Position numbers and translations under genes: made by a program. A stretch of DNA of 64,000 nucleotides from Mesorhizobium sp. ZC-5 (lineage in GTDB: Bacteria; Pseudomonadota; Alphaproteobacteria; Rhizobiales; Rhizobiaceae), in the NCBI RefSeq assembly GCF_025753855.1, contig NZ_JAOWPT010000009.1:62001-126000 (forward strand). The letters run 5' to 3'. Below are positions 1 through 64,000 of the stretch, in pieces. The notes below the pieces were generated by a model, which ran no database searches, was not told the origin of the DNA, and saw nothing but the letters and a program-made list of their open reading frames with translations. How positions within the stretch are numbered: the stretch's first letter is position 1; every line of letters starts with the position of its first letter.

Positions 1-435
1 CGACCTATCCCGTTCATGTACACGAGTTTCTCACTCGGCGTCGGCATCGTCTATCTGACCGCGCTTTATATGCTGCTGCCGCTCTATTCGGCGCTGGAAA
101 AGATTCCCAACACCTACCTGGAGGCCGCCGCCGACCTTGGCGCTGGCGCCTGGACGCGCTTCAGGAGGGTTACACTACCGCTTTCCAAGGAAGGTATCGC
201 TTCCGGCTGCACCCTGGTTTTCCTGATTTCGACCGGATACTACGCCGCGCCTGTGCTGCTTGGTGGGCCGAGCACGACCGTCTTTGCCGAAACGATCGCG
301 GGCTTCTTCCACGTCGCTGGCGATCAATGGCCGACGGGTGCAGCCTTCTCCACCATCATGCTGATCAGTGCGCTGGCAATCACAGGGGTTTTCCTCAAGC
401 TGATGGGCCGCAGCGGACGGGGATTGATGCAATGA
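1..435 (+). CDS. ABC transporter permease, PotB-like (5' end cut off)
   Basis: The C-terminal part of an inner-membrane permease of the spermidine/putrescine/opine ABC family; the reading frame is open to the first base, so the start lies outside the window. Several hydrophobic segments are visible. The cytoplasmic EAA loop, which docks on the ATPase, begins at EAAADLGAGAW and continues to TLPLSKEG. The stop codon overlaps the next permease start by 4 nt (ATGA), showing tight translational coupling. With the two genes that follow it forms a PotB-PotC-PotA type set; a binding protein is expected upstream, out of view. The substrate cannot be read from the permease. It may be a polyamine, opine or amino acid. 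Confidence 0.9.
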   Translation, partial: RPIPFMYTSFSLGVGIVYLTALYMLLPLYSALEKIPNTYLEAAADLGAGAWTRFRRVTLPLSKEGIASGCTLVFLISTGYYAAPVLLGGPSTTVFAETIAGFFHVAGDQWPTGAAFSTIMLISALAITGVFLKLMGRSGRGLMQ

Positions 436-1223
436 GCAGAAACACCCGCATCCTGATGTCGGTGATCTACTGGGCGTTCGTCGTCTACCTTTTCGTGCCG
501 CTGGTGCTGATGGTCACCATGGGTTTCAAGGATTCCAAATTCATCGGCTTTCCGATCCGCGGCTGGACGCTCGACTGGTATTCGGAAATATTCCGCAGCG
601 CGGAGGTGTTGGGCGCATTCGGCTATACGATGGCGATCGCGCTTTCCACGACATTTCTTTCCCTGGTAATCGGTACCTGGATCGCCGCATTCCTCGGCCC
701 CCACAAGTTCCGCGGCAAGCTTCTCGTCTTTGCGCTGGCCTGCATGCCGGCCGTCATCCCGGGTATCATTTCCGCGATTTCCCTGCGGATTTATATCCAG
801 TTCCTGCAGATCGACACGGGCATGGCGGCGATCATTCTCGGGCACACCATCCACAATGTGCCGTTCGTCGCCCTCGTGGTTATGGCGCGCCTCGCCACGC
901 TGCCCAAAAGCCATATCGAAGCGGCGCGTGATCTCGGCGCTGACCAGCTCGTCGCGTTTTCGCGTGTCACATTGCCTTATCTCAAGCCGGCGCTGATCGG
1001 TGCCGGCGTATTCTGCATGCTGTTGAGCTTCGACGATTTCGTCCGCTCCTTCTTCCTGGGCAGCTATCAGCCGACCCTGCCGGTGCTGATCTTCGCCAAG
1101 TTGCGCTCGGGCATGTCGCCGGAGATCAACGCCATCTCGACCGTAGTGCTTGTCATCACGGCCATCTTGGGCATCTGGGCTGAGCGCTCGATGCGTAGGA
1201 TGAACAAGGGGACCTCTGTATGA
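432..1223 (+). CDS. ABC transporter permease, PotC-like
   Basis: The second inner-membrane permease of the same importer (263 aa, normal for PotC-type proteins). The start ATG at 432 overlaps the previous stop. The frame stays open further upstream, but that part lies inside the previous gene. About six hydrophobic segments are present, with an EAA loop around EAARDLGADQLVAFSRVTLP in the C-terminal third. It overlaps the downstream ATPase start by 4 nt. It presumably forms a heterodimeric channel with the upstream permease. Confidence 0.92.
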   Translation: MSRNTRILMSVIYWAFVVYLFVPLVLMVTMGFKDSKFIGFPIRGWTLDWYSEIFRSAEVLGAFGYTMAIALSTTFLSLVIGTWIAAFLGPHKFRGKLLVFALACMPAVIPGIISAISLRIYIQFLQIDTGMAAIILGHTIHNVPFVALVVMARLATLPKSHIEAARDLGADQLVAFSRVTLPYLKPALIGAGVFCMLLSFDDFVRSFFLGSYQPTLPVLIFAKLRSGMSPEINAISTVVLVITAILGIWAERSMRRMNKGTSV

Positions 1224-2311
1224 GCCACGACGCGCAAACCATCGTCCATATCGAAAACATGACGAAGAGATTCGGCAACGTGGCCGCGGTCGATGGCCTC
1301 GACCTCAAAATCCGGGCTGGCGAATTCGTGACGTTCCTAGGCCCGTCGGGCTGCGGCAAGACAACGACGCTTCGTGTGCTGGGTGGGTTCGAAATCCCCA
1401 CTGAAGGGCGCATCATCCTTGACGGTGCAGACGTCACCCGACTGCCGCCTAACCGGCGCAACGTCAACATGGTGTTTCAGGATTACGCGCTTTTCCCGCA
1501 TATGACCGTCGGTCAGAACATCGCCTTCGGCCTGGAACTCAAGGGCAAGACAAAGGCGGAAATTGATGCCCGGACCCGGGAGTTGCTGGAGTTCCTTCAG
1601 CTCGGAGGTTTTCGCGACCGCACGCCCGACCAGCTTTCCGGCGGCCAGCGTCAGCGTGTGGCGCTGGCGCGGGCCCTGGCTCCCGACCCGAAGCTCCTGC
1701 TGCTGGATGAGCCGCTAGGCGCGCTCGATGCAAAACTCAGGGGGCAGGTGCAGGTCGAACTCAAGGATATCCAGAAGCGCACCGGAAAAACCTTTGTTTT
1801 CGTCACCCACGACCAGGAGGAGGCGTTGACCATGTCCGATCGGATCATCGTCATGAACGGCGGCAAGGTCGAGCAGGACGGTACGCCCGAGGATCTCTAT
1901 TTCCGTCCGCAAAGCCGGTTTGTCGCCGAATTCATCGGCGAGACCAACCTCATTAGCGGGACGGTGCGCGGCATGGAAAATGGCTCCGTTCTGATCAACT
2001 GGAACGGCGTTGATATTCATGGCGCCGCGCACGGGCACCGCCCCACCGAAGGCTCCAAGGTTACGGCATCATTGCGTCTCGAGAATGTACTGTGCCATCC
2101 GCAAAAACCCGCCAACAGCAATGCGATCGAAGGGCGCGTAGTAAACCGGCTCTTCAAGGGCAGCCGCACTTCCGTCGATATTCGAGTAGGCGATACCGGC
2201 GAGGGTGCGCTGCTCAAGGCGTATCTTGATCCGGGGGATGCCAGCCGCATCCGGGACGACCGCCTCTGGGTGAACTGGGACGTCAGCCACCTTTCGATCC
2301 TCCAAGCTTAG
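1220..2311 (+). CDS. ABC transporter ATP-binding protein, PotA-like
   Basis: The cytoplasmic ATPase of the importer (363 aa). Walker A is GPSGCGKTT at residues 41-49, followed by the signature LSGGQRQR, Walker B LLLLDEPLGALD and the switch histidine in VTHDQEEA. The C-terminal 120 residues form a TOBE-type domain typical of the PotA/CysA/MalK group. The gene starts with a 4-nt overlap and is the last in the operon. The next gene converges on it after about 90 nt, in which I see no convincing terminator. Nothing ties this transporter to phosphonates except its position beside the phosphonate island. Confidence 0.93.
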   Translation: MSHDAQTIVHIENMTKRFGNVAAVDGLDLKIRAGEFVTFLGPSGCGKTTTLRVLGGFEIPTEGRIILDGADVTRLPPNRRNVNMVFQDYALFPHMTVGQNIAFGLELKGKTKAEIDARTRELLEFLQLGGFRDRTPDQLSGGQRQRVALARALAPDPKLLLLDEPLGALDAKLRGQVQVELKDIQKRTGKTFVFVTHDQEEALTMSDRIIVMNGGKVEQDGTPEDLYFRPQSRFVAEFIGETNLISGTVRGMENGSVLINWNGVDIHGAAHGHRPTEGSKVTASLRLENVLCHPQKPANSNAIEGRVVNRLFKGSRTSVDIRVGDTGEGALLKAYLDPGDASRIRDDRLWVNWDVSHLSILQA

Positions 2312-2402
2312 AACGCCTATCCAGTTGATGTTTAAGGCGCTGCCGGAAGCGGCCGCGTGATGTCAGGACAATTCCGCGGATAGCGGCCGTTGGTGATCCA
2401 GG

Positions 2403-4409
2403 CTAGCGGTCGCGCCAGCGTTGCGTGCGGGACAGAAGCAATCCAGAGACCCCCGCATGAATTAGCCGGGCAACGACATTGGTGTAGAAGATCATCATGC
2501 CCATGGCAGCAGCCGGTGCTATGTCGCCGGCATCATCCATGTTGAGCACGGCGACCGACGCAAGTTGCGTCTCGGTCGAGTAGAGGAACACGACTGCCGA
2601 CACCGTCGTCATGGCGTTGACGAACAGATAGATCGAGATGTCGAGGATGGCCGGCAGGCAAACCGGGACGGTAACCCGGAAGAACAGTTTCTGGAACGGC
2701 TGCTTGAGCGAGGCGGCGACCGGCTCGAACTCTGCATCCATCTGCTTCAGCGCCGTCAGCGCGGTGAGATGCGAGACGGTGTAGAAGTGCGTCACCGTGC
2801 AGATGACGAGGATCGTCATCGTGCCGTAGATCGGGCTGAGCGGGTTTGCCGGATTGTTGAAGAAGAAGATGTAGGCCAGCCCAAGCACCATTCCCGGCAC
2901 CGCCATCGGCAGCATGGCGAGAAAGTGGAACGCCGAGCGGCCAGCCGAAAATCCTTGTGTCTTCTCAACCATATAGGCGCCGGTGAAGACGACGATGGTG
3001 CCGAAGAAGGCCGTCAACAGCGCCAGCCTGATCGAATTCGCATAGGAGGCCCAACCGCCGCCGTCCATCAGGTCGAAGGCGTAATTCTTCAGGCTGAGGC
3101 TCATGTCGTAGGGCCACAGCTTCACCAGCGCCGCCAGCTGGCAGATGCCGATGATGCCGACGAGGAAGACTGCCACCACCGAGCACCAGGCGAGGCACAG
3201 CATGTCGAAGCGCCGGTTCGGCTTCGGCTGATAAGGCACCGAGCGCGCCGACAGAAGCGCCACCTGCCGGCGTTGGACGATGCGGTCGACCGCGAAGGCG
3301 ATGATGGCGGGGATGAGCAGGATGACCGAGACCACCGCGCCCATCTCGAAATTCTGTTGGCCGATGACCTGCTTGTAGATGTCGACGGCCAGCATGTTGT
3401 ACTGCCCGCCGATCACCTTGGGCAGGCCGAAATCGGTGATGACCAGCGTGAAGACGACGAAGGCCGCCGAGATCAGGCCGAAGCGGGCACCGGGCACGGT
3501 GACGGTCCAGAAGGTGCGCCATTTCGAGGCGCGCAGCGAGGTGGCTGCCTCGTAGTGGCGGGCGTCGGCAACCGACAGCGCCGTCGAGATGATGAGGAAA
3601 GCGTGCGGCAGGGTGAAGAAGACGGAGCCGATGACGATGCCGATCGGGCCGTAGATCGAATAGCCCATCATAATCGGCTTCAGCAGGCCCTGATTGCCGA
3701 AGAGATAGACCAACGCGATGCCGGGCAGCAGCGACGGTACCAGGATCGGGATCACGGTCACCAGCCGGAACAAGCCCTTGAACGACATACGGGAGCGGTT
3801 GAGCGCATAAGCAAGGCCGAAGGCAACCGCGATGGTGATCGCCGTGCTGATCGTCGCCATAAGCGCCGAATTGCGGATCGAGATGGATAGCGACGGCGTC
3901 GAGAAATAGGCAACGAAGTTGTCGAGGCCGAAGGATTGCGTCGGCCTGAGCATGATGCGCCGGAAGCTGTTGGAATCGAACTCCTGCCATTCCGTGCCGC
4001 CGCCGGGTGCCGACCCTACCAGCCATCGGGCATCTTCCACCGTTCCACGCATTCGATATTTCACCGGGCTGCGGAAGGAGAAATCCTTGAAGAATTTCGT
4101 CGTTGCCAGCCGGCTGTCTGAACCGGCGCGCAAATCTTCGGGTGCCAGTGCTGAGAGCTCGGCGTTGAGAGCCGCGGCCGTCTTCGGTTTGCTCCAGACT
4201 GTGGCGGTCTCGTCGCTGACTTGGAACTCGAACTGGGTCAAGTCGAAGCGGTAGGTCGAGAGTGACTTCGACAGCATGACGTAGAGAGGCGCAGCGAGCG
4301 ACAGCACGAGGTAGAGCGAGATCGCGACCATAAGCCCGCGCTTGACGAGATCGTCACGCGAGACCGACTGACGCGGCGCCCGGCCAGCGGGAAGGGCGAG
4401 GGCGGTCAT
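2403..4409 (-). CDS. phnU2: Two-domain ABC permease of the 2-aminoethylphosphonate importer (PhnU2 type)
   Basis: A 668-aa inner-membrane protein with two fused permease modules, like iron(III)-transport FbpB proteins and the PhnU2/AepU proteins found in 2-aminoethylphosphonate clusters. The start ATG at 4409 lies one base after the stop of the ATPase gene. EAA-type loops occur in the first module (around YEAATSLRASKW) and, in degenerate form, in the second (around EPVAASLKQPFQKL). After the first membrane segment there is an extra hydrophilic stretch of about 110 residues, probably periplasmic. It is the last gene of the minus-strand operon. The substrate assignment rests on the neighbouring PhnW, PhnY and PhnA genes. 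Confidence 0.85.
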   Translation of the reverse strand: MTALALPAGRAPRQSVSRDDLVKRGLMVAISLYLVLSLAAPLYVMLSKSLSTYRFDLTQFEFQVSDETATVWSKPKTAAALNAELSALAPEDLRAGSDSRLATTKFFKDFSFRSPVKYRMRGTVEDARWLVGSAPGGGTEWQEFDSNSFRRIMLRPTQSFGLDNFVAYFSTPSLSISIRNSALMATISTAITIAVAFGLAYALNRSRMSFKGLFRLVTVIPILVPSLLPGIALVYLFGNQGLLKPIMMGYSIYGPIGIVIGSVFFTLPHAFLIISTALSVADARHYEAATSLRASKWRTFWTVTVPGARFGLISAAFVVFTLVITDFGLPKVIGGQYNMLAVDIYKQVIGQQNFEMGAVVSVILLIPAIIAFAVDRIVQRRQVALLSARSVPYQPKPNRRFDMLCLAWCSVVAVFLVGIIGICQLAALVKLWPYDMSLSLKNYAFDLMDGGGWASYANSIRLALLTAFFGTIVVFTGAYMVEKTQGFSAGRSAFHFLAMLPMAVPGMVLGLAYIFFFNNPANPLSPIYGTMTILVICTVTHFYTVSHLTALTALKQMDAEFEPVAASLKQPFQKLFFRVTVPVCLPAILDISIYLFVNAMTTVSAVVFLYSTETQLASVAVLNMDDAGDIAPAAAMGMMIFYTNVVARLIHAGVSGLLLSRTQRWRDR

Positions 4410-4410
4410 C

Positions 4411-5517
4411 TCAGCTGTTCCCTGGAAAGACCAGCACGCGCTCGCTTGGCAGTTCGACCTGCATCGCGCCGCCAATTTCGATACCTAAGCGCCGGACCGC
4501 ATTGATCGAGAAGTCCGCGATGAGGATGCGGCCGCCGAACCGCGCAGACGATAGACGGCAGCGCCAGAAGGCGCCGAGAAATTCCATTTTCTCGACCTTC
4601 ACGTCGATGAGGTTCTCGGGCGTGCCGATGCTTTCAGACGTGCTGTTGCCATGCGGAATGATATCGACCGGTCGGATCACGGCGGTTGCTTCACTGCCTT
4701 CCGGCAGGTCGTGCGGGGCGCAGGCCAGATCCGTTGCGTCGAGTGCCACTTTCGATCGTCCGGCGATCCTGACCGGAAACTGATTGGTTTCGCCGATGAA
4801 GTCGGCAACGAACAGCGTCTTCGGATGCCGGTAGATCTCTGTCGGCGTGCCGACCTGGTCAATGACGCCATGGTTCATTACCACGATGCGGTCGGCCATC
4901 GACAACGCTTCCTCCTGATCGTGCGTCACCATGATCGTGGTGACGCCAAGCTTGCGCTGCAGCTCCTTGATCTCGTGCCGCAGGTGCACACGCACCTTGG
5001 CATCGAGCGCCGACAGCGGTTCGTCAAGCAGCAGCAGACCCGGTGAGATGGCAATGGCGCGGGCGAGCGCGATGCGCTGCTGCTGGCCGCCGGAAAGCTG
5101 CGCCGGATATTTCTTTGCCTGCGAGGAAAGGCCGACGAGAGCAAGCAGTTCCTTGACACGGTTGTCTATTTCGGCGCGCGGACGTTTGGTGTTCTCCAAC
5201 CCGAAGGCGATGTTCTTTTCGATGGTCAGGTTGGGGAACAGCGCGTAGGACTGGAAGACGATGCCGTAGTCGCGCTGCGATGGGGGCAGGGTGGAGATGT
5301 CCTTGCCCGCCTGATGGATCGTGCCGCGGCTTTGCAGGTCGAGGCCGGCGATCGCGCGCAACAATGTGGTCTTGCCGCAACCCGAAGGGCCGAGGAAGCA
5401 AACGAATTCACCCTCGCGGATCGATAGCGAGATGTTGCGCAGGGCAACGAACTCGCCAAATGCTTTCCAAAGACCATCGATTTGCAGATAGGCCGGCTTT
5501 GTTGCGGCGTCCTGCAT
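4411..5517 (-). CDS. phnT2: ABC transporter ATP-binding protein of the 2-aminoethylphosphonate importer (PhnT2 type)
   Basis: An ATPase of 368 aa from the chosen ATG at 5517, which has GGGAG 8 nt upstream; an alternative ATG at 5571 would add 18 residues. Walker [10 protein letters not shown] is at residues 43-51, then the signature LSGGQQQR, Walker B LLLLDEPLSALD and VTHDQEEA. A TOBE-like tail of about 130 residues contains IRPVDIIPHG, similar to PotA and FbpC. It sits between the binding-protein and permease genes on the same strand, completing a one-permease importer. It supplies energy at the inner membrane for phosphonate uptake; the substrate is inferred from context. Confidence 0.87.
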   Translation of the reverse strand: MQDAATKPAYLQIDGLWKAFGEFVALRNISLSIREGEFVCFLGPSGCGKTTLLRAIAGLDLQSRGTIHQAGKDISTLPPSQRDYGIVFQSYALFPNLTIEKNIAFGLENTKRPRAEIDNRVKELLALVGLSSQAKKYPAQLSGGQQQRIALARAIAISPGLLLLDEPLSALDAKVRVHLRHEIKELQRKLGVTTIMVTHDQEEALSMADRIVVMNHGVIDQVGTPTEIYRHPKTLFVADFIGETNQFPVRIAGRSKVALDATDLACAPHDLPEGSEATAVIRPVDIIPHGNSTSESIGTPENLIDVKVEKMEFLGAFWRCRLSSARFGGRILIADFSINAVRRLGIEIGGAMQVELPSERVLVFPGNS

Positions 5518-5605
5518 CGCAATGTCTCCCAGCGGAGCGGCCACGCGGCCCGAAATGCTCTCATGCTTCATGGCAAATCCGATCAAGGTTCACGATGAAT
5601 CCGCT

Positions 5606-5625
5606 GCCTTCTTTGCAAAGCAGGC
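5606..5625. repeat. Near-perfect 20-nt palindrome between binding-protein and ATPase genes
   Basis: The outer arms are GCCT/AGGC and the core is CTTTGCAAAG, with one mismatch. In RNA it could form a short hairpin just after the phnS2 stop. It lies at the same relative place as stronger hairpins behind three other binding-protein genes in this window. It is the weakest of the four. Confidence 0.4.
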
Positions 5626-5660
5626 GCCGCGTTGACGGCACCCGCAATGACATCAGGCTG

Positions 5661-6683
5661 TCAGGACTTCGGCTCGGACTTGCCGTCGTAGCGCTTGGCC
5701 CATTCGGCCAGGATCGCGGCCCGATTGTTGGCAGCCCACTCGAAGTCGTTCTTGATCATCTTGGAGGCCACATCATCCGGCAGATGCTCGATGGGCTTGG
5801 CAACGCCGGGATAGGCGACGACCGCATAACCGACATTATACATCTCGTTGGCTTCCTTCGAAATCGACCAGTCTACCAGCTTCTGGGCGGCTTCGAGGTT
5901 GGCGGTGCCGGCGATGATGGCGGTCGCTTCGGCCTCCCAGCCGGAGCCTTCCGACGGGAAAATGATGTCGATCGGTGCGCCGCCCTGCTTGGCCTTGGCA
6001 CCCGGGAACTCGAAGGAGACGCCGATTACCGTTTCACCGGAAGCCGCCATCTTGCATGGCTTCGAGCCGGAATGGGTGTAGGCGGCGATGTTCTCATGCA
6101 GGCCGTCCATATATTTCCAGGCGGCTTCCTCGCCCATGATCTGGATCCAGGCCGAAACGTCGAGGAAGCCGGTGCCCGACGAGTTGGGGTTAGGCATCAC
6201 GACATGGCCCTTATATTCGGGCTTGGTGAGGTCGGCCCAACTCTTCGGCGGCGTCAGGCCGAGTTTTTCAGCCTCGACGGTGTTGTAGCAGAGCGCGGCG
6301 ACGTAGGCGTCCATGCCTACCCAGGCCGGCGGGTTGGCGCTGTCGACGAACTTCTGATCGAGCTTCTCAACGCCGGCTGGAGCGTAGGGCTCGAGCATGC
6401 CTTCGCCCTTGAGCAGCAACAGCGATGTTGCCGCGACGCCCCACACCACGTCAGCTTGTGGGTTGTCCTTTTCGGCCAGCAGCTTGGCGGTCATGACGCC
6501 AGTGGAGTCGCGCACCCAATTGATCTTGATGTCGGGGTTGGCCGCTTCGAAGGTCTGCTTGTAGCGGTCGAGGTCGACCGCTTCGACGGAGGTGTAGACC
6601 GTCAGTGTTGTTTCGGCGAACGCCGAGGAAGAGAGAAGCGTTACGGCGAAGGCGGCGAGTACGGCCGGACTACGAGATTTCAT
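5661..6683 (-). CDS. phnS2: Periplasmic 2-aminoethylphosphonate-binding protein (PhnS2 type)
   Basis: A 340-aa extracellular solute-binding protein of the FbpA/PotD-like class. The start ATG at 6683 has GGGGAA 7 nt upstream; a second ATG at 6698 is possible. The N-terminus is a Sec signal (basic MKSR, a hydrophobic core, then SSSAFA before ETTLTVYTSVEA). The binding fold follows, with motifs such as WVRDSTGVM and PNPNSSGTGF, and a Ser/Thr-rich region suited to an anionic ligand. It is first in a transporter block of binding protein, ATPase and permease, with a 143-nt gap before the ATPase. It should capture AEP in the periplasm. The family match is strong; the exact ligand is inferred. Confidence 0.87.
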   Translation of the reverse strand: MKSRSPAVLAAFAVTLLSSSAFAETTLTVYTSVEAVDLDRYKQTFEAANPDIKINWVRDSTGVMTAKLLAEKDNPQADVVWGVAATSLLLLKGEGMLEPYAPAGVEKLDQKFVDSANPPAWVGMDAYVAALCYNTVEAEKLGLTPPKSWADLTKPEYKGHVVMPNPNSSGTGFLDVSAWIQIMGEEAAWKYMDGLHENIAAYTHSGSKPCKMAASGETVIGVSFEFPGAKAKQGGAPIDIIFPSEGSGWEAEATAIIAGTANLEAAQKLVDWSISKEANEMYNVGYAVVAYPGVAKPIEHLPDDVASKMIKNDFEWAANNRAAILAEWAKRYDGKSEPKS

Positions 6684-6832
6684 GATCGGGTTCCCCATTG
6701 GATTGGTACATTCTGCGATGCACTGGGACGAAAGAGCCGCTTCGCGGCCACCGGCCTGTCGCAAGCGGGCATCGTCCATGGGTCACCTTGGGTTTGCGGG
6801 TAAGATAAGTAAAATCTATTTATTCGATACAG

Positions 6833-6843
6833 TCATTAGTTTC
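6833..6843 (-). promoter_or_regulatory. Possible half-site for the phosphonate LysR regulator
   Basis: Read on the minus strand this is GAAACTAATGA. It matches, with one difference, GAAACTAACGA in one arm of the inverted repeat in front of the LysR gene (14743-14753). It lies in the 186-nt AT-richer gap upstream of phnS2, where a promoter would be expected. Confidence 0.35.
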
Positions 6844-6869
6844 ACCGATGCATGTTTGACGCTGTGATG

Positions 6870-7709
6870 CTAACCAAAACCGGCCAAGGTCACGACTCCC
6901 ACGGCGACTACCACTGCGGCGAGAACACGCCCGAACCACGGCCTTTCACGAAACACGATCACGCCGATCAACGCGGCGATGATGACGCTCGATTCTCTTA
7001 TCGCGGAGACCGCTCCGATATGGGCAATGGTCTTCGCGTAGAGCACGAGTCCATAAGCAGTCACGGCGAAAAGCCCGCCGATCAACCCTATTCCGACGAT
7101 TCTCCAATTGATCGGAATGCCTGCGCGCCGACGGTCCGCGAGGATGGCCAGAGTCACCGGAGACTCGAACAGGAAAAGCCATCCCATATATCCGGTGGGA
7201 CTGCCGGAGTACCGCACGCCAATTCCATCTGCGACGGAATAGGCAGCAATGCTGAGGCCAAGCAGCGCCGCTACCACGATCGCCTTGCTGTCCGCGTGAC
7301 CGGCGCCGCGCTGCATGGCCAGCAAACCAATACCGGCAGTGACCAGGCCAAGTCCCGCCCAGCCGAGCGGGGAAAGGCTCTCGCCGATCATCAAATAGGT
7401 ACCCACCGCGACAAGCGCCGGCGCCATGCCACGCGAGATCGGATAGACCTGACTGAGGTCGCCCAGCCGATAAGCCTGGAAGAGCAGCAGATAGTAGGCG
7501 TAGTGAATGACCGTCGAGGCGAAGATGGACGGCCAGCTTGCAGTGGCAGGCGGCTCCGAGATCACGATCAGGATAATGCCGGCCAGCGCATGCATGCCGG
7601 AAACGGCGGCAAGCGTCAGTGCTCGATCCGGTGCAGCTTTGACAAGCGCATTCCACGTCGCGTGGAGAAGAGCCGCGAAAAGGACGATCGAAAGGGCTGT
7701 TGCCGACAT
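6870..7709 (-). CDS. EamA/DMT-superfamily transporter
   Basis: A 279-aa inner-membrane protein with about ten hydrophobic segments and the internal duplication of the drug/metabolite transporter superfamily. The first half contains YPISRGMAPALVAVGTYL, typical of EamA proteins; the second half begins near residue 140. It starts 3 nt after the stop of the FAD oxidase gene, so it belongs to the phosphonate operon. Members often export amino acids or small metabolites. Here it could move an AEP-related amine or an overflow product, which is a guess from position. Confidence 0.82.
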   Translation of the reverse strand: MSATALSIVLFAALLHATWNALVKAAPDRALTLAAVSGMHALAGIILIVISEPPATASWPSIFASTVIHYAYYLLLFQAYRLGDLSQVYPISRGMAPALVAVGTYLMIGESLSPLGWAGLGLVTAGIGLLAMQRGAGHADSKAIVVAALLGLSIAAYSVADGIGVRYSGSPTGYMGWLFLFESPVTLAILADRRRAGIPINWRIVGIGLIGGLFAVTAYGLVLYAKTIAHIGAVSAIRESSVIIAALIGVIVFRERPWFGRVLAAVVVAVGVVTLAGFG

Positions 7710-7712
7710 CAG

Positions 7713-8822
7713 CTAGCGGAACAAATCGTCAATGGTTTCCTCGCCGATGGCGAAACCGGTGCTGGCGCCAGTCCCGCTGGTAACCATGACGAGGCGGACG
7801 TCTTCGTGCGGGACGTCGCAGAAACCAGCCTCAGGCGCCGATGCATAGGTGCCGGTCCAGCGTGCGAGTACGTCTGGTATCCGGCTGAACAAGGCGGCGA
7901 ACTCGTTGAGGATGAGCCCATCAACTTCGTCCGAGGCAAAGGGGTCCGGCGTCTGGCCGTAGTGATGCGAGTCGCCGACGACCAGCGAGCCGTCGGCGCT
8001 TTGCACGACGATCAGGTGGACGCCGTTGTCGAGGGCGAGGGGGCAATCCTCGGTCAGCCGGTGCCGCAGGAAAGCAGCTTCGGGCAGCGCAGAATAGCCG
8101 CCGTAGCGCAGCAGGCTGAGGTCCGAAACCAGCGCCGACCGGAATCGGAAGCCGGGGTCGGCAAGCCGCATCATCTGCAGCTTGCAGCGCCGGACGCCGT
8201 AGCGTGCGATGCGGTCCGGATAAAGCGTGGCAAGATCGTCGCCCGGGCAGACGACGATCTTCGCCGCGCGTACAGGGCCGTGGCTGGTTTCCACCATCGG
8301 CGGCGCGATACTCGACACGGCGGCTCCGCGCATGAATGCAACGCCATGGCGATCGGCAAGGAATGCCGCCAACTTCGGCAGCGCCTCGCGCGATTCAACG
8401 CGGAGTTCATGCGGGCTAAACAGGCCACCGACGATCTTCGCACCATCAATTCCGGGTTGCTCGGCGACTGTCTCGGCACGGCTCAGCAGCCTGCAGTCCT
8501 GGCCATCCGGTCCGGCCTTGAAGGCTTCGAGCAGAGCTAGCGCCTCTGGCCGTTGCGCAGCCACCAGCTTGCCGCGATGCAGGATGTTGATGCCGGCCGC
8601 TGGAGCAACCTTTAACCACACCTCGCGCGACCGTTTGGCCCGCCGCAACGACGGTCCCGGCTCCTGGCCGGTAACGACGACGAGGCCGAAGTTGCGGATC
8701 GAGGCGCCATTGGCTTGTGCGTCGCGGTCGATGACGACGACACTCAGGCCGCGCTCCGCCGCCGCGAGTGCGTGGGCGAGACCGACAATGCCGGCCCCGA
8801 CAACCGCCAGATCGTACTGCAT
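7713..8822 (-). CDS. FAD-dependent amine oxidase, phosphonate-cluster type (DAO family)
   Basis: A 369-aa glycine/D-amino-acid-oxidase-like protein. The N-terminus has the FAD dinucleotide motif VVGAGIVGLAHA (residues 6-17) and an acidic strand end at VVVIDRDAQANGASIRNFG. The C-terminus has the family's second FAD-contact region near VTSGTGASTGFAIGEE. It resembles the FAD oxidoreductase family repeatedly found in AEP clusters (TIGR03364-like). I recall relatives being linked to oxidation of N-methylated aminoethylphosphonate, but cannot confirm that here. It lies 5 nt from phnY and 3 nt from the DMT gene. The likely role is feeding alternative aminophosphonates into phosphonoacetaldehyde without PhnW. 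Confidence 0.82.
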   Translation of the reverse strand: MQYDLAVVGAGIVGLAHALAAAERGLSVVVIDRDAQANGASIRNFGLVVVTGQEPGPSLRRAKRSREVWLKVAPAAGINILHRGKLVAAQRPEALALLEAFKAGPDGQDCRLLSRAETVAEQPGIDGAKIVGGLFSPHELRVESREALPKLAAFLADRHGVAFMRGAAVSSIAPPMVETSHGPVRAAKIVVCPGDDLATLYPDRIARYGVRRCKLQMMRLADPGFRFRSALVSDLSLLRYGGYSALPEAAFLRHRLTEDCPLALDNGVHLIVVQSADGSLVVGDSHHYGQTPDPFASDEVDGLILNEFAALFSRIPDVLARWTGTYASAPEAGFCDVPHEDVRLVMVTSGTGASTGFAIGEETIDDLFR

Positions 8823-8827
8823 TCAGA

Positions 8828-10282
8828 TCACCAGGGCAGCGAGAAAGTCTTCACATTGGTGAAGGACTTCATCGCCTCGATGACACCTTCCTTGTAGCCG
8901 TTGCCGCTGTCCTTGATGCCGCCGAACGGGCTCATCTCGATGCGGTAACCTGGCACTTCCCAGATGTTGACGGTGCCGACTTGCAAGCCAGCGATGTACT
9001 TTTGCATGCGGCGGAAGTCGTTGGTGCAGACGCCCGACGACAGGCCGAAGGCGGTCGAGTTCGACAGCGCGATCAGCGCGTCGTCGTCGTCGGGCGCGCG
9101 GATAATCGGCACGATCGGCCCGAACGTCTCTTCCATCACCAGTTCAGAAGCATGCGGCACGCGGTCGACGACGATCGGCGGCAGCAGTGCGCTTTGGCGG
9201 CCGGGATGGTAGAGGATCTCGGCGCCCTGTTCAGCTGCCATATGCACGCGGTCCTCGAACAGTTTTGCGGCGCGCTCGTGCACCACGGTGCCGAGATCGG
9301 TCGAGCGGTCCATCGGGTCGCCGAAGCGTAGCTTCTTCGCCTTCTCCAGAACCAGCGGCACGAAGCGGTCAGCCACCTTCTCCTGCACGAGGATGCGCTT
9401 CACCGCCGTGCAGCGCTGTCCGGAGTTCTTGGTTGCGCCGGCTACCGCGAGATCCGCCGCCTTGGCGAGGTCGTCGTCGGAGAGGTCGTTGAGTATGATC
9501 AGCGGGTCGTTGCCGCCGAGCTCCAGAACCTGACGCCTGTAGCCCGCCTTGGAGGCGATCAGCTTGCCGACCGGGACACCGCCGGTGAAGGTGATCAAAT
9601 CGATGTTCGGATTTGTGATCATCTCGTCGCCGATATCCTTCGGCCAGCCGGTGACGACCGAAAGCATTTCGGGAGGAAGACCGGCTTCGTAGAGGATGTC
9701 AGCGAGGATCAGGGCTGTCATCGGCGTCAGTTCGGTTGGCTTGACGACGACGCAATTGTTGGTGGCGATGGCCGGCGCCACCTTGTGCGACACCATGTTG
9801 AGGGGATGGTTGAAGGGGGTGATTGCCGAGATCGCCTTGAGCGGCTCGCGCATGGTGAAGATCTTGCGCTGTTTGCCGTGTGGGGTGAGGTCGCAAGAGA
9901 AAATCTGCCCATCGTCCTGGATGCACATCTGGCCGGACAAAGTGAATACGTCGAAGGCACGGCCGACTTCGTAGAGCGAGTCCTGCTTGGAAATGCCGAG
10001 CTCCAGCGTGACGAGGTCGGAGATCTCCTCCTTGCGGGCGTTCAGCAGTTCCGCCGTTCTGAGCAGGATTTTCTGACGCTCGTAGCGCGTCAGTTTCGAC
10101 TTGTAGTTCGCCGCGACCTCGAAGGCCTGGCGCGCATGTTCGGCTCCACCCGCGGGTACAGTGCCGGCCACCGTATCGTTCCACGGATAACGAACCTCGA
10201 CGACGCCGTCAGCATCGACCTTCCTGCCGGCGATGCGCATCGGTTCGTGGCGGACCTTGATGGATGTCTCGGCCTTGGTCAT
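8828..10282 (-). CDS. phnY: Phosphonoacetaldehyde dehydrogenase
   Basis: An NAD-dependent aldehyde dehydrogenase of 484 aa that oxidises phosphonoacetaldehyde to phosphonoacetate. The start ATG at 10282 follows GAGGACGACC. A TTG at 10297 in frame is less likely because it overlaps the previous stop. The ALDH catalytic set is visible: N158 in PFNHP, general base E254 in LELGGNDP, and nucleophile C291 in [11 protein letters not shown]. The sequence resembles PhnY proteins throughout, including the [11 protein letters not shown] region. Only 11 nt separate it from phnA, and it follows phnW in the operon. This order supports the PhnW-PhnY-PhnA route over the phosphonatase (PhnX) route, for which no gene is seen. 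Confidence 0.94.
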
Positions 10283-10293
10283 GGCGGTCGTCC

Positions 10294-11556
10294 TCAATTC
10301 TCAGGCTGCGCCGCGGCCATGACCGCGTAGTAGAAGGCATCGAAGTTGCGCAGGTTAGGCGCATCTGGCTGGTCGGGCAGAACCCGATTGGTGATGAAGG
10401 GCACGGCCTGCTCGGTCAGGCCGCCATGCGAACGCAGCGGTTCGTTGAGGGCGGCCAGATTGTGGCGATGCTCGCTGGTGCCGATGGTCTTGTTCTCGGT
10501 CGAGAGCATCACGATGTCGCCAATGCGATCTTCCGGCAGTTCGAAGCGGCGGCAGGCTTCCTCCCGGCCGAGCACGAGATCGATGCCCTTGATCTTGCGC
10601 AGGCGGGCCATGATATCGTCGCGGTTGGCGCCCTTGGGGAGGTATGCGGTAGCGAAGGAGCCCAGGGCTCCGTGATGCACGACATAGGGGTCGGTGATCG
10701 GCAGGATCACCCGGCCGACATCCTTGCCCAGCCATTCGTCGAGCAGGTCCTGGGCGTAGACGACATCAGGGGAGCCGTCGGCCTTGTGCTTGGGCTTCAT
10801 GCCATGGTCGGCGGTGACGACAATGGCCGCGCCAGCCGCGTCAAGTTCGGCGAGATACTTGTCGAACATTTCGTAGAAGTCGTTGGCCTTCTTCACGCCC
10901 GGCGCATATTTGTGCTGCACGTAGTCGGTCGTGGTCAGGTACATGACGTCCGGCCGGAACTCCTTGAGCAGCTTGACGCCGGCGGCGAAGACGAATTCCG
11001 ACAATTCGGCCGAATAGACTTCCGGTACCGGCTTGCCCAGCCATTTAGAAGCGTTGTCGATACCGTGCTCGGCTTTCGTCGTGGTGTCCGACTTCTCCGA
11101 GGAGAAGCAGATGGCCCGGTTCTCATCGAACTTCAGTCCGTCGCCGAGCAGTGCGCGCAGCTTGTCCTTGGCGGTGACGACAGCAACCTTGGCGCCGGCG
11201 TCGTAGAACGCCTTGAACACGGTCGGAGCGCGCAAGAACTTGGGGTCGTTCATCATCACCTCCTCGCCCGTTTCCGGGTTGTAGAGGTAGTTGCCGCAGA
11301 TGCCGTGCACCGCCGGCGGGCGGCCGGTAGCGATCGACAGGTTGTTGGGATTGGTGAAGCTCGGAATGACCGAATGCGCCGTGCGCACCGTGCCCTTGGC
11401 CTTGATTTTCTCCAGCGCCGGCATCAGGCCGGCCTTGATCGCCTCTTCCAGATAGGCCGGTTCGCAGCCGTCGAGGCAGATGGCGATCGCCGGCACGGGC
11501 GGCCAGGCGTAGTTGCGTCCATTGACGGAAACGGTGACGGGGGACATCTGGTTCAT
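10294..11556 (-). CDS. phnA: Phosphonoacetate hydrolase
   Basis: A C-P bond hydrolase of 420 aa in the alkaline phosphatase superfamily; it converts phosphonoacetate to acetate and phosphate. The start ATG at 11556 is preceded by GAGGAAAG; the frame stays open upstream without a good ribosome site. Metal and catalytic residues of the family are visible: D29 in CLDGCEP, nucleophile T68 in PSFTNPNN, the D and H of [10 protein letters not shown], the D-H pair in VTADHGMK, and the H of [10 protein letters not shown] 140-nt gap with its own operator-like motif separates it from phnW, so it may be transcribed separately as well. This step releases the Pi that makes the pathway useful as a phosphorus source. 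Confidence 0.95.
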
Positions 11557-11644
11557 CGCTACTTTCCTCGGGCTTCGGCGTTTCCGGTCTTGCAACCGTG
11601 CCGCCTCTGTTCGTCTTTCGCCGGCATCCTTGGATCATACCGAT

Positions 11645-11667
11645 CCATTTGCCAAATCGTTATTCTG
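11645..11667 (-). promoter_or_regulatory. Operator-like motif upstream of phnA, shared with phnW
   Basis: On the plus strand this reads CCATTTG, two bases, AAATCGTTATT, one base, TG. The same string with the same spacing occurs upstream of phnW at 12959-12981, with the differences confined to the spacer bases. Its AT-rich character and location 90 nt before the phnA start fit a regulator or promoter site. The likely reader is the phosphonate LysR protein at 14793, but that is inferred. Confidence 0.55.
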
Positions 11668-11696
11668 AATTTCTACGATAGCTCGTGTCTATGCAT

Positions 11697-12902
11697 TCAG
11701 GCGGCTAGCTTGGCACGCTCATCGAGTGCGGCGCGCGGCGCCGCGGCGTCCGGAACATCCATCTCCGCCAGCGACTGGCGGGCTGCCTCGACAACGCGGC
11801 GCATGACATGTTCATCCATGCGACCGATGCAGCCGATGCGGAAGGATTCCACCACTGTCAGCTTGCCGGGGTAGATGATGAAGCCCTTCTTTTTCATGAG
11901 CTCATAGAAGCGGTCGAAGGCGAAGTTCTCGTGCGCAGGGCAGAAGAAGGTGACGATGATCGGCGACAGCCAACGATCGGACAGCAAAGTCTCGAAACCG
12001 AGTTCGCGCATGCCGCCGACCAAGGTGTCGCGGTTGGCTGCATAGCGTGCGCCGCGGCCAGCGACTCCGCCCTCGGCTTCGTGTATGCGCAAGGCTTCCA
12101 GAAAGGCGGCGACGACATGGGTTGGCGGGGTAAAGCGCCACTGACCGGTCTTTTCCATGGCTGCCCATTGCGCGTGCACGTCAAGCGACAGTGAATGGCT
12201 GCGGTCCTTAGCTGCCTCCAGTTCAGTCTTCCTGGCGATGACAAAGCCAAAGCCCGGCACGCCCTCGATGCATTTGTTGGCCGATGAGACCATCGCCTCG
12301 TAGCGAATGTCGTTGACGTCGAGCGGGATGGCGCCAAAAGCGCTCATCGAATCGATCAGGAGCTTGCGGCCCTTGGCTTGGACAGCCTCAGCGATCTCGG
12401 CGACCGGATTCAGGATGCCGGAACTGGTCTCGCAGTGGATGGCGATGACATGGGTGATGGCCGGATCGGCGTCGAGCGCGGCGGCAACCTCGTCGCCGCG
12501 CGGCGGCAGGTAGTCGCCCTTGTCTATCAAGGTGTAGGCGCGGCCGAGATACTGCATGGTGGAAGCGGCGCGCAGGCCATAAGCGCCGTTGGCCAGCACA
12601 AGCACCTTACCGTCCTTCGGTATGAACGAGCCCAACATCGCCTCGACGCAGAAGGAGCCGCTGCCTTGCATCGGCACGCAGTCGAATTCGTTGTTCGTGT
12701 CGCCAGTGAGCGCCAGCAGACGGCGGCGCAGGTTGGCGGTCATGGCGCGGAAGTCGCCATCCCATGATCCCCAGTCGCGCAGCATCGCCTGCTTGACGGA
12801 ATAGGCGGTGGTCAGCGGGCCAGGCGTCAGAAGATAGGGCTCGCCGAGCGCCGGAAGCTCGAAACCCTCCGTGGCAACCGCAAAACTTGTCCCGGTCTGC
12901 AT
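11697..12902 (-). CDS. phnW: 2-aminoethylphosphonate--pyruvate transaminase
   Basis: A PLP-dependent class V aminotransferase of 401 aa; it moves the amino group of AEP to pyruvate, giving phosphonoacetaldehyde and alanine. The start ATG at 12902 has GGAGGAAA 6 nt upstream. Characteristic features are LLTPGPLTT near residue 24, the substrate/PLP loop MQGSGSF (78-84), D184 in LLIDSMSAFG pairing with the PLP ring, and the Schiff-base lysine K210 in SSANKCIEG. It is about 30 residues longer than usual because of short extensions at both ends. It is first of the catabolic genes; an operator-like motif lies about 60 nt upstream. Confidence 0.95.
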   Translation of the reverse strand: MQTGTSFAVATEGFELPALGEPYLLTPGPLTTAYSVKQAMLRDWGSWDGDFRAMTANLRRRLLALTGDTNNEFDCVPMQGSGSFCVEAMLGSFIPKDGKVLVLANGAYGLRAASTMQYLGRAYTLIDKGDYLPPRGDEVAAALDADPAITHVIAIHCETSSGILNPVAEIAEAVQAKGRKLLIDSMSAFGAIPLDVNDIRYEAMVSSANKCIEGVPGFGFVIARKTELEAAKDRSHSLSLDVHAQWAAMEKTGQWRFTPPTHVVAAFLEALRIHEAEGGVAGRGARYAANRDTLVGGMRELGFETLLSDRWLSPIIVTFFCPAHENFAFDRFYELMKKKGFIIYPGKLTVVESFRIGCIGRMDEHVMRRVVEAARQSLAEMDVPDAAAPRAALDERAKLAA

Positions 12903-12958
12903 TGTCGTTTCCTCCGGCTCAAACCCTTGGTGTAGCCAGGACTTTGCCTCTTCGTAAT

Positions 12959-12981
12959 CCATTTGAAAAATCGTTATTTTG
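12959..12981 (-). promoter_or_regulatory. Operator-like motif upstream of phnW, shared with phnA
   Basis: CCATTTG, two bases, AAATCGTTATT, one base, TG on the plus strand, matching 11645-11667. Next to it an interrupted inverted repeat ATCGTT ... AACGAT spans to about 13005, giving a LysR-like layout in a strongly AT-rich gap between phnW and the Na/Pi carrier gene. Confidence 0.55.
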
Positions 12982-13004
12982 TATCCATATATAAATTGAA
13001 ACGA

Positions 13005-14672
13005 TCAATTTATTTTCGCCAACCGGCTTTGCAGCAGGTCACCGCTTTCGGTCAGTAACGGGTAGGCCACGGTGACCAGCAGCGAATTGATTTCCTTCAA
13101 GGCTCGCGCCGCCTCAAGATGCATGTCGCTGGTCTCGACACTCTCCGGTGTGCCGGAGCGCAGCCGCATCAGGTGGCCGTCATGGCTGCGACGTTCGAGC
13201 ACGCGCATGCGTTCCTTTTCGACAACGAGCTGCCGCGCCGACGACAGGTCGTTCGACACCAGCACATTGAGTGCCAGGTGCATGTTCTCGACCAGCCGTT
13301 CATGCAGTTCCGTCAGTTCCGCCCAGCCTTCTTTCGAAAAGTGCAGGTTGCGTTCGGCCCGCTCGTCGGCCAACACCAGCAGGTTCTTGGCGATGATGTC
13401 GCCGGCGTGTTCGAGGTTGATTGCAAAGTCGGTGAGTTCGATGCTCTTGCTCGCTTCCGCCGCGGTCATTGGGCCGCGGTTCACCTCGGCGAGATAGAGC
13501 TTGATCTCGCTATGGGCGCGATTGACCTCATCGTCCACCTTGCGGACGCGGACAATCTCCTCGCGCGTGCCGGTGGCGAAAAGCTCCATCACCGGCCGCA
13601 CCATGATCTCGACCAATTCGCCCATGCGCAGCAGTTCGCGAGTAGCGCTGGCCAGCGCCAACCTGGGGTTGCCGATGACGGCGCGGTCAAGCGCGCTGGC
13701 GCGGTGGGAAAGCAGGTCTCCACCACCTTTCTCAGCGGCCGGATTGGGCAGAAGCACTTGCATCAGCCGCGCCATCGCGCCAGCGAAGGGCAGGGAACAG
13801 ACAAGCAGGCACGCGTTGAAGACGACGTGCAGGTTGACCAGCGCCACGCCATGGTTGGAACCGAGAAGTTCTATCGGCGGGCCGAATGTCTCGACGGCGG
13901 CGAGCGCTGCGACAGCGCCGATCGCTCGGAACAACAGGTTGCCGAGAGGGATGCGCTGTGCCGCGGGCGGCATGCCACGCGACAGCCAGAACGCGATCAA
14001 CCCGCCGCCGAGATTGGCACCGAGCACAAGCGGTACGCCAACCTCGAGTGGCAGCAGGCCCTGTCCGCCGAAAGCCGCGACCATCAGGATCGCCGCGACG
14101 CTGGAATGTACCAGCCAGGTGAAAGCGGCGCCGATCAGAAAGGCGGTGAAGTAGTCGTTGGCCAGATAGGCGGAGAAGGTCGGCAGCAGGGCGCTGTCGC
14201 GCAGCGGATGTGTCGCCTCGCCGATCAGCTTCAGCGACAGCAGCACGAAGCCTATGCCGAGTACCATGCGGCCGGTCTCCTTGACCTTCTGCCCTGGTAA
14301 CTTGAGGTGCATGACGCCGCCGGCGAACAGGCACACCGGCACCAGCCAGCCAAGATCGAAGGACAACACCCGGACCACCAGCGCCGAGCCAAGGTCGGCG
14401 CCGAGGAGTAGGGAAAGGCCGACCGGCAGCGCCAGCACGCCGCTGGCTGCAAAGCCGCAGGCCAGCATCGCCACCGCCGTCGAACTTTGCAGCATGATTG
14501 CCATTGCCGTACCGCCGGCGGCCGCCTTCAACTGCCCGCGTTTGGCCTCGCCGAGCAGCCGCCGCAGCGTTGTGCCATGCGCACGCTCCATGCCCGTCCG
14601 CACCATATGGACGGCGTAGAGCAGCAACAGGGTTGCACCCGCGAGATGCAGCAGGATGAGCGAGAAGTGCAT
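13005..14672 (-). CDS. Na+/phosphate cotransporter family protein (NptA/PhoU-domain type)
   Basis: A 555-aa inner-membrane protein. The first 310 residues carry two Na/Pi-cotransporter repeats, each with the QSS-type signature (MLQSSTAVAML and VHSSVAAILMV). The C-terminal 200 residues form a helical PhoU-like domain. I place the start at ATG 14672. The frame stays open far upstream, but that would run through the divergent LysR gene and its promoter. It lies between the LysR gene (divergent) and phnW (same strand). With PhnA releasing Pi in the cytoplasm, the carrier may balance phosphate by export or uptake. Direction of transport cannot be read from sequence. Confidence 0.88.
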   Translation of the reverse strand: MHFSLILLHLAGATLLLLYAVHMVRTGMERAHGTTLRRLLGEAKRGQLKAAAGGTAMAIMLQSSTAVAMLACGFAASGVLALPVGLSLLLGADLGSALVVRVLSFDLGWLVPVCLFAGGVMHLKLPGQKVKETGRMVLGIGFVLLSLKLIGEATHPLRDSALLPTFSAYLANDYFTAFLIGAAFTWLVHSSVAAILMVAAFGGQGLLPLEVGVPLVLGANLGGGLIAFWLSRGMPPAAQRIPLGNLLFRAIGAVAALAAVETFGPPIELLGSNHGVALVNLHVVFNACLLVCSLPFAGAMARLMQVLLPNPAAEKGGGDLLSHRASALDRAVIGNPRLALASATRELLRMGELVEIMVRPVMELFATGTREEIVRVRKVDDEVNRAHSEIKLYLAEVNRGPMTAAEASKSIELTDFAINLEHAGDIIAKNLLVLADERAERNLHFSKEGWAELTELHERLVENMHLALNVLVSNDLSSARQLVVEKERMRVLERRSHDGHLMRLRSGTPESVETSDMHLEAARALKEINSLLVTVAYPLLTESGDLLQSRLAKIN

Positions 14673-14741
14673 GGCCGCGTCTCGTGTCAGGCTTTGTGTC
14701 GGAAGGGTACTAAAAATCAGGGCGGCCTTTACATAAGTCAA

Positions 14742-14781
14742 TTCGTTAGTTTCTATACTTCTATCGACTGAAACTATCGAA
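14742..14781. promoter_or_regulatory. Long inverted repeat, probable LysR binding site
   Basis: Arms TTCGTTAGTTTC (14742-14753) and GAAACTATCGAA (14770-14781) are complementary at 11 of 12 positions and separated by 16 nt. It sits in the gap between divergent genes for the Na/Pi carrier and the LysR regulator, 11 nt before the GTG start of the latter, the usual place for an autoregulatory LysR site. Part of one arm recurs upstream of phnS2. Confidence 0.7.
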
Positions 14782-14792
14782 GGGTCGGCACA

Positions 14793-15665
14793 GTGCGCTA
14801 TGTTCAGCTTCGTGCATTCCACTACGTCGCCATTTCGGGCGGTTTCTCGCGCGCGGCCGAGGCCTTGTTCCTGACCCAGCCGGCGATCTCCGATCAGGTG
14901 CGCAAGCTCGAGGAGGAGTACGACGTGCTCCTCTTCAATCGCTACAAGAAGCAGGTGACGCTGACGGGCTTTGGCCAACAACTCCTCGAAATCACCCACC
15001 GCATGTTCGACACCGAGCAACAGGCGCTCGATTTGCTGTCGGAATCGCGCGCGCTGCGGTCGGGCACGCTGCGAATTGTCGCTGATGCGGCGCATCACCT
15101 GCTGCACATCCTGGGGAAGTTCCGCGAGAAATATCCCGGCATCCAGGTCACCGTCCGTACCGGCAACACCGAGACGGTGGTCACCAGCCTGTTTGCCTAC
15201 GACGCCGACATCGGCGTGCTCGGCGAAATCCCCAAAGGGCGCGAGTTCGACATGCTGAAATTGAATTCGACGCCGATCATCGCGTTCGTCGCCCGTACGC
15301 ATCCGCTCGCCGGCACGAAATCGATGAGCTTCGCGAAACTGTCGAAGCATCCGCTGGTGTTGCGCGAGCGCGGTTCCAAGACGCGGCAGAAGCTGGAGGC
15401 TATGGCCCAGGAGCAGAGCGTCGAGCTTCGGGCTGCCATCGAAGCGGAGGGTCGAGAAGCAGTCAGGGAGATCGTAGCGTCGGGCAGCGGCATTGGTTTC
15501 GTCTCGCAAGCCGAGTTCGGTCAGGACGGCCGACTGGTGCCGATCGCCATCGATGCGCCGGAGATGCTGATGGACGAGGCGCTGATCTGCTTGCGCGAGC
15601 GTTCCGGCGGCAAGCTGGTGCGCGCATTCTGGAATGTCGCACGCGAGCTGTCGTCGGCGGATTGA
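14793..15665 (+). CDS. LysR-family regulator of 2-aminoethylphosphonate catabolism
   Basis: A 290-aa LysR-type transcription factor. The winged helix-turn-helix fills residues 1-60 (FSRAAEALFLTQPAISDQVRKLEEEY). The effector domain follows from about residue 90, with VRTGNTETVV and VLRERGSKTRQ as likely ligand-contact segments. It resembles the LysR family associated with AEP catabolism (TIGR03339-like). The start is GTG at 14793. It is divergent from the Na/Pi carrier and the phn genes, and a long inverted repeat lies directly upstream. It probably activates the minus-strand catabolic and transport genes in response to AEP or an intermediate. Confidence 0.9.
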   Translation: MRYVQLRAFHYVAISGGFSRAAEALFLTQPAISDQVRKLEEEYDVLLFNRYKKQVTLTGFGQQLLEITHRMFDTEQQALDLLSESRALRSGTLRIVADAAHHLLHILGKFREKYPGIQVTVRTGNTETVVTSLFAYDADIGVLGEIPKGREFDMLKLNSTPIIAFVARTHPLAGTKSMSFAKLSKHPLVLRERGSKTRQKLEAMAQEQSVELRAAIEAEGREAVREIVASGSGIGFVSQAEFGQDGRLVPIAIDAPEMLMDEALICLRERSGGKLVRAFWNVARELSSAD

Positions 15666-16526
15666 TTACAGAACCGTTTCCAGAAACGCGTTGATCTTTG
15701 GCGATTGCCGCCGCTCCAGCAGGCAGGCGAGGCGGTATTCAGTGCGTACATCGGCATCGGCGATGCGTATCGTGTCGAGGCGTGGGTGCGCGACGAACTC
15801 GAAGTCGGCGACGACGCCGATGCCGAGTCCTCGTTCCACCGCCTTCCAGACGCCCTCCCGGCTTCCGATCTCCAGGAATGGCTTGACGGCAACGCCCGCC
15901 TTTTCGGCGGCGGCCTCGAAGGCACGCCGCGTCGTCGAACCAGTCTCGCGCAGGATCAGCGGCTGTTGGCCAAGCTCGGCGATACTGACGTGCTTGCGTC
16001 CATGCCAAGGATGGTCAGCGTTGACGAAGACCACGACCTCGTGAGTGCTGAAGGGTATGGAATGGACGCGGGAATCCTCGACCACATGCGCCAGGATTGC
16101 CACATCCGCCTCAAGCTCCAGAATGCGGGCCAGCGTCTGGTCGGAATTGCCGAGCAGCATGCTGACCTTGATGGATGGGTACTGAGCCAGGAAGCGCGCG
16201 ACCATTTCCGTGGCATGGAATGGCCCGACGGCGGCGATGCGCAGTTGCCCGGTAGTCAACTTGCCACTGCTCAGGAGCAGTTCGTCGGCCTCCTCGTGCA
16301 ACTTCATGATGCGGCGGCTGATATCGAACAGCGCCGCACCCGTCTCGGTCAGTTCGACCCGGCGGCCGAGCCTCAACAACAACTCCACGCCGTAACGCTC
16401 CTCGAGTTCCTTTACTTGTGTCGTCACCGTCGGCTGGCTGATGCGCAGCGCGTTGGCTGCGGCGGTGAAACCACGATTCTCGGCCACGGCGTGAAAGGAA
16501 CGGAGGTGGGTGAAAACTATAGCCAT
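15666..16526 (-). CDS. Second LysR-family regulator of the phosphonate island
   Basis: A 286-aa LysR protein, similar in layout to the first one: HTH in residues 1-60 (FTAAANALRISQPTVTTQVKELEERY) and an effector domain with MLLGNSDQTLARI and LILRETGSTTRR. The matching sub-patterns (V.LGN.., LRE.GS.TR) suggest the two regulators are paralogues recognising related phosphonates. The start ATG at 16526 is divergent from the alcohol dehydrogenase gene, its probable target. Its stop codon is directly adjacent to the stop of the first regulator, with no bases between them. Confidence 0.9.
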   Translation of the reverse strand: MAIVFTHLRSFHAVAENRGFTAAANALRISQPTVTTQVKELEERYGVELLLRLGRRVELTETGAALFDISRRIMKLHEEADELLLSSGKLTTGQLRIAAVGPFHATEMVARFLAQYPSIKVSMLLGNSDQTLARILELEADVAILAHVVEDSRVHSIPFSTHEVVVFVNADHPWHGRKHVSIAELGQQPLILRETGSTTRRAFEAAAEKAGVAVKPFLEIGSREGVWKAVERGLGIGVVADFEFVAHPRLDTIRIADADVRTEYRLACLLERRQSPKINAFLETVL

Positions 16527-16620
16527 GATCAATGATAATCGACCGAAATTTGTATTAGTCAATGGATTGGAAGTTCGACAGACTTCCCCCGTCAGCAATA
16601 AAAAGACGGGAATTCCAGCA

Positions 16621-17742
16621 GTGTGGTCTTATCGCAACCCGGTTGATGTCCGTTTCGGGCGCGGCAGTTTTTCAAAGCTCGGCGAATTGTTGAACGGCCG
16701 CACCTACGCGCTGGTCACCTATGGCGAACCATTTTTCCGTTCGCTTGCCGCTTCGCTCGAAAAGACCGCCGGTGCGCCGCAACTCATCATCGATGACATT
16801 GCCCCAAATCCCGACATTGCACTGTTGAAACTTCAGACCGCGCGTTTCTCGCGGCTTTCGCGTCAACCAGAGGTGATCGTCGCGCTTGGCGGCGGCTCGG
16901 TGATCGACTCGGCCAAGGTCTTCGCTGCTGCTCGCGGCGATTTCGACGCGATCGACGCCTATCTGAAGAAGCGTGCCGGGGCAGAGACCCTGCACCCGTC
17001 GCCGATCATCGCGGTGCCGACAACCGCCGGTACGGGCAGCGAAGTGACCTGCTGGGGCACGGTGTGGGACAACGCCGGCGGCGTGAAGTTTTCGCTGGCG
17101 CATCCCGGCCTTTATCCGGAGTTCGCGATCGTGGACCCCGAACTGATGCTTGGCAAGCCGCGCGACCTGACCGTGCAGACTGGCCTCGACGCGCTGTCGC
17201 ATGCGCTGGAAAGCCTGTGGAACCGCAATTCAAACCCCGTATCGCTCGCTCATGCCGTGATGGCGGCTCGCGGCGTGCTGTCGACGCTGCCGCTGCTCGT
17301 CAACGATTTGCGCAATGTCGAATTGCGTGAGCGCATGGCCTGCGCAGCACTCTTGGCCGGCTTCGCCTTCTCCAACACCAAGACGGCAATCGCACACTCG
17401 CTCTCCTATCCGATCACGCTCCGCTATGGCGTACCGCATGGCATAGCTTGTTCGTTCTCATTGCCGATGATCCTCCGCAGCGTCGCCGGCGAGGGGGGCA
17501 TCTGCGCCGAAGGCTTGCAGGCGATCTTTGAGGCCGAGCCACGCCACGCGGCTGATTTTCTGGCCGGCACGCTGGAAAAACTTGGCATATCGACCGACTA
17601 CCACCGCTACGGCATTTCGGTTGATGACTGGCGCGCGTTGATCACGCAGGCCTTCGAGGGCGAGCGCGGACAGAACTTCATAGGCAAGCAGGGAAAGCTG
17701 CTCGCTGCGGCCGGACTGGAGACGGAGGCTTCCGCAGCCTAG
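16621..17742 (+). CDS. Phosphonate-associated iron-containing alcohol dehydrogenase
   Basis: A group III (Fe-type) alcohol dehydrogenase of 373 aa. The NAD-binding loop GGGSVIDSAK is at about residues 87-96. Metal ligands are an Asp and His in the HALESLWN/HSLSYPIT region and the His of YGVPHGIACS. The start is probably GTG at 16621 (MWSYRNPVDV); an ATG at 16510 in frame overlaps the divergent regulator. It looks like the family found in phosphonate clusters (TIGR03405-like), which interconverts phosphonoacetaldehyde and 2-hydroxyethylphosphonate. In this catabolic setting, oxidation of hydroxyethylphosphonate towards PhnY is the likelier direction. That is inference from context. Confidence 0.85.
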   Translation: MWSYRNPVDVRFGRGSFSKLGELLNGRTYALVTYGEPFFRSLAASLEKTAGAPQLIIDDIAPNPDIALLKLQTARFSRLSRQPEVIVALGGGSVIDSAKVFAAARGDFDAIDAYLKKRAGAETLHPSPIIAVPTTAGTGSEVTCWGTVWDNAGGVKFSLAHPGLYPEFAIVDPELMLGKPRDLTVQTGLDALSHALESLWNRNSNPVSLAHAVMAARGVLSTLPLLVNDLRNVELRERMACAALLAGFAFSNTKTAIAHSLSYPITLRYGVPHGIACSFSLPMILRSVAGEGGICAEGLQAIFEAEPRHAADFLAGTLEKLGISTDYHRYGISVDDWRALITQAFEGERGQNFIGKQGKLLAAAGLETEASAA

Positions 17743-17797
17743 CATAAAGGCCGGCTTGTCCGGCTTCTCGTATCAATGGTTCATCAGGGAGGAAAAG

Positions 17798-18709
17798 ATG
17801 AAGCTTTTGAAAATGGTCGCCGTCAGCCTGATGGCGGCTGGTGCATCCATAAGCTACTCGGCCAGTGCGCTCGCGCAGGAATGCAAGGATCCCGACCAGC
17901 TCGTCTTCTCGATCATTCCGACCGAGGAAACCACGCAGGAACTCGACATCTACGCGCCGCTGCTCGCTGCGCTGAAGGAGAAGACCGGTAAACCGGTGGA
18001 ATTCTTCATGCCGACGTCATACGCCTCCGTCATCGAGGGCATGGTCAACGGCTGGGTGCAGATCGGTGTGCATGGCCCGAATTCCTATGTGCTCGCCAAG
18101 GAGAAGGATCCGAAGCTCGAGGTCTTCGCCACCTATACCAAGACCAAGGGCCATTTCCAGGAAGAGGGGCCTGGCTACCGTGCCGTGCTTCTGGTCAAGG
18201 CCGACTCCAAGTTCGACAGCATCGAGTCGCTGAAAGGCTCAGTGGTTGGTCTCGCCGACCCAGCCAGTACTTCCGGCAACCTGTTGCCGCGCATGGTCTT
18301 CGGCGACAAGATCGGCACCGGTCCCGAACTCGAAAAATACTTCTCGAAAGTCGTCTACACCGGCGGGCACGACCAGTCGGCCCTGGCCGTCAAGGAGGGG
18401 CGCGTCGATGACGCGTTCGTGGCAACGCACCGGCTCGACAACGTGATCGACCGCGGCCTCGCGACGCCGGAAGACTATCGCGTGCTGTGGCAGTCGGACA
18501 TCATTCCGCAGGATCCGATGGTCTATCGCGGCGATCTCTGCGAGCCGATCAAGGCAGCGATCCGCGACGCCTTCCTGACCTTGAACGAGAACCCCGACGC
18601 CAAGCCTTTCTTCGAAGGCATCAAGTCGACAAAGTTCGTGCCGATGAAGGACAGCGACTACGATATCATCCGCAAGCTGGTCGCGGCCGAGAAGGCGGCG
18701 GGCAATTGA
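17798..18709 (+). CDS. phnD: Periplasmic phosphonate-binding protein PhnD
   Basis: A 303-aa substrate-binding protein of the phosphate/phosphite/phosphonate ABC class. The start ATG at 17798 follows GGAGGAAAAG. A Sec signal ends near ASALAQE. The body shows the family layout: IIPTEETTQEL near the N-terminus, the TSYASVIEGMVNGWVQIGVHGP segment region, and LADPASTSGNLLPR, which lines the anion pocket. It follows the alcohol dehydrogenase after 55 nt and is followed by a strong hairpin and PhnC. It captures phosphonates in the periplasm for the PhnC-E-E importer. Confidence 0.92.
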   Translation: MKLLKMVAVSLMAAGASISYSASALAQECKDPDQLVFSIIPTEETTQELDIYAPLLAALKEKTGKPVEFFMPTSYASVIEGMVNGWVQIGVHGPNSYVLAKEKDPKLEVFATYTKTKGHFQEEGPGYRAVLLVKADSKFDSIESLKGSVVGLADPASTSGNLLPRMVFGDKIGTGPELEKYFSKVVYTGGHDQSALAVKEGRVDDAFVATHRLDNVIDRGLATPEDYRVLWQSDIIPQDPMVYRGDLCEPIKAAIRDAFLTLNENPDAKPFFEGIKSTKFVPMKDSDYDIIRKLVAAEKAAGN

Positions 18710-18730
18710 GACACGAGACGATCATAGCCG

Positions 18731-18753
18731 AAGGCCGCGCAGAGCGCGGCCTT
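18731..18753 (+). other. Intercistronic hairpin between phnD and phnC
   Basis: A perfect 10-bp inverted repeat, AAGGCCGCGC and GCGCGGCCTT, with a 3-nt AGA centre (9 bp in practice). It lies 21 nt after the phnD stop and 22 nt before the phnC start. No T-run follows, so it is better read as an mRNA stabiliser or partial attenuator that keeps binding protein in excess than as a full terminator. Confidence 0.7.
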
Positions 18754-18774
18754 CCGGCCAACCCGGTAGGGGCG

Positions 18775-19527
18775 ATGTCGATCCTCGAAGTGCGCAACCT
18801 GAAGGTCAGCTACACCGCCAGCGGTCCGCAAATCCTGAAAGGCATCGACTTCGCAGTCGGCGGCGACGATTTCTGCGCGGTGATCGGGCCGAGCGGCGCC
18901 GGCAAATCGACGCTGATCCGCTGCATCAACCGGCTGGTCGAGCCGACCGAAGGCGACATCATCCTGTTCGGGCAGTCCGTGAGGCCGCTGGGCGCCGGGG
19001 ACCTGCGCCGCCTGCGCCGCCGCATCGGCATGATCTTCCAGGAATTCAACCTGGTGAACCGCATGTCGGTGATGGACAATGTGCTGTCGGGCCGTCTTGG
19101 CTACACCGGCGCATTTCGCTCCTTCTTCAAGGCCTTCCCGAAGGAAGACATAGACCGGGCGCTGCATCTGCTGGAGCGCGTCGGTCTTTCCGATCATATC
19201 GACAAGCGCGCCGACGCCCTTTCGGGCGGCCAGCGCCAGCGCGTCGGCATTGCGCGTGCGCTGATGCAGAAGCCGGAAATCCTGCTTCTCGACGAGCCGA
19301 CCTCGGCGCTCGACCCGAAGATCTCGCGCGACGTGATGGGATTGATCCGCGAACTCGCAGCTGAGTTCAAGGTGCCGGTGCTGTGCAACATCCATGACGT
19401 GCAGCTGGCGCTGGAGACCTGCAACCGCATCATCGGCATGCAGGACGGCTACAAGAAATTCGACGGTCCGTCCGAGGGCATGCGCAAGCAGGATCTCGAC
19501 GAAATCTACGCCATGGAAGTGCTGTGA
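18775..19527 (+). CDS. phnC: Phosphonate ABC transporter ATP-binding protein PhnC
   Basis: An ATPase of 250 aa, the usual PhnC length. Walker A GPSGAGKST is at residues 38-46, then the Q-loop IFQEFNLVNRMSVMDNVL typical of PhnC, the signature LSGGQRQRVGIARAL, and Walker B ILLLDEPTSALDP. The start ATG at 18775 is preceded by AGGGG. It overlaps phnE by 1 nt (TGATG). It powers the phosphonate importer. Confidence 0.94.
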   Translation: MSILEVRNLKVSYTASGPQILKGIDFAVGGDDFCAVIGPSGAGKSTLIRCINRLVEPTEGDIILFGQSVRPLGAGDLRRLRRRIGMIFQEFNLVNRMSVMDNVLSGRLGYTGAFRSFFKAFPKEDIDRALHLLERVGLSDHIDKRADALSGGQRQRVGIARALMQKPEILLLDEPTSALDPKISRDVMGLIRELAAEFKVPVLCNIHDVQLALETCNRIIGMQDGYKKFDGPSEGMRKQDLDEIYAMEVL

Positions 19528-20354
19528 TGAGCACCATCGACGCGCCGGTCTCCGAGCACGGGTTCGACGCCTATCTCGCCCACAAGCGCAACCGCCGCAT
19601 CAACAACTGGCTGCTGGTGGCCGGAGGCGTGGCGCTGCTCGGCTGGTGTTTCTGGGACACCATCATGTTCGATACGGACTGGCAGCGCATGGGCGGGGCG
19701 CTCGGCATCGTCGGCACGATCGAGCGTTTCTTCTTCGTCGATTGGTCGCTGTTACCCAAACTTGTCGTCCCAGCGCTTGAAACGCTGATGATGGCGACGC
19801 TCGGCACCCTGCTGGGCTGCATCCTGTCGCTGCCGGTTGCCTGGTTCGGCGCCGCCAACGTCACGCCCAGCAAATATTTCTTCTATCCGCTCGGCCGCTT
19901 CCTGATGGTGCTTTCCCGTTCGATCCACGAGATCATCTGGGCGCTGCTGTTCGTCGGCGCCGTCGGCCTCGGCGCGCTGCCCGGCATCCTTGCAGTCGCC
20001 ATGCGGTCGATCGGCTTCATCTCGAAGATCACCGCCGAGGCGATCGAGAACATCGATCCGAAGCCGGTCGAGGCGATCCGCGCCGTTGGCGGCAACCAGT
20101 TCCAGGTCATGTATTACGGCATCGTGCCGCAGATCCTGCCGGTGATCATCGGCACCATCATCTTCGAATGGGACATCAACATCCGCCGTTCGGCGATCAT
20201 GGGGCTGGTCGGGGCAGGAGGCCTGGGTCTCGTGTTCTTCCGCCAGATGGCGATGTTCAACTATGGTGGCGTGACGCTGGTGGTGCTGGCCGTTCTGGTG
20301 CTGATCGCCATCGGCGAGGTCATCTCCCACTATGCCCGCAAAGCCGTGATCTGA
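19527..20354 (+). CDS. phnE: Phosphonate ABC transporter permease PhnE (first copy)
   Basis: A 275-aa inner-membrane permease with an N-terminal hydrophobic segment and a cluster of membrane helices from about residue 85. The EAA-type loop is near EAIRAVGGNQFQVMYYGIVPQ, and SRSIHEIIWALLFVGAVG is a PhnE hallmark. The start overlaps the phnC stop. It pairs with the next gene, which is about the same length, so the channel is presumably a PhnE heterodimer. Confidence 0.93.
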   Translation: MSTIDAPVSEHGFDAYLAHKRNRRINNWLLVAGGVALLGWCFWDTIMFDTDWQRMGGALGIVGTIERFFFVDWSLLPKLVVPALETLMMATLGTLLGCILSLPVAWFGAANVTPSKYFFYPLGRFLMVLSRSIHEIIWALLFVGAVGLGALPGILAVAMRSIGFISKITAEAIENIDPKPVEAIRAVGGNQFQVMYYGIVPQILPVIIGTIIFEWDINIRRSAIMGLVGAGGLGLVFFRQMAMFNYGGVTLVVLAVLVLIAIGEVISHYARKAVI

Positions 20355-20364
20355 GGCAGTGACG

Positions 20365-21210
20365 ATGTCTATCACCGCGACCGACATTCCGACAATCCCG
20401 GCTCCGAAGCGCGAATGGTCGCGCTACCGGCATCCGCAGTCGACCATCCGGTTCGCCGTCATCCTGGCGATCCTCGCTTTCCTCGGCTGGTCGGTCGCCT
20501 TCCTGAACATCGACCTGTCGCGCATCCTCGGTGCCTTCCCGCGGCTCGCCGAAATCCTGGCGACCCGCTACTTCCCGCCGGATCTCGACTACGTCACGGA
20601 TGCTGACTTCGTGCGCTCGGTCATCCGGACGCTCGAAATGTCGCTGCTCGGCGGCTTTTTCGGCGTGCTGTTCTCGATCCCGCTTGCCTGGCTCGCAGCC
20701 CGCAACATCACGGTCAGCCGGCGCATCGCCTATCCGCTCGGCCGTTTCGCCATCATGGGCAGCCGCTCGATCCACGAGACCATCTGGACCATCCTGTTCG
20801 TCACGGTGCTGGGCTTCGGCATGCTCGCCGGCACGCTGGCCCTGACCGTGTTCTGCATCGGCTTCGCCGGCAAGCTGTTCTCCGACGAACTGGAGGCGAT
20901 CGACATGGGGCCGGTCGAAGCCATGCGGTCGGTTGGCGCGAGCCCCTTGCAGGTGTTCCAGTATGCGGTTCTGCCGCAGGTGCGCGTCGCCTTCACCGGC
21001 ATCGCCATCTACACCTGGGACGTCGCCTTCCGCGCCGCGACTGTGGTCGGCTTCTTCGGCGGCGGCGGCATGGGATGGTATCTGAAGCGCACCACGCAGC
21101 AACTGGAAAGCACGCGGGTGGCGGCCATCCTGCTGGTCATCGTCGGGCTCGTCCTGCTGGCCGAGATCGGTTCCGGCTGGCTGCGCAGGAAGATCGGCAA
21201 CATGCGCTGA
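20365..21210 (+). CDS. phnE: Phosphonate ABC transporter permease PhnE (second copy)
   Basis: A 281-aa permease paralogous to the gene before it. Both share ARNIT/ANVT segments, the SRSIHETIW motif and an EAA loop, here EAMRSVGASPLQVFQYAVLPQ. The start is taken as ATG 20365, with GAGG 8 nt upstream; a GTG at 20359 is also in frame. It is the last gene of the dehydrogenase-phnD-C-E-E operon. A convergent gene starts its stop codon 140 nt further on. Confidence 0.93.
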   Translation: MSITATDIPTIPAPKREWSRYRHPQSTIRFAVILAILAFLGWSVAFLNIDLSRILGAFPRLAEILATRYFPPDLDYVTDADFVRSVIRTLEMSLLGGFFGVLFSIPLAWLAARNITVSRRIAYPLGRFAIMGSRSIHETIWTILFVTVLGFGMLAGTLALTVFCIGFAGKLFSDELEAIDMGPVEAMRSVGASPLQVFQYAVLPQVRVAFTGIAIYTWDVAFRAATVVGFFGGGGMGWYLKRTTQQLESTRVAAILLVIVGLVLLAEIGSGWLRRKIGNMR

Positions 21211-21303
21211 AAAGTGAACTGATCCTTTGCGGTCGTGACCGTGCAACCGCCGGCAACAAAGGAACCAGCGCCGAATTAGTTTGACGCCGACCTGGTTTGA
21301 TGG

Positions 21304-21324
21304 AGCGCCTGGATGCCGGGCGCT
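21304..21324. terminator. Weak hairpin between convergent phnE and a binding-protein gene
   Basis: AGCGCC (21304-21309) and GGCGCT (21319-21324) can pair, extended by an inner GG/CC pair around ATG. It is in the 139-nt gap between convergent genes, where a shared terminator would be expected, but no strong T-run follows on either strand. Confidence 0.35.
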
Positions 21325-21349
21325 TGTAAATGCAATCCTTTCGCTTCGC

Positions 21350-22990
21350 CTAGGCTTCGAGCCAGGCCTTCTCGAAATGCTGTTCGAGCGACTGGTGCTG
21401 TTCGACGCCATGTACGCCTTGCCGATAGGTCCGGTAGACGGACCGCCAGTAGGGCTGGATGATGATGCCGGATTCACGCAGGTTCTTTTCAATATCGGCC
21501 ATGAACTTGCGGCGTTCCTCCGCGTCCGGCGTGGCGAGCGCCTTGTCCAGCAGCGCGTCGAACTCCGGATCTCTGTATGCGCTTTCATTCCAGGCCCCAC
21601 CTGACTTGTACGCCAGCGCAAGCACCTGAACGCCGAGCGGACGCCCGAGCCATTCCGTGCAGGAGAAGGGATATTTGTTCCAGTCGTTCCAGAATGTCGA
21701 AGCCGGCAGCACCGTGCGTTTGACGTTCAGTCCGGCCTCGCGCATCTGTGCGGCAATGGCATCCGCGCTCGACTTCTGCCACTCGACATCGACCGAGATG
21801 AGCTCGTATTCGAAGTCGGATTTGCCCGCGTCCGAAAGCAGCGCCTTCGCCTGCTCGACGTCCCGGGTATGCGGGCCGATGTCGGCATATTCGGGATGCA
21901 TAGGGCCGACATGGTGATTTTCGGCGGCGCTGCCCTTGCCGGCAAGCGCAATCGCAAGCACGGCGCCGTTGTCGACGGCAAGCTGCGCTGCCCGCCGTAC
22001 CTTGACGTCGTCATAGGGTGCGTTCGCCACGTTGAACCGCGCCACGATCGTCGAGCCCGTGGCGATTTCCGAACTGGCCAGTCCGATCGCCTCGGCCTGC
22101 GAGAGCGTGTCGGCCGAGGTTTCGTGATTGGTGTCGATCTCGCCGGACTCGAAGGCTGAAAACATGGGGTTCGGATCGGAACCGTAGTCCTGCCACTGGA
22201 TTCCATCCAGCAGGAAGTCACCCTTCCACCACTTGTCCTTGCGGCGGACTTCCGCGGCGGTCTCCACATCCCAGCGGACCAGTTCGCATGGGCCGGTGGT
22301 GATCGCCAGCGCCTTCATGGGATCGGTGTCGCCATCATAGCTGCGATGCATGATGAGGGCTGGATAGTCGGCCATGCCGGCGATCAGCGAAATATCCGGC
22401 TGCGGCAGATTGAGCCGCACCGTATTGTCGTCGACTCGCTCGATCCCGCCTTCGACCGTCTTCTTGGTGGCGGGATCGACAAGCGCGCCCATGCGTCCCG
22501 CCACGGAATTGCCTTCCACCGCCGCGTCGCACCACCGGTTCAGGTTATGGATCACATCGTCGGCATTGAATGCATCACCATTCGACCAGACGATCCCCTG
22601 ACGGACCTTCAGCGTGAGCGTCTTGGCATCGTCGCTCGTCTCCCATCCTTCGAGCAGCCATGGCTCGAACGTGAAGTCGCGGTTCCAGCGGACGAGATAC
22701 TCGTTGCAGTGCCGGGCGACGTTCGACATCTCAACGCCGTCAAATGTGCGCGGATCACGCCATCCCTTGACGTTCATTGCCACGCGAAGAACGCCACCTT
22801 TTTTCGGCTCCTGCGCGGCTGCGATGGTGGGAACAATGCCGCCGAGGGCGAGGGCGCCTGCAGCGCTGACGCCAAAGGCGGCCATCGTTGCAAGGTACTC
22901 GCGCCTGTTCATCTTGCCGCCCCTGAAGCTATCCGCGACTGGCGCGGCCCGCGGATGCAGGGTTCTGTCGGTCAACATGAACTTGCTCAT
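21350..22990 (-). CDS. Peptide-type ABC transporter substrate-binding protein (SBP family 5), orphan
   Basis: A 546-aa periplasmic protein of the DppA/OppA class. It starts at ATG 22990 with AGGGAG upstream. A possible Tat-type signal is present ([18 protein letters not shown], ending near TIAAAQE), some 27 residues in. Family segments are GGVLRVAM at the mature N-terminus, the [22 protein letters not shown] region, and the C-terminal lobe beginning near [11 protein letters not shown]. No permease or ATPase for it is in the window. The neighbouring GlxA-type regulator points upstream on the same strand. The ligand may be a peptide, opine or other cationic compound. Confidence 0.87.
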
Positions 22991-23134
22991 GATTTCTCCC
23001 TGTTCGGTCCGCGATCATAGGACAGATCGTCTTGGAGCGGTTACTCAGGAAAAAGATAATTCGAGCCGGCGACGCATCGCGTTCTCAAATCCGCAATTCC
23101 TGTGCATTATTCCGCGATAGGGTGCGAAAGTCCG

Positions 23135-24166
23135 CTATGTACGCGGCATTTCCCCGGAGATTGATGTTCGGCGCCGAATTTCATTCGGCGGAAGGCCAAA
23201 TCGTTCACGGAACGCTCGCGCGAAACTCGACGCGTTGGCAAAGCCGCAGGAAAGCGCGACTTCGCCGATCCTCAGCGTCGAATGCGTCAGCAGATCCGCC
23301 GCCCTGCGCAGCCTCAAGTTCCGGTAATAGATGCTGGGCACGGTTTTCAGTTCCGACCGGAACGCGCGCTCCAGTTTATCAGACGAGACCTTGAGGCGCG
23401 TGGAGAGTGTCGTCATGCGCAGGCGCTGCTCCACGCTGTCCTCCATAATCGCGACCGCGGCGAGAACAAGCTCGTCGCGTATTCCTGTCCGCAGGCGCAG
23501 CGGCATCATGCGCCGGTCGACGCCCGAGCGCAGGGGGCTGTGCACGTACCATTCGGCCACGCCTGAAGCCAATTCCGGGCCGCAGTCCCCGGCGATCATC
23601 TCAAGCATCATGTCGAGGCTGCCGATACCGCCAGCGGAGGTGAAACGTCTTCGGTCGATGACGTAAAGATCATGCCGCATGTCGAGATCGGGAAACGCCT
23701 CGTGAAAGGCTGGCTGGCTCGTCCAATGCAGCGTGCAGGCATGACCTTCCAGCAAGCCGGCACGTGCCAGGAAGAACGCCGCGTCAGCTACCGCGCCGAT
23801 ATCCGCGCCCGCGCGGAGGTTCCTTCTGAGCCAGGCGACGGCATCGTCCGAAACGATATGGTCCGCATCTCCGCCGGAGCACACCACGATGCGGTCTGCC
23901 AAGGGTGCGTCGCGAACATCGAAATCGGGTTCGATCGCGATGCCGTTCGAGGCAACAATCTTCCCGGCGGAAGCGCCGACCGTCGTCCATTTATAGCAAA
24001 GCTCGCCCGAAAGGATGTTCGCGGCGCGCAAGGGCTCGATGACCGAGCTGAACGCCATCAACGGAAAACCGGGAAATATGAGTACTGCAAAACTCAATGG
24101 TTTGCGGGATGTCCGGGGAGGTGGACTATTCTGCGTAAGGGCCGGTTGAGGTTTCGCGATTGGCAT
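23135..24166 (-). CDS. GlxA-type AraC-family transcriptional regulator (DJ-1/PfpI domain plus HTH)
   Basis: A 343-aa regulator with an N-terminal DJ-1/PfpI-like domain (SFAVLIFPGFPLMAFSSVIEPL at the start) and a C-terminal double HTH of the AraC type ending with LSCGFANASSFARAFRERFG. The chosen start is ATG 24166 with GGAG 6 nt upstream; ATG 24178 is an alternative. Relatives (GbdR, CdhR, ArgR) control use of betaine, carnitine or basic amino acids. The amidotransferase-like cysteine region reads AVADAAFFLARAG, with no cysteine, so it should be a ligand sensor, not an enzyme. The likely target is the adjacent binding-protein gene. Confidence 0.87.
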   Translation of the reverse strand: MPIAKPQPALTQNSPPPRTSRKPLSFAVLIFPGFPLMAFSSVIEPLRAANILSGELCYKWTTVGASAGKIVASNGIAIEPDFDVRDAPLADRIVVCSGGDADHIVSDDAVAWLRRNLRAGADIGAVADAAFFLARAGLLEGHACTLHWTSQPAFHEAFPDLDMRHDLYVIDRRRFTSAGGIGSLDMMLEMIAGDCGPELASGVAEWYVHSPLRSGVDRRMMPLRLRTGIRDELVLAAVAIMEDSVEQRLRMTTLSTRLKVSSDKLERAFRSELKTVPSIYYRNLRLRRAADLLTHSTLRIGEVALSCGFANASSFARAFRERFGLPPNEIRRRTSISGEMPRT

Positions 24167-24288
24167 TCGCGTCTCCATGCTTGCGATAGAAGCGGGACAA
24201 GATGCCTCAAACCTAGCGTGCCAGTCGAAGCGCATATGACCGGCGCATTGTGTCTACCACTCCCGATCGCATCTCCTAAGGCTTGGAG

Positions 24289-24399
24289 CTAGCGAATAGT
24301 TGAATCGAGCCAGTCCTCCATCGCCGCCGTTGCGGAGTCAAGGCCGGCATGGCCGAAGGCGAAGGGACGGTTTGCGAGAACCGTCGCTCCGGGGGTCAT
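24289..24399 (-). other. Possible 36-codon small ORF or gene remnant
   Basis: The frame runs from ATG 24399, preceded by GGGGAGC, to a stop at 24289. Its end contains RPFAFGHAGLDSATAAMEDW, which reads like real protein but which I cannot place in a family. It lies just behind the RraA-like gene on the same strand. It may be the tail of a decayed gene or a small protein. Confidence 0.25.
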
Positions 24400-24415
24400 C
24401 GTGCTCCCCGCCCGA

Positions 24416-25156
24416 TTATGGCAACGGAGCCGTCTTGCGCCACTCCTCATATTCTCCGCGTGCATCGTCGTGCAGCGGATAGTAGCGCTGCAGCGGAGCA
24501 CCCTGCATCAGTTTCATGCGGGAGAAATCTTCCCACTCATGATGAACCTTCGCGGTTTCGACGACCTGCGGCGCAAGGGCGATGGGAAGGACGACGGCAC
24601 CGTCGTCGTCGGCGACGATGATGTCGCCAGGGATGACGGTGACGCCGCCGCAGGCGATCGGGACATTGACCGCGAAGGGCATCAGCCCGGTCTGGGTGTG
24701 GAAGTTGGGCGTCCAGCCGCGCAACCAGAGCGGCAGGTCAAGTTTCTTCAGATTGGGGTAGTCACGTAGGCAGCCGTCAATGACCATGCCAGCACCGCCG
24801 CGCCCCTTGAAATAAGTGGACATCATGTCGCCGAAGACGCCGGCTGTCATGTCGCCGCGTGCGTCGACGACGACGACATCGCCTTCCTGCACGTGGTAGA
24901 GCACATGGCGATGAAGCTGCTTTTCGGGATCGGCGTATTCGCCCTCGCCGTAGAGGTCTTCGCGCTTGGGCATGAATTGTAAGGTGAGCGCCGGGCCGAC
25001 GATCGACTTGCCCTTGTTCCAGCTTACCGGCCCCTGAATGTGCGGGTTGCGGATGCCCATGTGGCCCAGTGTGCCGGCGACGGTGGCCGAACCGATATCT
25101 TTCAATGCGTCGATCAAGTCCTTTGCCGGGCGAACGATGTCAGGTGTATGCGTCAT
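24416..25156 (-). CDS. RraA-family protein (possible aldolase)
   Basis: A 246-aa protein of the RraA fold, which includes the RNase E regulator RraA and divalent-metal class II pyruvate aldolases. Family motifs are GTLGHMGI at the N-terminus and the active-site region GDMMSTYFKGRGGAGMVIDG continuing to CLRDYPNL, with the Arg and Asp needed for metal and pyruvate binding. It is the last gene of a minus-strand operon with an SDR, a GalD-like dehydratase and a sugar ABC transporter. An aldolase acting on a 2-keto-3-deoxy acid therefore fits better than RNase regulation. This is inference. Confidence 0.82.
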   Translation of the reverse strand: MTHTPDIVRPAKDLIDALKDIGSATVAGTLGHMGIRNPHIQGPVSWNKGKSIVGPALTLQFMPKREDLYGEGEYADPEKQLHRHVLYHVQEGDVVVVDARGDMTAGVFGDMMSTYFKGRGGAGMVIDGCLRDYPNLKKLDLPLWLRGWTPNFHTQTGLMPFAVNVPIACGGVTVIPGDIIVADDDGAVVLPIALAPQVVETAKVHHEWEDFSRMKLMQGAPLQRYYPLHDDARGEYEEWRKTAPLP

Positions 25157-25163
25157 AGTATCC

Positions 25164-25949
25164 TCATCTCAACAGTGATTGTCCGCCGTCGACGGTAAGC
25201 TCGGCGCCGGTAACATGACGGGCGTCATCACCAGCAAGCATCGCGATCGCGGCCGCGATGTCCCCCGGATTGGCGGCGCGGCCGGCGGTGAGAGGAATGT
25301 CTCCGTCGGGAAAATGCACCGGCCAGCTGGCGGCCTCGGCGTTGTGCTTCCAGGTATTCTCCCGGATGTTCGTTTCGGTCATTCCTGGCAGTACCGCGTT
25401 GACCCTGATGCCGTGCCGGCCAAGTTCGAGCGCCAGCTGGCGTGCAATCGCAACCTGTCCCGCTTTGGCCGCCGAATAAGCTGTCGCGCCAGCGGTCGTG
25501 GCGACGCGGGCGCCGTTGATCGACGCGACGATGACTACTGCACCGCCACCGGCTGCTTTCAGCATCGGCACGGCGAGATGCATGGTCAGGTAGGTACCGC
25601 GCAAATTCGTCCGGGTGGTAACGTCCCACTGCTCCGGCGTGAGTTCATCGATCGGCGCCCAATGGCCGTTGATGCCGGCATTGGCGATCACGATATCGAG
25701 GCGCCCGGCGCGGTTTGCCAGTTCGGCGAAGGCAGCGCGCATCGGCGCCTCTTCGGCGACATCGGCAACGAGTGGAAAGGCCGCTCCGCCTTTGGCGATG
25801 ATCGCATCAGCGACAGCCGCGGCCCTGTCGGGCAGCAAGTCGAGCGCGGCGACCGTCGCGCCATCCGTCGCAAGCCGGCGGGCAATGGCCTCTCCGATGC
25901 CCGAGCCTGCGCCGGTGATAAGCGCGATCTTGCCTGCCAGTCCGCTCAC
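25164..25949 (-). CDS. SDR-family NAD(P)-dependent oxidoreductase
   Basis: A classical short-chain dehydrogenase of 261 aa. The cofactor motif TGAGSGIG is at residues 12-19, NAG in IANAGING, the catalytic Ser in VASINGA, and Tyr/Lys in YSAAK. The start overlaps the stop of the dehydratase gene by 4 nt, and it precedes the RraA-like gene by 7 nt. It probably oxidises a sugar or sugar acid or lactone in the same pathway as the dehydratase. The substrate is unknown. Confidence 0.88.
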   Translation of the reverse strand: MSGLAGKIALITGAGSGIGEAIARRLATDGATVAALDLLPDRAAAVADAIIAKGGAAFPLVADVAEEAPMRAAFAELANRAGRLDIVIANAGINGHWAPIDELTPEQWDVTTRTNLRGTYLTMHLAVPMLKAAGGGAVVIVASINGARVATTAGATAYSAAKAGQVAIARQLALELGRHGIRVNAVLPGMTETNIRENTWKHNAEAASWPVHFPDGDIPLTAGRAANPGDIAAAIAMLAGDDARHVTGAELTVDGGQSLLR

Positions 25950-27100
25950 CAGTTTGTCACCGAGCCGTCGGCGCGGCGCAGATGCGGGGCTTCCCAGAAC
26001 TTGAAGCTCTGTTTTTTCACCAGCGCCTCATCGACTTCGACCCCGAGGCCGGGCCCATTCGGCACGTCATAGGTCGCGCCGCTTAGTTTAGGCTGGACGG
26101 GAAAGATCTCGGCGTCGTCGAAGCCGTGATAAAGCTCGCCAGGCGAAGCGCGGGTCTCCAGCCATGCAAAATTCGCCACGGCCGCCGCGAAGTGGATTGT
26201 TGCTGCCGTGCAAATCGGTCCCAGTGGATTGTGGGGCATCATGTCGACGTAATGCGCCTCGCTCCAACCGGCGACTTTCATGGCTTCGGTCAGGCCGCCG
26301 ACATTGCACACATCGATGCGGTTGAACTGATGGATATCGCGCTCGATGTAGGGCAGGAACTGCCATTTCGAGGAAAATTCCTCGCCGATGGCGAAGGGCA
26401 CATCGGTGAGTTTGCGCAGCGCTTCATAGGCTTCCGGCGTCTCGTCGCGGATCGGTTCTTCCAGGAAATCAAGCGTGCCCGAAGGCATCTTCTGGCAGTA
26501 GCTGGCCGCTTCGGCCACCGACAGGCGATGGTGGTAATCCACTCCCAGCACCACATCATCGCCCAGCGCTTCGCGCGCCTTGACGCACCATTTGGCCGTT
26601 TCACCAATGCTCTGGCGCGGCTCATAGACGCCCTTGCTGTCATGATCGGACGGGAAGAGACGGATGGCTTTCCAGCCCATTGCCATGAGTTCCTTCGCCT
26701 GTTCGATCATCTCAGGCCCGCACGGCCCTTTCGTCGTCGCGAAGGTGGGGATGAAATTGCGCTGCTTGCCGCCGAGCAATTGATAAACCGGCACGCCCAG
26801 CGCCTTGCCCTTGATGTCATGCAGCGCGATGTCGATGGCCGAGATGGCGGCGGTAAGCACCCGCCCGCCTTCGAAATACTGGCTGCGATACATCTCCTGC
26901 CAGAGTGCGCCAATGGCAAAGGCGTCGCGGCCGATCAGGAACTCGCGATAGTGCTCGATGGCCCCGGCCACGGCCTTCTCACGGCCCGACAGCCCGCTCT
27001 CGCCCCAGCCATAAATGCCCTCGTCGGTCTCCACCTTGACGATAAGCTGGTTCCGGATGTCGACCCAAGTCGGGTAGGGGGTGATCGCGGTGATCTTCAT
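25946..27100 (-). CDS. Enolase-superfamily sugar-acid dehydratase, D-galactonate dehydratase-like
   Basis: A 384-aa mandelate racemase-fold enzyme. Metal ligands appear as D in GVDYHHR, E in LEEPIRDE and E in IGEEFSS. The D-x-H arrangement in VDYHH and the later MPHNPLGP match the two catalytic histidines of the D-galactonate dehydratase group. It would remove water from an aldonate to give a 2-keto-3-deoxy acid. It lies 45 nt behind the ABC ATPase gene and overlaps the SDR gene, so uptake, dehydration and cleavage are probably one operon. The exact sugar acid cannot be told. Confidence 0.85.
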   Translation of the reverse strand: MKITAITPYPTWVDIRNQLIVKVETDEGIYGWGESGLSGREKAVAGAIEHYREFLIGRDAFAIGALWQEMYRSQYFEGGRVLTAAISAIDIALHDIKGKALGVPVYQLLGGKQRNFIPTFATTKGPCGPEMIEQAKELMAMGWKAIRLFPSDHDSKGVYEPRQSIGETAKWCVKAREALGDDVVLGVDYHHRLSVAEAASYCQKMPSGTLDFLEEPIRDETPEAYEALRKLTDVPFAIGEEFSSKWQFLPYIERDIHQFNRIDVCNVGGLTEAMKVAGWSEAHYVDMMPHNPLGPICTAATIHFAAAVANFAWLETRASPGELYHGFDDAEIFPVQPKLSGATYDVPNGPGLGVEVDEALVKKQSFKFWEAPHLRRADGSVTNW

Positions 27101-27145
27101 GCGAGGGTCCGGACGGGAACACAGAATCTGAAGGCGTCCATGCCG

Positions 27146-28243
27146 TTAAGCCGCCTTCAGCGCCATTGTCGTGGTTGCGTCGAACAGGTGCATTCTGTCC
27201 TGGTCGAATTCCAGCCATACGCGTTCGTCGGGCTGGATCGCGACGCTGGGTTCCAGGCTGATGTTGACCACCTCGCCGTCGACGAGGACCTGCGCGAAGG
27301 TGATATCGCCGGTCGGCTCCACCGTGTGTATCTTTCCCGGTACGGCGTCCGGCTTCGCGGCCTTGTGCAGCTTTAGCGTTGAGTGGCGGGCGCCGAGCAC
27401 TGCCTTGCCGTTGCTCGAGCCTTGCGCTTTACGTGCGTTCGCGGCGGAGAGCGGCATTTCCCAGCCGCTCGTTCCTTTCAGAATCGTGGCAGCGCCAGTG
27501 GTCACCACCTCGACAGGGATCAGGCTCATCGCAGGGCTACCGACGAAGCTCGCGACGAAGGTGTTGACCGGGTTGGAAAAGACATTGGCGGGAGTATCGT
27601 ATTGCTGCAACACCCCGCCATGCATCACCGCCATCTTGTCGGCCATGGTCACAGCCTCGAGCTGGTCGTGGGTGACGTAGACGATCGTGGCGTTGAGGTT
27701 GTGATGGAATCGCTTGATCTCCGAGCGCATCTGCACGCGCAGCTTGGCGTCCAGGTTGGAGAGCGGCTCGTCCATCAGGAACACCGCCGGATCGCGCACC
27801 AGGGCGCGACCGAGAGCGACACGCTGCTGCTGGCCGCCGGAAAGTTCACGCGGCCTGCGATCGAGCAGATGCGTGATGTCCAGCACTTTTGCCGCCTCGC
27901 GCACCTTCTTGTCGATCACGTCCTTGGGTTGCTTTCGCATCTGCAACGGAAAGGCGAGATTGTTGAAAACGGTCTTGTTCGGGTAAAGCGCGTAGTTCTG
28001 GAAGACCATGGCGATATCCCGATCCTTCGGATCAAGATCCGTCACCATGCGGTCGCCGATCGCGATCTCACCCCCGGACATGGTGATCAGGCCTGCAATC
28101 AGGTTGAGCGTCGTCGTCTTGCCGCACCCGGATGGCCCTACCAACGCCACGAACTCACCGTCCTGCACGGTGAACGACACATTGTTCACCGCGTAGAGGC
28201 TGCCGTAAACCTTGTTCACATCCTTGAGCACCACTTGGGCCAA
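27146..28243 (-). CDS. Sugar ABC transporter ATP-binding protein (UgpC/MalK type)
   Basis: An ATPase of about 365 aa. The start is a TTG (28243 or 28246) placed just after a perfect AGGAGG; no ATG fits. Walker [10 protein letters not shown] is at residues 36-44, then the signature LSGGQQQR, Walker [28 protein letters not shown], and a MalK-type TOBE tail with [12 protein letters not shown]. It follows the second permease by 11 nt and precedes the dehydratase gene. It energises a carbohydrate importer of the CUT1 class. Confidence 0.92.
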
Positions 28244-28254
28244 CAACCCGCCTC

Positions 28255-29136
28255 CTAGTGTTTTACGGCGCCCTCGGTGAGGGCACGGACGAAATATTTC
28301 TGCAGGACGAGGAAGAGCACGACGACTGGCACGCTCATCAGGAATGTTGCCGCCATCAGGCCTGGCCAGTCGGTGGCGAATTCGGTGAAGAAGCGCTGGA
28401 TGCCGACCGGCAACGTCATCGACTCCTGCTTGGACAGGAAGGTGTAGGCGTAGACATATTCGTTCCAGGCGCCGATGAAGGAAAAGATCGAGGTCGCAAT
28501 GATGCCGGGCGTCGACAGTGGCATGACGATGAGCAGGAATGCTTGGAAGCGCGTTGCGCCGTCGATGCGCGCGGCCTGCTCGAGCTGGATCGGGATGTTG
28601 TCGAAGAAACCCTTGAGCAGCCAGATCGACAGCGGCAGGCCGAAGGTGAGGTAGGTCAGGATCAGCGATCCATGCGTGTTGACCAGTCCCATCCAGCGCA
28701 TCAGTAGGAATAGCGGCATCAGGAACACCACTGCCGGGAACATGTTGCGCACCAGCACGGTGAAAAAGAGAAAGGTGCGCCCCGGGAAGCGGAAGCGTGA
28801 GAAGGCGTAGGCTGCCGGTACCGCCACGACGACACCCAGGATCGTCGTGATGAGCGACACGTAGAAACTGTTCCAGAAGTAGCGCAGGAATTCCCGACCG
28901 ATCGAATCGGCCGGGTTGATGAGCCGCCAGTAATTGTTGAGCGTCGGTTCGGCCGGCCACCATTGTGGCGGGTATTGCAGTGCTGCGAACTGCGACTTGA
29001 TCGAGGTCAGCACCATCCACAGCATCGGCAGCACGGTGAAGATCAGCAGCAGCAGGATCGTGAACCGTCCTGCCCAGCGCCACCAGTCGATCGGCTTGCG
29101 GGTCGTTGGGAGGCTCGACTGCGTGGCGGTACTCAT
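28255..29136 (-). CDS. Sugar ABC transporter permease, MalG-like
   Basis: A 293-aa inner-membrane permease. The start ATG at 29136 overlaps the stop of the MalF-like gene by 4 nt. Six hydrophobic segments and the EAA loop (EQAARIDGATRFQAFLLIVMPLS) are typical of CUT1 second permeases. The N-terminal 25 residues are hydrophilic and cytoplasmic. Confidence 0.93.
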   Translation of the reverse strand: MSTATQSSLPTTRKPIDWWRWAGRFTILLLLIFTVLPMLWMVLTSIKSQFAALQYPPQWWPAEPTLNNYWRLINPADSIGREFLRYFWNSFYVSLITTILGVVVAVPAAYAFSRFRFPGRTFLFFTVLVRNMFPAVVFLMPLFLLMRWMGLVNTHGSLILTYLTFGLPLSIWLLKGFFDNIPIQLEQAARIDGATRFQAFLLIVMPLSTPGIIATSIFSFIGAWNEYVYAYTFLSKQESMTLPVGIQRFFTEFATDWPGLMAATFLMSVPVVVLFLVLQKYFVRALTEGAVKH

Positions 29137-30095
29137 CCCGCCCTCGCTTCGTCGCCGCGCGTCAGCGCCTTCACGTAGAAATATCCCAGCACCATCATCA
29201 CGATGAACAGGATCACCGCATAGGCCGAGGCAACGCCGTAGCGCTGGCGGCCGAAAGCGATGTTGTAGATGTCGGTGATCCAGATGTCGGAGGCACCGGC
29301 CGGCCCGCCGCTGGTCATGATCCAGGGAATGATGAACGAGTTGAAATTGGCCACCATCAGCAGAAGCACGGTGACCATCGATACGCCCCTGAGGTGCGGG
29401 AAGGTTACATGCCAGAAGCGCTGCCAGGCGCTGGCGCCGTCCACCTGGGCGGCGCGCAGCAACTGCTCCGGCACTGTCTGTAGCCCTGCCATCAGCATGA
29501 CCATGGCGAAGGAGAACTCCTTCCAGACGTTGACGACGATCAGCGAGGGCAGGACGGTCGTCGTGTTGTCGAGGAAATTGATCGGTCGGTCGGTCAGGCC
29601 GAACTGCACCGCCAGCGCGCCGATGACGCCGAAATCGGAATGGTAAAGCCACTTCCACACGTAAGATGCCGCGACGGCACTGACGACGTAGGGAATGAGA
29701 AGCACGGCGCGCAGCACGCCTCGGCCGGCGAATTCACGATGCAGTGCCAATGCCGCGGCAAGGCCCAGCAGGAAGGCGAAGCCGGTCGAGAAAACGGTCC
29801 AGATCAGGGTGTTGATCGTTACCCGGTGGAATGAGGAACTGGACAGAATGGCAGCGTAGTTGTCGAACCCGACGAAGATCTTGTCCTTCATCTGGAGGTT
29901 CGGGGGCGTTTTGAAGAAGCTGAGCTCGATCGTGTAGTAGACAGGGTAAGCGATAACCACCAGCATCACCAGGAGCGCCGGCAGGATATATAGATAATCG
30001 CTGCGATGATCGATGATCCGCCGTAGAAGACCGATGCCCCAAGGCTGTTCTGCCGCCTTCGGAGCAATGGCCGCTCGTTCCGTTGCGATGGTCAC
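29133..30095 (-). CDS. Sugar ABC transporter permease, MalF-like
   Basis: A 320-aa permease with an N-terminal cytoplasmic stretch, a first helix near residue 36 and the EAA-type loop (RAAQVDGASAWQRFWHVTFP). It overlaps the MalG-like gene by 4 nt. A GC-rich hairpin lies between it and the binding-protein gene upstream. Confidence 0.93.
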   Translation of the reverse strand: MTIATERAAIAPKAAEQPWGIGLLRRIIDHRSDYLYILPALLVMLVVIAYPVYYTIELSFFKTPPNLQMKDKIFVGFDNYAAILSSSSFHRVTINTLIWTVFSTGFAFLLGLAAALALHREFAGRGVLRAVLLIPYVVSAVAASYVWKWLYHSDFGVIGALAVQFGLTDRPINFLDNTTTVLPSLIVVNVWKEFSFAMVMLMAGLQTVPEQLLRAAQVDGASAWQRFWHVTFPHLRGVSMVTVLLLMVANFNSFIIPWIMTSGGPAGASDIWITDIYNIAFGRQRYGVASAYAVILFIVMMVLGYFYVKALTRGDEARAG

Positions 30096-30122
30096 GGAAT
30101 TCGCCTTCCTCGTAATCGGGTG

Positions 30123-30145
30123 GCCGGCGGCGCGATGCCGCCGGC
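30123..30145 (-). other. Intercistronic hairpin between binding-protein and permease genes
   Basis: A perfect 9-bp stem GCCGGCGGC (30123-30131) and GCCGCCGGC (30137-30145) with a 5-nt loop. It lies 16 nt after the binding-protein stop and 27 nt before the permease start. It has the same position and form as the hairpin behind phnD and the one behind the TAXI binding-protein gene. Confidence 0.7.
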
Positions 30146-30161
30146 TGTTTCCGCGCAGAGC

Positions 30162-31658
30162 CTACAGCCCGGACAGCAGCTCTTCGACCTTGGCTGCCGC
30201 GTCGTCGGCCGCCTCTTCGACCGTCATCTTCTCGGTCAGCGCGTTCTGCAGCATGTCCGGTACGATGATGTTCATGATTTCGGTGGCTTCCGGAATCACG
30301 GGGAACGGTATGCCGTTCGGCAGCATCGAGGTGGTGACGTCAAGGAACTTGATCGTGTCGAGGCGTTCCTTCATCCACTTGGTCTTGAATCCGCGCAGAT
30401 TGCCAGGATTCGACGTCACCCAGGCGAGCTTGGTCGACCATTCAGCGCTGGTCCAGAAGCAGACCAGTGCCTTGGCCGCTTGTTCGTCCAAGCCGCCGTC
30501 GACATACTCGTCCTTGAACACATGGATGTTCGACCCACCGAACACCACGGCGCGGCGATCTGGCCCTTCCGGGATCAGCCCGTAGCGCATGTTGGACACG
30601 ACCTTGTCGGCCACTTCCTTGTCGGCGCCAGTCGCCTTGGAGGCCAGGTCCACCATCTTGGCGTATTCCGACGGATGCGCGATCATCATGGCCAGCTGGC
30701 CGGCGATGAACGGCGCCTGGTTCTCGTTTTGCGTGTTGGTCAAAGCCGAAACAGGAACCGACTTGTCGCGTACATACATGTCGTAAGACGCCTGGAGCGC
30801 AGCCTTGGCGCCATCATTGTTTAGCCAGACGGACTTGTATTCCGGCTTGTCTGCCGCTTCGTCGAGCGCGCCGCCACCAAAGGCCCAGAGCTGCGGCATG
30901 AAACGGAACGGCGTGTTGCCGGCATTCTGCTTGGCGACCAGGCCGTAGCCGGCGACCCCGACCTTTTCCTTGATTTGTTTCGAGTACTTGACCACGTCGT
31001 CCCAGGTCTTGGGCGGGCTTTCGGGATCGAGCCCGGCCTTCTGGAAGATGTCTGCGTTCCAGATCATCGCCATGGTTTCGTTGTTGGTCGGAATGCCGTA
31101 GGGCACGCCGTCATACATCACCGATTTCATGGCACCCGGCCAGAAATCCGCCGTAGCGTAGCCGACATCCTCGGGCTTCAGCTCGTGGAAATAGCCCTTT
31201 GAGGCAAATTCGATACCGCCCAGGATCTGGAGGCGTACGACCATCGGCGCGGCATTCCCCAACGTGGCCGTGCGCAGCTTGTCCAGCAGCTGGTTATAGT
31301 CGATGTTCTGATAGTCGGTTTCGATGTTCGGATAGGTCGCTTTCCAGGCGGCCCAGAAATCTTCATGCACCTTGCGGTCGATGTCCGGCGAGGCGTCGTT
31401 CGGCCCGGTCCACCAGACCGACACCTTGCCCTTGTAGTCGAGCGGCGTAATTTTTGCGCAATCGGCGGCCGTGTCGACCTCTTCGGTGCCGGCGATGCTC
31501 TTGACGTATTCCGGCGACCATTTGCTGAGGTCGACACTTTGCGCTTGGACAGTCGTACACGCCAACGAAGCGGTCAGGCCAAACGCCACCGATGATGCCA
31601 GCATGCGGCGGTAGCTTCGCTGGTTGGCTTTCGGTTCGCGATCTCGCGAATTGTTCAT
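30162..31658 (-). CDS. Carbohydrate ABC transporter substrate-binding protein (family 1)
   Basis: A 498-aa periplasmic binding protein, longer than the usual 420-440. It starts at ATG 31658 behind GGGAGGAAAATC. The N-terminus has RSYRRMLASSVAFG leading to cleavage near TTVQAQS; the paired arginines could serve Tat or Sec export. Family features are KVSVWWTGPNDASP at the mature start, the YGIPTNNETMAMIWN segment and an NPGNLRG region. It is first in the importer operon and divergent from a GntR regulator. It defines the substrate, probably a sugar acid or oligosaccharide processed by the enzymes downstream. Confidence 0.9.
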   Translation of the reverse strand: MNNSRDREPKANQRSYRRMLASSVAFGLTASLACTTVQAQSVDLSKWSPEYVKSIAGTEEVDTAADCAKITPLDYKGKVSVWWTGPNDASPDIDRKVHEDFWAAWKATYPNIETDYQNIDYNQLLDKLRTATLGNAAPMVVRLQILGGIEFASKGYFHELKPEDVGYATADFWPGAMKSVMYDGVPYGIPTNNETMAMIWNADIFQKAGLDPESPPKTWDDVVKYSKQIKEKVGVAGYGLVAKQNAGNTPFRFMPQLWAFGGGALDEAADKPEYKSVWLNNDGAKAALQASYDMYVRDKSVPVSALTNTQNENQAPFIAGQLAMMIAHPSEYAKMVDLASKATGADKEVADKVVSNMRYGLIPEGPDRRAVVFGGSNIHVFKDEYVDGGLDEQAAKALVCFWTSAEWSTKLAWVTSNPGNLRGFKTKWMKERLDTIKFLDVTTSMLPNGIPFPVIPEATEIMNIIVPDMLQNALTEKMTVEEAADDAAAKVEELLSGL

Positions 31659-31893
31659 TGCGATTTTCCTCCCTGAACAATGTTTGCCCGCCCGACCGAC
31701 TGGTCGCGCATGGCTTCACAGCAGGCGCAGTTTCCTCCCGGGACGATCGGATTTTTCCGATTTCAGCCCAAGGTCGCGAACAGTCCCAAACAAAATCCTA
31801 TCTGTCAACCTGAATGAGATTGTACATTATTTTTCGATCTTTGCGTATGATAAGGCTTGGCTTGATCTGAAAACGCGCATAAACAGCGTGTCG

Positions 31894-32592
31894 ATGAGCG
31901 ATACTGAAATCATTGAACGGCAGCCCGGGGAGGCATTCGACCAGCCCGGCTGGGTCTATGAAAGGATCCGCGACGAGATCATCTCGGCCCGATTGCTGCC
32001 CAACGAACGGCTGAAGGTCGGTGACTTGGCCGCGCGCTACGGCACGTCGACCAATCCCATCCGAGAAGCCCTGCAGCAGCTGCGCGGAGAAGGTTTCGTG
32101 GTGATCGAGCCCAATCGTGGCGCTCGCGTGCGGCCGATCGACGAGACCTTCGTGCGCGACATCATCGAGATCGAAGTGCTCATCGAGCCTGCCTTGACGA
32201 AATGGTTCGTGTCGATCGTCGACGATGCGGACATCGAGAGGCTGGAGGCGGTGCAGGCCGAGATCGAAGCGTTGAACTTCGCCGACCTGGCAAAACATGG
32301 CGCGCTCGATACGCGGTTCCATCAGATCATCTATGACCGTCACTACAACCGCCACGCCGCTGAACTGTGGTGGAAGCACCGCGAGATCCTGCGCGCCATC
32401 AGCCGGCGCTTCCCGACCTCGCTCAGCCGGCGCGTCGCGGTCATCCGCGAGCATCGTGAATTGATCGAGCGGCTTAAGGCGCAGGATGCCGAGGGCGCCG
32501 CGGCCGTGGTGGCCAGGCACGTCGAGGGATCGGGCCGGCACATCATCGAACAGATGGGTGTCGCCAAGCGCATGGCGCAAACCGGAAGTTAG
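31894..32592 (+). CDS. GntR/FadR-family regulator
   Basis: A 232-aa regulator with a winged helix domain at about residues 20-85 (YGTSTNPIREALQQLRGEGFV) and an all-helical FCD effector domain (FHQIIYDRHYNRHAAEL and the C-terminal H in ARHVEGSG as possible metal or ligand contacts). The start at 31894 lacks a strong ribosome site; an upstream in-frame ATG near 31810 is possible. It lies between the divergent importer operon and the enolase-superfamily genes, so it probably controls both, with a sugar acid or its product as signal. Confidence 0.88.
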   Translation: MSDTEIIERQPGEAFDQPGWVYERIRDEIISARLLPNERLKVGDLAARYGTSTNPIREALQQLRGEGFVVIEPNRGARVRPIDETFVRDIIEIEVLIEPALTKWFVSIVDDADIERLEAVQAEIEALNFADLAKHGALDTRFHQIIYDRHYNRHAAELWWKHREILRAISRRFPTSLSRRVAVIREHRELIERLKAQDAEGAAAVVARHVEGSGRHIIEQMGVAKRMAQTGS

Positions 32593-32601
32593 GCGAGTAA
32601 G

Positions 32602-33957
32602 ATGAACGACACCAACACGGCAGGGACGATCGAGAGTAATGTCCGCACCGACTCGCGGCCGAGCGACCTGCGCATCACCGACATCCGCGTCGCCGAGATC
32701 ATCGGCGCACCGTTCACCTCGGCGCTGCTGAAGATCTACACCAACCAGGGAATCGTCGGCCTCGGCGAGGTGCGCGACGGCGCCAGCGCGACCTATGCGC
32801 TGATGCTCAAGAGCCGGCTGCTGGGCGAAAATCCGTGTGATGTCGACCGGCTGTTCCGCCGCATCAAGCAATTTGGCGGGCATGGGCGGCAAGGTGGCGG
32901 CGTCTCGGCAGTCGAGATCGCGCTCTGGGATCTCGCCGGCAAGGCCTATGGCGTGCCGATCTACCAGATGCTGGGCGGCAAATTTCGGGACAAGGTGCGG
33001 GTCTATTGCGACACCGATGCCGAAAAGCCGAGCGGCACCGAGACGGGCAAGCGGCTCAAAGAGCGCATGGACCGCGGCTTCACTTTCCTGAAAATGGATC
33101 TGGGCTTGATGCAGATCGCCCATATCCCCGGCGCTGTGGTCGGTCCCGCCGGTGTGCTTGACGGACTTCGCGGCAATCCGCGCGGCCGTGGAGGCTCGCT
33201 CGACGAGCGCAAGGCCCGCAATCTCGCCTACGACGCGCAGAACGTAATGCACCCGTTCACCGGCCTGCATTTTACCGAGAAGGGCATCGATCTGCTCGAG
33301 CAATATATCCACGAGGTCCGTCAGGTGATCGGCGACGAGATCCCGCTCGCCATCGACCATGTCGGCCACATCTCGCTACAGGACGGCATAAGGCTGGCCC
33401 GGCGGATCGAGAAATACGCACCCGCCTGGCTCGAGGACGTCATCCCCTGGCAGTATACCGAGCAGTACCGGCAGTTGCAGCAAGCGACGTCAGTGCCGAT
33501 CTGCACCGGCGAGGACATTTACCTCAAGGAGGGTTTTGAGCCGCTGCTGAAGAGCGGAATTTCTGTCATCCATCCCGACCTCCTGACCTCGGGCGGCATC
33601 CTCGAGACCAAGAAAATCGGCGATGCGGCGCAGGATCACGGCATTGCCATGGCCATCCATATGGCCGAAAGCCCGATCGCGGCGATGGCCGCCGCGCATG
33701 TCGCGGTCGCAACGGAAAACTTCATGGCGCTCGAATATCACAGCGTGGAAGTGGACTGGTGGGACGATATCGTCACGGGCCTGCCCAAGCCGCTGGTTAA
33801 GAACGGGTTCATCACCGTGCCGGACAGACCGGGCCTCGGCATCGACGATGTGGTTGATGAAGTCATCAGCCAGCACCTGCAGGAAGGCGTGAAAGGCATC
33901 TGGCAGCCGACCGATCACTGGAATGACGAGTTCTCCTGGGACCGGACCTGGAGCTGA
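32602..33957 (+). CDS. Enolase-superfamily (mandelate racemase/MLE) enzyme, 451 aa
   Basis: A 451-aa member of the mandelate racemase/muconate lactonising group, larger than usual because of a hydrophilic N-terminus of about 25 residues and an insert of about 50 residues around residues 175-225 (a Gly/Arg-rich piece, then [13 protein letters not shown]). Ligands appear as D in LAIDHVGH, E in WLEDVIPW and E in CTGEDIY; IHMAES provides a candidate catalytic histidine. It begins 9 nt after the GntR gene. Expected activity is dehydration or epimerisation of an acid sugar. Confidence 0.85.
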
Positions 33958-34007
33958 CCAAGGCGCGCGGCCGTCATGATAAACGAGCAACAATTTCGGA
34001 AAGAACC

Positions 34008-34334
34008 ATGATCTACGAGCTTAGAATCTACGAGTGCCTGCCCGGCCGGCTGCCAGCGCTGCTCAAGCGGTTCAGTGACCATACGCTGGCGCTGTGGGAC
34101 AAGCATGGCATCCGCCAGGCTGGGTTCTTCACGACTTTGGTGGGCGAAAGCAACCAGCACCTCACATACCTCCTCGCCTGGGAATCCCTGGCCGAGCGCG
34201 AGACGAAATGGACGGCTTTCGCCACCGACCCGGCTTGGCACAAGGTGCGCGATGAATCCGAGCGCGACGGCCAGATTGTCGCCAACATAAGCAATCAATT
34301 GCTGGCGCCTGCCGCCTTCTCGTCGGTGAAGTAG
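34008..34334 (+). CDS. NIPSNAP-family protein
   Basis: A 108-aa ferredoxin-like alpha-beta barrel protein starting MIYELRIYECLPGRL, the hallmark of the NIPSNAP family, with a WESLAERETKWTAFATDPAW segment typical of its second half. Such proteins are small cytoplasmic dimers whose biochemical role is unsettled. It lies 50 nt after one enolase-superfamily gene and 8 nt before another, so it is probably co-transcribed. A role with an unstable keto or lactone intermediate is possible but unproven. Confidence 0.85.
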   Translation: MIYELRIYECLPGRLPALLKRFSDHTLALWDKHGIRQAGFFTTLVGESNQHLTYLLAWESLAERETKWTAFATDPAWHKVRDESERDGQIVANISNQLLAPAAFSSVK

Positions 34335-34342
34335 GGGCGGCG

Positions 34343-35542
34343 ATGAAAATCACCGACCTGCGCTGCGCTGTCATCGGCAAACATCCGATTGTTCGTATCG
34401 TCACCGACGAGGGCGTTCATGGTCTAGGCGAGGTCGAATACACCAAGCCCTACCTGAAACCCTGGGTGCTGCATTTCCGCGACGCGCTGATCGGTGAGGA
34501 CCCGACCAACGTCGAGCGGGTGATGCTGAAGATCCGCCAGCGCGGCTCATTCAAGCCCTACGGTGCCGCCGTCAGCGCCATTGAACACGCGCTTTGGGAC
34601 ATCGCCGGCAAGGCGGCGGGCGTTCCGGTTTACAAACTGCTCGGCGGCAAGGTGCGCGACAAGGTGCGCGTCTACAACGGCTCGATCCGCAGGAAGCGCA
34701 CCGGCGACCGCCCCGAGGATTATGCGGCGGACGTCAAATGGATGATGGAGCGGCCGGAAAACTTCTTCATGGTCAAGCAGGGCATCAGCTTTCACTCCAA
34801 CATGAAAACCAACGTGCCCGACTTCCATTATGGCGTCCGGCAGCCGCCGACATATCACGGCGCAATGGATCAGGGGCAGATCAGCGAGCGCGGCATGGCG
34901 CACATGATCGACTGCGTCATTGCCATGAAGGAGGTGCTTGGCGACAAGGTTTCGCTTGCGCTCGACTGCGGTCCCGGCTGGTTCCTGCCCGATGCCATCC
35001 GCTTCGCGCAGGCCGTAGAAAAATACAACCTGATGTGGCTGGAGGACATGCTGACCGGCGACTATGTGCCGTGGGTCAATCCGCAGGCCTATCGCGAACT
35101 GACCGTCTCGACCTCGACGCCGATCCACACCGGCGAGCAGATCTACCTGCGCCACAATTTCAAGGAGCTGATCGAGACACAGGCGGTGCGTGTCATCGGA
35201 CCCGACCCGGCGGACATCGGCGGCATCGCCGAACTCAAATGGGTGGCCGAGCACGCCTACATGCATTCGATCATGATGGCCCCGCACGGCACCGCCAACG
35301 GCCTTCTGGGCTTGGGCGCGCTGATCAACGTCTGCGCCGTCCTGCCTGCCAACTATATCGCCTTCGAATATCCTAGCGCCTCCGATCCTTGGTGGGAGGA
35401 CATCGTCGTCGGCCTGCCGGAAGGGCGGATCGTCAACGACTCGATGGTCGATCTGCTCGAGGCGCCAGGCCTCGGTCTCGACATCGACGTCGAAGGCGCG
35501 AAAAAGTATCTCAAGGAAGAGGACGCCGACTTCTTCGATTGA
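34343..35542 (+). CDS. Enolase-superfamily dehydratase/racemase, 399 aa
   Basis: A 399-aa mandelate racemase-like enzyme. D in LALDCGPGW, E in WLEDMLTGD and E in HTGEQIYL are the metal ligands, and H in MAPHGTANG is the probable acid/base. A hydrophilic insert (GRPEDYAADVKWM to FHYGVRQPP region) resembles the capping loops of D-mannonate/L-rhamnonate-type dehydratases, but I cannot assign a substrate. It is the third such enzyme in 10 kb, ends the plus-strand operon, and converges with a TRAP transporter gene. Confidence 0.85.
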   Translation: MKITDLRCAVIGKHPIVRIVTDEGVHGLGEVEYTKPYLKPWVLHFRDALIGEDPTNVERVMLKIRQRGSFKPYGAAVSAIEHALWDIAGKAAGVPVYKLLGGKVRDKVRVYNGSIRRKRTGDRPEDYAADVKWMMERPENFFMVKQGISFHSNMKTNVPDFHYGVRQPPTYHGAMDQGQISERGMAHMIDCVIAMKEVLGDKVSLALDCGPGWFLPDAIRFAQAVEKYNLMWLEDMLTGDYVPWVNPQAYRELTVSTSTPIHTGEQIYLRHNFKELIETQAVRVIGPDPADIGGIAELKWVAEHAYMHSIMMAPHGTANGLLGLGALINVCAVLPANYIAFEYPSASDPWWEDIVVGLPEGRIVNDSMVDLLEAPGLGLDIDVEGAKKYLKEEDADFFD

Positions 35543-35560
35543 ACCGCTACGTGCACGGCG

Positions 35561-35677
35561 ACGCGCCCCGGCCAGGGCGACGAGTTGCGCATCGCCCGCC
35601 TTGAAGACGAGTTGTGTCTCGGCGCCGGTGGGTTCGACGACCAAGACTTCGAGCGGCGTACCGGCCCGGTCTCGAGC
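35561..35677 (-). pseudogene. Remnant of a sugar-ABC ATPase gene (TOBE-domain fragment)
   Basis: On the minus strand, between two intact genes, the frame reads TPLEVLVVEPTGAETQLVFK followed by AGDAQLVALAGAR. This is very like the C-terminal TOBE domain of MalK/UgpC ATPases (compare [19 protein letters not shown] in the intact gene at 27146). No Walker or signature motifs are nearby and no start codon fits, so it is a leftover of a deleted or rearranged transporter gene. Confidence 0.5.
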
Positions 35678-35733
35678 GTCGGAATGGACCGCTGCGATGG
35701 TTCTATGACGGAGAGGGTTCCGCTCGCGTAAAT

Positions 35734-38340
35734 CTATGTGTTTGCTTCCGGCTTCAAGCTCGCCGCCGTAGCCGACCGCTTGCGCACCAATTGAATCCAG
35801 GCGATGGCTCCGGTTACGGCAAGCGCTAGTCCTATCGGGATCAAGCTGGACGGCTGGTCGGCTTTCTTCAGCACTGCCGTAACCTCGTAGCCCTGCTCGA
35901 GGCCGATGCGTTTGGCGTAGGAGCCGAAATCGACATTGCCGATCATGAGCGTCTCGCCTCCCGGCAGGAAGGTGAGCCCGATGCGGCGCAGCCGCTCCAG
36001 CGGCTCGGCGGGTTCGCCGAGCGGTATGTTGATCGTCTTGCGCACGTCGTCGCCCATCAGGTCGATGCCCTCGACGACGAAGTTGATGCGAGCGTCGGCG
36101 GGCGCCTGTTCGACGGTCTTTAGGAATTCGCTTGCAGGAAGTTCCTCGTAAGGCGGCGAGAACTGGTTCAACCACCAGTCCGGCCTGAATAGCGTGAAGC
36201 AGACCAGCAGCAGGACGGCGCTTTCCCACAGCCGGCTTTTCGTCACGAACCAGTTCATCGTGGCGGCCGAGAAGAGCAGGATGGCAGCGAGCGAGACGGC
36301 CGAAACCCAGATCGTGTGCGCCCACGAATCGACACCGATCAGAAGGATGGCCGGATTGAAGATGAAGACGAAGGGCAGGATGGCGGTCCGCAACGAATAG
36401 AGCGCGCCCTGGAAGCCGGTGGCGATCGGATCCTCCTTGGAAATCGCCGCCGCCGCGAAGGCAGCCAGCCCGACCGGCGGCGTGATGTCGGCCATGATGC
36501 CGAAGTAGAAGACGAAGAGGTGGACGGCGATCAGCGGGATCGGCAGGCCGGCCTGCGCGCCGAGATCGACCACGACCGGCGCCATCAGGGTGGCGACGAG
36601 GATGTAATTGGCGGTGGTCGGGATGCCCATGCCGAGCACCAGGCTGATCGCGGCGATCAGCACCAGCATGAGGATGACGTTGCCGCCGGAGATGAGTTCG
36701 ACCAGTTCCGTCATCATCAGGCCGAGGCCGGTCAGCGTTATGGTGCCGACGACAATGCCGGCGGTCGCGGTGGCGACCGCAATGCCGATCATGTTGCGCG
36801 CACCTAGCGCAAGGCCGTCGATCAGGTCTGCGATCGCGTCACGGATGGCCGCCTGCAGGCTCAGATTGCGGAACAAGGCCATCAACGGCTTGCGCGTTGC
36901 GACGATACCGAGGATCGACACGGTGGCCCAGAACGCGGAGAGGCCGGGCGACATCTGCTCGACCATCAGGCACCACAGCAGGACCGCGATGGGGATCAGG
37001 AAATCGAGGCCGGTGCGCGTCACGTCCCAGGCGCGCGGCAGTTCGAGAATCGGCGCGTTGGGGTCGTCGAGCTCGAGGTCGGGATAGCGCGACGAATACC
37101 AGACGGAAGCGACATAGAGGACGACACCGGCGATGCCGAGCAGGGTTGGGGCAGCGGCGCCGAACGCGGCCTGGATAGCCAGGATGCCATAGTAAAGGAG
37201 GCAGGTCGCCAGCACGCTGCCCGACAGACCGATGCCCCAGCGCAGCAGGCGCTCCCGTCCCGGCGTAGGCCGTTGCGGGATGGTCTTGAGGTCCATCTTG
37301 ATGGCCTCGAGATGCACCATGTAGAGCAGCGCGAGATACGAGAACACAGCCGGCAGCAGCGCATGCTTGACGATCTCCGAATAGGGGATGCCGACATATT
37401 CGACCATCAGGAAGGCGGCGGCGCCCATCACGGGCGGCATGATCTGGCCGTTGATGGAAGCTGACGCCTCGATGGCGCCTGCCTTCACGCCCGACAGGCC
37501 GGTGCGCTTCATCAGCGGAATGGTGAAAATGCCGCCGGAAACGACGTTGGAGACGGACGAGCCGGAGACGACGCCGTTCAACGCCGAGGAGACGACGGCG
37601 ACCTTGGCCGGGCCGCCGCGCAGATGGCCGAGCAGCGCGATCGATATCTGCATCATCCAGTTGCCGGCGCCGGCTTTTTCCAGAAGCGTCCCGAACAGCA
37701 CGAACAGGAAAACGAAGCTGGTTGAGACGCCGAGCGCGATGCCGAAGACGCCTTCGGTGGTCAGCCATTGGTGGTTCAGGAACTTGTTGAGCGAGGCGCC
37801 ACGATGCTGGATGACGTCCGGCATGTACTGGCCGGCGAAGGTGTAGACGATGAAGACGCAGGCGACGATGACCATCGGCAGGCCAAGCGCGCGGCGCGTC
37901 GCTTCGAGCAAGAGCAGGATGCCGACCGTGCCTGTGGCCAAGTCGAGGGTCGTCGGCTGTCCCGGCCTGTGCGAAAGGTCGACGTAGAACAGGAACAGAT
38001 ACGCGCCGGCGAAGGCGCCGACGAGGGCCAACACCCAGTCAAGGATGGGGATGCGGTCCCGCGACGAGGTCTTGAGGGCCGGGTAGGCGGTATAGGTCAG
38101 GAACAGCGCGAAGCCGAGATGGATGGCCCGTGCCTCGGTGTCGTTGAGGATGCCGAAGCCGAAGATGAAGGGTAGCGGCGAGGCGTACCAGAGCTGGAAC
38201 AGCGACCAGGCGACCGCTACCCACAGCAGGATCCGGCCGGCAAGGCCACCCGCGTGGCGCCCGCCAGTGTCGGCCTCGGCAACCAGCTGTTCAAGCTGCT
38301 CGAGATCGACTTCCGCCGGCTGTTGCTTGGCCTCGCTCAT
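35734..38340 (-). CDS. TRAP transporter permease, fused DctQ-DctM type (TAXI family)
   Basis: An 868-aa inner-membrane protein with about 18 hydrophobic segments: a small DctQ-like part, then the large DctM-like channel (GGPAKVAVVSSALNGVVSGS, INGQIMPPVMGAAAFLMVEY, and GMGIPTTANYILVATLMAP further on). The last 180 residues contain a periplasmic PDZ-like piece (LERLRRIGLTFLPGG, RIGLEQGYEVTAV), as in DUF3394-bearing TRAP permeases, before a final membrane helix. It follows the TAXI binding protein, from which an 11-bp hairpin separates it. It drives Na+- or H+-coupled uptake of a carboxylate or amino acid. Confidence 0.92.
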   Translation of the reverse strand: MSEAKQQPAEVDLEQLEQLVAEADTGGRHAGGLAGRILLWVAVAWSLFQLWYASPLPFIFGFGILNDTEARAIHLGFALFLTYTAYPALKTSSRDRIPILDWVLALVGAFAGAYLFLFYVDLSHRPGQPTTLDLATGTVGILLLLEATRRALGLPMVIVACVFIVYTFAGQYMPDVIQHRGASLNKFLNHQWLTTEGVFGIALGVSTSFVFLFVLFGTLLEKAGAGNWMMQISIALLGHLRGGPAKVAVVSSALNGVVSGSSVSNVVSGGIFTIPLMKRTGLSGVKAGAIEASASINGQIMPPVMGAAAFLMVEYVGIPYSEIVKHALLPAVFSYLALLYMVHLEAIKMDLKTIPQRPTPGRERLLRWGIGLSGSVLATCLLYYGILAIQAAFGAAAPTLLGIAGVVLYVASVWYSSRYPDLELDDPNAPILELPRAWDVTRTGLDFLIPIAVLLWCLMVEQMSPGLSAFWATVSILGIVATRKPLMALFRNLSLQAAIRDAIADLIDGLALGARNMIGIAVATATAGIVVGTITLTGLGLMMTELVELISGGNVILMLVLIAAISLVLGMGIPTTANYILVATLMAPVVVDLGAQAGLPIPLIAVHLFVFYFGIMADITPPVGLAAFAAAAISKEDPIATGFQGALYSLRTAILPFVFIFNPAILLIGVDSWAHTIWVSAVSLAAILLFSAATMNWFVTKSRLWESAVLLLVCFTLFRPDWWLNQFSPPYEELPASEFLKTVEQAPADARINFVVEGIDLMGDDVRKTINIPLGEPAEPLERLRRIGLTFLPGGETLMIGNVDFGSYAKRIGLEQGYEVTAVLKKADQPSSLIPIGLALAVTGAIAWIQLVRKRSATAASLKPEANT

Positions 38341-38365
38341 GACGCCCTCCCTTTTTTGGATTGTC

Positions 38366-38395
38366 GCCGGCAGGTTTCCCCATGAACCTGCCGGC
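38366..38395 (-). other. Intercistronic hairpin between TAXI binding-protein and TRAP permease genes
   Basis: A perfect 11-bp stem GCCGGCAGGTT (38366-38376) and AACCTGCCGGC (38385-38395) with an 8-nt loop. It lies in the 75-nt gap between the two genes. On the minus strand the T-run is absent next to the stem; an A/T stretch occurs 10 nt further. A partial attenuator or 3'-end stabiliser for the abundant binding-protein mRNA is likely. Confidence 0.7.
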
Positions 38396-38415
38396 TTGTC
38401 GTCAGTACGCGAAGC

Positions 38416-39393
38416 TTACTTCAGCCAGCCCTTTTCCTTGTAGTATTTTTCCGCGCCTGGATGGAGCGGAGCCGACAGGCCGTCCTTGACCATCTTGGCC
38501 GGGTCCAGGTTGGCGAAGGCCGGATGCAGCGACTTGAATTCATCGAAATTCTCGAACACCGCCTTGGTGAGCTGATAGACGCTCTCGTCTGGAACGTTTG
38601 CCGATGTAACCAGGGTTGCCAGCACGCCGAAGGTCTGCGTGTCGTCGGGATTGTTGGCGTAGAGCTTGCCGGGAATGGTGGCCGTTGCGTAGTAGGGATT
38701 GTCGGCGACAAGTTTGTCGACAGCCTCGCCGGTCAGCGGCACCAGCTTCGCGGCGCAGGTCGTGGTCGGATCCTGGATGTTCGCCGAGGGGTGACCGACG
38801 CCGTAGAAAAAGCCGTCGATCTTGCCGTCGCAGAGCGCAGGTCCGTGCTCGTCGGCCTTCAGTTCCGACGCGAGCGAGAAGTCGGCCAGCGTCCAGCCCA
38901 TGGCGCCAAGCAGGCGTTCCATCGAAGCGCGCGTTCCCGAACCCGGGTTGCCGACGTTGAAGCGCTTGCCCTTGAAGTCCTCGAACTTGGTGATGCCCGC
39001 GTCGGGATGTGCGAGCACCGTAAACGGCTCGGGGTGGATGGAGAAGACGGCGCGGAGGTCGGCATGCGCACCGCCTTCCTTGAAGGCATCCTCGCCCTTG
39101 AAGGCATTGTACTGGACGTCGGACTGCGTCATGCCGAAGTCGAGCTCGCCTTCCTTGATGGTGTTGACATTGAAGGCGGAGCCGCCGGTCGATTCGACCG
39201 AGCAGCGGATGCCGTGCGTCTTGCGGTCCTTGTTCAGCAGCCGGCAGATGGCGCCGCCCGCGGCGTAATAGACGCCCGTCACGCCGCCAGTGCCGATCGT
39301 CACGAAGTTCTGCTGCGCCGAAGCGCCGCCGGCGGTGACCGCCGACATCAGCGCCGTTGCAGCCAAAGTCCTGAAAAATAGTCTGGTTTTCAT
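38416..39393 (-). CDS. TAXI-family TRAP transporter substrate-binding protein
   Basis: A 325-aa periplasmic protein. The start ATG at 39393 follows GGGAGATC. A signal peptide ends at [33 protein letters not shown] is the TAXI hallmark region, and the [10 protein letters not shown] and DFGMTQSDV segments line the carboxylate site. It works with the fused permease downstream. Substrates of TAXI systems include glutamate, 2-oxoglutarate and other acids. The neighbouring aminotransferase suggests an amino or keto acid. Confidence 0.92.
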
Positions 39394-39549
39394 CGTCTGA
39401 TCTCCCGATTTGATCTGTTCCCATGGCTTCTGTTCTCGAAGCCTCTGTGCAGGACACACACCGTTCTGATTGCTTTGAACGTAGTCAATTATCTTGCATC
39501 ATGCCTCCTTGGCTATCGCTGTTCGTGCAATTAATTCTGAGTGCCGGGC

Positions 39550-40872
39550 TCAGGGAAGCGCGGCGTCGATCGCCTCGCCTAGGCGGTCGACGATCCTGTC
39601 GACGTCGTTGTTCGTGACGATGAATGGGGGGGCGATCAGCACGTGGTCGCCTCTCTTGCCGTCGATCGTGCCGCCCATCGGATAGACCATCAGGCCTCGC
39701 GCCATCGCCTCGCGCTTGACGCGTGCGTTGAGGCCGAGCTTCGGGTCGAAGGGCTCTTTGGTGGCCCGGTCCAGTACCAGCTCGACGCCGCGGAAAAGAC
39801 CGCGTCCACGGATGTCGCCAACATGGTGATGGTTGCCGAAACGCTGGCGCAGGCGTTCGTCGAGCCGCGCGCCCATGAGCTTGACGTTGTCGAGCAACCC
39901 GTCGCGGCGGATCACCGTCTGCACGGCAAGCCCGGCCGCCGCCGCCATTGGATGTCCCATATATGTGTGGCCATGCTGGAAAAAGCCGGAACCGTTGGAG
40001 AAGGCGTCGTATATGTGGCCACCGAGCAAAACGGCGCCGACCGGCTGATAGCCGCCCCCGAGACCCTTGGCGATCGTCAGCAGGTCGGGCGCGATGCCGT
40101 CTTGTTCGCAGGCGTGGAGCGTTCCTGTGCGACCCATGCCGCACATGACCTCGTCGAGAATGAGCAACACGCCGTAGCGATCGCAGATGTTGCGGATGCG
40201 CTTGAAGTAGTCGGCGACCGGCGGGACAGCGCCCGACGTCGCGCCGACCACCGGCTCGGCGACAAAGGCGATTACCTGGTCGGCGCCGAGCTCCAAGATC
40301 TTGTCTTCCAGTTGCTGTGCCGCGCGTGCCGCATAGCTCTCGTCGCTCTCGCCGTCCTCCTGCAGCCGGTATGCGTAGCAAGGATCGATATGGTGGGTCT
40401 CGATCAGCAGCGGCTGAAATTGAGCACGGCGCCATTCATTGCCGCCGGTCGCCAGCGCGCCGAGCGTATTGCCGTGATAGCTTTGACGACGGGCGATGAT
40501 ATGCCGCCGCTGCGGTTCGCCCTTCTCGACGAAATACTGCCGCGCCATCTTTAGCGCCGCCTCGATGGCTTCCGACCCACCGCTGACCAGATAGACGTGG
40601 TCGAGCCCATCCGGCGCATCCTCGACCAGCCGGTCGGCCAGCGCCTCGGCGATTTCGGTGGTGAAGAAGCCGGTGTGGGCATAAGCGAGCCGATCAAGCT
40701 GCTCGTGCAGCGCCGCTATGACGTCGGGGTGGCCGTGGCCCAGACAGGAAACCGCCGCGCCGCCCGAGGCATCGATATACGCCTTGCCGTCGGCGTCGAA
40801 CAGTTCGATGCCCTGGCCGCGAACGGCTGTCGGCAGTTTCGAGTGAATGGTGCGATGGAGGATATGAGTCAT
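39550..40872 (-). CDS. Class III aminotransferase (PLP-dependent)
   Basis: A 440-aa omega-aminotransferase family protein. Motifs are GGAAVSCLGHGHPDV in the N-terminal region, SGGSEAIEAALKMARQY, the D-E pair in LILDEVMCGMGRTG and the PLP lysine in TIAKGLGGGYQPVGAV. The start is 3 nt after the RpiR regulator stop, so the two are co-transcribed; the TAXI gene follows 156 nt later. It probably converts an omega- or beta-amino acid to its oxo acid, which could feed the beta-keto acid cleavage enzyme encoded divergently. Confidence 0.9.
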   Translation of the reverse strand: MTHILHRTIHSKLPTAVRGQGIELFDADGKAYIDASGGAAVSCLGHGHPDVIAALHEQLDRLAYAHTGFFTTEIAEALADRLVEDAPDGLDHVYLVSGGSEAIEAALKMARQYFVEKGEPQRRHIIARRQSYHGNTLGALATGGNEWRRAQFQPLLIETHHIDPCYAYRLQEDGESDESYAARAAQQLEDKILELGADQVIAFVAEPVVGATSGAVPPVADYFKRIRNICDRYGVLLILDEVMCGMGRTGTLHACEQDGIAPDLLTIAKGLGGGYQPVGAVLLGGHIYDAFSNGSGFFQHGHTYMGHPMAAAAGLAVQTVIRRDGLLDNVKLMGARLDERLRQRFGNHHHVGDIRGRGLFRGVELVLDRATKEPFDPKLGLNARVKREAMARGLMVYPMGGTIDGKRGDHVLIAPPFIVTNNDVDRIVDRLGEAIDAALP

Positions 40873-40875
40873 CAG

Positions 40876-41760
40876 CTATCTCTTCGACATGCGTCGGTTC
40901 AGATGGGTCTTGAGAGCGGCGCCCTGTTCGTCGAAGCGGCGCAGGGCATCGACCGCATGCTGCCCTGCCTGGCCGGCGACGAGGGAGCCGAGAATTTCGG
41001 CAACGACGAAGGCTGGCGTCATCGTGTGAAAGAATGATGGGCTGCCTGTCGGAACGATGACGACATGGTCCGCAAGCTGCGCCAGCGGCGAGACCTCGCT
41101 GTCGGTGATGGCGACGATTGGAATGCGACGACCTGCGGCGAATTCGGCGAGTTCTACCGTGGAACGCGTGTAGGGGAGCACGCTGGCGGCGAGAAGGACG
41201 TCGTCCTTCGTCGCATGGCCGAGCGGGTCTCCGTCGGTTCCGCCAATGCCTTGCAGCAACAACGATTTTTCGCCGATCAGCGACATGATGTAGTGGAGCT
41301 GCCAGGCAACGGCATGGCTTGATCGCAGTCCGAGACAATAGACGCGCCTGGCTGCCACGAGGGCGCCTGCGGTCGCCACCATGCGATCGATCGAGGCTGG
41401 CTCAGCAAGCGCCGTCACGTGATCGGCGGTCGAGCGAAGTATGTCGGCGACAAGGGCATGGGCGCCCTTGAGCTTCTGGCTCTCCACCTGTCGGCTGGCC
41501 TTGCCGGCGAAGCCGATCTCACCGCCCCTGACGGCCGCTGCGTAGATGTCGCGTACAGTTTCGTAACCGTCGAGCCCGAGATGCTGGGCGAACCGGGTCA
41601 TCGTCGCCGGCTGCACGCCTGCCTGCCGCGCTTGTTCCCGCATTGTCAGAAGCGCCACGTCATGAGGCCTGTCGAGGACATAGCGGGCAGCCGACCGAAG
41701 TTGCGTCGACATGCCGTCGAACGCGGTGACGATCTGTTCGGCTAGTTGCCCCTGGTCCAT
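40876..41760 (-). CDS. MurR/RpiR-family transcriptional regulator
   Basis: A 294-aa regulator with an N-terminal RpiR HTH (residues 1-80, including AGVQPATMTRFAQHLGLDGY) and a C-terminal SIS domain (about 120-265, VYCLGLRSSHAVAWQLHY). SIS domains usually sense phosphosugars, but several RpiR members control amino acid use. It is first in the aminotransferase operon and divergent from the cleavage-enzyme gene. A perfect 13-bp inverted repeat, 34 nt upstream of its start, is its probable operator. Confidence 0.92.
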   Translation of the reverse strand: MDQGQLAEQIVTAFDGMSTQLRSAARYVLDRPHDVALLTMREQARQAGVQPATMTRFAQHLGLDGYETVRDIYAAAVRGGEIGFAGKASRQVESQKLKGAHALVADILRSTADHVTALAEPASIDRMVATAGALVAARRVYCLGLRSSHAVAWQLHYIMSLIGEKSLLLQGIGGTDGDPLGHATKDDVLLAASVLPYTRSTVELAEFAAGRRIPIVAITDSEVSPLAQLADHVVIVPTGSPSFFHTMTPAFVVAEILGSLVAGQAGQHAVDALRRFDEQGAALKTHLNRRMSKR

Positions 41761-41794
41761 GGATATTGCTAACGCGCCGGATGGGTGATTGCAA

Positions 41795-41830
41795 CATGTG
41801 TTTCATCGTGATCAAAGGATGAAACACATG
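41795..41830. promoter_or_regulatory. Perfect 13-bp inverted repeat, probable RpiR operator
   Basis: Arms CATGTGTTTCATC (41795-41807) and GATGAAACACATG (41818-41830) are fully complementary, separated by 10 nt. The TGTTTCA/TGAAACA core resembles known MurR/RpiR sites. It lies centrally between the divergent regulator gene and the cleavage-enzyme gene, so one dimer or tetramer could control both directions. Confidence 0.8.
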
Positions 41831-41856
41831 AATCTTGCCGCTGGAGAGCAAAGGCC

Positions 41857-42690
41857 ATGGATCCGATCGAGCCCTTAAATCCAGTTGCCATCGCGGTCGC
41901 GCCGAATGGCGGGCGTCGGACCAAGTCCGACCATCCCGCGCTTCCGATGACCGTGGTGGAATTGGCTGCGACAGCCAGCGGGTGCGCCGAAGCTGGCGCC
42001 TCGATGATCCACCTCCACGTCCGGGACAAGGAGGGACGTCACCTCCTCGACGCGGACGCCTACCGGCAGGCGCTCGCATCCGTTCGTACGGCAGTCGGCG
42101 ACAGAATGGTCATCCAGATCACCAGCGAGGCATTGGGTATCTACGAGCCCGAGGAGCAGATGCGGGTGGTCCGCGACGTGCGTCCGGAAGCCGTGTCCCT
42201 TGCATTGCGCGAACTGGCGCCGGACGAAGCCCATGAACCATCCTTCGGAACTTTCCTCGACTGGTTGCGAAAGGAAGGCGTGACGCCCCAGATCATCCTT
42301 TATTCCCCCGAAGAGGTGCTTCGGCTCGCAGCGCTGCAAAAGCGCGGCCTGATACCGTTCGAGAACCTGCCGGTGCTTTACGTGCTTGGCCGCTACACGG
42401 CCACGCAGACGTCCCGACCGGACGATCTGCTGCCATTCCTCGGCGCCAACATGCCGGTGTTCGGGCATTGGATGACCTGCGCCTTCGGCCGGCACGAGAC
42501 GGCCTGCGTGGCGGCAGGAGCGCTGCTCGGAGGGCATGCGCGTGTCGGTTTCGAGAACAATCTCTTCCTGCCGAACGGTGAGCAAGCTTCGGCGAACGAG
42601 GATCTGGTTGCTGCCGCAAGGCAAGCGATCAGCGCCTGCGGGATGGCAATCGCCGATGCTGACGCGTTGCGCGCGAGTTGGAACCGGTAG
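41857..42690 (+). CDS. Beta-keto acid cleavage enzyme (BKACE, 3-keto-5-aminohexanoate cleavage family)
   Basis: A 277-aa TIM-barrel enzyme. Zn-binding histidines are in MIHLHVRDKEG, and the conserved acidic residue is in RVGFENN near the C-terminus. GLIPFENLPVLYVLGRY and FGHWMTCAFGRHE match the substrate and CoA side of the barrel. The family condenses a beta-keto acid with acetyl-CoA to give acetoacetate and a new CoA ester. Its partner genes (aminotransferase, TAXI-TRAP, RpiR) suggest the beta-keto acid arises from an imported amino acid. The natural substrate is not readable. Confidence 0.88.
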   Translation: MDPIEPLNPVAIAVAPNGGRRTKSDHPALPMTVVELAATASGCAEAGASMIHLHVRDKEGRHLLDADAYRQALASVRTAVGDRMVIQITSEALGIYEPEEQMRVVRDVRPEAVSLALRELAPDEAHEPSFGTFLDWLRKEGVTPQIILYSPEEVLRLAALQKRGLIPFENLPVLYVLGRYTATQTSRPDDLLPFLGANMPVFGHWMTCAFGRHETACVAAGALLGGHARVGFENNLFLPNGEQASANEDLVAAARQAISACGMAIADADALRASWNR

Positions 42691-42726
42691 ATCGCGCGTT
42701 GCGGTTTCCATCGCCATCGGGAACGA

Positions 42727-44130
42727 CTACCTCTTCCGATCCAGCACAGCCCTCGTGTTCATCAGCCCGAAACCGAAGTCGCTGTCGCGGCCCTTGTCGC
42801 CGAGGTCGGATGCGGTCTCGGCCAGAGCCTCCTCGATCCAGCCGGCGTCGTGGTCCGGAGCGGCGTGCAGGAGATTGGTGATTGCGCCCGTGACGATCGC
42901 CGCTGCGAAGGAGGTGCCGGTGACCACGTCGGTGCCGCCGCCGACGGGCGCAAGAACCTCGACGCCGGGTGCCGAGATGAAGACGTAAGGCCCGCGGTTG
43001 GCCTTCGGCATCAACTCGTCCTTCTCGTCGGTGGCGGTGACGGCAATGACCCCGTCATAGGCGGCTGGATAGCCGTAGGGCGCCTTGGGGCCATTGTTGC
43101 CGGCGGCGGCGACCAGCACCATGCCGCGCTTCCGCGCCGCCATGCAGCCCAGTTCCAAAAGATCGTTGCGCGGGCCGACGAAGCTCATGTTGACGATGCG
43201 CACGTCCTGCTCCGCCGCCCAGTCGAGAGCCGCAAGCAAGACGTCCATGGTGGATTTGCCGCCCTCAAAGGCGCGCGCGTGATAGATCGCGGCACCCGGC
43301 GCGATGCCGCGAAACGGCCCGACGCCGGCGATCAGCCCGGCGATCGAGGTGCCGTGATCGCGATCCTCGACGGGCGTGCCGGGCATTGCGTCGAAGGTGC
43401 CGGCGATGACGCCGGACAGCGCCGGATGCGTATCGTCGACGGCGGTGTCGATGACCGCGACGCGGACGTTCTCGCCGCTGGCGGCGCTTGAATCGAGAGC
43501 GATGCGCTGGAAGGCATAATTGACGATCGCCGCCGCCTGCTGGAGGTCGTAGATGTGATTGGGCTCCCGGCGCAGCGTGCGCTGATCGCCGGCAAGCTGG
43601 GCAAGCACGACGCCCACCGGACGCCCGTCCGGAATGCCGTAACGCACGACGGTGACACCGAGCAGGGTCGAAAGGCGCTGTGAGCGAATATCGAGGTTGA
43701 GAGCGGCCGCGATGTCCTGGACGGACTGGGCGTCGCCATCGATGGTCACCAGCACCTCGTCGGGAACAAAATCGCCTGACACCGCCTGCGGCGCCGTCAG
43801 CGGGGAGGGCGGTGGATTGGCCGGCGAAGCCTGCGCGGGATCACCCGGCGGCGGCGAACCCGGTCCGGGATTGGGCGTCGGGACAGGCGCAGGATCAGTC
43901 AGGTCGGCACTATCGCCGGGCCGGGCGGAGCCATCAGCGGCACCATCGAAAAGATCGACCAGAATATCGGGCAAGATGACGACGAGGCGGCCGGACGGCT
44001 CGCGGTCAGGCAGTTGTCCGTTGTCAGATGGCTGAACAGTTGGAGCGGTCTGTGCGAAAACGGGACCGGCGGCCAGCAGCGCGGTGGCCAGGACCAACGA
44101 TGCCGAACGTTTCAGGACATTACCCGCCAT
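42727..44130 (-). CDS. Secreted S8-family (subtilisin-like) serine protease
   Basis: A 467-aa exported protease. The signal peptide ends near AAGPVFAQ (residue 27). A Pro-rich linker follows (about 78-112), then a propeptide-like beta-alpha-beta region (122-193, DEVLVTIDGDAQSVQDIAAA). The catalytic domain has D228 in VIDTAVDDTHP, H259 in DHGTSIAGLIAG, oxyanion N345/N346 in AAAGNNGP and S407 in GTSFAAAIVTG, so it should be active. Its start overlaps the anti-sigma gene by 11 nt and it is the third gene of the sigma operon. It may cleave surface proteins or the anti-sigma factor. Confidence 0.9.
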   Translation of the reverse strand: MAGNVLKRSASLVLATALLAAGPVFAQTAPTVQPSDNGQLPDREPSGRLVVILPDILVDLFDGAADGSARPGDSADLTDPAPVPTPNPGPGSPPPGDPAQASPANPPPSPLTAPQAVSGDFVPDEVLVTIDGDAQSVQDIAAALNLDIRSQRLSTLLGVTVVRYGIPDGRPVGVVLAQLAGDQRTLRREPNHIYDLQQAAAIVNYAFQRIALDSSAASGENVRVAVIDTAVDDTHPALSGVIAGTFDAMPGTPVEDRDHGTSIAGLIAGVGPFRGIAPGAAIYHARAFEGGKSTMDVLLAALDWAAEQDVRIVNMSFVGPRNDLLELGCMAARKRGMVLVAAAGNNGPKAPYGYPAAYDGVIAVTATDEKDELMPKANRGPYVFISAPGVEVLAPVGGGTDVVTGTSFAAAIVTGAITNLLHAAPDHDAGWIEEALAETASDLGDKGRDSDFGFGLMNTRAVLDRKR

Positions 44131-44791
44131 CTGCCGGCTTCTTTCCAGCGGTCACGCTCTGGGCAAACGGCGCGGCGGAAATGAGGCCAAGCACGCGGTC
44201 GTAATCGGCGACGGTCCTGGCCGGAATGCCGATGCGAAAGACGCCGGCCGCCGTCGGCCCGCCGGCGATCACCGCGTCGTTTGCATCCAGAAAATCGGCA
44301 ATGTCCGCCATCCTGGCGTCCGGCTTGAAGACGACGAGCGCGAACGGCATTGCCTTGAGATCGTCTTCGCTGCCTGCGATCTCGTAGCCGTCGCCACGAC
44401 CGCCGATATTGACGGCGGCCTGCAACAGGACCAGCGCGATCGCCGCAGCAGCGGTCGCCCAGGCGAGGCCGGACGGCAGGCCGGCGACGCGGCTCCAGAG
44501 TGCGGCCAGCCGGGAACCCGTTGCGGTTTCCCGCGCCGGCCCGGCTTCGCGGTCGAGCATCTTCGAGAAGCGACCGAGCGCATCGGCCGGCGGGCGGATC
44601 GCCTCATTGGCGGCGGACGAGCCGAACAGTTCGGCTTCGGCTTCCTCGAGTGCGGCTGCTGCGGCCGGATCCTCCGCCAGCCATGCCTCGACGGCGGCAA
44701 GGTTCTCGCCGCCGAGCGTGCCGTTGAGGTAGAACGGCAGCAGTGCTTCCATCTCGTCGCGGCGCGACATTTTCGGATCGCTCTCGCTCAT
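44120..44791 (-). CDS. Membrane anti-sigma factor with propeptide-like periplasmic domain
   Basis: A 223-aa protein. The N-terminal 100 residues are cytoplasmic with an anti-sigma-like helix pattern (MEALLPFYLNGTLGGENLAA) but without the zinc His-Cys-Cys motif. One membrane helix spans residues 107-128. The periplasmic part (129-223) has a compact domain at 149-213 (PFALVVFKPDARMADIADFL, then GVFRIGIPARTVADYDRVL). The start overlaps the sigma gene stop by 4 nt (ATGA). It should hold the sigma factor inactive until a periplasmic signal arrives. The domain looks like the propeptide region of the protease encoded next to it. Confidence 0.85.
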   Translation of the reverse strand: MSESDPKMSRRDEMEALLPFYLNGTLGGENLAAVEAWLAEDPAAAAALEEAEAELFGSSAANEAIRPPADALGRFSKMLDREAGPARETATGSRLAALWSRVAGLPSGLAWATAAAAIALVLLQAAVNIGGRGDGYEIAGSEDDLKAMPFALVVFKPDARMADIADFLDANDAVIAGGPTAAGVFRIGIPARTVADYDRVLGLISAAPFAQSVTAGKKPADGG

Positions 44792-45354
44792 GGCCAGCCC
44801 CTGTCGTAGCCGGCGGCTTTCAGCGCCTCGCCAAGCTTCTTGCGTGCGTAGAACATGCGCGTCTTCACCGTCGCCTCGGGAATGGAGAGGATTTCGGCAA
44901 TCTCGGAGACCGACTTGCCGTGATAATAGGCGAGGTCGATCACCGTGCCATGCTCTTCCGGGAGTGCCTCGATCATGCGCTTCAAGGCGGCACCCTTGTC
45001 TTCCTTCATGGCGGTGACTTCGGGATTGTCGGCGCTGTCGGGAACCGCGGCCGCCCGATCGTCGTCGAGCCATTCTTCCTTGCGTTTCCTGAAATGCGAC
45101 AGCGCCTTGAAGCGGGCGATGCCGAGCAGCCAGGTGGAAACCTCCGAACGCGCCTCGAAGCGCGGCGCCTGGCGCCAGAGTTCGAGGAAAACTTCGTTCG
45201 CGATATCGTCGGCCATCGATTCCGATCCTGTCTGGCGCGCCACGAACCGGTAGACCCGGGTGTGGTGGCGCATGAACAGAAGCCGGACGGCAGCGCGATC
45301 GCCGGCCGCGACGCGGGCGACGAGTTCGCGGTCGGAGGCGGCATCAGAGCCCAT
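44788..45354 (-). CDS. ECF-type RNA polymerase sigma factor
   Basis: A 188-aa group IV sigma factor. Region 2 is at about residues 10-85 (ADDIANEVFLELWRQ for the -10 contact area) and region 4 at about 130-180 (GKSVSEIAEILSIPEATVKT). I choose ATG 45354: upstream in-frame ATGs at 45402 and 45477 lie in or before the promoter element at 45374-45401, whose transcripts would start near 45367. A single operon with the anti-sigma factor and the S8 protease follows through overlapping codons. The same promoter element occurs before two secreted-protein genes. Confidence 0.93.
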   Translation of the reverse strand: MGSDAASDRELVARVAAGDRAAVRLLFMRHHTRVYRFVARQTGSESMADDIANEVFLELWRQAPRFEARSEVSTWLLGIARFKALSHFRKRKEEWLDDDRAAAVPDSADNPEVTAMKEDKGAALKRMIEALPEEHGTVIDLAYYHGKSVSEIAEILSIPEATVKTRMFYARKKLGEALKAAGYDRGWP

Positions 45355-45373
45355 TGTCTGGCTTCCGTTTGCT

Positions 45374-45401
45374 CTGTCGCATGACGATCCGCAAAGGTTC
45401 A
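45374..45401 (-). promoter_or_regulatory. ECF-type promoter of the sigma operon (TGAACC-16-CGACAG)
   Basis: On the minus strand, TGAACC (45401-45396) and CGACAG (45379-45374) are separated by exactly 16 nt. The AAC-containing -35 is normal for ECF sigma factors. The -10 lies 19 nt before the sigma start codon. Identical spacing and nearly identical hexamers occur at 46872-46899 and 52937-52964. Confidence 0.75.
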
Positions 45402-45538
45402 TCGCAAAATCGCATTGCCCGGACGCTAGCCCAAGAGCGGGAAGGTGACCAGACGGGTTGAAGACAAGCGTCTCCATCGCCACGCCCCGGATTTTTCGCC
45501 GGCCTGGCCTGGTCCCCCCACCCGTGCCTTCGGCACGA

Positions 45539-45577
45539 CCTCCCCCTCCCTTCGACAAGCTCAGGATGAGGGGGAGG
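45539..45577. repeat. Palindromic repeat element, family A
   Basis: CCTCCCCCTC (45539-45548) pairs with GAGGGGGAGG (45568-45577) around a core containing TTCGACAAGCTCAGGAT. A smaller hairpin, CGTGCC-TTC-GGCACG, precedes it. This is a dispersed intergenic repeat type common in Rhizobiales. It lies between the sigma gene and a hypothetical gene. Confidence 0.6.
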
Positions 45578-45591
45578 CACGCCGGCGTGCG

Positions 45592-46389
45592 TCATGACGT
45601 GTCGAAGCGCGCCAGAGCGTCCCGGGCGAGCGCGTGGGTCTCGGACAAAAGGTCGTGCTCTTCGCGGCGCTCCCTTTTCGGAGCCCGGCGCGGCAGCGAG
45701 CCCGGCGGAATTCCGGGCCTGAGCGGCGACAGGGCTCTGGCCTTGCCCGCCGCGCGGGCCCGCATGCGCCGCGAGCGCCAGCGCGCCAGACGATCGGCTT
45801 GTGCCGGCAAATCGTCGAGCGCCCGCGCCAGCGCTGCGATGCGGCGCAAAATGCCGGTGGCGGGAAGCTCGTCGTCGCCGGGCAGGGCCGGTGACGGACC
45901 TTTCCAGCCGGCGCCATGCGGTTTTCCCGAAAAGAACCACTCGTAGCGCTTGGGCCGGTCGGCCAGCGCGAAAAGCGGCAGGCGTGCATCGGAAGTTTTG
46001 CCGTCGCCGGGCGAGGCGGCTATGGAACTACCCCCACCCCTAACCCCTCCCCACAAGGGGGAGGGGGACCGGGTCGGCGCCGGCAGTGTCGCCGGGCGTT
46101 CGGGGGCCCGCGGCTCCTGGATGGGCAGGCCGCTCGCCAGAACGACGATCAGGCGGCGCGTCGCGGCCTCGACGGGTCTCAGCAGCAGAAGCAGCCTGCG
46201 GCAGGCCCGGCGCGACAATGTCCAGGCCTCGCGGCTGGCATCAAAAGCGCGGCCGGCGCGGCCGGTGTCCGAGGCGGCGGAACGCGTGTCGTCGGCCAGT
46301 CCAGCATAGACGAAGATGAAGGCGAGCAGGCGCATCAACGTTGTGTGATGGCGCTGCGTCTCGCTCCCTTGCCGATCCTGCCTCTCCAT
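45592..46389 (-). CDS. Conserved-looking hypothetical Arg-rich protein with in-frame repeat insertion
   Basis: 265 aa from ATG 46389. The sequence resembles an uncharacterised alphaproteobacterial protein with an N-terminal hydrophobic patch (LMRLLAFIFVYAGL) and a basic C-terminal half (ILRRIAALARALDDLPAQAD, RLARWRSRRMRARAAGKA, ending LSETHALARDALARF). The function is unknown. Residues 107-122 (SPSPLWGGVRGGGSS) are the translation of a dispersed palindromic repeat, an apparent in-frame insertion. The frame stays open upstream through repeat DNA, which I exclude. It is not evidently part of the sigma regulon. Confidence 0.6.
   Translation of the reverse strand: MERQDRQGSETQRHHTTLMRLLAFIFVYAGLADDTRSAASDTGRAGRAFDASREAWTLSRRACRRLLLLLRPVEAATRRLIVVLASGLPIQEPRAPERPATLPAPTRSPSPLWGGVRGGGSSIAASPGDGKTSDARLPLFALADRPKRYEWFFSGKPHGAGWKGPSPALPGDDELPATGILRRIAALARALDDLPAQADRLARWRSRRMRARAAGKARALSPLRPGIPPGSLPRRAPKRERREEHDLLSETHALARDALARFDTS
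46028..46069. repeat. Palindromic repeat element, family B, inside a coding region
   Basis: A CCCCTCCCC ... GGGGGAGGGG palindrome with the leading CCCCCACCCCTAA typical of a dispersed repeat in Mesorhizobium-like genomes. It is in frame with the minus-strand hypothetical gene and adds about 14-16 residues rich in Gly, Ser and Pro. Confidence 0.6.
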
Positions 46390-46565
46390 CGTGCTCCGCC
46401 TCGAAAATGAGAATAGGCAAAAGAATAAAGCGAGGCCGGAGGGGCGTGGAAAGACGAAGGCCGAAATTTTTCGGGAATCCGTCAAGCGATTGAAATAGTG
46501 GAAGAAAATATTCGACCTAGGGCGAAAGCAGACGTGGATAAACCTGGCAACGTGGGCCGGTTCCA

Positions 46566-46725
46566 CCTTCTCCCCTTGTGGGAAAGGTGTCGCCCTCGGA
46601 TTTGGCGACAGCCAAGGACGGGCGAGGGGTACCGGCGGGATCGCCAGCGCTTCATTTTTCGACCAACACCCCTCATCCGTCTCGGCGCTACGCGCCGATC
46701 CACCTTCTCCCACAAGGGGAGAAGG
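46566..46725. repeat. Large inverted-repeat element, family C
   Basis: Perfect 18-bp arms, CCTTCTCCCCTTGTGGGA (46566-46583) and TCCCACAAGGGGAGAAGG (46708-46725), enclose 124 nt. Inside are a hairpin TCGGCGC-TAC-GCGCCGA (about 46680-46696) and a string CACCCCTCATCCGTCTCGGC familiar from dispersed Rhizobiales repeats. Confidence 0.7.
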
Positions 46726-46760
46726 GGAAGTGCCCGTTCTGCACCGCCTCACGCTTCCGC

Positions 46761-46803
46761 GACGTTCCGGCATGGGTCCCCGGGTCAAGCCCGATGACGA
46801 GGG
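46761..46803. repeat. Palindromic repeat element, family D
   Basis: CATGGGTCCCCGGGTCAAGC followed by CCGATGACGA resembles a very common alphaproteobacterial dispersed repeat built on a CGGGTCAAGCCCG palindrome. Confidence 0.5.
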
Positions 46804-46871
46804 GAGGGCCGTTTTCGCCAATCGCCAGTGTCCGCGACGGGGCGGAGATGGCGGGCGGGTCAACAAACGCA

Positions 46872-46899
46872 TGAACCTTTTCCCCGGTCGCATCGACTG
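46872..46899 (+). promoter_or_regulatory. ECF-type promoter of the first secreted-protein gene (TGAACC-16-CGACTG)
   Basis: TGAACC (46872-46877), 16 nt, CGACTG (46894-46899). It differs from the sigma-operon element by one base in the -10 hexamer. A good ribosome site (AAGGAG) and an ATG follow at 46943, in frame with the 47189 gene. Confidence 0.75.
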
Positions 46900-47161
46900 A
46901 CCGGCTGGACCGCGTCGTGCGGTCCCAGGAAAGGAGCATGCGATGAGCACAAATTTCGACTGCCGGCATTCACCGGCGTCGAGCATCCCACGCGATGGGT
47001 GCCGTTTCGAAACAGCCACTCCCGAGGTCCATTCGATTGCGTTGACGCAAGGTAAAGGGCCGCGTATCTTTCGTCGCACAAGGGCCACATACCAGACCAG
47101 CAGGGGGGAACCTGCCGGAGAGCATTGGTGCGTGGGCTACCGCGACGATGATCCGGCCTAT

Positions 47162-47182
47162 TCTCCCGCAAATGTCGGGAGA
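47162..47182 (+). promoter_or_regulatory. Hairpin covering the ribosome site of ATG 47189
   Basis: TCTCCCG (47162-47168) and CGGGAGA (47176-47182) form a 7-bp stem with a 7-nt loop that includes the GGGAG ribosome site for ATG 47189. If that start is used, translation could be controlled; if ATG 46943 is used, the hairpin is only incidental. Confidence 0.35.
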
Positions 47183-47188
47183 GCCCTT

Positions 47189-49168
47189 ATGCGCCGCAAC
47201 AGCGGATCCACTGCATCCATCCCGTGCGGCACGCGCGGCGATCATTTTCGAAAGTCGCTCGCTACCACGAGCGGCTTTCTGGCGTTGGCCATGGCCGCGG
47301 GGCTCTGGTTCGCCAGCCCATTGCATGCCCAGGAAACGCAGATCGTCCAGCCCGGCTCGATGGCGGTGACCGGGTTCTCCGGCACCATCATTCCCGGCAT
47401 CGAGGAAGGCCTGCCGCCGGGTGTCGACCCGGTCGACGAAACCTTCATCGACCAGGACCGCGCCACGCTGCGCGTTTTCGACGTTTCGGCACTTGGCGGA
47501 CCCGCCGCCGGCCAGCTCGTGTTCACGCCGCCGCCCTTCGAGGTGCCGGCCGGCCAGATCGGCCAGGTGTTCGGCGTCAAGTATGACGACGGCATCCGCG
47601 ACGGCGTTCCGAGCGGCGTGCCGAACATCTACGCGGCGGCAAGCTCGCTGCATGGCATCCGCATCGTCACGCCGGACGAAGACGCCGACGGCCGTCCAGA
47701 ACGGCAGCGGCGCGGTGCCGAAGGCGCCACCTTCATGGAAGGGCAGTTCGCCGAGGAGAACGGCGGCAGCCCCGGCGCGATCTGGAAGATCGACGGCATT
47801 TCCGGCGCCGTCACGCTGTTTGCCACCATCGACACCAACAGCGGACCCGGCATCGGCAACCTCGCCTTCGACAAGGCGCATCGCCAGTTCTTCGCCTCCG
47901 ACCTCGACACCGGGCTGATCCACCGCATCGGCATAGACGGCGCGCTGATCGACACCTTCGACCACGGCGTCGCCGGCCGGCCGGCGCGCGGACTTGCCGA
48001 AGCCGCCGACGATGGCGCGGTGATGGACATAGAGGGCGCCGCCTTCGACAGCGAAGATCCCGACACCTGGGGCTATACGCAGGACGAACGCCGCGTCTGG
48101 GGCGTCGCCGTGCATGGCGGCCGGCTTTATTACGCAGTCGGCGAAAAAGCCGAGGTGTGGTCGATCGGTATTGCCCGCGACGGCACGTTTGCCGGCGACC
48201 CGCGCTGGGAACTGACAGTGACGGCCGAAGAGGACGACGCCGTTACTGACATCGCCTTCGACAATCGCGGCTTCATGTATCTCGCCCAGCGCGGCAAGAT
48301 CGAGAACCGCTACGACTACAGCCAGTTTGCCGACAGCGGCAAAGGCGAAGTGCTGCGCTACTGGCGCGAGAGCCCCGACGACCCGGCAACGGAATCGATC
48401 TGGGTGGAAGCGCCGGAGACATATGCGGTCGGCTTCCCGGAAGGGCATCGCCAGTCGGCAGGCGGCATCGACCTGCAATATGGCTACGACGCGCAAGGCA
48501 ATTTCAACCGCAATGCCTGCGCCGATACGCTGGTGAAAACCGGTGACAGGCTGCGCGACAACCCGGCGCTCGCCGACCGGCTTGCCGCCGGCGGGCCGCT
48601 TGCCGTGCACGGCGTGCAGATCACCTCGACGTCGCTGGTGCGGCCGGCCAACGAACCGCCGTTCGGTTCGTGGTTCGTCGACTTCGACAGTTTCTACGAG
48701 GACCCGGAAGTGAAGGGTCACGTCGGCGACGTCGAAGTGTGGCGGCCTTGCGACGGCCGCGCCGGCTGGTACGAAGACGTGCCGGGCGGCGGCTTCCTGC
48801 CGCCGTTCTGGCCGCCGGAGTTCCCGCCGCCGGGCAACACTCCACCCTGTCTCGACGTCGAGGCGGTCGAGTATTTCTGCACGCCGGCCGGGCTCGAGGC
48901 CGACATGTATCTCCGTGACGTTGCCGGCATCGGCGGCGATTCGCTGAAGGCGCAATCGCTGGCCCCCGGCATCGGTGTTTCACCCCTGCAGCAGACGCAA
49001 CCCGCCGGCGCACCCTACACACTGGGCATCGCCGGACATTTGCCGGGCGAGGCGTTCGACGTGGGGCTCTGCTTCTACAAGCAATCCGACGCTGACAAGG
49101 GCGGCTACTATCCCTGCTGCAAGGTCAACGTCACCCTCGAAACGCCACCCCTGGCCTGCGAACCGTGA
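47189..49168 (+). CDS. Secreted beta-propeller-like protein with C-terminal Cys domain (sigma-regulon candidate)
   Basis: 659 aa from ATG 47189. A start at 46943, with an excellent ribosome site and a promoter 45 nt upstream, would add 82 residues before the signal peptide. The signal ends at ASPLHAQET. Residues about 40-480 have repeated propeller-like strands (GAIWKIDGISGAVTLFATID, RRVWGVAVHGGRLYYAVGE, AVTDIAFDNRGFMYLAQRG). A Pro-rich linker (FLPPFWPPEFPPPG) precedes a Cys-containing domain at 554-659 that recurs in the next gene. No known enzyme motif is visible. It sits 10 nt before that gene, so they are co-transcribed. It is probably a periplasmic or surface protein. Confidence 0.8.
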   Translation: MRRNSGSTASIPCGTRGDHFRKSLATTSGFLALAMAAGLWFASPLHAQETQIVQPGSMAVTGFSGTIIPGIEEGLPPGVDPVDETFIDQDRATLRVFDVSALGGPAAGQLVFTPPPFEVPAGQIGQVFGVKYDDGIRDGVPSGVPNIYAAASSLHGIRIVTPDEDADGRPERQRRGAEGATFMEGQFAEENGGSPGAIWKIDGISGAVTLFATIDTNSGPGIGNLAFDKAHRQFFASDLDTGLIHRIGIDGALIDTFDHGVAGRPARGLAEAADDGAVMDIEGAAFDSEDPDTWGYTQDERRVWGVAVHGGRLYYAVGEKAEVWSIGIARDGTFAGDPRWELTVTAEEDDAVTDIAFDNRGFMYLAQRGKIENRYDYSQFADSGKGEVLRYWRESPDDPATESIWVEAPETYAVGFPEGHRQSAGGIDLQYGYDAQGNFNRNACADTLVKTGDRLRDNPALADRLAAGGPLAVHGVQITSTSLVRPANEPPFGSWFVDFDSFYEDPEVKGHVGDVEVWRPCDGRAGWYEDVPGGGFLPPFWPPEFPPPGNTPPCLDVEAVEYFCTPAGLEADMYLRDVAGIGGDSLKAQSLAPGIGVSPLQQTQPAGAPYTLGIAGHLPGEAFDVGLCFYKQSDADKGGYYPCCKVNVTLETPPLACEP

Positions 49169-49178
49169 GGAGGAAGAG

Positions 49179-52100
49179 ATGAACAGTCTTCAACTTTTCC
49201 ACCGCGTGGAAAGCACATCCCAAACCGTCATGGAGACGATCATGAAACCCCTGTCATATGTCAGGCGCCAGGCGCGCTGGCTGATGGCGGCCGGGCTCGC
49301 GCTCGCCTCCGTCACCCCGGCGGCGGCGCAACTCACGCTCGCCGACCCGGTCGAACCGCGCATCCAGCTCGAGCGGCCGGAACGCCCGCAACCCGAGCGC
49401 GGCGAACTCAGGCCGTTCTTCGAGAAGATCGGCAAGCAGCGCAACTGCGACTACGTCACCTACCGGCTGCGCTTCGGCTTTCGCGGCGACCCGGAGGCAT
49501 TCGCCGACCCGGCCATCGCGGCACAGCTGAAAGACTACCGCATGGACCTGTCGGACGAGATGCCGAACGGGCTCACCGTCATCAACGTGCAGGCGAGCGG
49601 CGACGGCACCGATGCCGGCGGCGGCGCCCTGCCGGCCGGAACGATAAGCACCACGGCGGACCCCAACGACACCGCCAAGCTCGACGATTTCCGCCTGTCG
49701 TTCACTGACCTCGACGGCAGCGGCGAAATCGGCGAACGCTATGTCGAGGTTCGCATCACCGCCAAGATCGACCCGGCTGCCTTCCCGGCACCGGCTGTCG
49801 TCGACAACCAGGCCTTCGTCCGCATCCAGCGACCGGCCGGCCCGGAGATCTTTGTGCCCTCGCACGATCCGGCGCTGCCGGACGATGGCGACTTCCTGAC
49901 CGGTGCGAAAACCTCGATCAGGATCGACGTCAGCGATTGCGAGCCACCTCCGCCACCGCCTCCCGGCGAAGCCTGCTTCACGATCGAGGAAGGCGAAGTG
50001 GACTGCGTGCCCGGTGGCGGCGCGTTCATCTACTCGATGCCGTTTGGCGCCGAGATGGGCGGCAAGGTCGTGCAGCTCAAGACGACCACGCCCGGCATCA
50101 CCGTCGCGCCTGCCTCGCAGGTCGTGCCTGCCGGCGGCGGCGTGCTCAACTGGACGATCACCGGGGCATTGCCCGGCGACGTGGTGCATCTGATAGTCGT
50201 CGGCGTCGAGACCTATGCCGGTCCGGAAGAGGGCGTCGGCCTGTGCTGTACGCAGGAGATCGAACTCGTCATCCCCGACGACATACGCTGCCCGCCGGAG
50301 GACAGGGAGCCCGACCTCAAGGTCGACAAGCGCGCCGACGTGCCGACCTGCACCAAGGACGGCGGCTGCGACTTCACCATCACGGTCACCAATGTCGGCG
50401 ACGGGCCGTACAACGGCAAGATCGTGCTGGACGAGGTGACACTGCCTGGCAACGCGTCGATCGATTCGGGGCCGAACGTGCCCTGGACCTGCGCGCCGCT
50501 GACGAGCCCGATGCAGTGCGAGCATCCCGAAACCACGCTCAATCCAGGCGAGTCCGTCGATCTCAAGATCGGCTTCAAGCCGGGACCCGGCTGGGACGCA
50601 CGCTACATCCGCAACTGCGCCAAGTATGACTACGCGGCCAGCGGCAAGGAGCTGTTCGGCGTGCAGACCAACGACCGCGCCTGCGCCACGATCCCGCTCT
50701 GCGTACCGGGGCGCGACCGCGAATGCACGCCGGTCGAGAGGAAGGTCGACCTGACGATCCGCAAGTCGGCGCTGCGGCCGGTCTGCTCGATCGACGGCGT
50801 CTGCCTGTTCCGGATCGACATCATCAACAGCGGAACGGCCGCCGCGAACGGCCCGCTGTCGGTGGTCGACACCTATCCGGCCGGCGTGCCGGCATCGTCG
50901 GACTTCGAACCGACGCCGCCATGGGTGTGCGGTCCGACAGGACCCGGCCAGTTCAAATGCGACCATCCCGGCATCGTGCTGGTGCCGGGCGCGTCGACGC
51001 CGATCTTCGTCAGGGCGATCGTCGGGCCGGATTATCAACCGGACCAGCTCGAGAACTGCGCCGAGGTGCTGCCTGTTGCCGACGAGAGCAATCTCGCCAA
51101 CAACAAGTCCTGCGCCAAGGTGCGGGTGCCGCATCGCGATCCCGGCAAGCCGACGCTGCGCATCACCAAGACCTGCGAGCCGATCGCCGGTGCGGCCGGA
51201 CACACATGCCGCATCACGGTCATCAGCCTTGGCACCGCCGCGCCTTCGGGTCCGGTGCGGGTCAACGACGTCGCCGAACTGATCGGCGCCGGCACGCCGG
51301 TCCAGATCCAGACCGTCACGCCCGACGGCGCGGAGTGGGCCTGCGGTCCGGTTCCGGCCGATGCGCTGTCGTGCCAGATCCCGGGTGCGGTGATGACGCC
51401 CGGAACCAGCCGCCATTTCGACGTGACCCTGTCGGTCCCGGCGAACCAGCGGTTCGAGAACTGCGCACGCGGTTCGTTCGGCCCCGCTCCGGGAGACGAC
51501 ATCGTCTATCCGTTGGGCGAGGCCTGCGACCAGGGCGGCACGACGATCAAGGTCGAGAAGACCGGTGACCGCCAGTGCCGTGCCGGCGAGCCCTGCACCT
51601 TCGAGATCACCATCCGCAACGATGGCGACGAGGCCTTCAACGGCCCCGTGCAGATCGGAGACGCGGTCGAGCTCGAAGGCCTCGGCCGCCTGGAAGGCGT
51701 TGCGATCACCTCGATCGAGCCGCCTTTCGGGTGCAGCCCGGAACCGGCGACCCTGCCGATCTCCTGCGATGCCAACCTATCGCTCGGAGCCGGCGAGAGC
51801 CGTGTCCACCAGGTGACGGTCGTCATTCCGGAAGACGCGCTGGGCAATGCGCGCGGTCCAATCGAAGGCCGCAACTGCGTGGCGGTGCTGGAACCGGGTA
51901 CACCGGTGCGCGGCGGTGGGCAGGGCGCTGCCATACCGACGGAAGGCAAATCGGAGGCGCGTGCCACCTGCCACCCGTTCACGGTGGTGAAGGAGGAGGT
52001 GAAGCAGGAGTGCTCGGAAGGCTTCGTGATGAACGACGCCGGCCGCTGCGTCTGCCCGCCCGGAACGCGGTTCCGCAACGGGCAGTGCGTCGGCGGTTCC

Positions 52101-52847
52101 ACCACGCCGGTGCCGCCTCCGCCGGTCGAGTGCAAGTTGCTGCCCGGCCAGGTCCGGACAGAGGATGGGCGCTGCGTCTGCCCACGCGGCACGGAGCTGC
52201 GCAACCAGCGTTGCGTCCGGCCACCGGCGCCGCAGTGCCGTCTGCTGCCTGGCCAGATCAGGACCGAGGACGGGCGCTGCATCTGCCCGCGTGGTACGGA
52301 ACTGCGCAACCAGCGCTGTGTCCGGCCACCGGCACCGCAATGCCGTCTGCTGCCTGGCCAGATCAGGACCGAGGACGGGCGCTGCATCTGCCCGCGTGGT
52401 ACCGAGCTGCGTGGCCAGCGCTGCGTCCGGCCACCGGCACCGCAGTGCCGTCTGCTGCCGGGCCAGATCCGGACCGAGGACGGGCGTTGCATCTGCCCGC
52501 GCGGCACCGAGTTGCGCAACCAGCGCTGCGTCCGGCCACCGGCACCGCAATGCCGGTTGCTGCCGGGCCAGATCAGGACCCAGGACGGTCGCTGCATCTG
52601 CCCGCGCGGCACCACCCTGATCCGGGGTGAATGCCGGCAGCGCCAGGTCGACCCGGTCTGCCGCCGTGGCCAGGTCCTGCGCAATGGCCGCTGCATCGAC
52701 GTTCCGCAGCGCTGCCCGCGCGGCACCGAGGGCAGGCCGCCGAACTGCAAGCCGATCCGGCAGCCGCGGCCGCAGCTCAACCAGAACGTCAATCCCGACG
52801 TTCAAAGAGTGTTGCCGCGCCGTGAACGGCAACAGGCGCCGCAGTAG
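49179..52847 (+). CDS. Large secreted protein with DUF11-like domains and Cys-rich tandem repeats
   Basis: 1222 aa. The start ATG at 49179 follows AGGAGGAAGAG; ATG 49242 (MKPLSYVRRQ) with GGAG is an alternative. The signal ends at TPAAAQLT. Order: an N-terminal domain (55-255), the Cys domain shared with the previous gene (266-375), and four Ig-like DUF11-type domains at about 377-490, 520-655, 657-785 and 787-915. Each of these opens with a strand like DLKVDKRADVPTC or DLTIRKSALRPVC. A degenerate Cys unit (945-980), five near-identical 35-residue Cys repeats (985-1159) and a basic Gln/Arg-rich tail follow. No sortase, OmpA or transmembrane anchor is visible. It is probably a surface or matrix protein. 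Confidence 0.83.
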   Translation: MNSLQLFHRVESTSQTVMETIMKPLSYVRRQARWLMAAGLALASVTPAAAQLTLADPVEPRIQLERPERPQPERGELRPFFEKIGKQRNCDYVTYRLRFGFRGDPEAFADPAIAAQLKDYRMDLSDEMPNGLTVINVQASGDGTDAGGGALPAGTISTTADPNDTAKLDDFRLSFTDLDGSGEIGERYVEVRITAKIDPAAFPAPAVVDNQAFVRIQRPAGPEIFVPSHDPALPDDGDFLTGAKTSIRIDVSDCEPPPPPPPGEACFTIEEGEVDCVPGGGAFIYSMPFGAEMGGKVVQLKTTTPGITVAPASQVVPAGGGVLNWTITGALPGDVVHLIVVGVETYAGPEEGVGLCCTQEIELVIPDDIRCPPEDREPDLKVDKRADVPTCTKDGGCDFTITVTNVGDGPYNGKIVLDEVTLPGNASIDSGPNVPWTCAPLTSPMQCEHPETTLNPGESVDLKIGFKPGPGWDARYIRNCAKYDYAASGKELFGVQTNDRACATIPLCVPGRDRECTPVERKVDLTIRKSALRPVCSIDGVCLFRIDIINSGTAAANGPLSVVDTYPAGVPASSDFEPTPPWVCGPTGPGQFKCDHPGIVLVPGASTPIFVRAIVGPDYQPDQLENCAEVLPVADESNLANNKSCAKVRVPHRDPGKPTLRITKTCEPIAGAAGHTCRITVISLGTAAPSGPVRVNDVAELIGAGTPVQIQTVTPDGAEWACGPVPADALSCQIPGAVMTPGTSRHFDVTLSVPANQRFENCARGSFGPAPGDDIVYPLGEACDQGGTTIKVEKTGDRQCRAGEPCTFEITIRNDGDEAFNGPVQIGDAVELEGLGRLEGVAITSIEPPFGCSPEPATLPISCDANLSLGAGESRVHQVTVVIPEDALGNARGPIEGRNCVAVLEPGTPVRGGGQGAAIPTEGKSEARATCHPFTVVKEEVKQECSEGFVMNDAGRCVCPPGTRFRNGQCVGGSTTPVPPPPVECKLLPGQVRTEDGRCVCPRGTELRNQRCVRPPAPQCRLLPGQIRTEDGRCICPRGTELRNQRCVRPPAPQCRLLPGQIRTEDGRCICPRGTELRGQRCVRPPAPQCRLLPGQIRTEDGRCICPRGTELRNQRCVRPPAPQCRLLPGQIRTQDGRCICPRGTTLIRGECRQRQVDPVCRRGQVLRNGRCIDVPQRCPRGTEGRPPNCKPIRQPRPQLNQNVNPDVQRVLPRRERQQAPQ
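52131..52655 (+). repeat. Five tandem 105-bp repeats encoding Cys-rich 35-residue units
   Basis: Units begin at 52131, 52236, 52341, 52446 and 52551. Each encodes four cysteines at fixed places: C, then about 13 residues, CxC, then about 10 residues, C (as in CRLLPGQIRTEDGRC and ICPRGTELRNQRC). DNA is nearly identical between units, showing recent duplication. Confidence 0.9.
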
Positions 52848-52887
52848 AACCACATCTCGGGCGGCAGCATTCGCCGCGTGAGACGTG

Positions 52888-52915
52888 AAACCCCGCCGGG
52901 AAACCGGCGGGGTTT
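52888..52915 (+). terminator. Strong intrinsic terminator behind the second secreted-protein gene
   Basis: A perfect 12-bp stem AAACCCCGCCGG (52888-52899) and CCGGCGGGGTTT (52904-52915) with a GAAA tetraloop, continued by T and CC. It lies 41 nt after the stop codon and separates the two-gene unit from the third secreted-protein gene. Confidence 0.88.
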
Positions 52916-52936
52916 TCCATTGGCCTTTCGGCATCG

Positions 52937-52964
52937 TGAACCAAATCCACCGCCGCAGCGACAG
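52937..52964 (+). promoter_or_regulatory. ECF-type promoter of the third secreted-protein gene (TGAACC-16-CGACAG)
   Basis: TGAACC (52937-52942), 16 nt, CGACAG (52959-52964), both hexamers identical to the sigma-operon element. It lies 36 nt before the ATG at 53000 and just after the terminator, exactly where a new promoter is needed. Confidence 0.75.
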
Positions 52965-52999
52965 ACCTCCCGGAAGGAAACACTCCAAGGGAGAGAAAG

Positions 53000-55111
53000 A
53001 TGTCACTTCAAACAAGCAGCATCCGGAATTCGGCAGCCGTCCTCGCGCTGGTTGCCGCAGCATTCGCCGCCACGCCGGCCGCAGCACTCAGCGACAGCGC
53101 CAAGCTCAAGTCGATGTCGTTCAACGTCGAGGCCGACCACGGCATCATCCGCGTCATTTCGACGGACGGGGAGAAATGGGACAAGCTCAAGGCAGGCGCG
53201 GTGGCGCTGGACGCCAGTTTCAGCATCAACACGAAATGGCCCGGCTTCGTCCAGACCGCCACAATCCGCCTCGGCAGTTGTGGCGGGATGTCGTGTTTCT
53301 CGTTCCCACAACTGTGGTTCAAGAACATCGAGGAACGCGATTACAGCGGCTCGGCCATCACCGGCTTCCAGACGTCCCTGCTGCCGATCTCATCTTCGGA
53401 CGGCATCGCCATCAATCCGGCGGCGGATGCCATCCTGAGCCGATGCAATGAACATCTCCAGGCCGACGGACCAACCAAATCCTATTCGTTCACGCAGGAG
53501 ATGTACGCCACCCTCGCCATCGATACCGATGAGTCGCTGAACATGAACTTCATTCATAATCAGCCCGATGAAGTCGGCGGTCCGTCCCAGACGGCAATCG
53601 ACCACACCGACAGCGATGCCTTCAGCGTCAACGTCATCTGCGAGCCGGTGATCAAGTCGCCCGTCAGCGACCTCAAACACGATTTCGGCGAGTTCGACGT
53701 CGAGAACGTCAAGCTGTTCCTGACTACCTATCAGTCGAACCAGCCGGGCTCGAATCCGGGCACGGTTTGTCCCGCGCTCAAGGTAACCAGCCGCGCCGAG
53801 GCGAACCAGGCCGGTCCGGTGACGATGCGCATCTGGCGCCAGAAGGACGACGGGCCGATCACCTCCGAGGTGAAACAGGCCTGGGCGTCGTTCGATGCCG
53901 CCAAGAACGGCTATTTCGCCACTTACGAAAAGTGGGAAGACGTCGGCACGACCTCGTATTTCCAGTTCAAGACGGAGATCGTCGAGGCCGGTCCGTTCGG
54001 TCCCTTCGACGGCTGGAAGGACATCACCGTACATTGCACCAGCCCCGGCGGCGGCGGTTTCACCGATGTGCCGCAGGACAATCCCGACCTGCCCAAGCCC
54101 AAGGCCGAATGGCAGGGCGAAGTAACGGTCGCCGACAGCGCCGGCCGCGACAAATCCTGCCCGCGCAAGGGCCAGGTGTTCTTCGCGGTAACCCGTGCCG
54201 CACCCGGCGATTTCGACTACCGCATCCAGTGCTCGAACGGCGCCTTCTTTACCGGCACCGCCACGGGCTACGACCAGGGCAGCGGCGTGTTCGAGGCCTA
54301 TGGCGCGCATGACCTTTCGATCAACCGGACACGCTCGATCCAGTGCACGCTGCAGGAATTGCAGCCGGCGCCGGTGACGGTCGATACCGACAAGGAAGAC
54401 TTCACCTGCAACAACCCGAACTTCGATCCGGCCGCGGACGACCTCGTCGTGGACACACGCCCGCATTTCGACGAGCCCGAACCCACCGTGCCGCCGGTCG
54501 TCGTCGATCCAGGCCGCAAGTGCCTGCCGCACCAGCAGTTGAAGCGCGGCAAGTGCGTCGACAGGCCGGTAGTGGCGCCTTGCAAGGCGAACGAGAAACG
54601 GGTGGGCAACAAGTGCATCCCCGTCAGCATCCACTGCCTGCCGGGCTTCCATCAGGTCGGCTTGAAGTGCGTGCCCAATCCGTCGCCCCCGGATAAGTGC
54701 AAGCGCAACGAGGTGCGTATCAACGGCCGCTGTGTGAAGAAGCCCGACGTCAGCATCCTGTGCAAGCCTGGCTTCGTACTGAAAGGCAAGACCTGCGTGC
54801 GCAAGCCGACCGTCGAAGTTCCCTGCAAGCGCGGCGAACAGAGGATCAACGGCAAATGCGTGAAGAAGCCGGACGTGACCATTCTGTGCAAGAAAGGCTT
54901 CAAGCCGGTCGGCAAGACGTGTGTTCGGCAGGCGACGATCACCAAGCTCTGCCCTGACGGCCGGCCGATGATACGCGGCAATTGGGTGAAGAAGCCCGTG
55001 GCCGTGCCGTTGCGGACGCTGACCGCACCGAAGCGCACCATCAACAGGCCGACGATCGAAAAGCCGTTCAAGCGGCCAGTCCAGAAGCGGATACTGCGCC
55101 GCGCAAACTGA
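53000..55111 (+). CDS. Secreted protein with C-terminal Cys-rich repeats (sigma-regulon candidate)
   Basis: 703 aa. The start ATG at 53000 follows AAGGGAGAGAAAG. The signal peptide ends at TPAAALSD. Residues 30-490 form one or two unrecognised domains with scattered Cys and Trp (SCGGMSCFSFPQLWF, TYEKWEDVGTTSYF). Residues 508-652 are alternating Cys units such as CKRNEVRINGRCVKKP and LCKPGFVLKGKTCVRKP. The last copy has Trp where Cys is expected (RGNWVKKP). The C-terminus is basic (KRPVQKRILRRAN). The layout, signal plus new domain plus Cys repeats, parallels the gene before it. Its own sigma-type promoter and terminators on both sides make it a separate unit. Confidence 0.82.
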   Translation: MSLQTSSIRNSAAVLALVAAAFAATPAAALSDSAKLKSMSFNVEADHGIIRVISTDGEKWDKLKAGAVALDASFSINTKWPGFVQTATIRLGSCGGMSCFSFPQLWFKNIEERDYSGSAITGFQTSLLPISSSDGIAINPAADAILSRCNEHLQADGPTKSYSFTQEMYATLAIDTDESLNMNFIHNQPDEVGGPSQTAIDHTDSDAFSVNVICEPVIKSPVSDLKHDFGEFDVENVKLFLTTYQSNQPGSNPGTVCPALKVTSRAEANQAGPVTMRIWRQKDDGPITSEVKQAWASFDAAKNGYFATYEKWEDVGTTSYFQFKTEIVEAGPFGPFDGWKDITVHCTSPGGGGFTDVPQDNPDLPKPKAEWQGEVTVADSAGRDKSCPRKGQVFFAVTRAAPGDFDYRIQCSNGAFFTGTATGYDQGSGVFEAYGAHDLSINRTRSIQCTLQELQPAPVTVDTDKEDFTCNNPNFDPAADDLVVDTRPHFDEPEPTVPPVVVDPGRKCLPHQQLKRGKCVDRPVVAPCKANEKRVGNKCIPVSIHCLPGFHQVGLKCVPNPSPPDKCKRNEVRINGRCVKKPDVSILCKPGFVLKGKTCVRKPTVEVPCKRGEQRINGKCVKKPDVTILCKKGFKPVGKTCVRQATITKLCPDGRPMIRGNWVKKPVAVPLRTLTAPKRTINRPTIEKPFKRPVQKRILRRAN

Positions 55112-55139
55112 AGCAGTTTTTACCAGACAGTCGTGTCGA

Positions 55140-55168
55140 TGGGGCGGCCCCGTGCCGCCCCATTTTTT
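55140..55168 (+). terminator. Intrinsic terminator behind the third secreted-protein gene
   Basis: The stem TGGGGCGG (55140-55147) and CCGCCCCA (55155-55162) with a 7-nt loop is followed by six T residues. It closes the sigma-regulon block 28 nt after the stop codon. Confidence 0.88.
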
Positions 55169-55231
55169 CAGGCCGATTGCCGCGTTTTCGTGTCACCCTA
55201 TCTCGCGACAGGAACTCCGGGTGCAGCAGCC

Positions 55232-55624
55232 ATGACCAAAGCCGATCTCTCCGACATCTACCGAGGCTACATTGCCTGCCTGAACAAACAGGACTGGGCG
55301 AACCTGGGGCAGTTCGTTCACGAGGAAGTCCACTACAACGGCGAGCGGATCGGATTGTCGGGCTATCGCGCGATGCTTGAGGGCGATTTCCGTGCGATTC
55401 CGGATCTCCATTTCAACATCCAGCTGTTGATGTCCGAGCCACCTCGTGTCGCAAGTCGCCTGTGCTTCGACTGCACACCGAAAGGAATTCTGTTCGGCCT
55501 TCCGGTGAACGGCAGGAAGGTCTCGTTTTCCGAGAACGTATTCTACGAGTTTCGCGACGAACGGATCGTGAAAGTGTGGTCTGTCATCGACAAGGCCGCC
55601 ATCGAATCCCAGCTCCGAGCCTAG
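55232..55624 (+). CDS. SnoaL-like/ester cyclase-family protein
   Basis: A 130-aa alpha+beta barrel protein of the NTF2-like superfamily. ATG 55232 is chosen because the frame upstream runs through the terminator. Family features are the N-terminal helix (LSDIYRGYIACLNKQDWANL), the HEEVHYNGERIGLSGYRAML segment and VSFSENVFYEFRDERIVKVW near the C-terminus, like SnoaL and ester cyclases. The function is open: hydrolase, cyclase or binding protein. Its stop overlaps that of the convergent ABC ATPase by 4 nt. Confidence 0.78.
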   Translation: MTKADLSDIYRGYIACLNKQDWANLGQFVHEEVHYNGERIGLSGYRAMLEGDFRAIPDLHFNIQLLMSEPPRVASRLCFDCTPKGILFGLPVNGRKVSFSENVFYEFRDERIVKVWSVIDKAAIESQLRA

Positions 55625-56661
55625 GCTGCGTCCGCTGCAACACGAAGCCCCTGCTTGTCGAAATAGTGCAGGTTGCCCGCCTCGGCGGTCAGGCAGACGT
55701 CGCTGCCCAGGCGAGTGACCTCGCGTCCGTCATCGAGCGCCAGGATGGGCTGTGCGTCGGACGACTGGATGTGGGTCAGCGTCACCGCGCCAGTGTATTC
55801 GTTCAACGTGACCTTGCCGCGCAGGCCGACTTCCGAAGGGCCTGTGACGGACAGATGTTCCGGACGGATGCCGACGCTCTCGGCGGAGGAGGGGACCTGC
55901 GCCGCCGGCGACAGATGCGTTGCTGCCTGCGCCGGCAGAACGTTCATTTTCGGGCTGCCGATGAACTGCGCGACGAACAGGTTGCCAGGCCGCTCGTAAA
56001 GCTCGCGCGGCGAGCCGACCTGTTCGACCAGGCCGTCGCGCAGGACGACGATCTTGTCGGCCAGCGTCATCGCCTCGATCTGATCGTGGGTGACGTAGAT
56101 CATCGTGGTCTTGAGGCGGTTGTGCAGGGCGGCGATCTCGGAACGCATGTGGACGCGCAGCTCCGCGTCGAGGTTGGAGAGCGGTTCGTCGAAGAGGAAA
56201 ACCTCGGGATTGCCGACGATGGCGCGACCGATGGCGACGCGCTGGCGCTGGCCGCCGGAGAGTTCGCGCGGATAGCGGTGCAGCAGCGCGTCGAGCTTCA
56301 GCGTCGCGGCCGCTTCGTTGACGCGGCGCTCGCGCTCCGCCGCCGGCACTTTGCGCACCTTGAGGCCAAAGCCCATGTTGTCGCGCACGGTCAGGTGCGG
56401 ATAGAGCGCATAGGACTGGAAGACCATGGCGACGCCGCGCCTGGCGGCCTGCACGTCGTTGACCAGGCGGTCGCCGATATAGAGTTCGCCGCTGGTGATG
56501 TCCTCCAGCCCCGAGATCATGCGCAGCAGCGTGGACTTGCCGCAGCCGGACGGGCCGACAAAGACGACGAACTCGCCGTCGTCGATCGCAAGGTCGACGC
56601 CGCGGATCACGTCGGTGCTGGCGAAGCGCTTCTTCAGGTTCTTGAGTGCGAGAGCGGTCAT
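55621..56661 (-). CDS. Sugar ABC transporter ATP-binding protein (UgpC/MalK type)
   Basis: A 346-aa ATPase. Walker A GPSGCGKST is at residues 36-44, then the signature LSGGQRQR, Walker [28 protein letters not shown], and a TOBE tail (GIRPEHLSVTGPSEVGLRG). It starts at ATG 56661, 14 nt after the permease stop. It is the last gene of a seven-gene minus-strand operon starting with a FadR-type regulator at 62195. Confidence 0.93.
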   Translation of the reverse strand: MTALALKNLKKRFASTDVIRGVDLAIDDGEFVVFVGPSGCGKSTLLRMISGLEDITSGELYIGDRLVNDVQAARRGVAMVFQSYALYPHLTVRDNMGFGLKVRKVPAAERERRVNEAAATLKLDALLHRYPRELSGGQRQRVAIGRAIVGNPEVFLFDEPLSNLDAELRVHMRSEIAALHNRLKTTMIYVTHDQIEAMTLADKIVVLRDGLVEQVGSPRELYERPGNLFVAQFIGSPKMNVLPAQAATHLSPAAQVPSSAESVGIRPEHLSVTGPSEVGLRGKVTLNEYTGAVTLTHIQSSDAQPILALDDGREVTRLGSDVCLTAEAGNLHYFDKQGLRVAADAA

Positions 56662-56675
56662 GGATTTCTTTCGTA

Positions 56676-57518
56676 TCAGCCTTTGACGCCGGAGAGCGCG
56701 AAACTCTCCATGATCTGCCGCTGCGCGATCAGGTAGACGATCAGGATCGGCACGACGGCAAGCGTGGTCGCGGCAAGCTGCAGGTTCCAGAGCGGCAGGC
56801 CGTAAGTGTCGGTGAAATTGGACAGCGCCAGCGGCAGGGTGAACATATCGAGGGAGCTCAGGAAGATGAGCGGCTCGAGGAACAGGTTCCAGGAGAACAG
56901 GAAGGTGATGATCGCGACGGCCGCAAGTGCCGGCCGCGACATCGGCAGCGCGATGCGCCACCAGATGCCGAAGCGCGAGAGGCCGTCCATCTTGCCCGCC
57001 TCCTCGAGCTCCTTGGGTAGCGCAAGGAAATACTGGCGCATCAGGAACGTCGCCATGACGCCATGCGGGCCGAAGGTCGGCAGCAGGATCAGCGGCCAGT
57101 GCGTGTCCATTAGCCCCATCCATTTGATGAGGAAGAAGTTCGGGATGATGGTGACTTCTTCCGGCACCATCAGCGCCGAGACGAGGAAGAGCATCAGAAG
57201 GCCGGCGCCGGCAAAACGCATGCGGGCAAGCGCATAGCCGGCCAGCGAGGAGATGACCAGCGTCAGCGCGGTAACCGACAGCGCGATATAGAGCGAGTTG
57301 AAGTACTGTCGGGCGAATGGCTGGTGGGTGAACACGTCGACGAAGTTCTGCCAGCGCCATACGCGCGGGATGAGGTTTGGTTCGCCGAAGATCTCGGTGA
57401 CGCTCTTGAAGCCGGCGGAGACCATCCACAGGAACGGAAAGATGAACGGGATCGCGGCGATCAGGAGCGCGATCGTCCAGCAGGTGCGGTAGACGAGGTC
57501 TCTCTGGCGGCGGGTCAT
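56676..57518 (-). CDS. Sugar ABC transporter permease, MalG-like
   Basis: A 280-aa permease. The start ATG at 57518 overlaps the MalF-like stop by 4 nt. The EAA loop is EEAGKMDGLSRFGIWWRIALP; membrane segments begin at residue 12 (CWTIALLIAAIPFIFPFLWM). It pairs with the next gene upstream for a CUT1 importer. Confidence 0.93.
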   Translation of the reverse strand: MTRRQRDLVYRTCWTIALLIAAIPFIFPFLWMVSAGFKSVTEIFGEPNLIPRVWRWQNFVDVFTHQPFARQYFNSLYIALSVTALTLVISSLAGYALARMRFAGAGLLMLFLVSALMVPEEVTIIPNFFLIKWMGLMDTHWPLILLPTFGPHGVMATFLMRQYFLALPKELEEAGKMDGLSRFGIWWRIALPMSRPALAAVAIITFLFSWNLFLEPLIFLSSLDMFTLPLALSNFTDTYGLPLWNLQLAATTLAVVPILIVYLIAQRQIMESFALSGVKG

Positions 57519-58447
57519 TCCATTTCCTTCCGCCGCAGCATGACCTGGACGATGGTGAGCGCCATCACGATGACGAACATGATCATCGCCAGCGCCGAGG
57601 CGTAACCGACGTCGAAATATTCGAAACCCTGCAGGTAGATGTAATAGGCGAGCACCAGCGTGCCGTTCTCCGGTCCGCCGCCGGTCATCTGGTAGATATG
57701 GTCGAACACCTTGAACGATCCGATCGTGGTGATGACCATGATGATCAGCGTGGTTGGGGCGAGCAGCGGCCAGATGATCATGCGGAAGATCTGCCAGCGC
57801 GAGGCGCCTTCCAGCCGCGCCGCTTCCTCGTAGTCGCGCGGGATCGCCTGCAGCGCGGCGATGTAGAGGATCATGTTCAGGCCGACCATCTTGATGACGC
57901 GCGTGACGATGACCGCCGCCATTGCCCAGTTCGGTTCGCGCAGCCAGTTGGGGCCGTCGATGCCGACCGTGGCCAGCATCTGGTTGACGATGCCGGCTTC
58001 GCCCTGCAGCAGGAATTTCCAGACAATGGCCCAGGCGATCGCCGAGGTGACGACCGGCGCGAAGAAGACCGTGCGGAAGAAGACGACGCCGAAGAAGGGG
58101 CGCGACAAAGCGAGCGCCAGCGTTAGCGCCAGCGCCATGTTGAGCGGCACCAGGCCCAGCGCGAAAATGCCGGAGTTGCGCAGAACCTGCCAGAAGTCCG
58201 GGTTGACGAGCAGCGCGTTGTGAAAGTTCTTCAGCCCGACGAAGGTCGCCTGCTGGGTGAGCAGGTTCCACTCGGTCATCGAGTAGTAGACGATGGCGAC
58301 CAGCGGCCCGAGGAAGAAGATGATGAAGCCGATCAGCGTCGGGCTGAGGAACAGCCAGGCTTCCAGCATCTCCCGGTATTTCAATGTGAGCCACGGCGCG
58401 TCCTTGCGGCGCACCGTGGTCTCCTTGTGAAGCGAAGTGTCAGTCAT
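57515..58447 (-). CDS. Sugar ABC transporter permease, MalF-like
   Basis: A 310-aa permease with an N-terminal cytoplasmic stretch, a first helix at about residues 30-50 and the EAA loop EEAARLEGASRWQIFRMIIWP. It follows the binding-protein gene by only 9 nt. Unlike the other transporters in the window, no hairpin separates the two. Confidence 0.93.
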   Translation of the reverse strand: MTDTSLHKETTVRRKDAPWLTLKYREMLEAWLFLSPTLIGFIIFFLGPLVAIVYYSMTEWNLLTQQATFVGLKNFHNALLVNPDFWQVLRNSGIFALGLVPLNMALALTLALALSRPFFGVVFFRTVFFAPVVTSAIAWAIVWKFLLQGEAGIVNQMLATVGIDGPNWLREPNWAMAAVIVTRVIKMVGLNMILYIAALQAIPRDYEEAARLEGASRWQIFRMIIWPLLAPTTLIIMVITTIGSFKVFDHIYQMTGGGPENGTLVLAYYIYLQGFEYFDVGYASALAMIMFVIVMALTIVQVMLRRKEME

Positions 58448-58456
58448 CGACCGCGA

Positions 58457-59701
58457 CTAGAGCAGGGGCTGGATGGCCGCGCAGACGGCCTTCATGGAAT
58501 CCTCGACATTCGCGTCGGCCTTCCACAGCCCGTCCAATCTCGGCGCCATGGCGGCAAGCAGCTGCGGGCTTTTCTCGTGGCTGGGCAGCACCTTGCCGTT
58601 GATGATGGCGGCCGCGAGGTTCTTCATCTGGTCGGCTGGCACCAGCTTGTTGGAGTTGATGAAGGCGTCCGATTCAAGCACCGATTTGCGCGCGGGCGGG
58701 AAGAACTGCGCCATGATGGCCGTGTTCTCCTTGTTGGTCATGTGCGCGACGAACTCGGCGGCGAGCTCCTTCTGCTTGCCCTGCTCGAAGACGACGATCG
58801 CGGCCTGGCCGATGACCGGTGATTCACCGCCGGGGCCTGTGGGCAGCGGCGCGATGCCCCACGGGAAGCCGGCTTCCGGCATCTTCGAGGCGCGCGAGAT
58901 CTGGTTGATCGTCATCGCAGACTTGCCGGAGTAATAATCGCCGGATTCGCCGGGCGGCACGATCGACTTGTCCTTGAAGACCATGTCGTGAAGCTGCTTC
59001 ACCGCTGCAAGCGCTTCCGGCTTGTCGAAGCCGCATTCCTTGTTCGCCCAGACGTCGCCGCCATAGGCGCGGATCGGCGGCATCAGCGCGTGCATGGCGC
59101 GCGAGGCATAGCCTTCGCCGTCCTTGAACTCGAAGCCCCAGGTGCCGTTGGCTTCGGTGAGCTTCTTGGCGACCTCCTGGAACTTGTCCATGTTCCACTC
59201 GCCCTTGGCCGCAAGCGCCAGCGGGTCTTCGAGGCCGGCTTTCTCGAACATCGCCTTGTTGTAGTAGATCATGAAGGGCGAGGTGGAGAACGGAATGCCG
59301 TACACCTTGTCGCCATCCTGCCAGAGGCCCATCGCGGTCGGCGACAGGTCGGCGAAGTCGAAGCCTTCCGCCGCCTTGACCGTCGCGCCGATGTCGGCCA
59401 GCACGCCGGCGTTCACGAAGGTGGGGGCTGCGTCTTCCATCATCCAGCCGAGATCGGGCGTATTGCCGCCGGCGAGCTGGAACGTCAGCTTCTGGGTGTA
59501 GTCCGCCGGCGGGATCGTCTCGAATTTCACGGTGACGTCCGGATGCGTCGCCTTGAAGCTGTCGGCGATGCCGTTCAGCATCTTCAGATGCGCTTCGTTG
59601 CCGGACCAGATGGTGAAGCGAAGCTCCGCCGCCAGTGCCGATGTCGACATCAAGCAGAGCGCCAGTGCCGAAACTGCCAGACCTTTACTTACGGCTTTCA
59701 T
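58457..59701 (-). CDS. Sugar ABC transporter substrate-binding protein (family 1)
   Basis: A 414-aa periplasmic protein of the usual CUT1 length. The start ATG at 59701 follows GGGAGGATTATCC. The signal ends at STSALAAEL. Family marks are RFTIWSGNEAHLKMLNGI at the mature N-terminus and VYGIPFSTSPFMIYYNKAMF in the hinge region. Its neighbours (lactonase, SDR, racemase-type enzyme) suggest a sugar or sugar lactone as ligand. Confidence 0.93.
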   Translation of the reverse strand: MKAVSKGLAVSALALCLMSTSALAAELRFTIWSGNEAHLKMLNGIADSFKATHPDVTVKFETIPPADYTQKLTFQLAGGNTPDLGWMMEDAAPTFVNAGVLADIGATVKAAEGFDFADLSPTAMGLWQDGDKVYGIPFSTSPFMIYYNKAMFEKAGLEDPLALAAKGEWNMDKFQEVAKKLTEANGTWGFEFKDGEGYASRAMHALMPPIRAYGGDVWANKECGFDKPEALAAVKQLHDMVFKDKSIVPPGESGDYYSGKSAMTINQISRASKMPEAGFPWGIAPLPTGPGGESPVIGQAAIVVFEQGKQKELAAEFVAHMTNKENTAIMAQFFPPARKSVLESDAFINSNKLVPADQMKNLAAAIINGKVLPSHEKSPQLLAAMAPRLDGLWKADANVEDSMKAVCAAIQPLL

Positions 59702-59734
59702 GGATAATCCTCCCTGGGTTCAATCGCCGTTGTT

Positions 59735-60652
59735 CTATGCGCCCGCGCCGGCGAACTGCCGTGCGGGTATTCGCTTGAAACGCGGTTGGGCAAACCCGCG
59801 CACGCCGGTCTCGATGGCGAACACGGAACCGGCCAGCGGCTCCCGTTCGAGCTGGGCCGCATCCAGCCCGGCACGCATCGAGGTAACGAAAATGGTGGAA
59901 AGGTCGGCGCCGCCGAACACCGGCTTGGTCGGACGCGACACCGGCAGCTCGACCGCCGCGATCTCTTCGCCGGCAGGGTCGAGACGGACGATGCGGCCGC
60001 CGTCCACCGCCGCGAACCAGTAGCAGCCCTCAGCGTCGACGCAGGCGCCGTCGGGCCTGCCATGGGTCGGCTTGTGGAACACGCGGCGGTTGTCCAGCGC
60101 GCCGGTCGCGGCATCGAAATCGAACGCCCAGATCGTGCAGACCGCCGGATGGCTGTCGGCGAGATAAAAGGTTCTGCCGTCCGGCGAGATGGCGCAGCCG
60201 TTCTCCGTGCGCAGACCGTCAATCCTGGCGGCGGCATTGCTTCCGTCGAAAGCATAGAGCGTGCCGACCGGCTCGCGCTCGGCGGGCATGTGCATCGTGC
60301 CGGCCCAGAAGCGGCCCGCCGCATCCACCACGCCGTCATTCATGCGCATGTCGGGGAGGGGTGTCTTCACCTCGGCGAGTTTCGTCAGCCCGCCCGACGC
60401 TTCGTCGAGCACGAGCCAGCCCGTCGCAGCGGCGACGACAAGCGCGCCGTCCTCGGCCAATGCGAGCGCGCCCGGCATGATGTCGAGCGGGAAATCGGTG
60501 AGGCCGCCGGGTTTCGCGAGATTCTTGCGGCGGATCGTCTTGCCGTTGATGTCGACCCACCAGAGGGCGTTGCGCTCGCGGTCCCACAGTGGGCTCTCGC
60601 CGACCTGATCGTAGCCTTCATGGAACACGGAGATCTTTGGCGCCCGGTTCAT
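59735..60652 (-). CDS. SMP-30/gluconolactonase/regucalcin-family lactonase
   Basis: A 305-aa six-bladed beta-propeller enzyme. The metal site is indicated by E in VGESPLWD, N in RTENGCAISPDG and D in GRPDGACVDAEG; MRMNDGVVDAAGRFWAGTM is a family hallmark. The start ATG at 60652 overlaps the SDR stop by 4 nt. It opens an aldonolactone, which the SDR next to it could produce from an aldose. This gives an oxidation-lactone-aldonate route. Confidence 0.92.
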   Translation of the reverse strand: MNRAPKISVFHEGYDQVGESPLWDRERNALWWVDINGKTIRRKNLAKPGGLTDFPLDIMPGALALAEDGALVVAAATGWLVLDEASGGLTKLAEVKTPLPDMRMNDGVVDAAGRFWAGTMHMPAEREPVGTLYAFDGSNAAARIDGLRTENGCAISPDGRTFYLADSHPAVCTIWAFDFDAATGALDNRRVFHKPTHGRPDGACVDAEGCYWFAAVDGGRIVRLDPAGEEIAAVELPVSRPTKPVFGGADLSTIFVTSMRAGLDAAQLEREPLAGSVFAIETGVRGFAQPRFKRIPARQFAGAGA

Positions 60653-61440
60653 CGCGCCTCTCCCGGAAGCGCGCCGGGCGCATCGCCGATGGTCCAGCCG
60701 CCGTCGACCGGGATGTTCGCGCCGGTGATGTAGCTGGCGGCGTCGCTGCACAGGAACACGAAGGCGCCGACGAGATCGTCCGCGCGGCCCTGGCGTCCGA
60801 CGGGTATCTTTGCCACGACCGTGCGGCGGAAAGCGGCATCGGCGTAACGACTGGCGGTGGCCTCCGTCTCGATGGCGCCGGGGGAGACGACATTCATCGT
60901 CACGCCGCTGCCCGCCACTTCGCGGCCGATGGCGCGGATCGCAACGAGTTGCGCGGCCTTGATCGACGCATAGACGACGGTTTCGGCGCGGGGCCGGGTG
61001 GCCATGACGCTGCCGGTCGCGACAACGCGTCCCCAGCCACGCGCCGCCATGGCCGGCACAAGCTTTCCGGCAAGCGTCAGCAGCGAGGTGAAATTCGCGG
61101 CGACATGCGCCTCGACATGCGCGGGGTTCGCGTCATGCCAGGCCAGACGCCGCTCGATCGCGGCATTGGCGATCAGGATGTCGATGGGTCCATGCCGCGC
61201 CAGGACCTCGTCGGCCAAAGCAGAAGCGGCGGCGGCATCGGTGAAGTCGGCCTCGAGGATCGGCGTTCCGTTGCCGATTGCTTTCGCAACGCGGGCCGCG
61301 CCGTCCGCGTCACCGAAATGGTGCAGCACGAGTTCTGCGCCATGTTCGGCAAGGCCGAGCGCGATCGCCCGTCCGATGCCGGAATTCGCGCCCGTGACGA
61401 GTGCGCGCCTGCCGGATAGCGAGAAGCGGTCCGTGCTCAT
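60649..61440 (-). CDS. SDR-family sugar dehydrogenase candidate
   Basis: A 263-aa SDR. The cofactor motif TGANSGIG is near residue 17, NAA in IANAAIERR, the catalytic Ser in VATGSVMATRP, and Tyr/Lys in YASIKAA. The C-terminus GANIPVDGGWTIGD is typical. It overlaps both neighbours by 4 nt. As it sits between a regulator and a lactonase, aldose or sugar-alcohol oxidation is the likely role. Confidence 0.9.
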   Translation of the reverse strand: MSTDRFSLSGRRALVTGANSGIGRAIALGLAEHGAELVLHHFGDADGAARVAKAIGNGTPILEADFTDAAAASALADEVLARHGPIDILIANAAIERRLAWHDANPAHVEAHVAANFTSLLTLAGKLVPAMAARGWGRVVATGSVMATRPRAETVVYASIKAAQLVAIRAIGREVAGSGVTMNVVSPGAIETEATASRYADAAFRRTVVAKIPVGRQGRADDLVGAFVFLCSDAASYITGANIPVDGGWTIGDAPGALPGEAR

Positions 61441-62195
61441 TTGTCTTTTGCCGCGAGTTTTTCGGCCACTTCGAGGGACGCGATGTCGGCCGCTTCAAAG
61501 TGATCCCTGATCGCCTGCTCGGCGCGATCCACATCGCCTGCAAGCACCGCGTCGTAGATCGCCTGGTGGCGGTCGATGGTGGCGTTCCAGTCGGCGTCGG
61601 TACGGTTGGCGCGGCGCGAGAACAGTTCCGACACCTCGCGCTGGACGGAGCGAAGTCCTTCCATCTGGACTCGGATCATCGAATTGCCGGTCGCCATGGC
61701 GAGACCGACGTGGAAGAGGATGTCCGCCTCGGTGAAACCCGCCGGGTCGAGCAGCGAGGCGCGCATGTCGGCAACGCCCTGCTTCATCGCATCGAGGCCG
61801 GACTGGTCCCGGCGCTCGGCGGCAAGGCGCGCAATGCCGGTCTCGATGACGCGGCGCATCTCGTTGGCTTCGCGCAGGTGGGTGAGGCTCGACCGCACGG
61901 CGTAACCGTAGATGCGTTCGAGCGGCGCGCCGTTGAGAGCCTTCGCACGGGCAACCTTGCCCTGCTGGGTGAAGATCAGGCCGGCGGCGGTCAATTGGCG
62001 CAGGGCCTCGCGCGCTATCGGCTTCGACACGCCGAATTCCTTCGCGATCTCGCCCTCCGGCGGCAGAGGCTCGCCGGGCGAGATACGGCCGTCGAAAAGC
62101 GCCTCGGCGATCGCATCCGAAACGGAGTCGGCCAGCCGCAACGGGCTCGTAACCCTCGCGGAAAAGATCGGCTTGCGGATCGGATCGGTGGTCAT
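61437..62195 (-). CDS. FadR/GntR-family regulator with FCD domain
   Basis: A 252-aa regulator. The winged helix is at about residues 15-80 (EFGVSKPIAREALRQLTAAGL) and the FCD domain at about 95-235, with metal-binding positions D in FTEADILFH and H in DRHQAIYDAVLAG. I choose ATG 62195 with GAGG 8 nt upstream; ATG 62201 is close by. It is first of the minus-strand operon and divergent from a racemase-type gene. A palindrome at 62236-62252 is its likely operator. Confidence 0.9.
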   Translation of the reverse strand: MTTDPIRKPIFSARVTSPLRLADSVSDAIAEALFDGRISPGEPLPPEGEIAKEFGVSKPIAREALRQLTAAGLIFTQQGKVARAKALNGAPLERIYGYAVRSSLTHLREANEMRRVIETGIARLAAERRDQSGLDAMKQGVADMRASLLDPAGFTEADILFHVGLAMATGNSMIRVQMEGLRSVQREVSELFSRRANRTDADWNATIDRHQAIYDAVLAGDVDRAEQAIRDHFEAADIASLEVAEKLAAKDK

Positions 62196-62235
62196 TTGCA
62201 TCCTCGGCTTGCAGACCACTAACATAGGAACTTCT

Positions 62236-62252
62236 AACTTAGCAACTAAGTT
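62236..62252. promoter_or_regulatory. Palindrome AACTTAG-CAA-CTAAGTT, probable FadR-type operator
   Basis: Perfect 7-bp arms with a 3-nt centre, 40 nt upstream of the regulator start and 69 nt upstream of the divergent enzyme gene. The AT-rich gap around it (AACTTCTAACTTAG before, GTCAGTTGCC after) contains partial copies of the same arm. Confidence 0.7.
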
Positions 62253-62320
62253 TGTCAGTTGCCAAGAAGCTTTGTTGCGGCTAGAAGCGAGGCACCAGAA
62301 TGAAGCCGGGGAAGAGATCG

Positions 62321-63460
62321 ATGAGCGTTGGCACACTCAATGCGGACATCCGCATCAGCGATGTCATTGCGCATCCGCTCACGCAGGAACTGCCGCAACC
62401 GACGGTGACGTCGTGGGGCAAATACACCGAAGTCTCGATCGTGCTGGTCGAGGTGCGCACCGATGCCGGCATTACCGGCGTGGGCGAGGCGCTGGCCCGG
62501 TTCTCACCGAAAGCCTACTGCGAACTTATCGAAGGTTCCCTGAAGCCGCGGCTCGTGGGGGGCAACGCCACCGACATCATGACGCACTGGCACTCGATGC
62601 GCCGGTCGTTGTCCGGCCGCTCGGGCGGCATACTGTTCGAGGCGATTGCCGGCGTCGACATCGCGCTCTGGGATATTCTGGGCAAGGTTGCCGGCCTGCC
62701 GATCTACCGGCTGCTTGGCGGCGTCGGGCGGCAGGAAGTGCCCGTCTATGCCGCGTCGGTGAACTGGGGCAATGACGAGTTCATGGACGAGGAACTCGAC
62801 CGCTATATCGAGAAGGGCTTTCCGCGCATCAAGGTCAAGGTTGCCAACCCGGTCAAGGAAGCGTGCAAGCGCGTCGAACGCCTGCGCAAGAGGGCCGGCG
62901 ACGGCATCGAGCTCTGCGTCGATGCGAACTGGGCCTACACGCTGGAAGAGGCGGTCGAACTCGGGCGCGCGCTGACCGACAACAATTATTTCTGGTTCGA
63001 GGAACCGTTGCGGCCCGAAGACGAGAGCGGCTACGAGGAACTGCATCGCCGCTGCGCGACGCCGCTTGCGGCCGGCGAAAGCAACTACACGCTCGACCAG
63101 GCGATGCGGCTCGTCGCCAACCGGACTCTCTCCTTTCTCCAGCCCGACGTGGCGCGCTCCGGCGGCATCACCGAGACGCGCCGCATGGCGGAGTTCGCCG
63201 CCGCGCACGACGTCCAATATGCGCCGCATATCGGCATGTCCGGCATTGTCTGCGAGACGGCGAGCGTTCATCTCGCAGCGGCGATGCCCAACCTGCGCGC
63301 GATGGAATGCGAGACCGATTCAAGCCCGTTCAAGACGGCGATCACCGGCGCGGCGCCGGGAGCCGACCGCCAGAAGAATGGCATGCTGCCGGTTCCGACC
63401 GGTCCCGGCCTCGGCATCGAAGTCGACTGGGACGCGGTGAAGAAACTGACGGTCAAGTGA
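62321..63460 (+). CDS. Mandelate racemase-subgroup enolase-superfamily enzyme
   Basis: A 379-aa enzyme. ATG 62321 has GGAAGAG upstream; ATG 62300 lacks one. The KxK base motif is in IKVKVANP, the metal ligands are D in CVDANWAY, E in FEEPLRPE and E in AGESNYTL, and the second catalytic His is in APHIGMSG. This full set marks the mandelate racemase subgroup, here more likely a sugar-acid dehydratase, since a lactonase and a sugar importer are encoded divergently. It is followed 13 nt later by an unknown gene. Confidence 0.9.
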   Translation: MSVGTLNADIRISDVIAHPLTQELPQPTVTSWGKYTEVSIVLVEVRTDAGITGVGEALARFSPKAYCELIEGSLKPRLVGGNATDIMTHWHSMRRSLSGRSGGILFEAIAGVDIALWDILGKVAGLPIYRLLGGVGRQEVPVYAASVNWGNDEFMDEELDRYIEKGFPRIKVKVANPVKEACKRVERLRKRAGDGIELCVDANWAYTLEEAVELGRALTDNNYFWFEEPLRPEDESGYEELHRRCATPLAAGESNYTLDQAMRLVANRTLSFLQPDVARSGGITETRRMAEFAAAHDVQYAPHIGMSGIVCETASVHLAAAMPNLRAMECETDSSPFKTAITGAAPGADRQKNGMLPVPTGPGLGIEVDWDAVKKLTVK

Positions 63461-63473
63461 GGGCAGCGAAGCA

Positions 63474-64000
63474 ATGACGACGGACCTCTCCACTGCCGGC
63501 ATGAGCGAGGCGATGCGGCTGGCGATGCTGCGGGCCGATCCGGCGCTGTCGCGCTTCGACCCGCTGCCGCGCATCATCTCCTTCGACGATTTCTCCCGCG
63601 GCCATTGCGGCTGGTCGCAACTGGTGGGCAATTATGAGGGTGACCTCGACACGATGCTGCCTGGCTATGCGCAGCACACGAGTGCGATGCTTTCCACGCT
63701 CGGCCATTGGGATGCGGGCTCGCACGGCGGCATGGGCTCCTCCTACGCCCTGAAGATCGCGACACGGGCAAGGCCTGGCGCGCAGAATGTCGCCATCAAA
63801 CGCCACACATTCCGCAAGCGTGGACCCATCCGCTTCGAACTCTATTTCACCTTCAAACCGGAGGCGACCGAATTGAAGCTGTCGGAGACGGACGTGCGTT
63901 CAATCGGCCTCCTGTTCGACCTGCAAGGCGGCGACCGCGACGGAGACGGAGAGCGCGTCATGCCGCATCTGCGTTTCCTGAATGCCGCCGACGGCAAGCA
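63474..64000 (+). CDS. Unrecognised protein, 3' end cut off (possible uncharacterised family)
   Basis: The frame opens at ATG 63474, 13 nt after the racemase-type gene, and runs to the window end without a stop (175 codons visible). The sequence (MTTDLSTAGMSEAMRLAM, then IISFDDFSRGHCGWSQLVGN, later RFELYFTFKPEATELKLSE and FDLQGGDRDGDGERVMPHL) has no motif I can name. The mixed aromatic and acidic strand pattern suggests a beta-sandwich or carbohydrate-binding fold. Its position in a sugar-acid operon supports a carbohydrate role, but this is inference. Confidence 0.75.
   Translation, partial: MTTDLSTAGMSEAMRLAMLRADPALSRFDPLPRIISFDDFSRGHCGWSQLVGNYEGDLDTMLPGYAQHTSAMLSTLGHWDAGSHGGMGSSYALKIATRARPGAQNVAIKRHTFRKRGPIRFELYFTFKPEATELKLSETDVRSIGLLFDLQGGDRDGDGERVMPHLRFLNAADGK

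Follow-up and report, generated by a model that had tools for sequence, protein, structure and literature searches.

A conserved bipartite promoter points to an autoregulated ECF sigma factor regulon of exported proteins in Mesorhizobium sp. ZC-5

A 64,000-nucleotide stretch of Mesorhizobium sp. ZC-5 DNA (the window) carries a gene for an extracytoplasmic function (ECF) sigma factor and, close by, several copies of one bipartite element. Are these elements promoters of that sigma factor, and what would it control? Scanning both strands of the window with the pattern TGAACC-N16-CGACWG gave exactly three matches, ahead of the sigma operon and of the first and third secreted-protein genes (Table 1). 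Dinucleotide shuffles gave a mean of 0.01 matches and 0/100 reached three. The -35 hexamer and the 16 nt spacer are constant, and the -10 boxes read CGACAG, CGACTG and CGACAG in the order of the sites. From the end of the motif to the start codon are 19 nt (sigma gene), 43 nt (ATG 46943) and 35 nt (ATG 53000), and a Shine-Dalgarno-like stretch is present at each start. TGAACC itself occurs 25 times in the window and is followed by CGAC at 16 nt in only these three cases. The third site lies just after a stable terminator-like hairpin, which the automatic terminator scan missed because its T-run is only four T. No Rfam family matched at gathering scores in the 42-56 kb region. These results bear out the original prediction on the places of the three copies, their shared -35 hexamer and spacer with a single -10 base change, their distance of 19-45 nt from start codons with a ribosome site, the strong terminator before the third, and the missing CGAC at other TGAACC sites. 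We consider it probable, at roughly 0.87, that the neighbouring ECF sigma factor uses these sites as promoters within an autoregulated regulon, a reading based on sequence comparison.

Table 1. Coordinates of the features discussed, with the basis of each assignment.
Feature	Position	Strand	Basis
Exported subtilisin-like protease of family S8 (467 aa) with a pro-domain of its own at the N terminus; closes the operon	42727..44130	-	Pfam Peptidase_S8, 4e-43
Predicted anti-sigma factor, 223 aa	44120..44791	-	Weak anti-sigma model matches, hydrophobicity, model and fold matches
ECF sigma factor of 188 aa with domains sigma2 and sigma4	44788..45354	-	Pfam Sigma70_r2, Sigma70_r4_2
Putative ECF promoter ahead of the sigma operon (TGAACC-N16-CGACAG)	45374..45401	-	Pattern scan; kept upstream of 78/80 sigma orthologues
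Putative ECF promoter ahead of the first secreted-protein operon	46872..46899	+	Pattern scan; counterparts at the orthologue in 16 family genomes and L124
First secreted protein (ORF5), 741 aa from the upstream ATG 46943	46943..49168	+	ORF calls, leader comparison
Putative housekeeping-type promoter within the ORF5 leader, TTGACG-N17-TATCTT	47042..47070	+	TTGACS-N17-TANNNT in 19/19 leaders
Second secreted protein, DUF7929 and DUF11 domains, 61 Cys	49179..52847	+	Pfam; Cys count
Terminator-like hairpin with short T-run	52887..52916	+	Folding, -27.4 kcal/mol, z -5.9
Putative ECF promoter ahead of the third secreted-protein gene	52937..52964	+	Pattern scan; counterpart in L124
Third secreted protein with 25 Cys in 703 aa	53000..55111	+	ORF call; Cys count

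The sigma factor also matches Sigma70_ECF, its profile is matched by solved ECF sigmas, and it scores 281 bits against NF009168 (cut-off 236). Like group 4 (ECF) sigma factors, it has only sigma2 and sigma4 in about 190 residues, and its apparently autoregulated bipartite promoter falls within the usual spacer of about 16-17 nt. The next gene adjoins the sigma gene in all 80 named loci (partially where contigs end). Its product has an N-terminal domain and, beyond a single membrane segment at residues 109-127, a periplasmic ferredoxin-like domain; matches to anti-sigma models are weak and all fall below cut-off, and gene position and the single membrane segment fit a membrane anti-sigma factor. 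The protein would then hold the sigma factor inactive. The S8 gene was seen in 75/80 named loci, and the remaining five contigs stop 196-833 nt past the sigma gene. Residues D228, H259 and S407 of the protease, which we take to be the catalytic triad, are invariant in alignment A4. Once released, the sigma factor is predicted to bind the three promoters and so to drive its own operon of sigma, anti-sigma and S8 protease, the ORF5-DUF7929 operon and the third secreted-protein gene. The second secreted-protein gene starts 10 nt past ORF5 and is probably in one operon with it; no Pfam family matched the third secreted protein.

The site at the sigma gene is widely conserved. In the 80 named loci the motif lies upstream of the sigma orthologue in 78, and the spacer is N16 in 81 matches, N15 in three and N17 in none. 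Among the 26 sigma-positive genomes of the family, 18 have the exact site within about 260 nt of the sigma gene and eight do not, one of the eight being L173, with spacer N15. Two others of the eight (G085, G168) have a site about 650 nt upstream, ahead of another exported protein, and a further one, G140, has no match to the TTT form (see below) anywhere. Beyond the family, L069 and L070 (other families within the order; sigma identity 63 and 57%) carry the site with unchanged boxes and a different spacer. L124 has all three secreted-protein genes and keeps the site at the sigma gene and at the first and third of them.

The -10 box is NCAC rather than CGAC in Nitratireductor luteus (L151). 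A joint -10 drift was considered for the Nitratireductor-like lineage; the ORF5 site of G058 has the ordinary CGAC, and for the altered sigma promoter of L170, CGAC at spacer N14 is an alternative reading.

Genome-wide, the bare motif TGAACC-N16-CGAC occurs 37 times, about as often as with control spacers in the same codon phase (N13, 35; N19, 34); other control spacers gave 23 (N15) and 13 (N17) sites. It is not enriched but at chance level, an outcome that the original prediction had named as counting against itself, and we rejected its genome-wide count as proof of a regulon. What outweighs this result is only the longer motif together with the comparisons between genomes. The information resides in an extended element, roughly TGAACC(TTT/AAA)-N13-CGAC-NN-A, and this form selects 6/37 sites in the genome, including all three in the window. 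The extension was picked after inspecting sites; its trailing A was afterwards tested on other genomes. There this A, three bases past CGAC and not part of the search, was found in 72/79 distinct sites of sigma-positive genomes vs 2/39 in others. Over 84 distinct sites, little information is found in the flanks or in most of the spacer; apart from the searched bases it lies mainly in the trailing A, a T/C following TTT and a G preceding CGAC. The working promoter would be about TGAACC-TTT-N13-CGAC-NN-A.

The motif was picked by inspection, its bare form is at chance level and the 45.4-46.9 kb gap holds repeat-like DNA; the three sites might then be leftovers of a repeated element, or chance matches singled out in the original prediction. 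Flanks and spacers of mostly low information, placement ahead of start codons that is kept across genera, the trailing A, co-occurrence with the sigma gene and the dsbA sites (both below) contradict this explanation, which we regard as extremely improbable.

Motif number follows the sigma gene, which was found in 26/248 sampled genomes of the family. The form TGAACCTTT-N13-CGAC gave 96 matches in these 26 genomes vs 53 in the 222 others, and at least one match was present in 25/26 sigma-positive vs 43/222 other genomes (Fisher p 4e-15; p values are underestimates because genomes of one family are non-independent). The sites could instead be ECF promoters used mainly by another sigma factor, such as an EcfG- or ECF26-type protein, with this sigma a mere neighbour. 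AAC in the -35 box is common to many ECF sigmas, and G000 has six further ECF-like sigma matches. However, motif number tracks this particular sigma although 40/41 genomes searched carry some ECF-like sigma. The published motifs of ECF26 (roughly GGAAT..CGT) and ECF16 ((T/C)GTAAC-N17-CGAA), as far as given in the available text of PMC6180224 and PMC8315932, also differ from ours, and we judge use by another sigma improbable. Comparative genomics strongly supports an autoregulated ECF regulon as the reading of these sites, and we favour it for this reason despite the chance-level bare motif.

Most genes 3' of the sites encode proteins with export signals: the families of the window, a BA14K-like protein, a DsbA/ScsC-like oxidoreductase and short secreted peptides (signal peptides called by a crude rule). 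In sigma-positive genomes, 47/88 site rows precede an ORF with such a signal peptide, and 16 further rows are ORF5-family proteins with the signal peptide behind a leader; a Shine-Dalgarno score of at least 4 was reached in 63/88. The corresponding numbers in sigma-negative genomes were 3/40 and 7/40. Eight of the 88 rows have no ORF, and some others precede ORFs resembling chance. The dsbA site is exact in 12/27 sigma-positive vs 0/30 sigma-negative genomes; the other 15/27 have no exact site.

The element is unidirectional and typically begins about 45-90 nt ahead of starts, including that of the sigma gene itself. These features argue against binding by an ordinary repressor or activator, as does the fact that neither box repeats the other in direct or inverted form; such a DNA-binding protein would also fit two half-sites separated by about two helical turns, but we hold this to be highly improbable. 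Regulation by the ECF sigma would extend beyond the locus, since the BA14K-like protein, the DsbA/ScsC-like thiol oxidoreductase and a short exported peptide, encoded elsewhere in the genome, share the promoter and are probably at least three more targets. Of the proposal that an autoregulated sigma controls a local set of surface proteins, autoregulation and the targets are supported by comparison; the set is wider than local, and 'surface' amounts to export signals called by the crude rule. The regulon may serve to build and disulphide-fold exported, partly Cys-rich envelope proteins. A sigma factor of 26/248 family genomes and of many named Mesorhizobium loci would thereby gain both a promoter code and a list of targets, and exported targets of unknown role, with an oxidoreductase able to fold them, would point to an envelope or matrix programme.

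How might the sigma factor be released? The periplasmic domain of the predicted anti-sigma appears to resemble subtilisin propeptides, and its gene adjoins that of a subtilisin-like protease. Its best Foldseek match is a subtilisin propeptide, and both appear to have a beta-alpha-beta-beta-alpha-beta fold. We take these propeptides to be inhibitor family I9. VIA-align placed Lrp/AsnC, NapD and NikR proteins in its top rows; the ferredoxin-like fold is common, and the method fails to separate propeptides from other such folds. Unlike the propeptides, the domain has no relevant Pfam match (no I9-type family in 24 members at E up to 1) and profile similarity is weak. Against the S8 pro-domain, hhalign gave a probability of 12% (P 0.0023, valid for a single comparison), with 0.1% (P 0.42) for the N-terminal domain as control; global alignment gave 0.2%. 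Descent from the S8 pro-domain was therefore rejected as proven by sequence and is only suggestive. The full S8 model is poor (mean pLDDT 54.6), though strands and helices follow the same order in its pro-domain region (125-190).

The first secreted-protein gene also has nested starts. An internal ATG at 47189 gives a 659 aa protein with an N-terminal signal peptide, and the gene appears to have a second, housekeeping-type promoter with this second start codon. All 19 ORF5 leaders (window included) have the upstream ATG with an open frame, and the only gap among them is 3 nt. A normal coding region was rejected for the leader: codon-position differences, summed over seven non-independent pairs, are 63/59/84 there vs 68/45/197 in the main part, which indicates little protein-level constraint.

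We tentatively combine these observations in one proposal, which we think rather doubtful. The anti-sigma periplasmic domain would imitate the inhibitory propeptide of a subtilisin; the S8 protease of the same operon would dock on it, cut the anti-sigma and free the sigma factor, so that the anti-sigma would sense free active protease. In addition, ORF5 would carry two nested promoters in all 19 sequences compared; the ECF promoter would give a longer message with the earlier in-frame start, and sigma activation would therefore add about 80 residues before the signal peptide and alter the protein's destination. If true, the propeptide reading would be an unusual route to anti-sigma activation.

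No earlier description of this regulon was found in the literature: among the matches listed, no title or abstract start described the promoter or the sigma-antisigma-S8 set, nor did the available portions of PMC8999054, PMC6180224, PMC8315932, PMC7406223, PMC3420878, PMC4287350 and PMC10880074. The closest comparisons are with three ECF groups, described here as far as the accessible text of each paper goes. ECF26 of Sinorhizobium meliloti comprises RpoE1, RpoE3, RpoE4 and RpoE6 with EcfR anti-sigmas, rpoE6 being divergent from a serine protease gene (PMC6180224). Co-encoded anti-sigma, autoregulation and neighbouring targets are alike. By contrast, rhizobial ECF26 promoters have roughly a GGAAT -35 and a CGT -10, in place of TGAACC and CGAC here, the targets are sulfite oxidase and others, and a propeptide-like anti-sigma is not mentioned in the sections seen (PMC6180224). 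ECF16 or SigF-type systems of Brucella (PMC8315932) and Bradyrhizobium (EcfF, PMC3420878), induced by HOCl or H2O2, share related hosts and bipartite promoters; they differ in their GTAAC-N17-CGAA promoter and a DUF1109 anti-sigma with six membrane segments. ECF54 has subtilase and CHAT-domain genes nearby (PMC8999054), and in our distant relative L070 a TPR-CHAT-like gene, named from its translation, lies beside the operon. ECF54 is, however, described as acting without an anti-sigma (PMC8999054), whereas an anti-sigma-like gene, its identity itself predicted, accompanies the sigma gene in 80/80 of our loci.

Three copies of a bipartite promoter, TGAACC-N16-CGACWG, were predicted to precede the sigma operon, ORF5 (the first secreted-protein gene) and the third secreted-protein gene. 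A pattern search of the window recovered all three exactly as described, confirming boxes, spacing and their position ahead of start codons. CGAC follows TGAACC at 16 nt in only 3 of the 25 TGAACC sites in the window, all three being the predicted ones. This is far above chance (0.01 expected), with the caveat that the motif was picked after inspecting the sequence. The third site had also been placed after a strong terminator; a very stable hairpin does lie upstream, but its T-run is too short for an automatic terminator scan. Three genes make up the minus-strand operon: one for a 188-aa ECF sigma factor, one for a 223-aa membrane protein laid out like an anti-sigma factor, and one for an S8 protease that is exported. 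On the plus strand follow, in order, ORF5, a DUF7929/DUF11 protein with 61 cysteines and a third secreted protein with 25. The DUF7929/DUF11 gene begins 10 nt after ORF5, directly behind it, so that a separate promoter is probably unnecessary. The gap between sigma operon and ORF5 contains no clear gene but G+C-rich repeat-like stretches (e.g. CCTCCCC..GGGGAGG) that resemble rhizobial intergenic repeats.

Coordinates of features in the window, with the distance of each promoter site to its start codon
Feature	Position	Strand	Distance (nt)
Site before sigma operon	45374-45401	-	19
Site before ORF5	46872-46899	+	43
Site before third secreted-protein gene	52937-52964	+	35
Sigma factor gene	44788-45354	-	
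Predicted anti-sigma gene	44120-44791	-	
Anti-sigma periplasmic domain	44120-44413	-	
S8 protease gene	42727-44130	-	
Repeat-like gap	45460-46840		
ORF5	46943-49168	+	
ORF5 leader	46943-47190	+	
ORF5 internal ATG	47189	+	
DUF7929/DUF11 gene	49179-52847	+	

Genome-wide, the bare motif TGAACC-N16-CGAC showed no excess. Its 37 sites are not above chance, as control spacers in the same codon phase gave 35 (N13) and 34 (N19) and other spacers 23 (N15) and 13 (N17). The original prediction took a chance-level count as evidence against a regulon, and by that measure the result would count against it. What this count demonstrates is that ten fixed bases do not suffice. Six of the 37 remain once the three positions following TGAACC are restricted to A or T and a trailing A is demanded: the three window sites and those of a BA14K-like protein (L011), a DsbA/ScsC-like protein (L018) and a small exported peptide (L067), which by eye resembles a ~60-aa peptide family found downstream of sites in other genomes. 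Pfam assigns the names DSBA with ScsC_N and BA14K to the own-genome members. The proposed local target set can probably be widened to these dsbA, BA14K-like and short peptide genes, which lie elsewhere in the genome.

The sigma promoter itself is strongly conserved. Of 357 loci in named genomes that carry a sigma relative, the best 80, mostly Mesorhizobium, were taken. TGAACC-N16-CGAC lies upstream of sigma in 78 of these 80, in most cases at 59 nt from the matched start, and A stands three bases past CGAC in all 78; the other two (L131, L151) retain the TGAACC box. The anti-sigma gene was matched in all 80 and the S8 gene in 75, the remaining five contigs stopping 196-833 nt past the sigma gene. 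Two relatives from other families of the order (L069 and L070; sigma 63 and 57% identical) retain the site with different spacers, and a looser pattern found none in two further, more broken relatives (L071, L072). Divergent from the L070 sigma operon, 4524-8426 encodes a 1300-aa protein that is TPR-CHAT protease-like by reading its translation. In G168 and G085 (L212, L213) a site-bearing 125-aa exported protein lies between promoter and sigma gene.

Motif and sigma gene also co-occur. Of 248 family genomes, 26 were scored sigma-positive (match at E 1e-50 or better). TGAACCTTT-N13-CGAC had 96 matches in 25 of these 26 genomes, against 53 matches in 43 of 222 sigma-negative genomes, giving means of 2.7 (one site per sigma-positive genome left out) and 0.24. 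G103 was scored sigma-negative despite four sites and a sigma gene truncated by the contig end (L256), so the contrast is slightly understated.

To characterise downstream genes, 80 regions were taken (76 of the 96 matches and the four of G103), omitting the 16 directly before sigma and the four of the source genome. With four own-genome loci these made 88 site rows, a few sites being doubled by overlapping loci; controls were 40 of 49 matches in the remaining sigma-negative genomes (G103 excluded). By a crude rule, the downstream ORF had a signal peptide in 47/88 site rows versus 3/40 controls; a good Shine-Dalgarno match was present in 63/88 versus 7/40, and an ORF was absent in 8/88 versus 8/40. 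Three bases past CGAC, at a position the search did not use, A stands in 72 of 79 distinct sites versus 2 of 39 controls, and G precedes CGAC in 59 of 79 versus 8 of 39. The main downstream clusters were the ORF5 family (17), BA14K-like (7), DsbA/ScsC-like (6), the ~60-aa peptide family (6) and a family whose signal peptide is followed by ARDGG (7, of which two represent one site); the rest were several pairs and 21 singletons, some chance-like. Many targets in one genus, whose sigma is 50% identical (L211-L221), have in common a signal peptide ending before ARDGG. Sigma-negative G094 (L282) has an ARDGG-type gene with a site, for which a diverged sigma is perhaps responsible.

The dsbA promoter showed the same association. 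An exact site was present upstream of dsbA in 12 of 27 sigma-positive genomes (the 26 plus G103), 11 at 53-69 nt before the expected start and one at 161, versus none of 30 chosen sigma-negative genomes (seven from genera also containing sigma-positive species, 23 others). Allowing one mismatch, the counts were 15/27 and 0/30.

The whole gene set has orthologues at locus L124 (ORF5 68%, DUF7929 protein 51%, third protein 57% identical), and there sites precede sigma, ORF5 and the third gene. In Nitratireductor luteus (L151), which encodes ORF5 and the DUF7929 protein, both promoters keep TGAACC, with ACAC or GCAC replacing CGAC. Some sites in G058, G153 and G107 have similar -10 changes. A shared drift of the -10 box across this Nitratireductor-like lineage is only a possibility, because the G058 ORF5 site reads ordinary CGAC. 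Across Nitratireductor-like loci (L151, L163, L167, L170, L318, L321, L322), several sigma, ORF5 and dsbA promoters retain TGAACC but have CGAC at N16 replaced by NCAC or a similar sequence, or by a different spacing.

A second promoter-like element, TTGACS-N17-TANNNT, occurs in all 19 ORF5 leaders (the window, 16 family loci found via the motif, L124 and L151), 66-126 nt and mostly ~100 nt past the first upstream ATG; 0.0006 per 150 nt is expected in own-genome DNA. Behind it come a GGGAG-like ribosome site and an in-frame ATG; a protein started there would begin with the signal peptide. The frame is open from the upstream ATG in all 19, and codon-position bias in the leader is small. With element, internal start and open frame in every leader, ORF5 is probably transcribable from a housekeeping promoter, and use of the sigma promoter may lengthen the protein at its N-terminus.

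The anti-sigma periplasmic domain has a predicted beta-alpha-beta-beta-alpha-beta fold (mean pLDDT 81). Its top Foldseek match is a subtilisin propeptide in complex with subtilisin (E 6e-3; none better than 0.001), and the top 16 include further propeptides and the inhibitor POIA1. VIA-align scores of the propeptides (~7) are equal to or under those of many unrelated ferredoxin-like proteins, and sequence evidence for the likeness is weak. Interaction of the modelled domain with the S8 protease is a natural guess because that protease is the next gene.

Taken together, and as far as sequence can tell, the conserved sigma promoter, co-occurrence and downstream genes bear out the proposed autoregulation and point to an ECF regulon, common to several genera, in which the sigma controls its own gene and those of exported proteins. 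No description of this promoter or target set was found among the matches listed in the literature searched, as far as the available parts of those sources go. The predicted architecture is that of ordinary ECF systems. The promoter is unlike the ECF26 and ECF16 motifs in the available parts of PMC6180224, PMC8315932 and PMC3420878. Two uncommon features in this otherwise known kind of system, the propeptide-like anti-sigma domain and the probable second ORF5 promoter, are worth testing.
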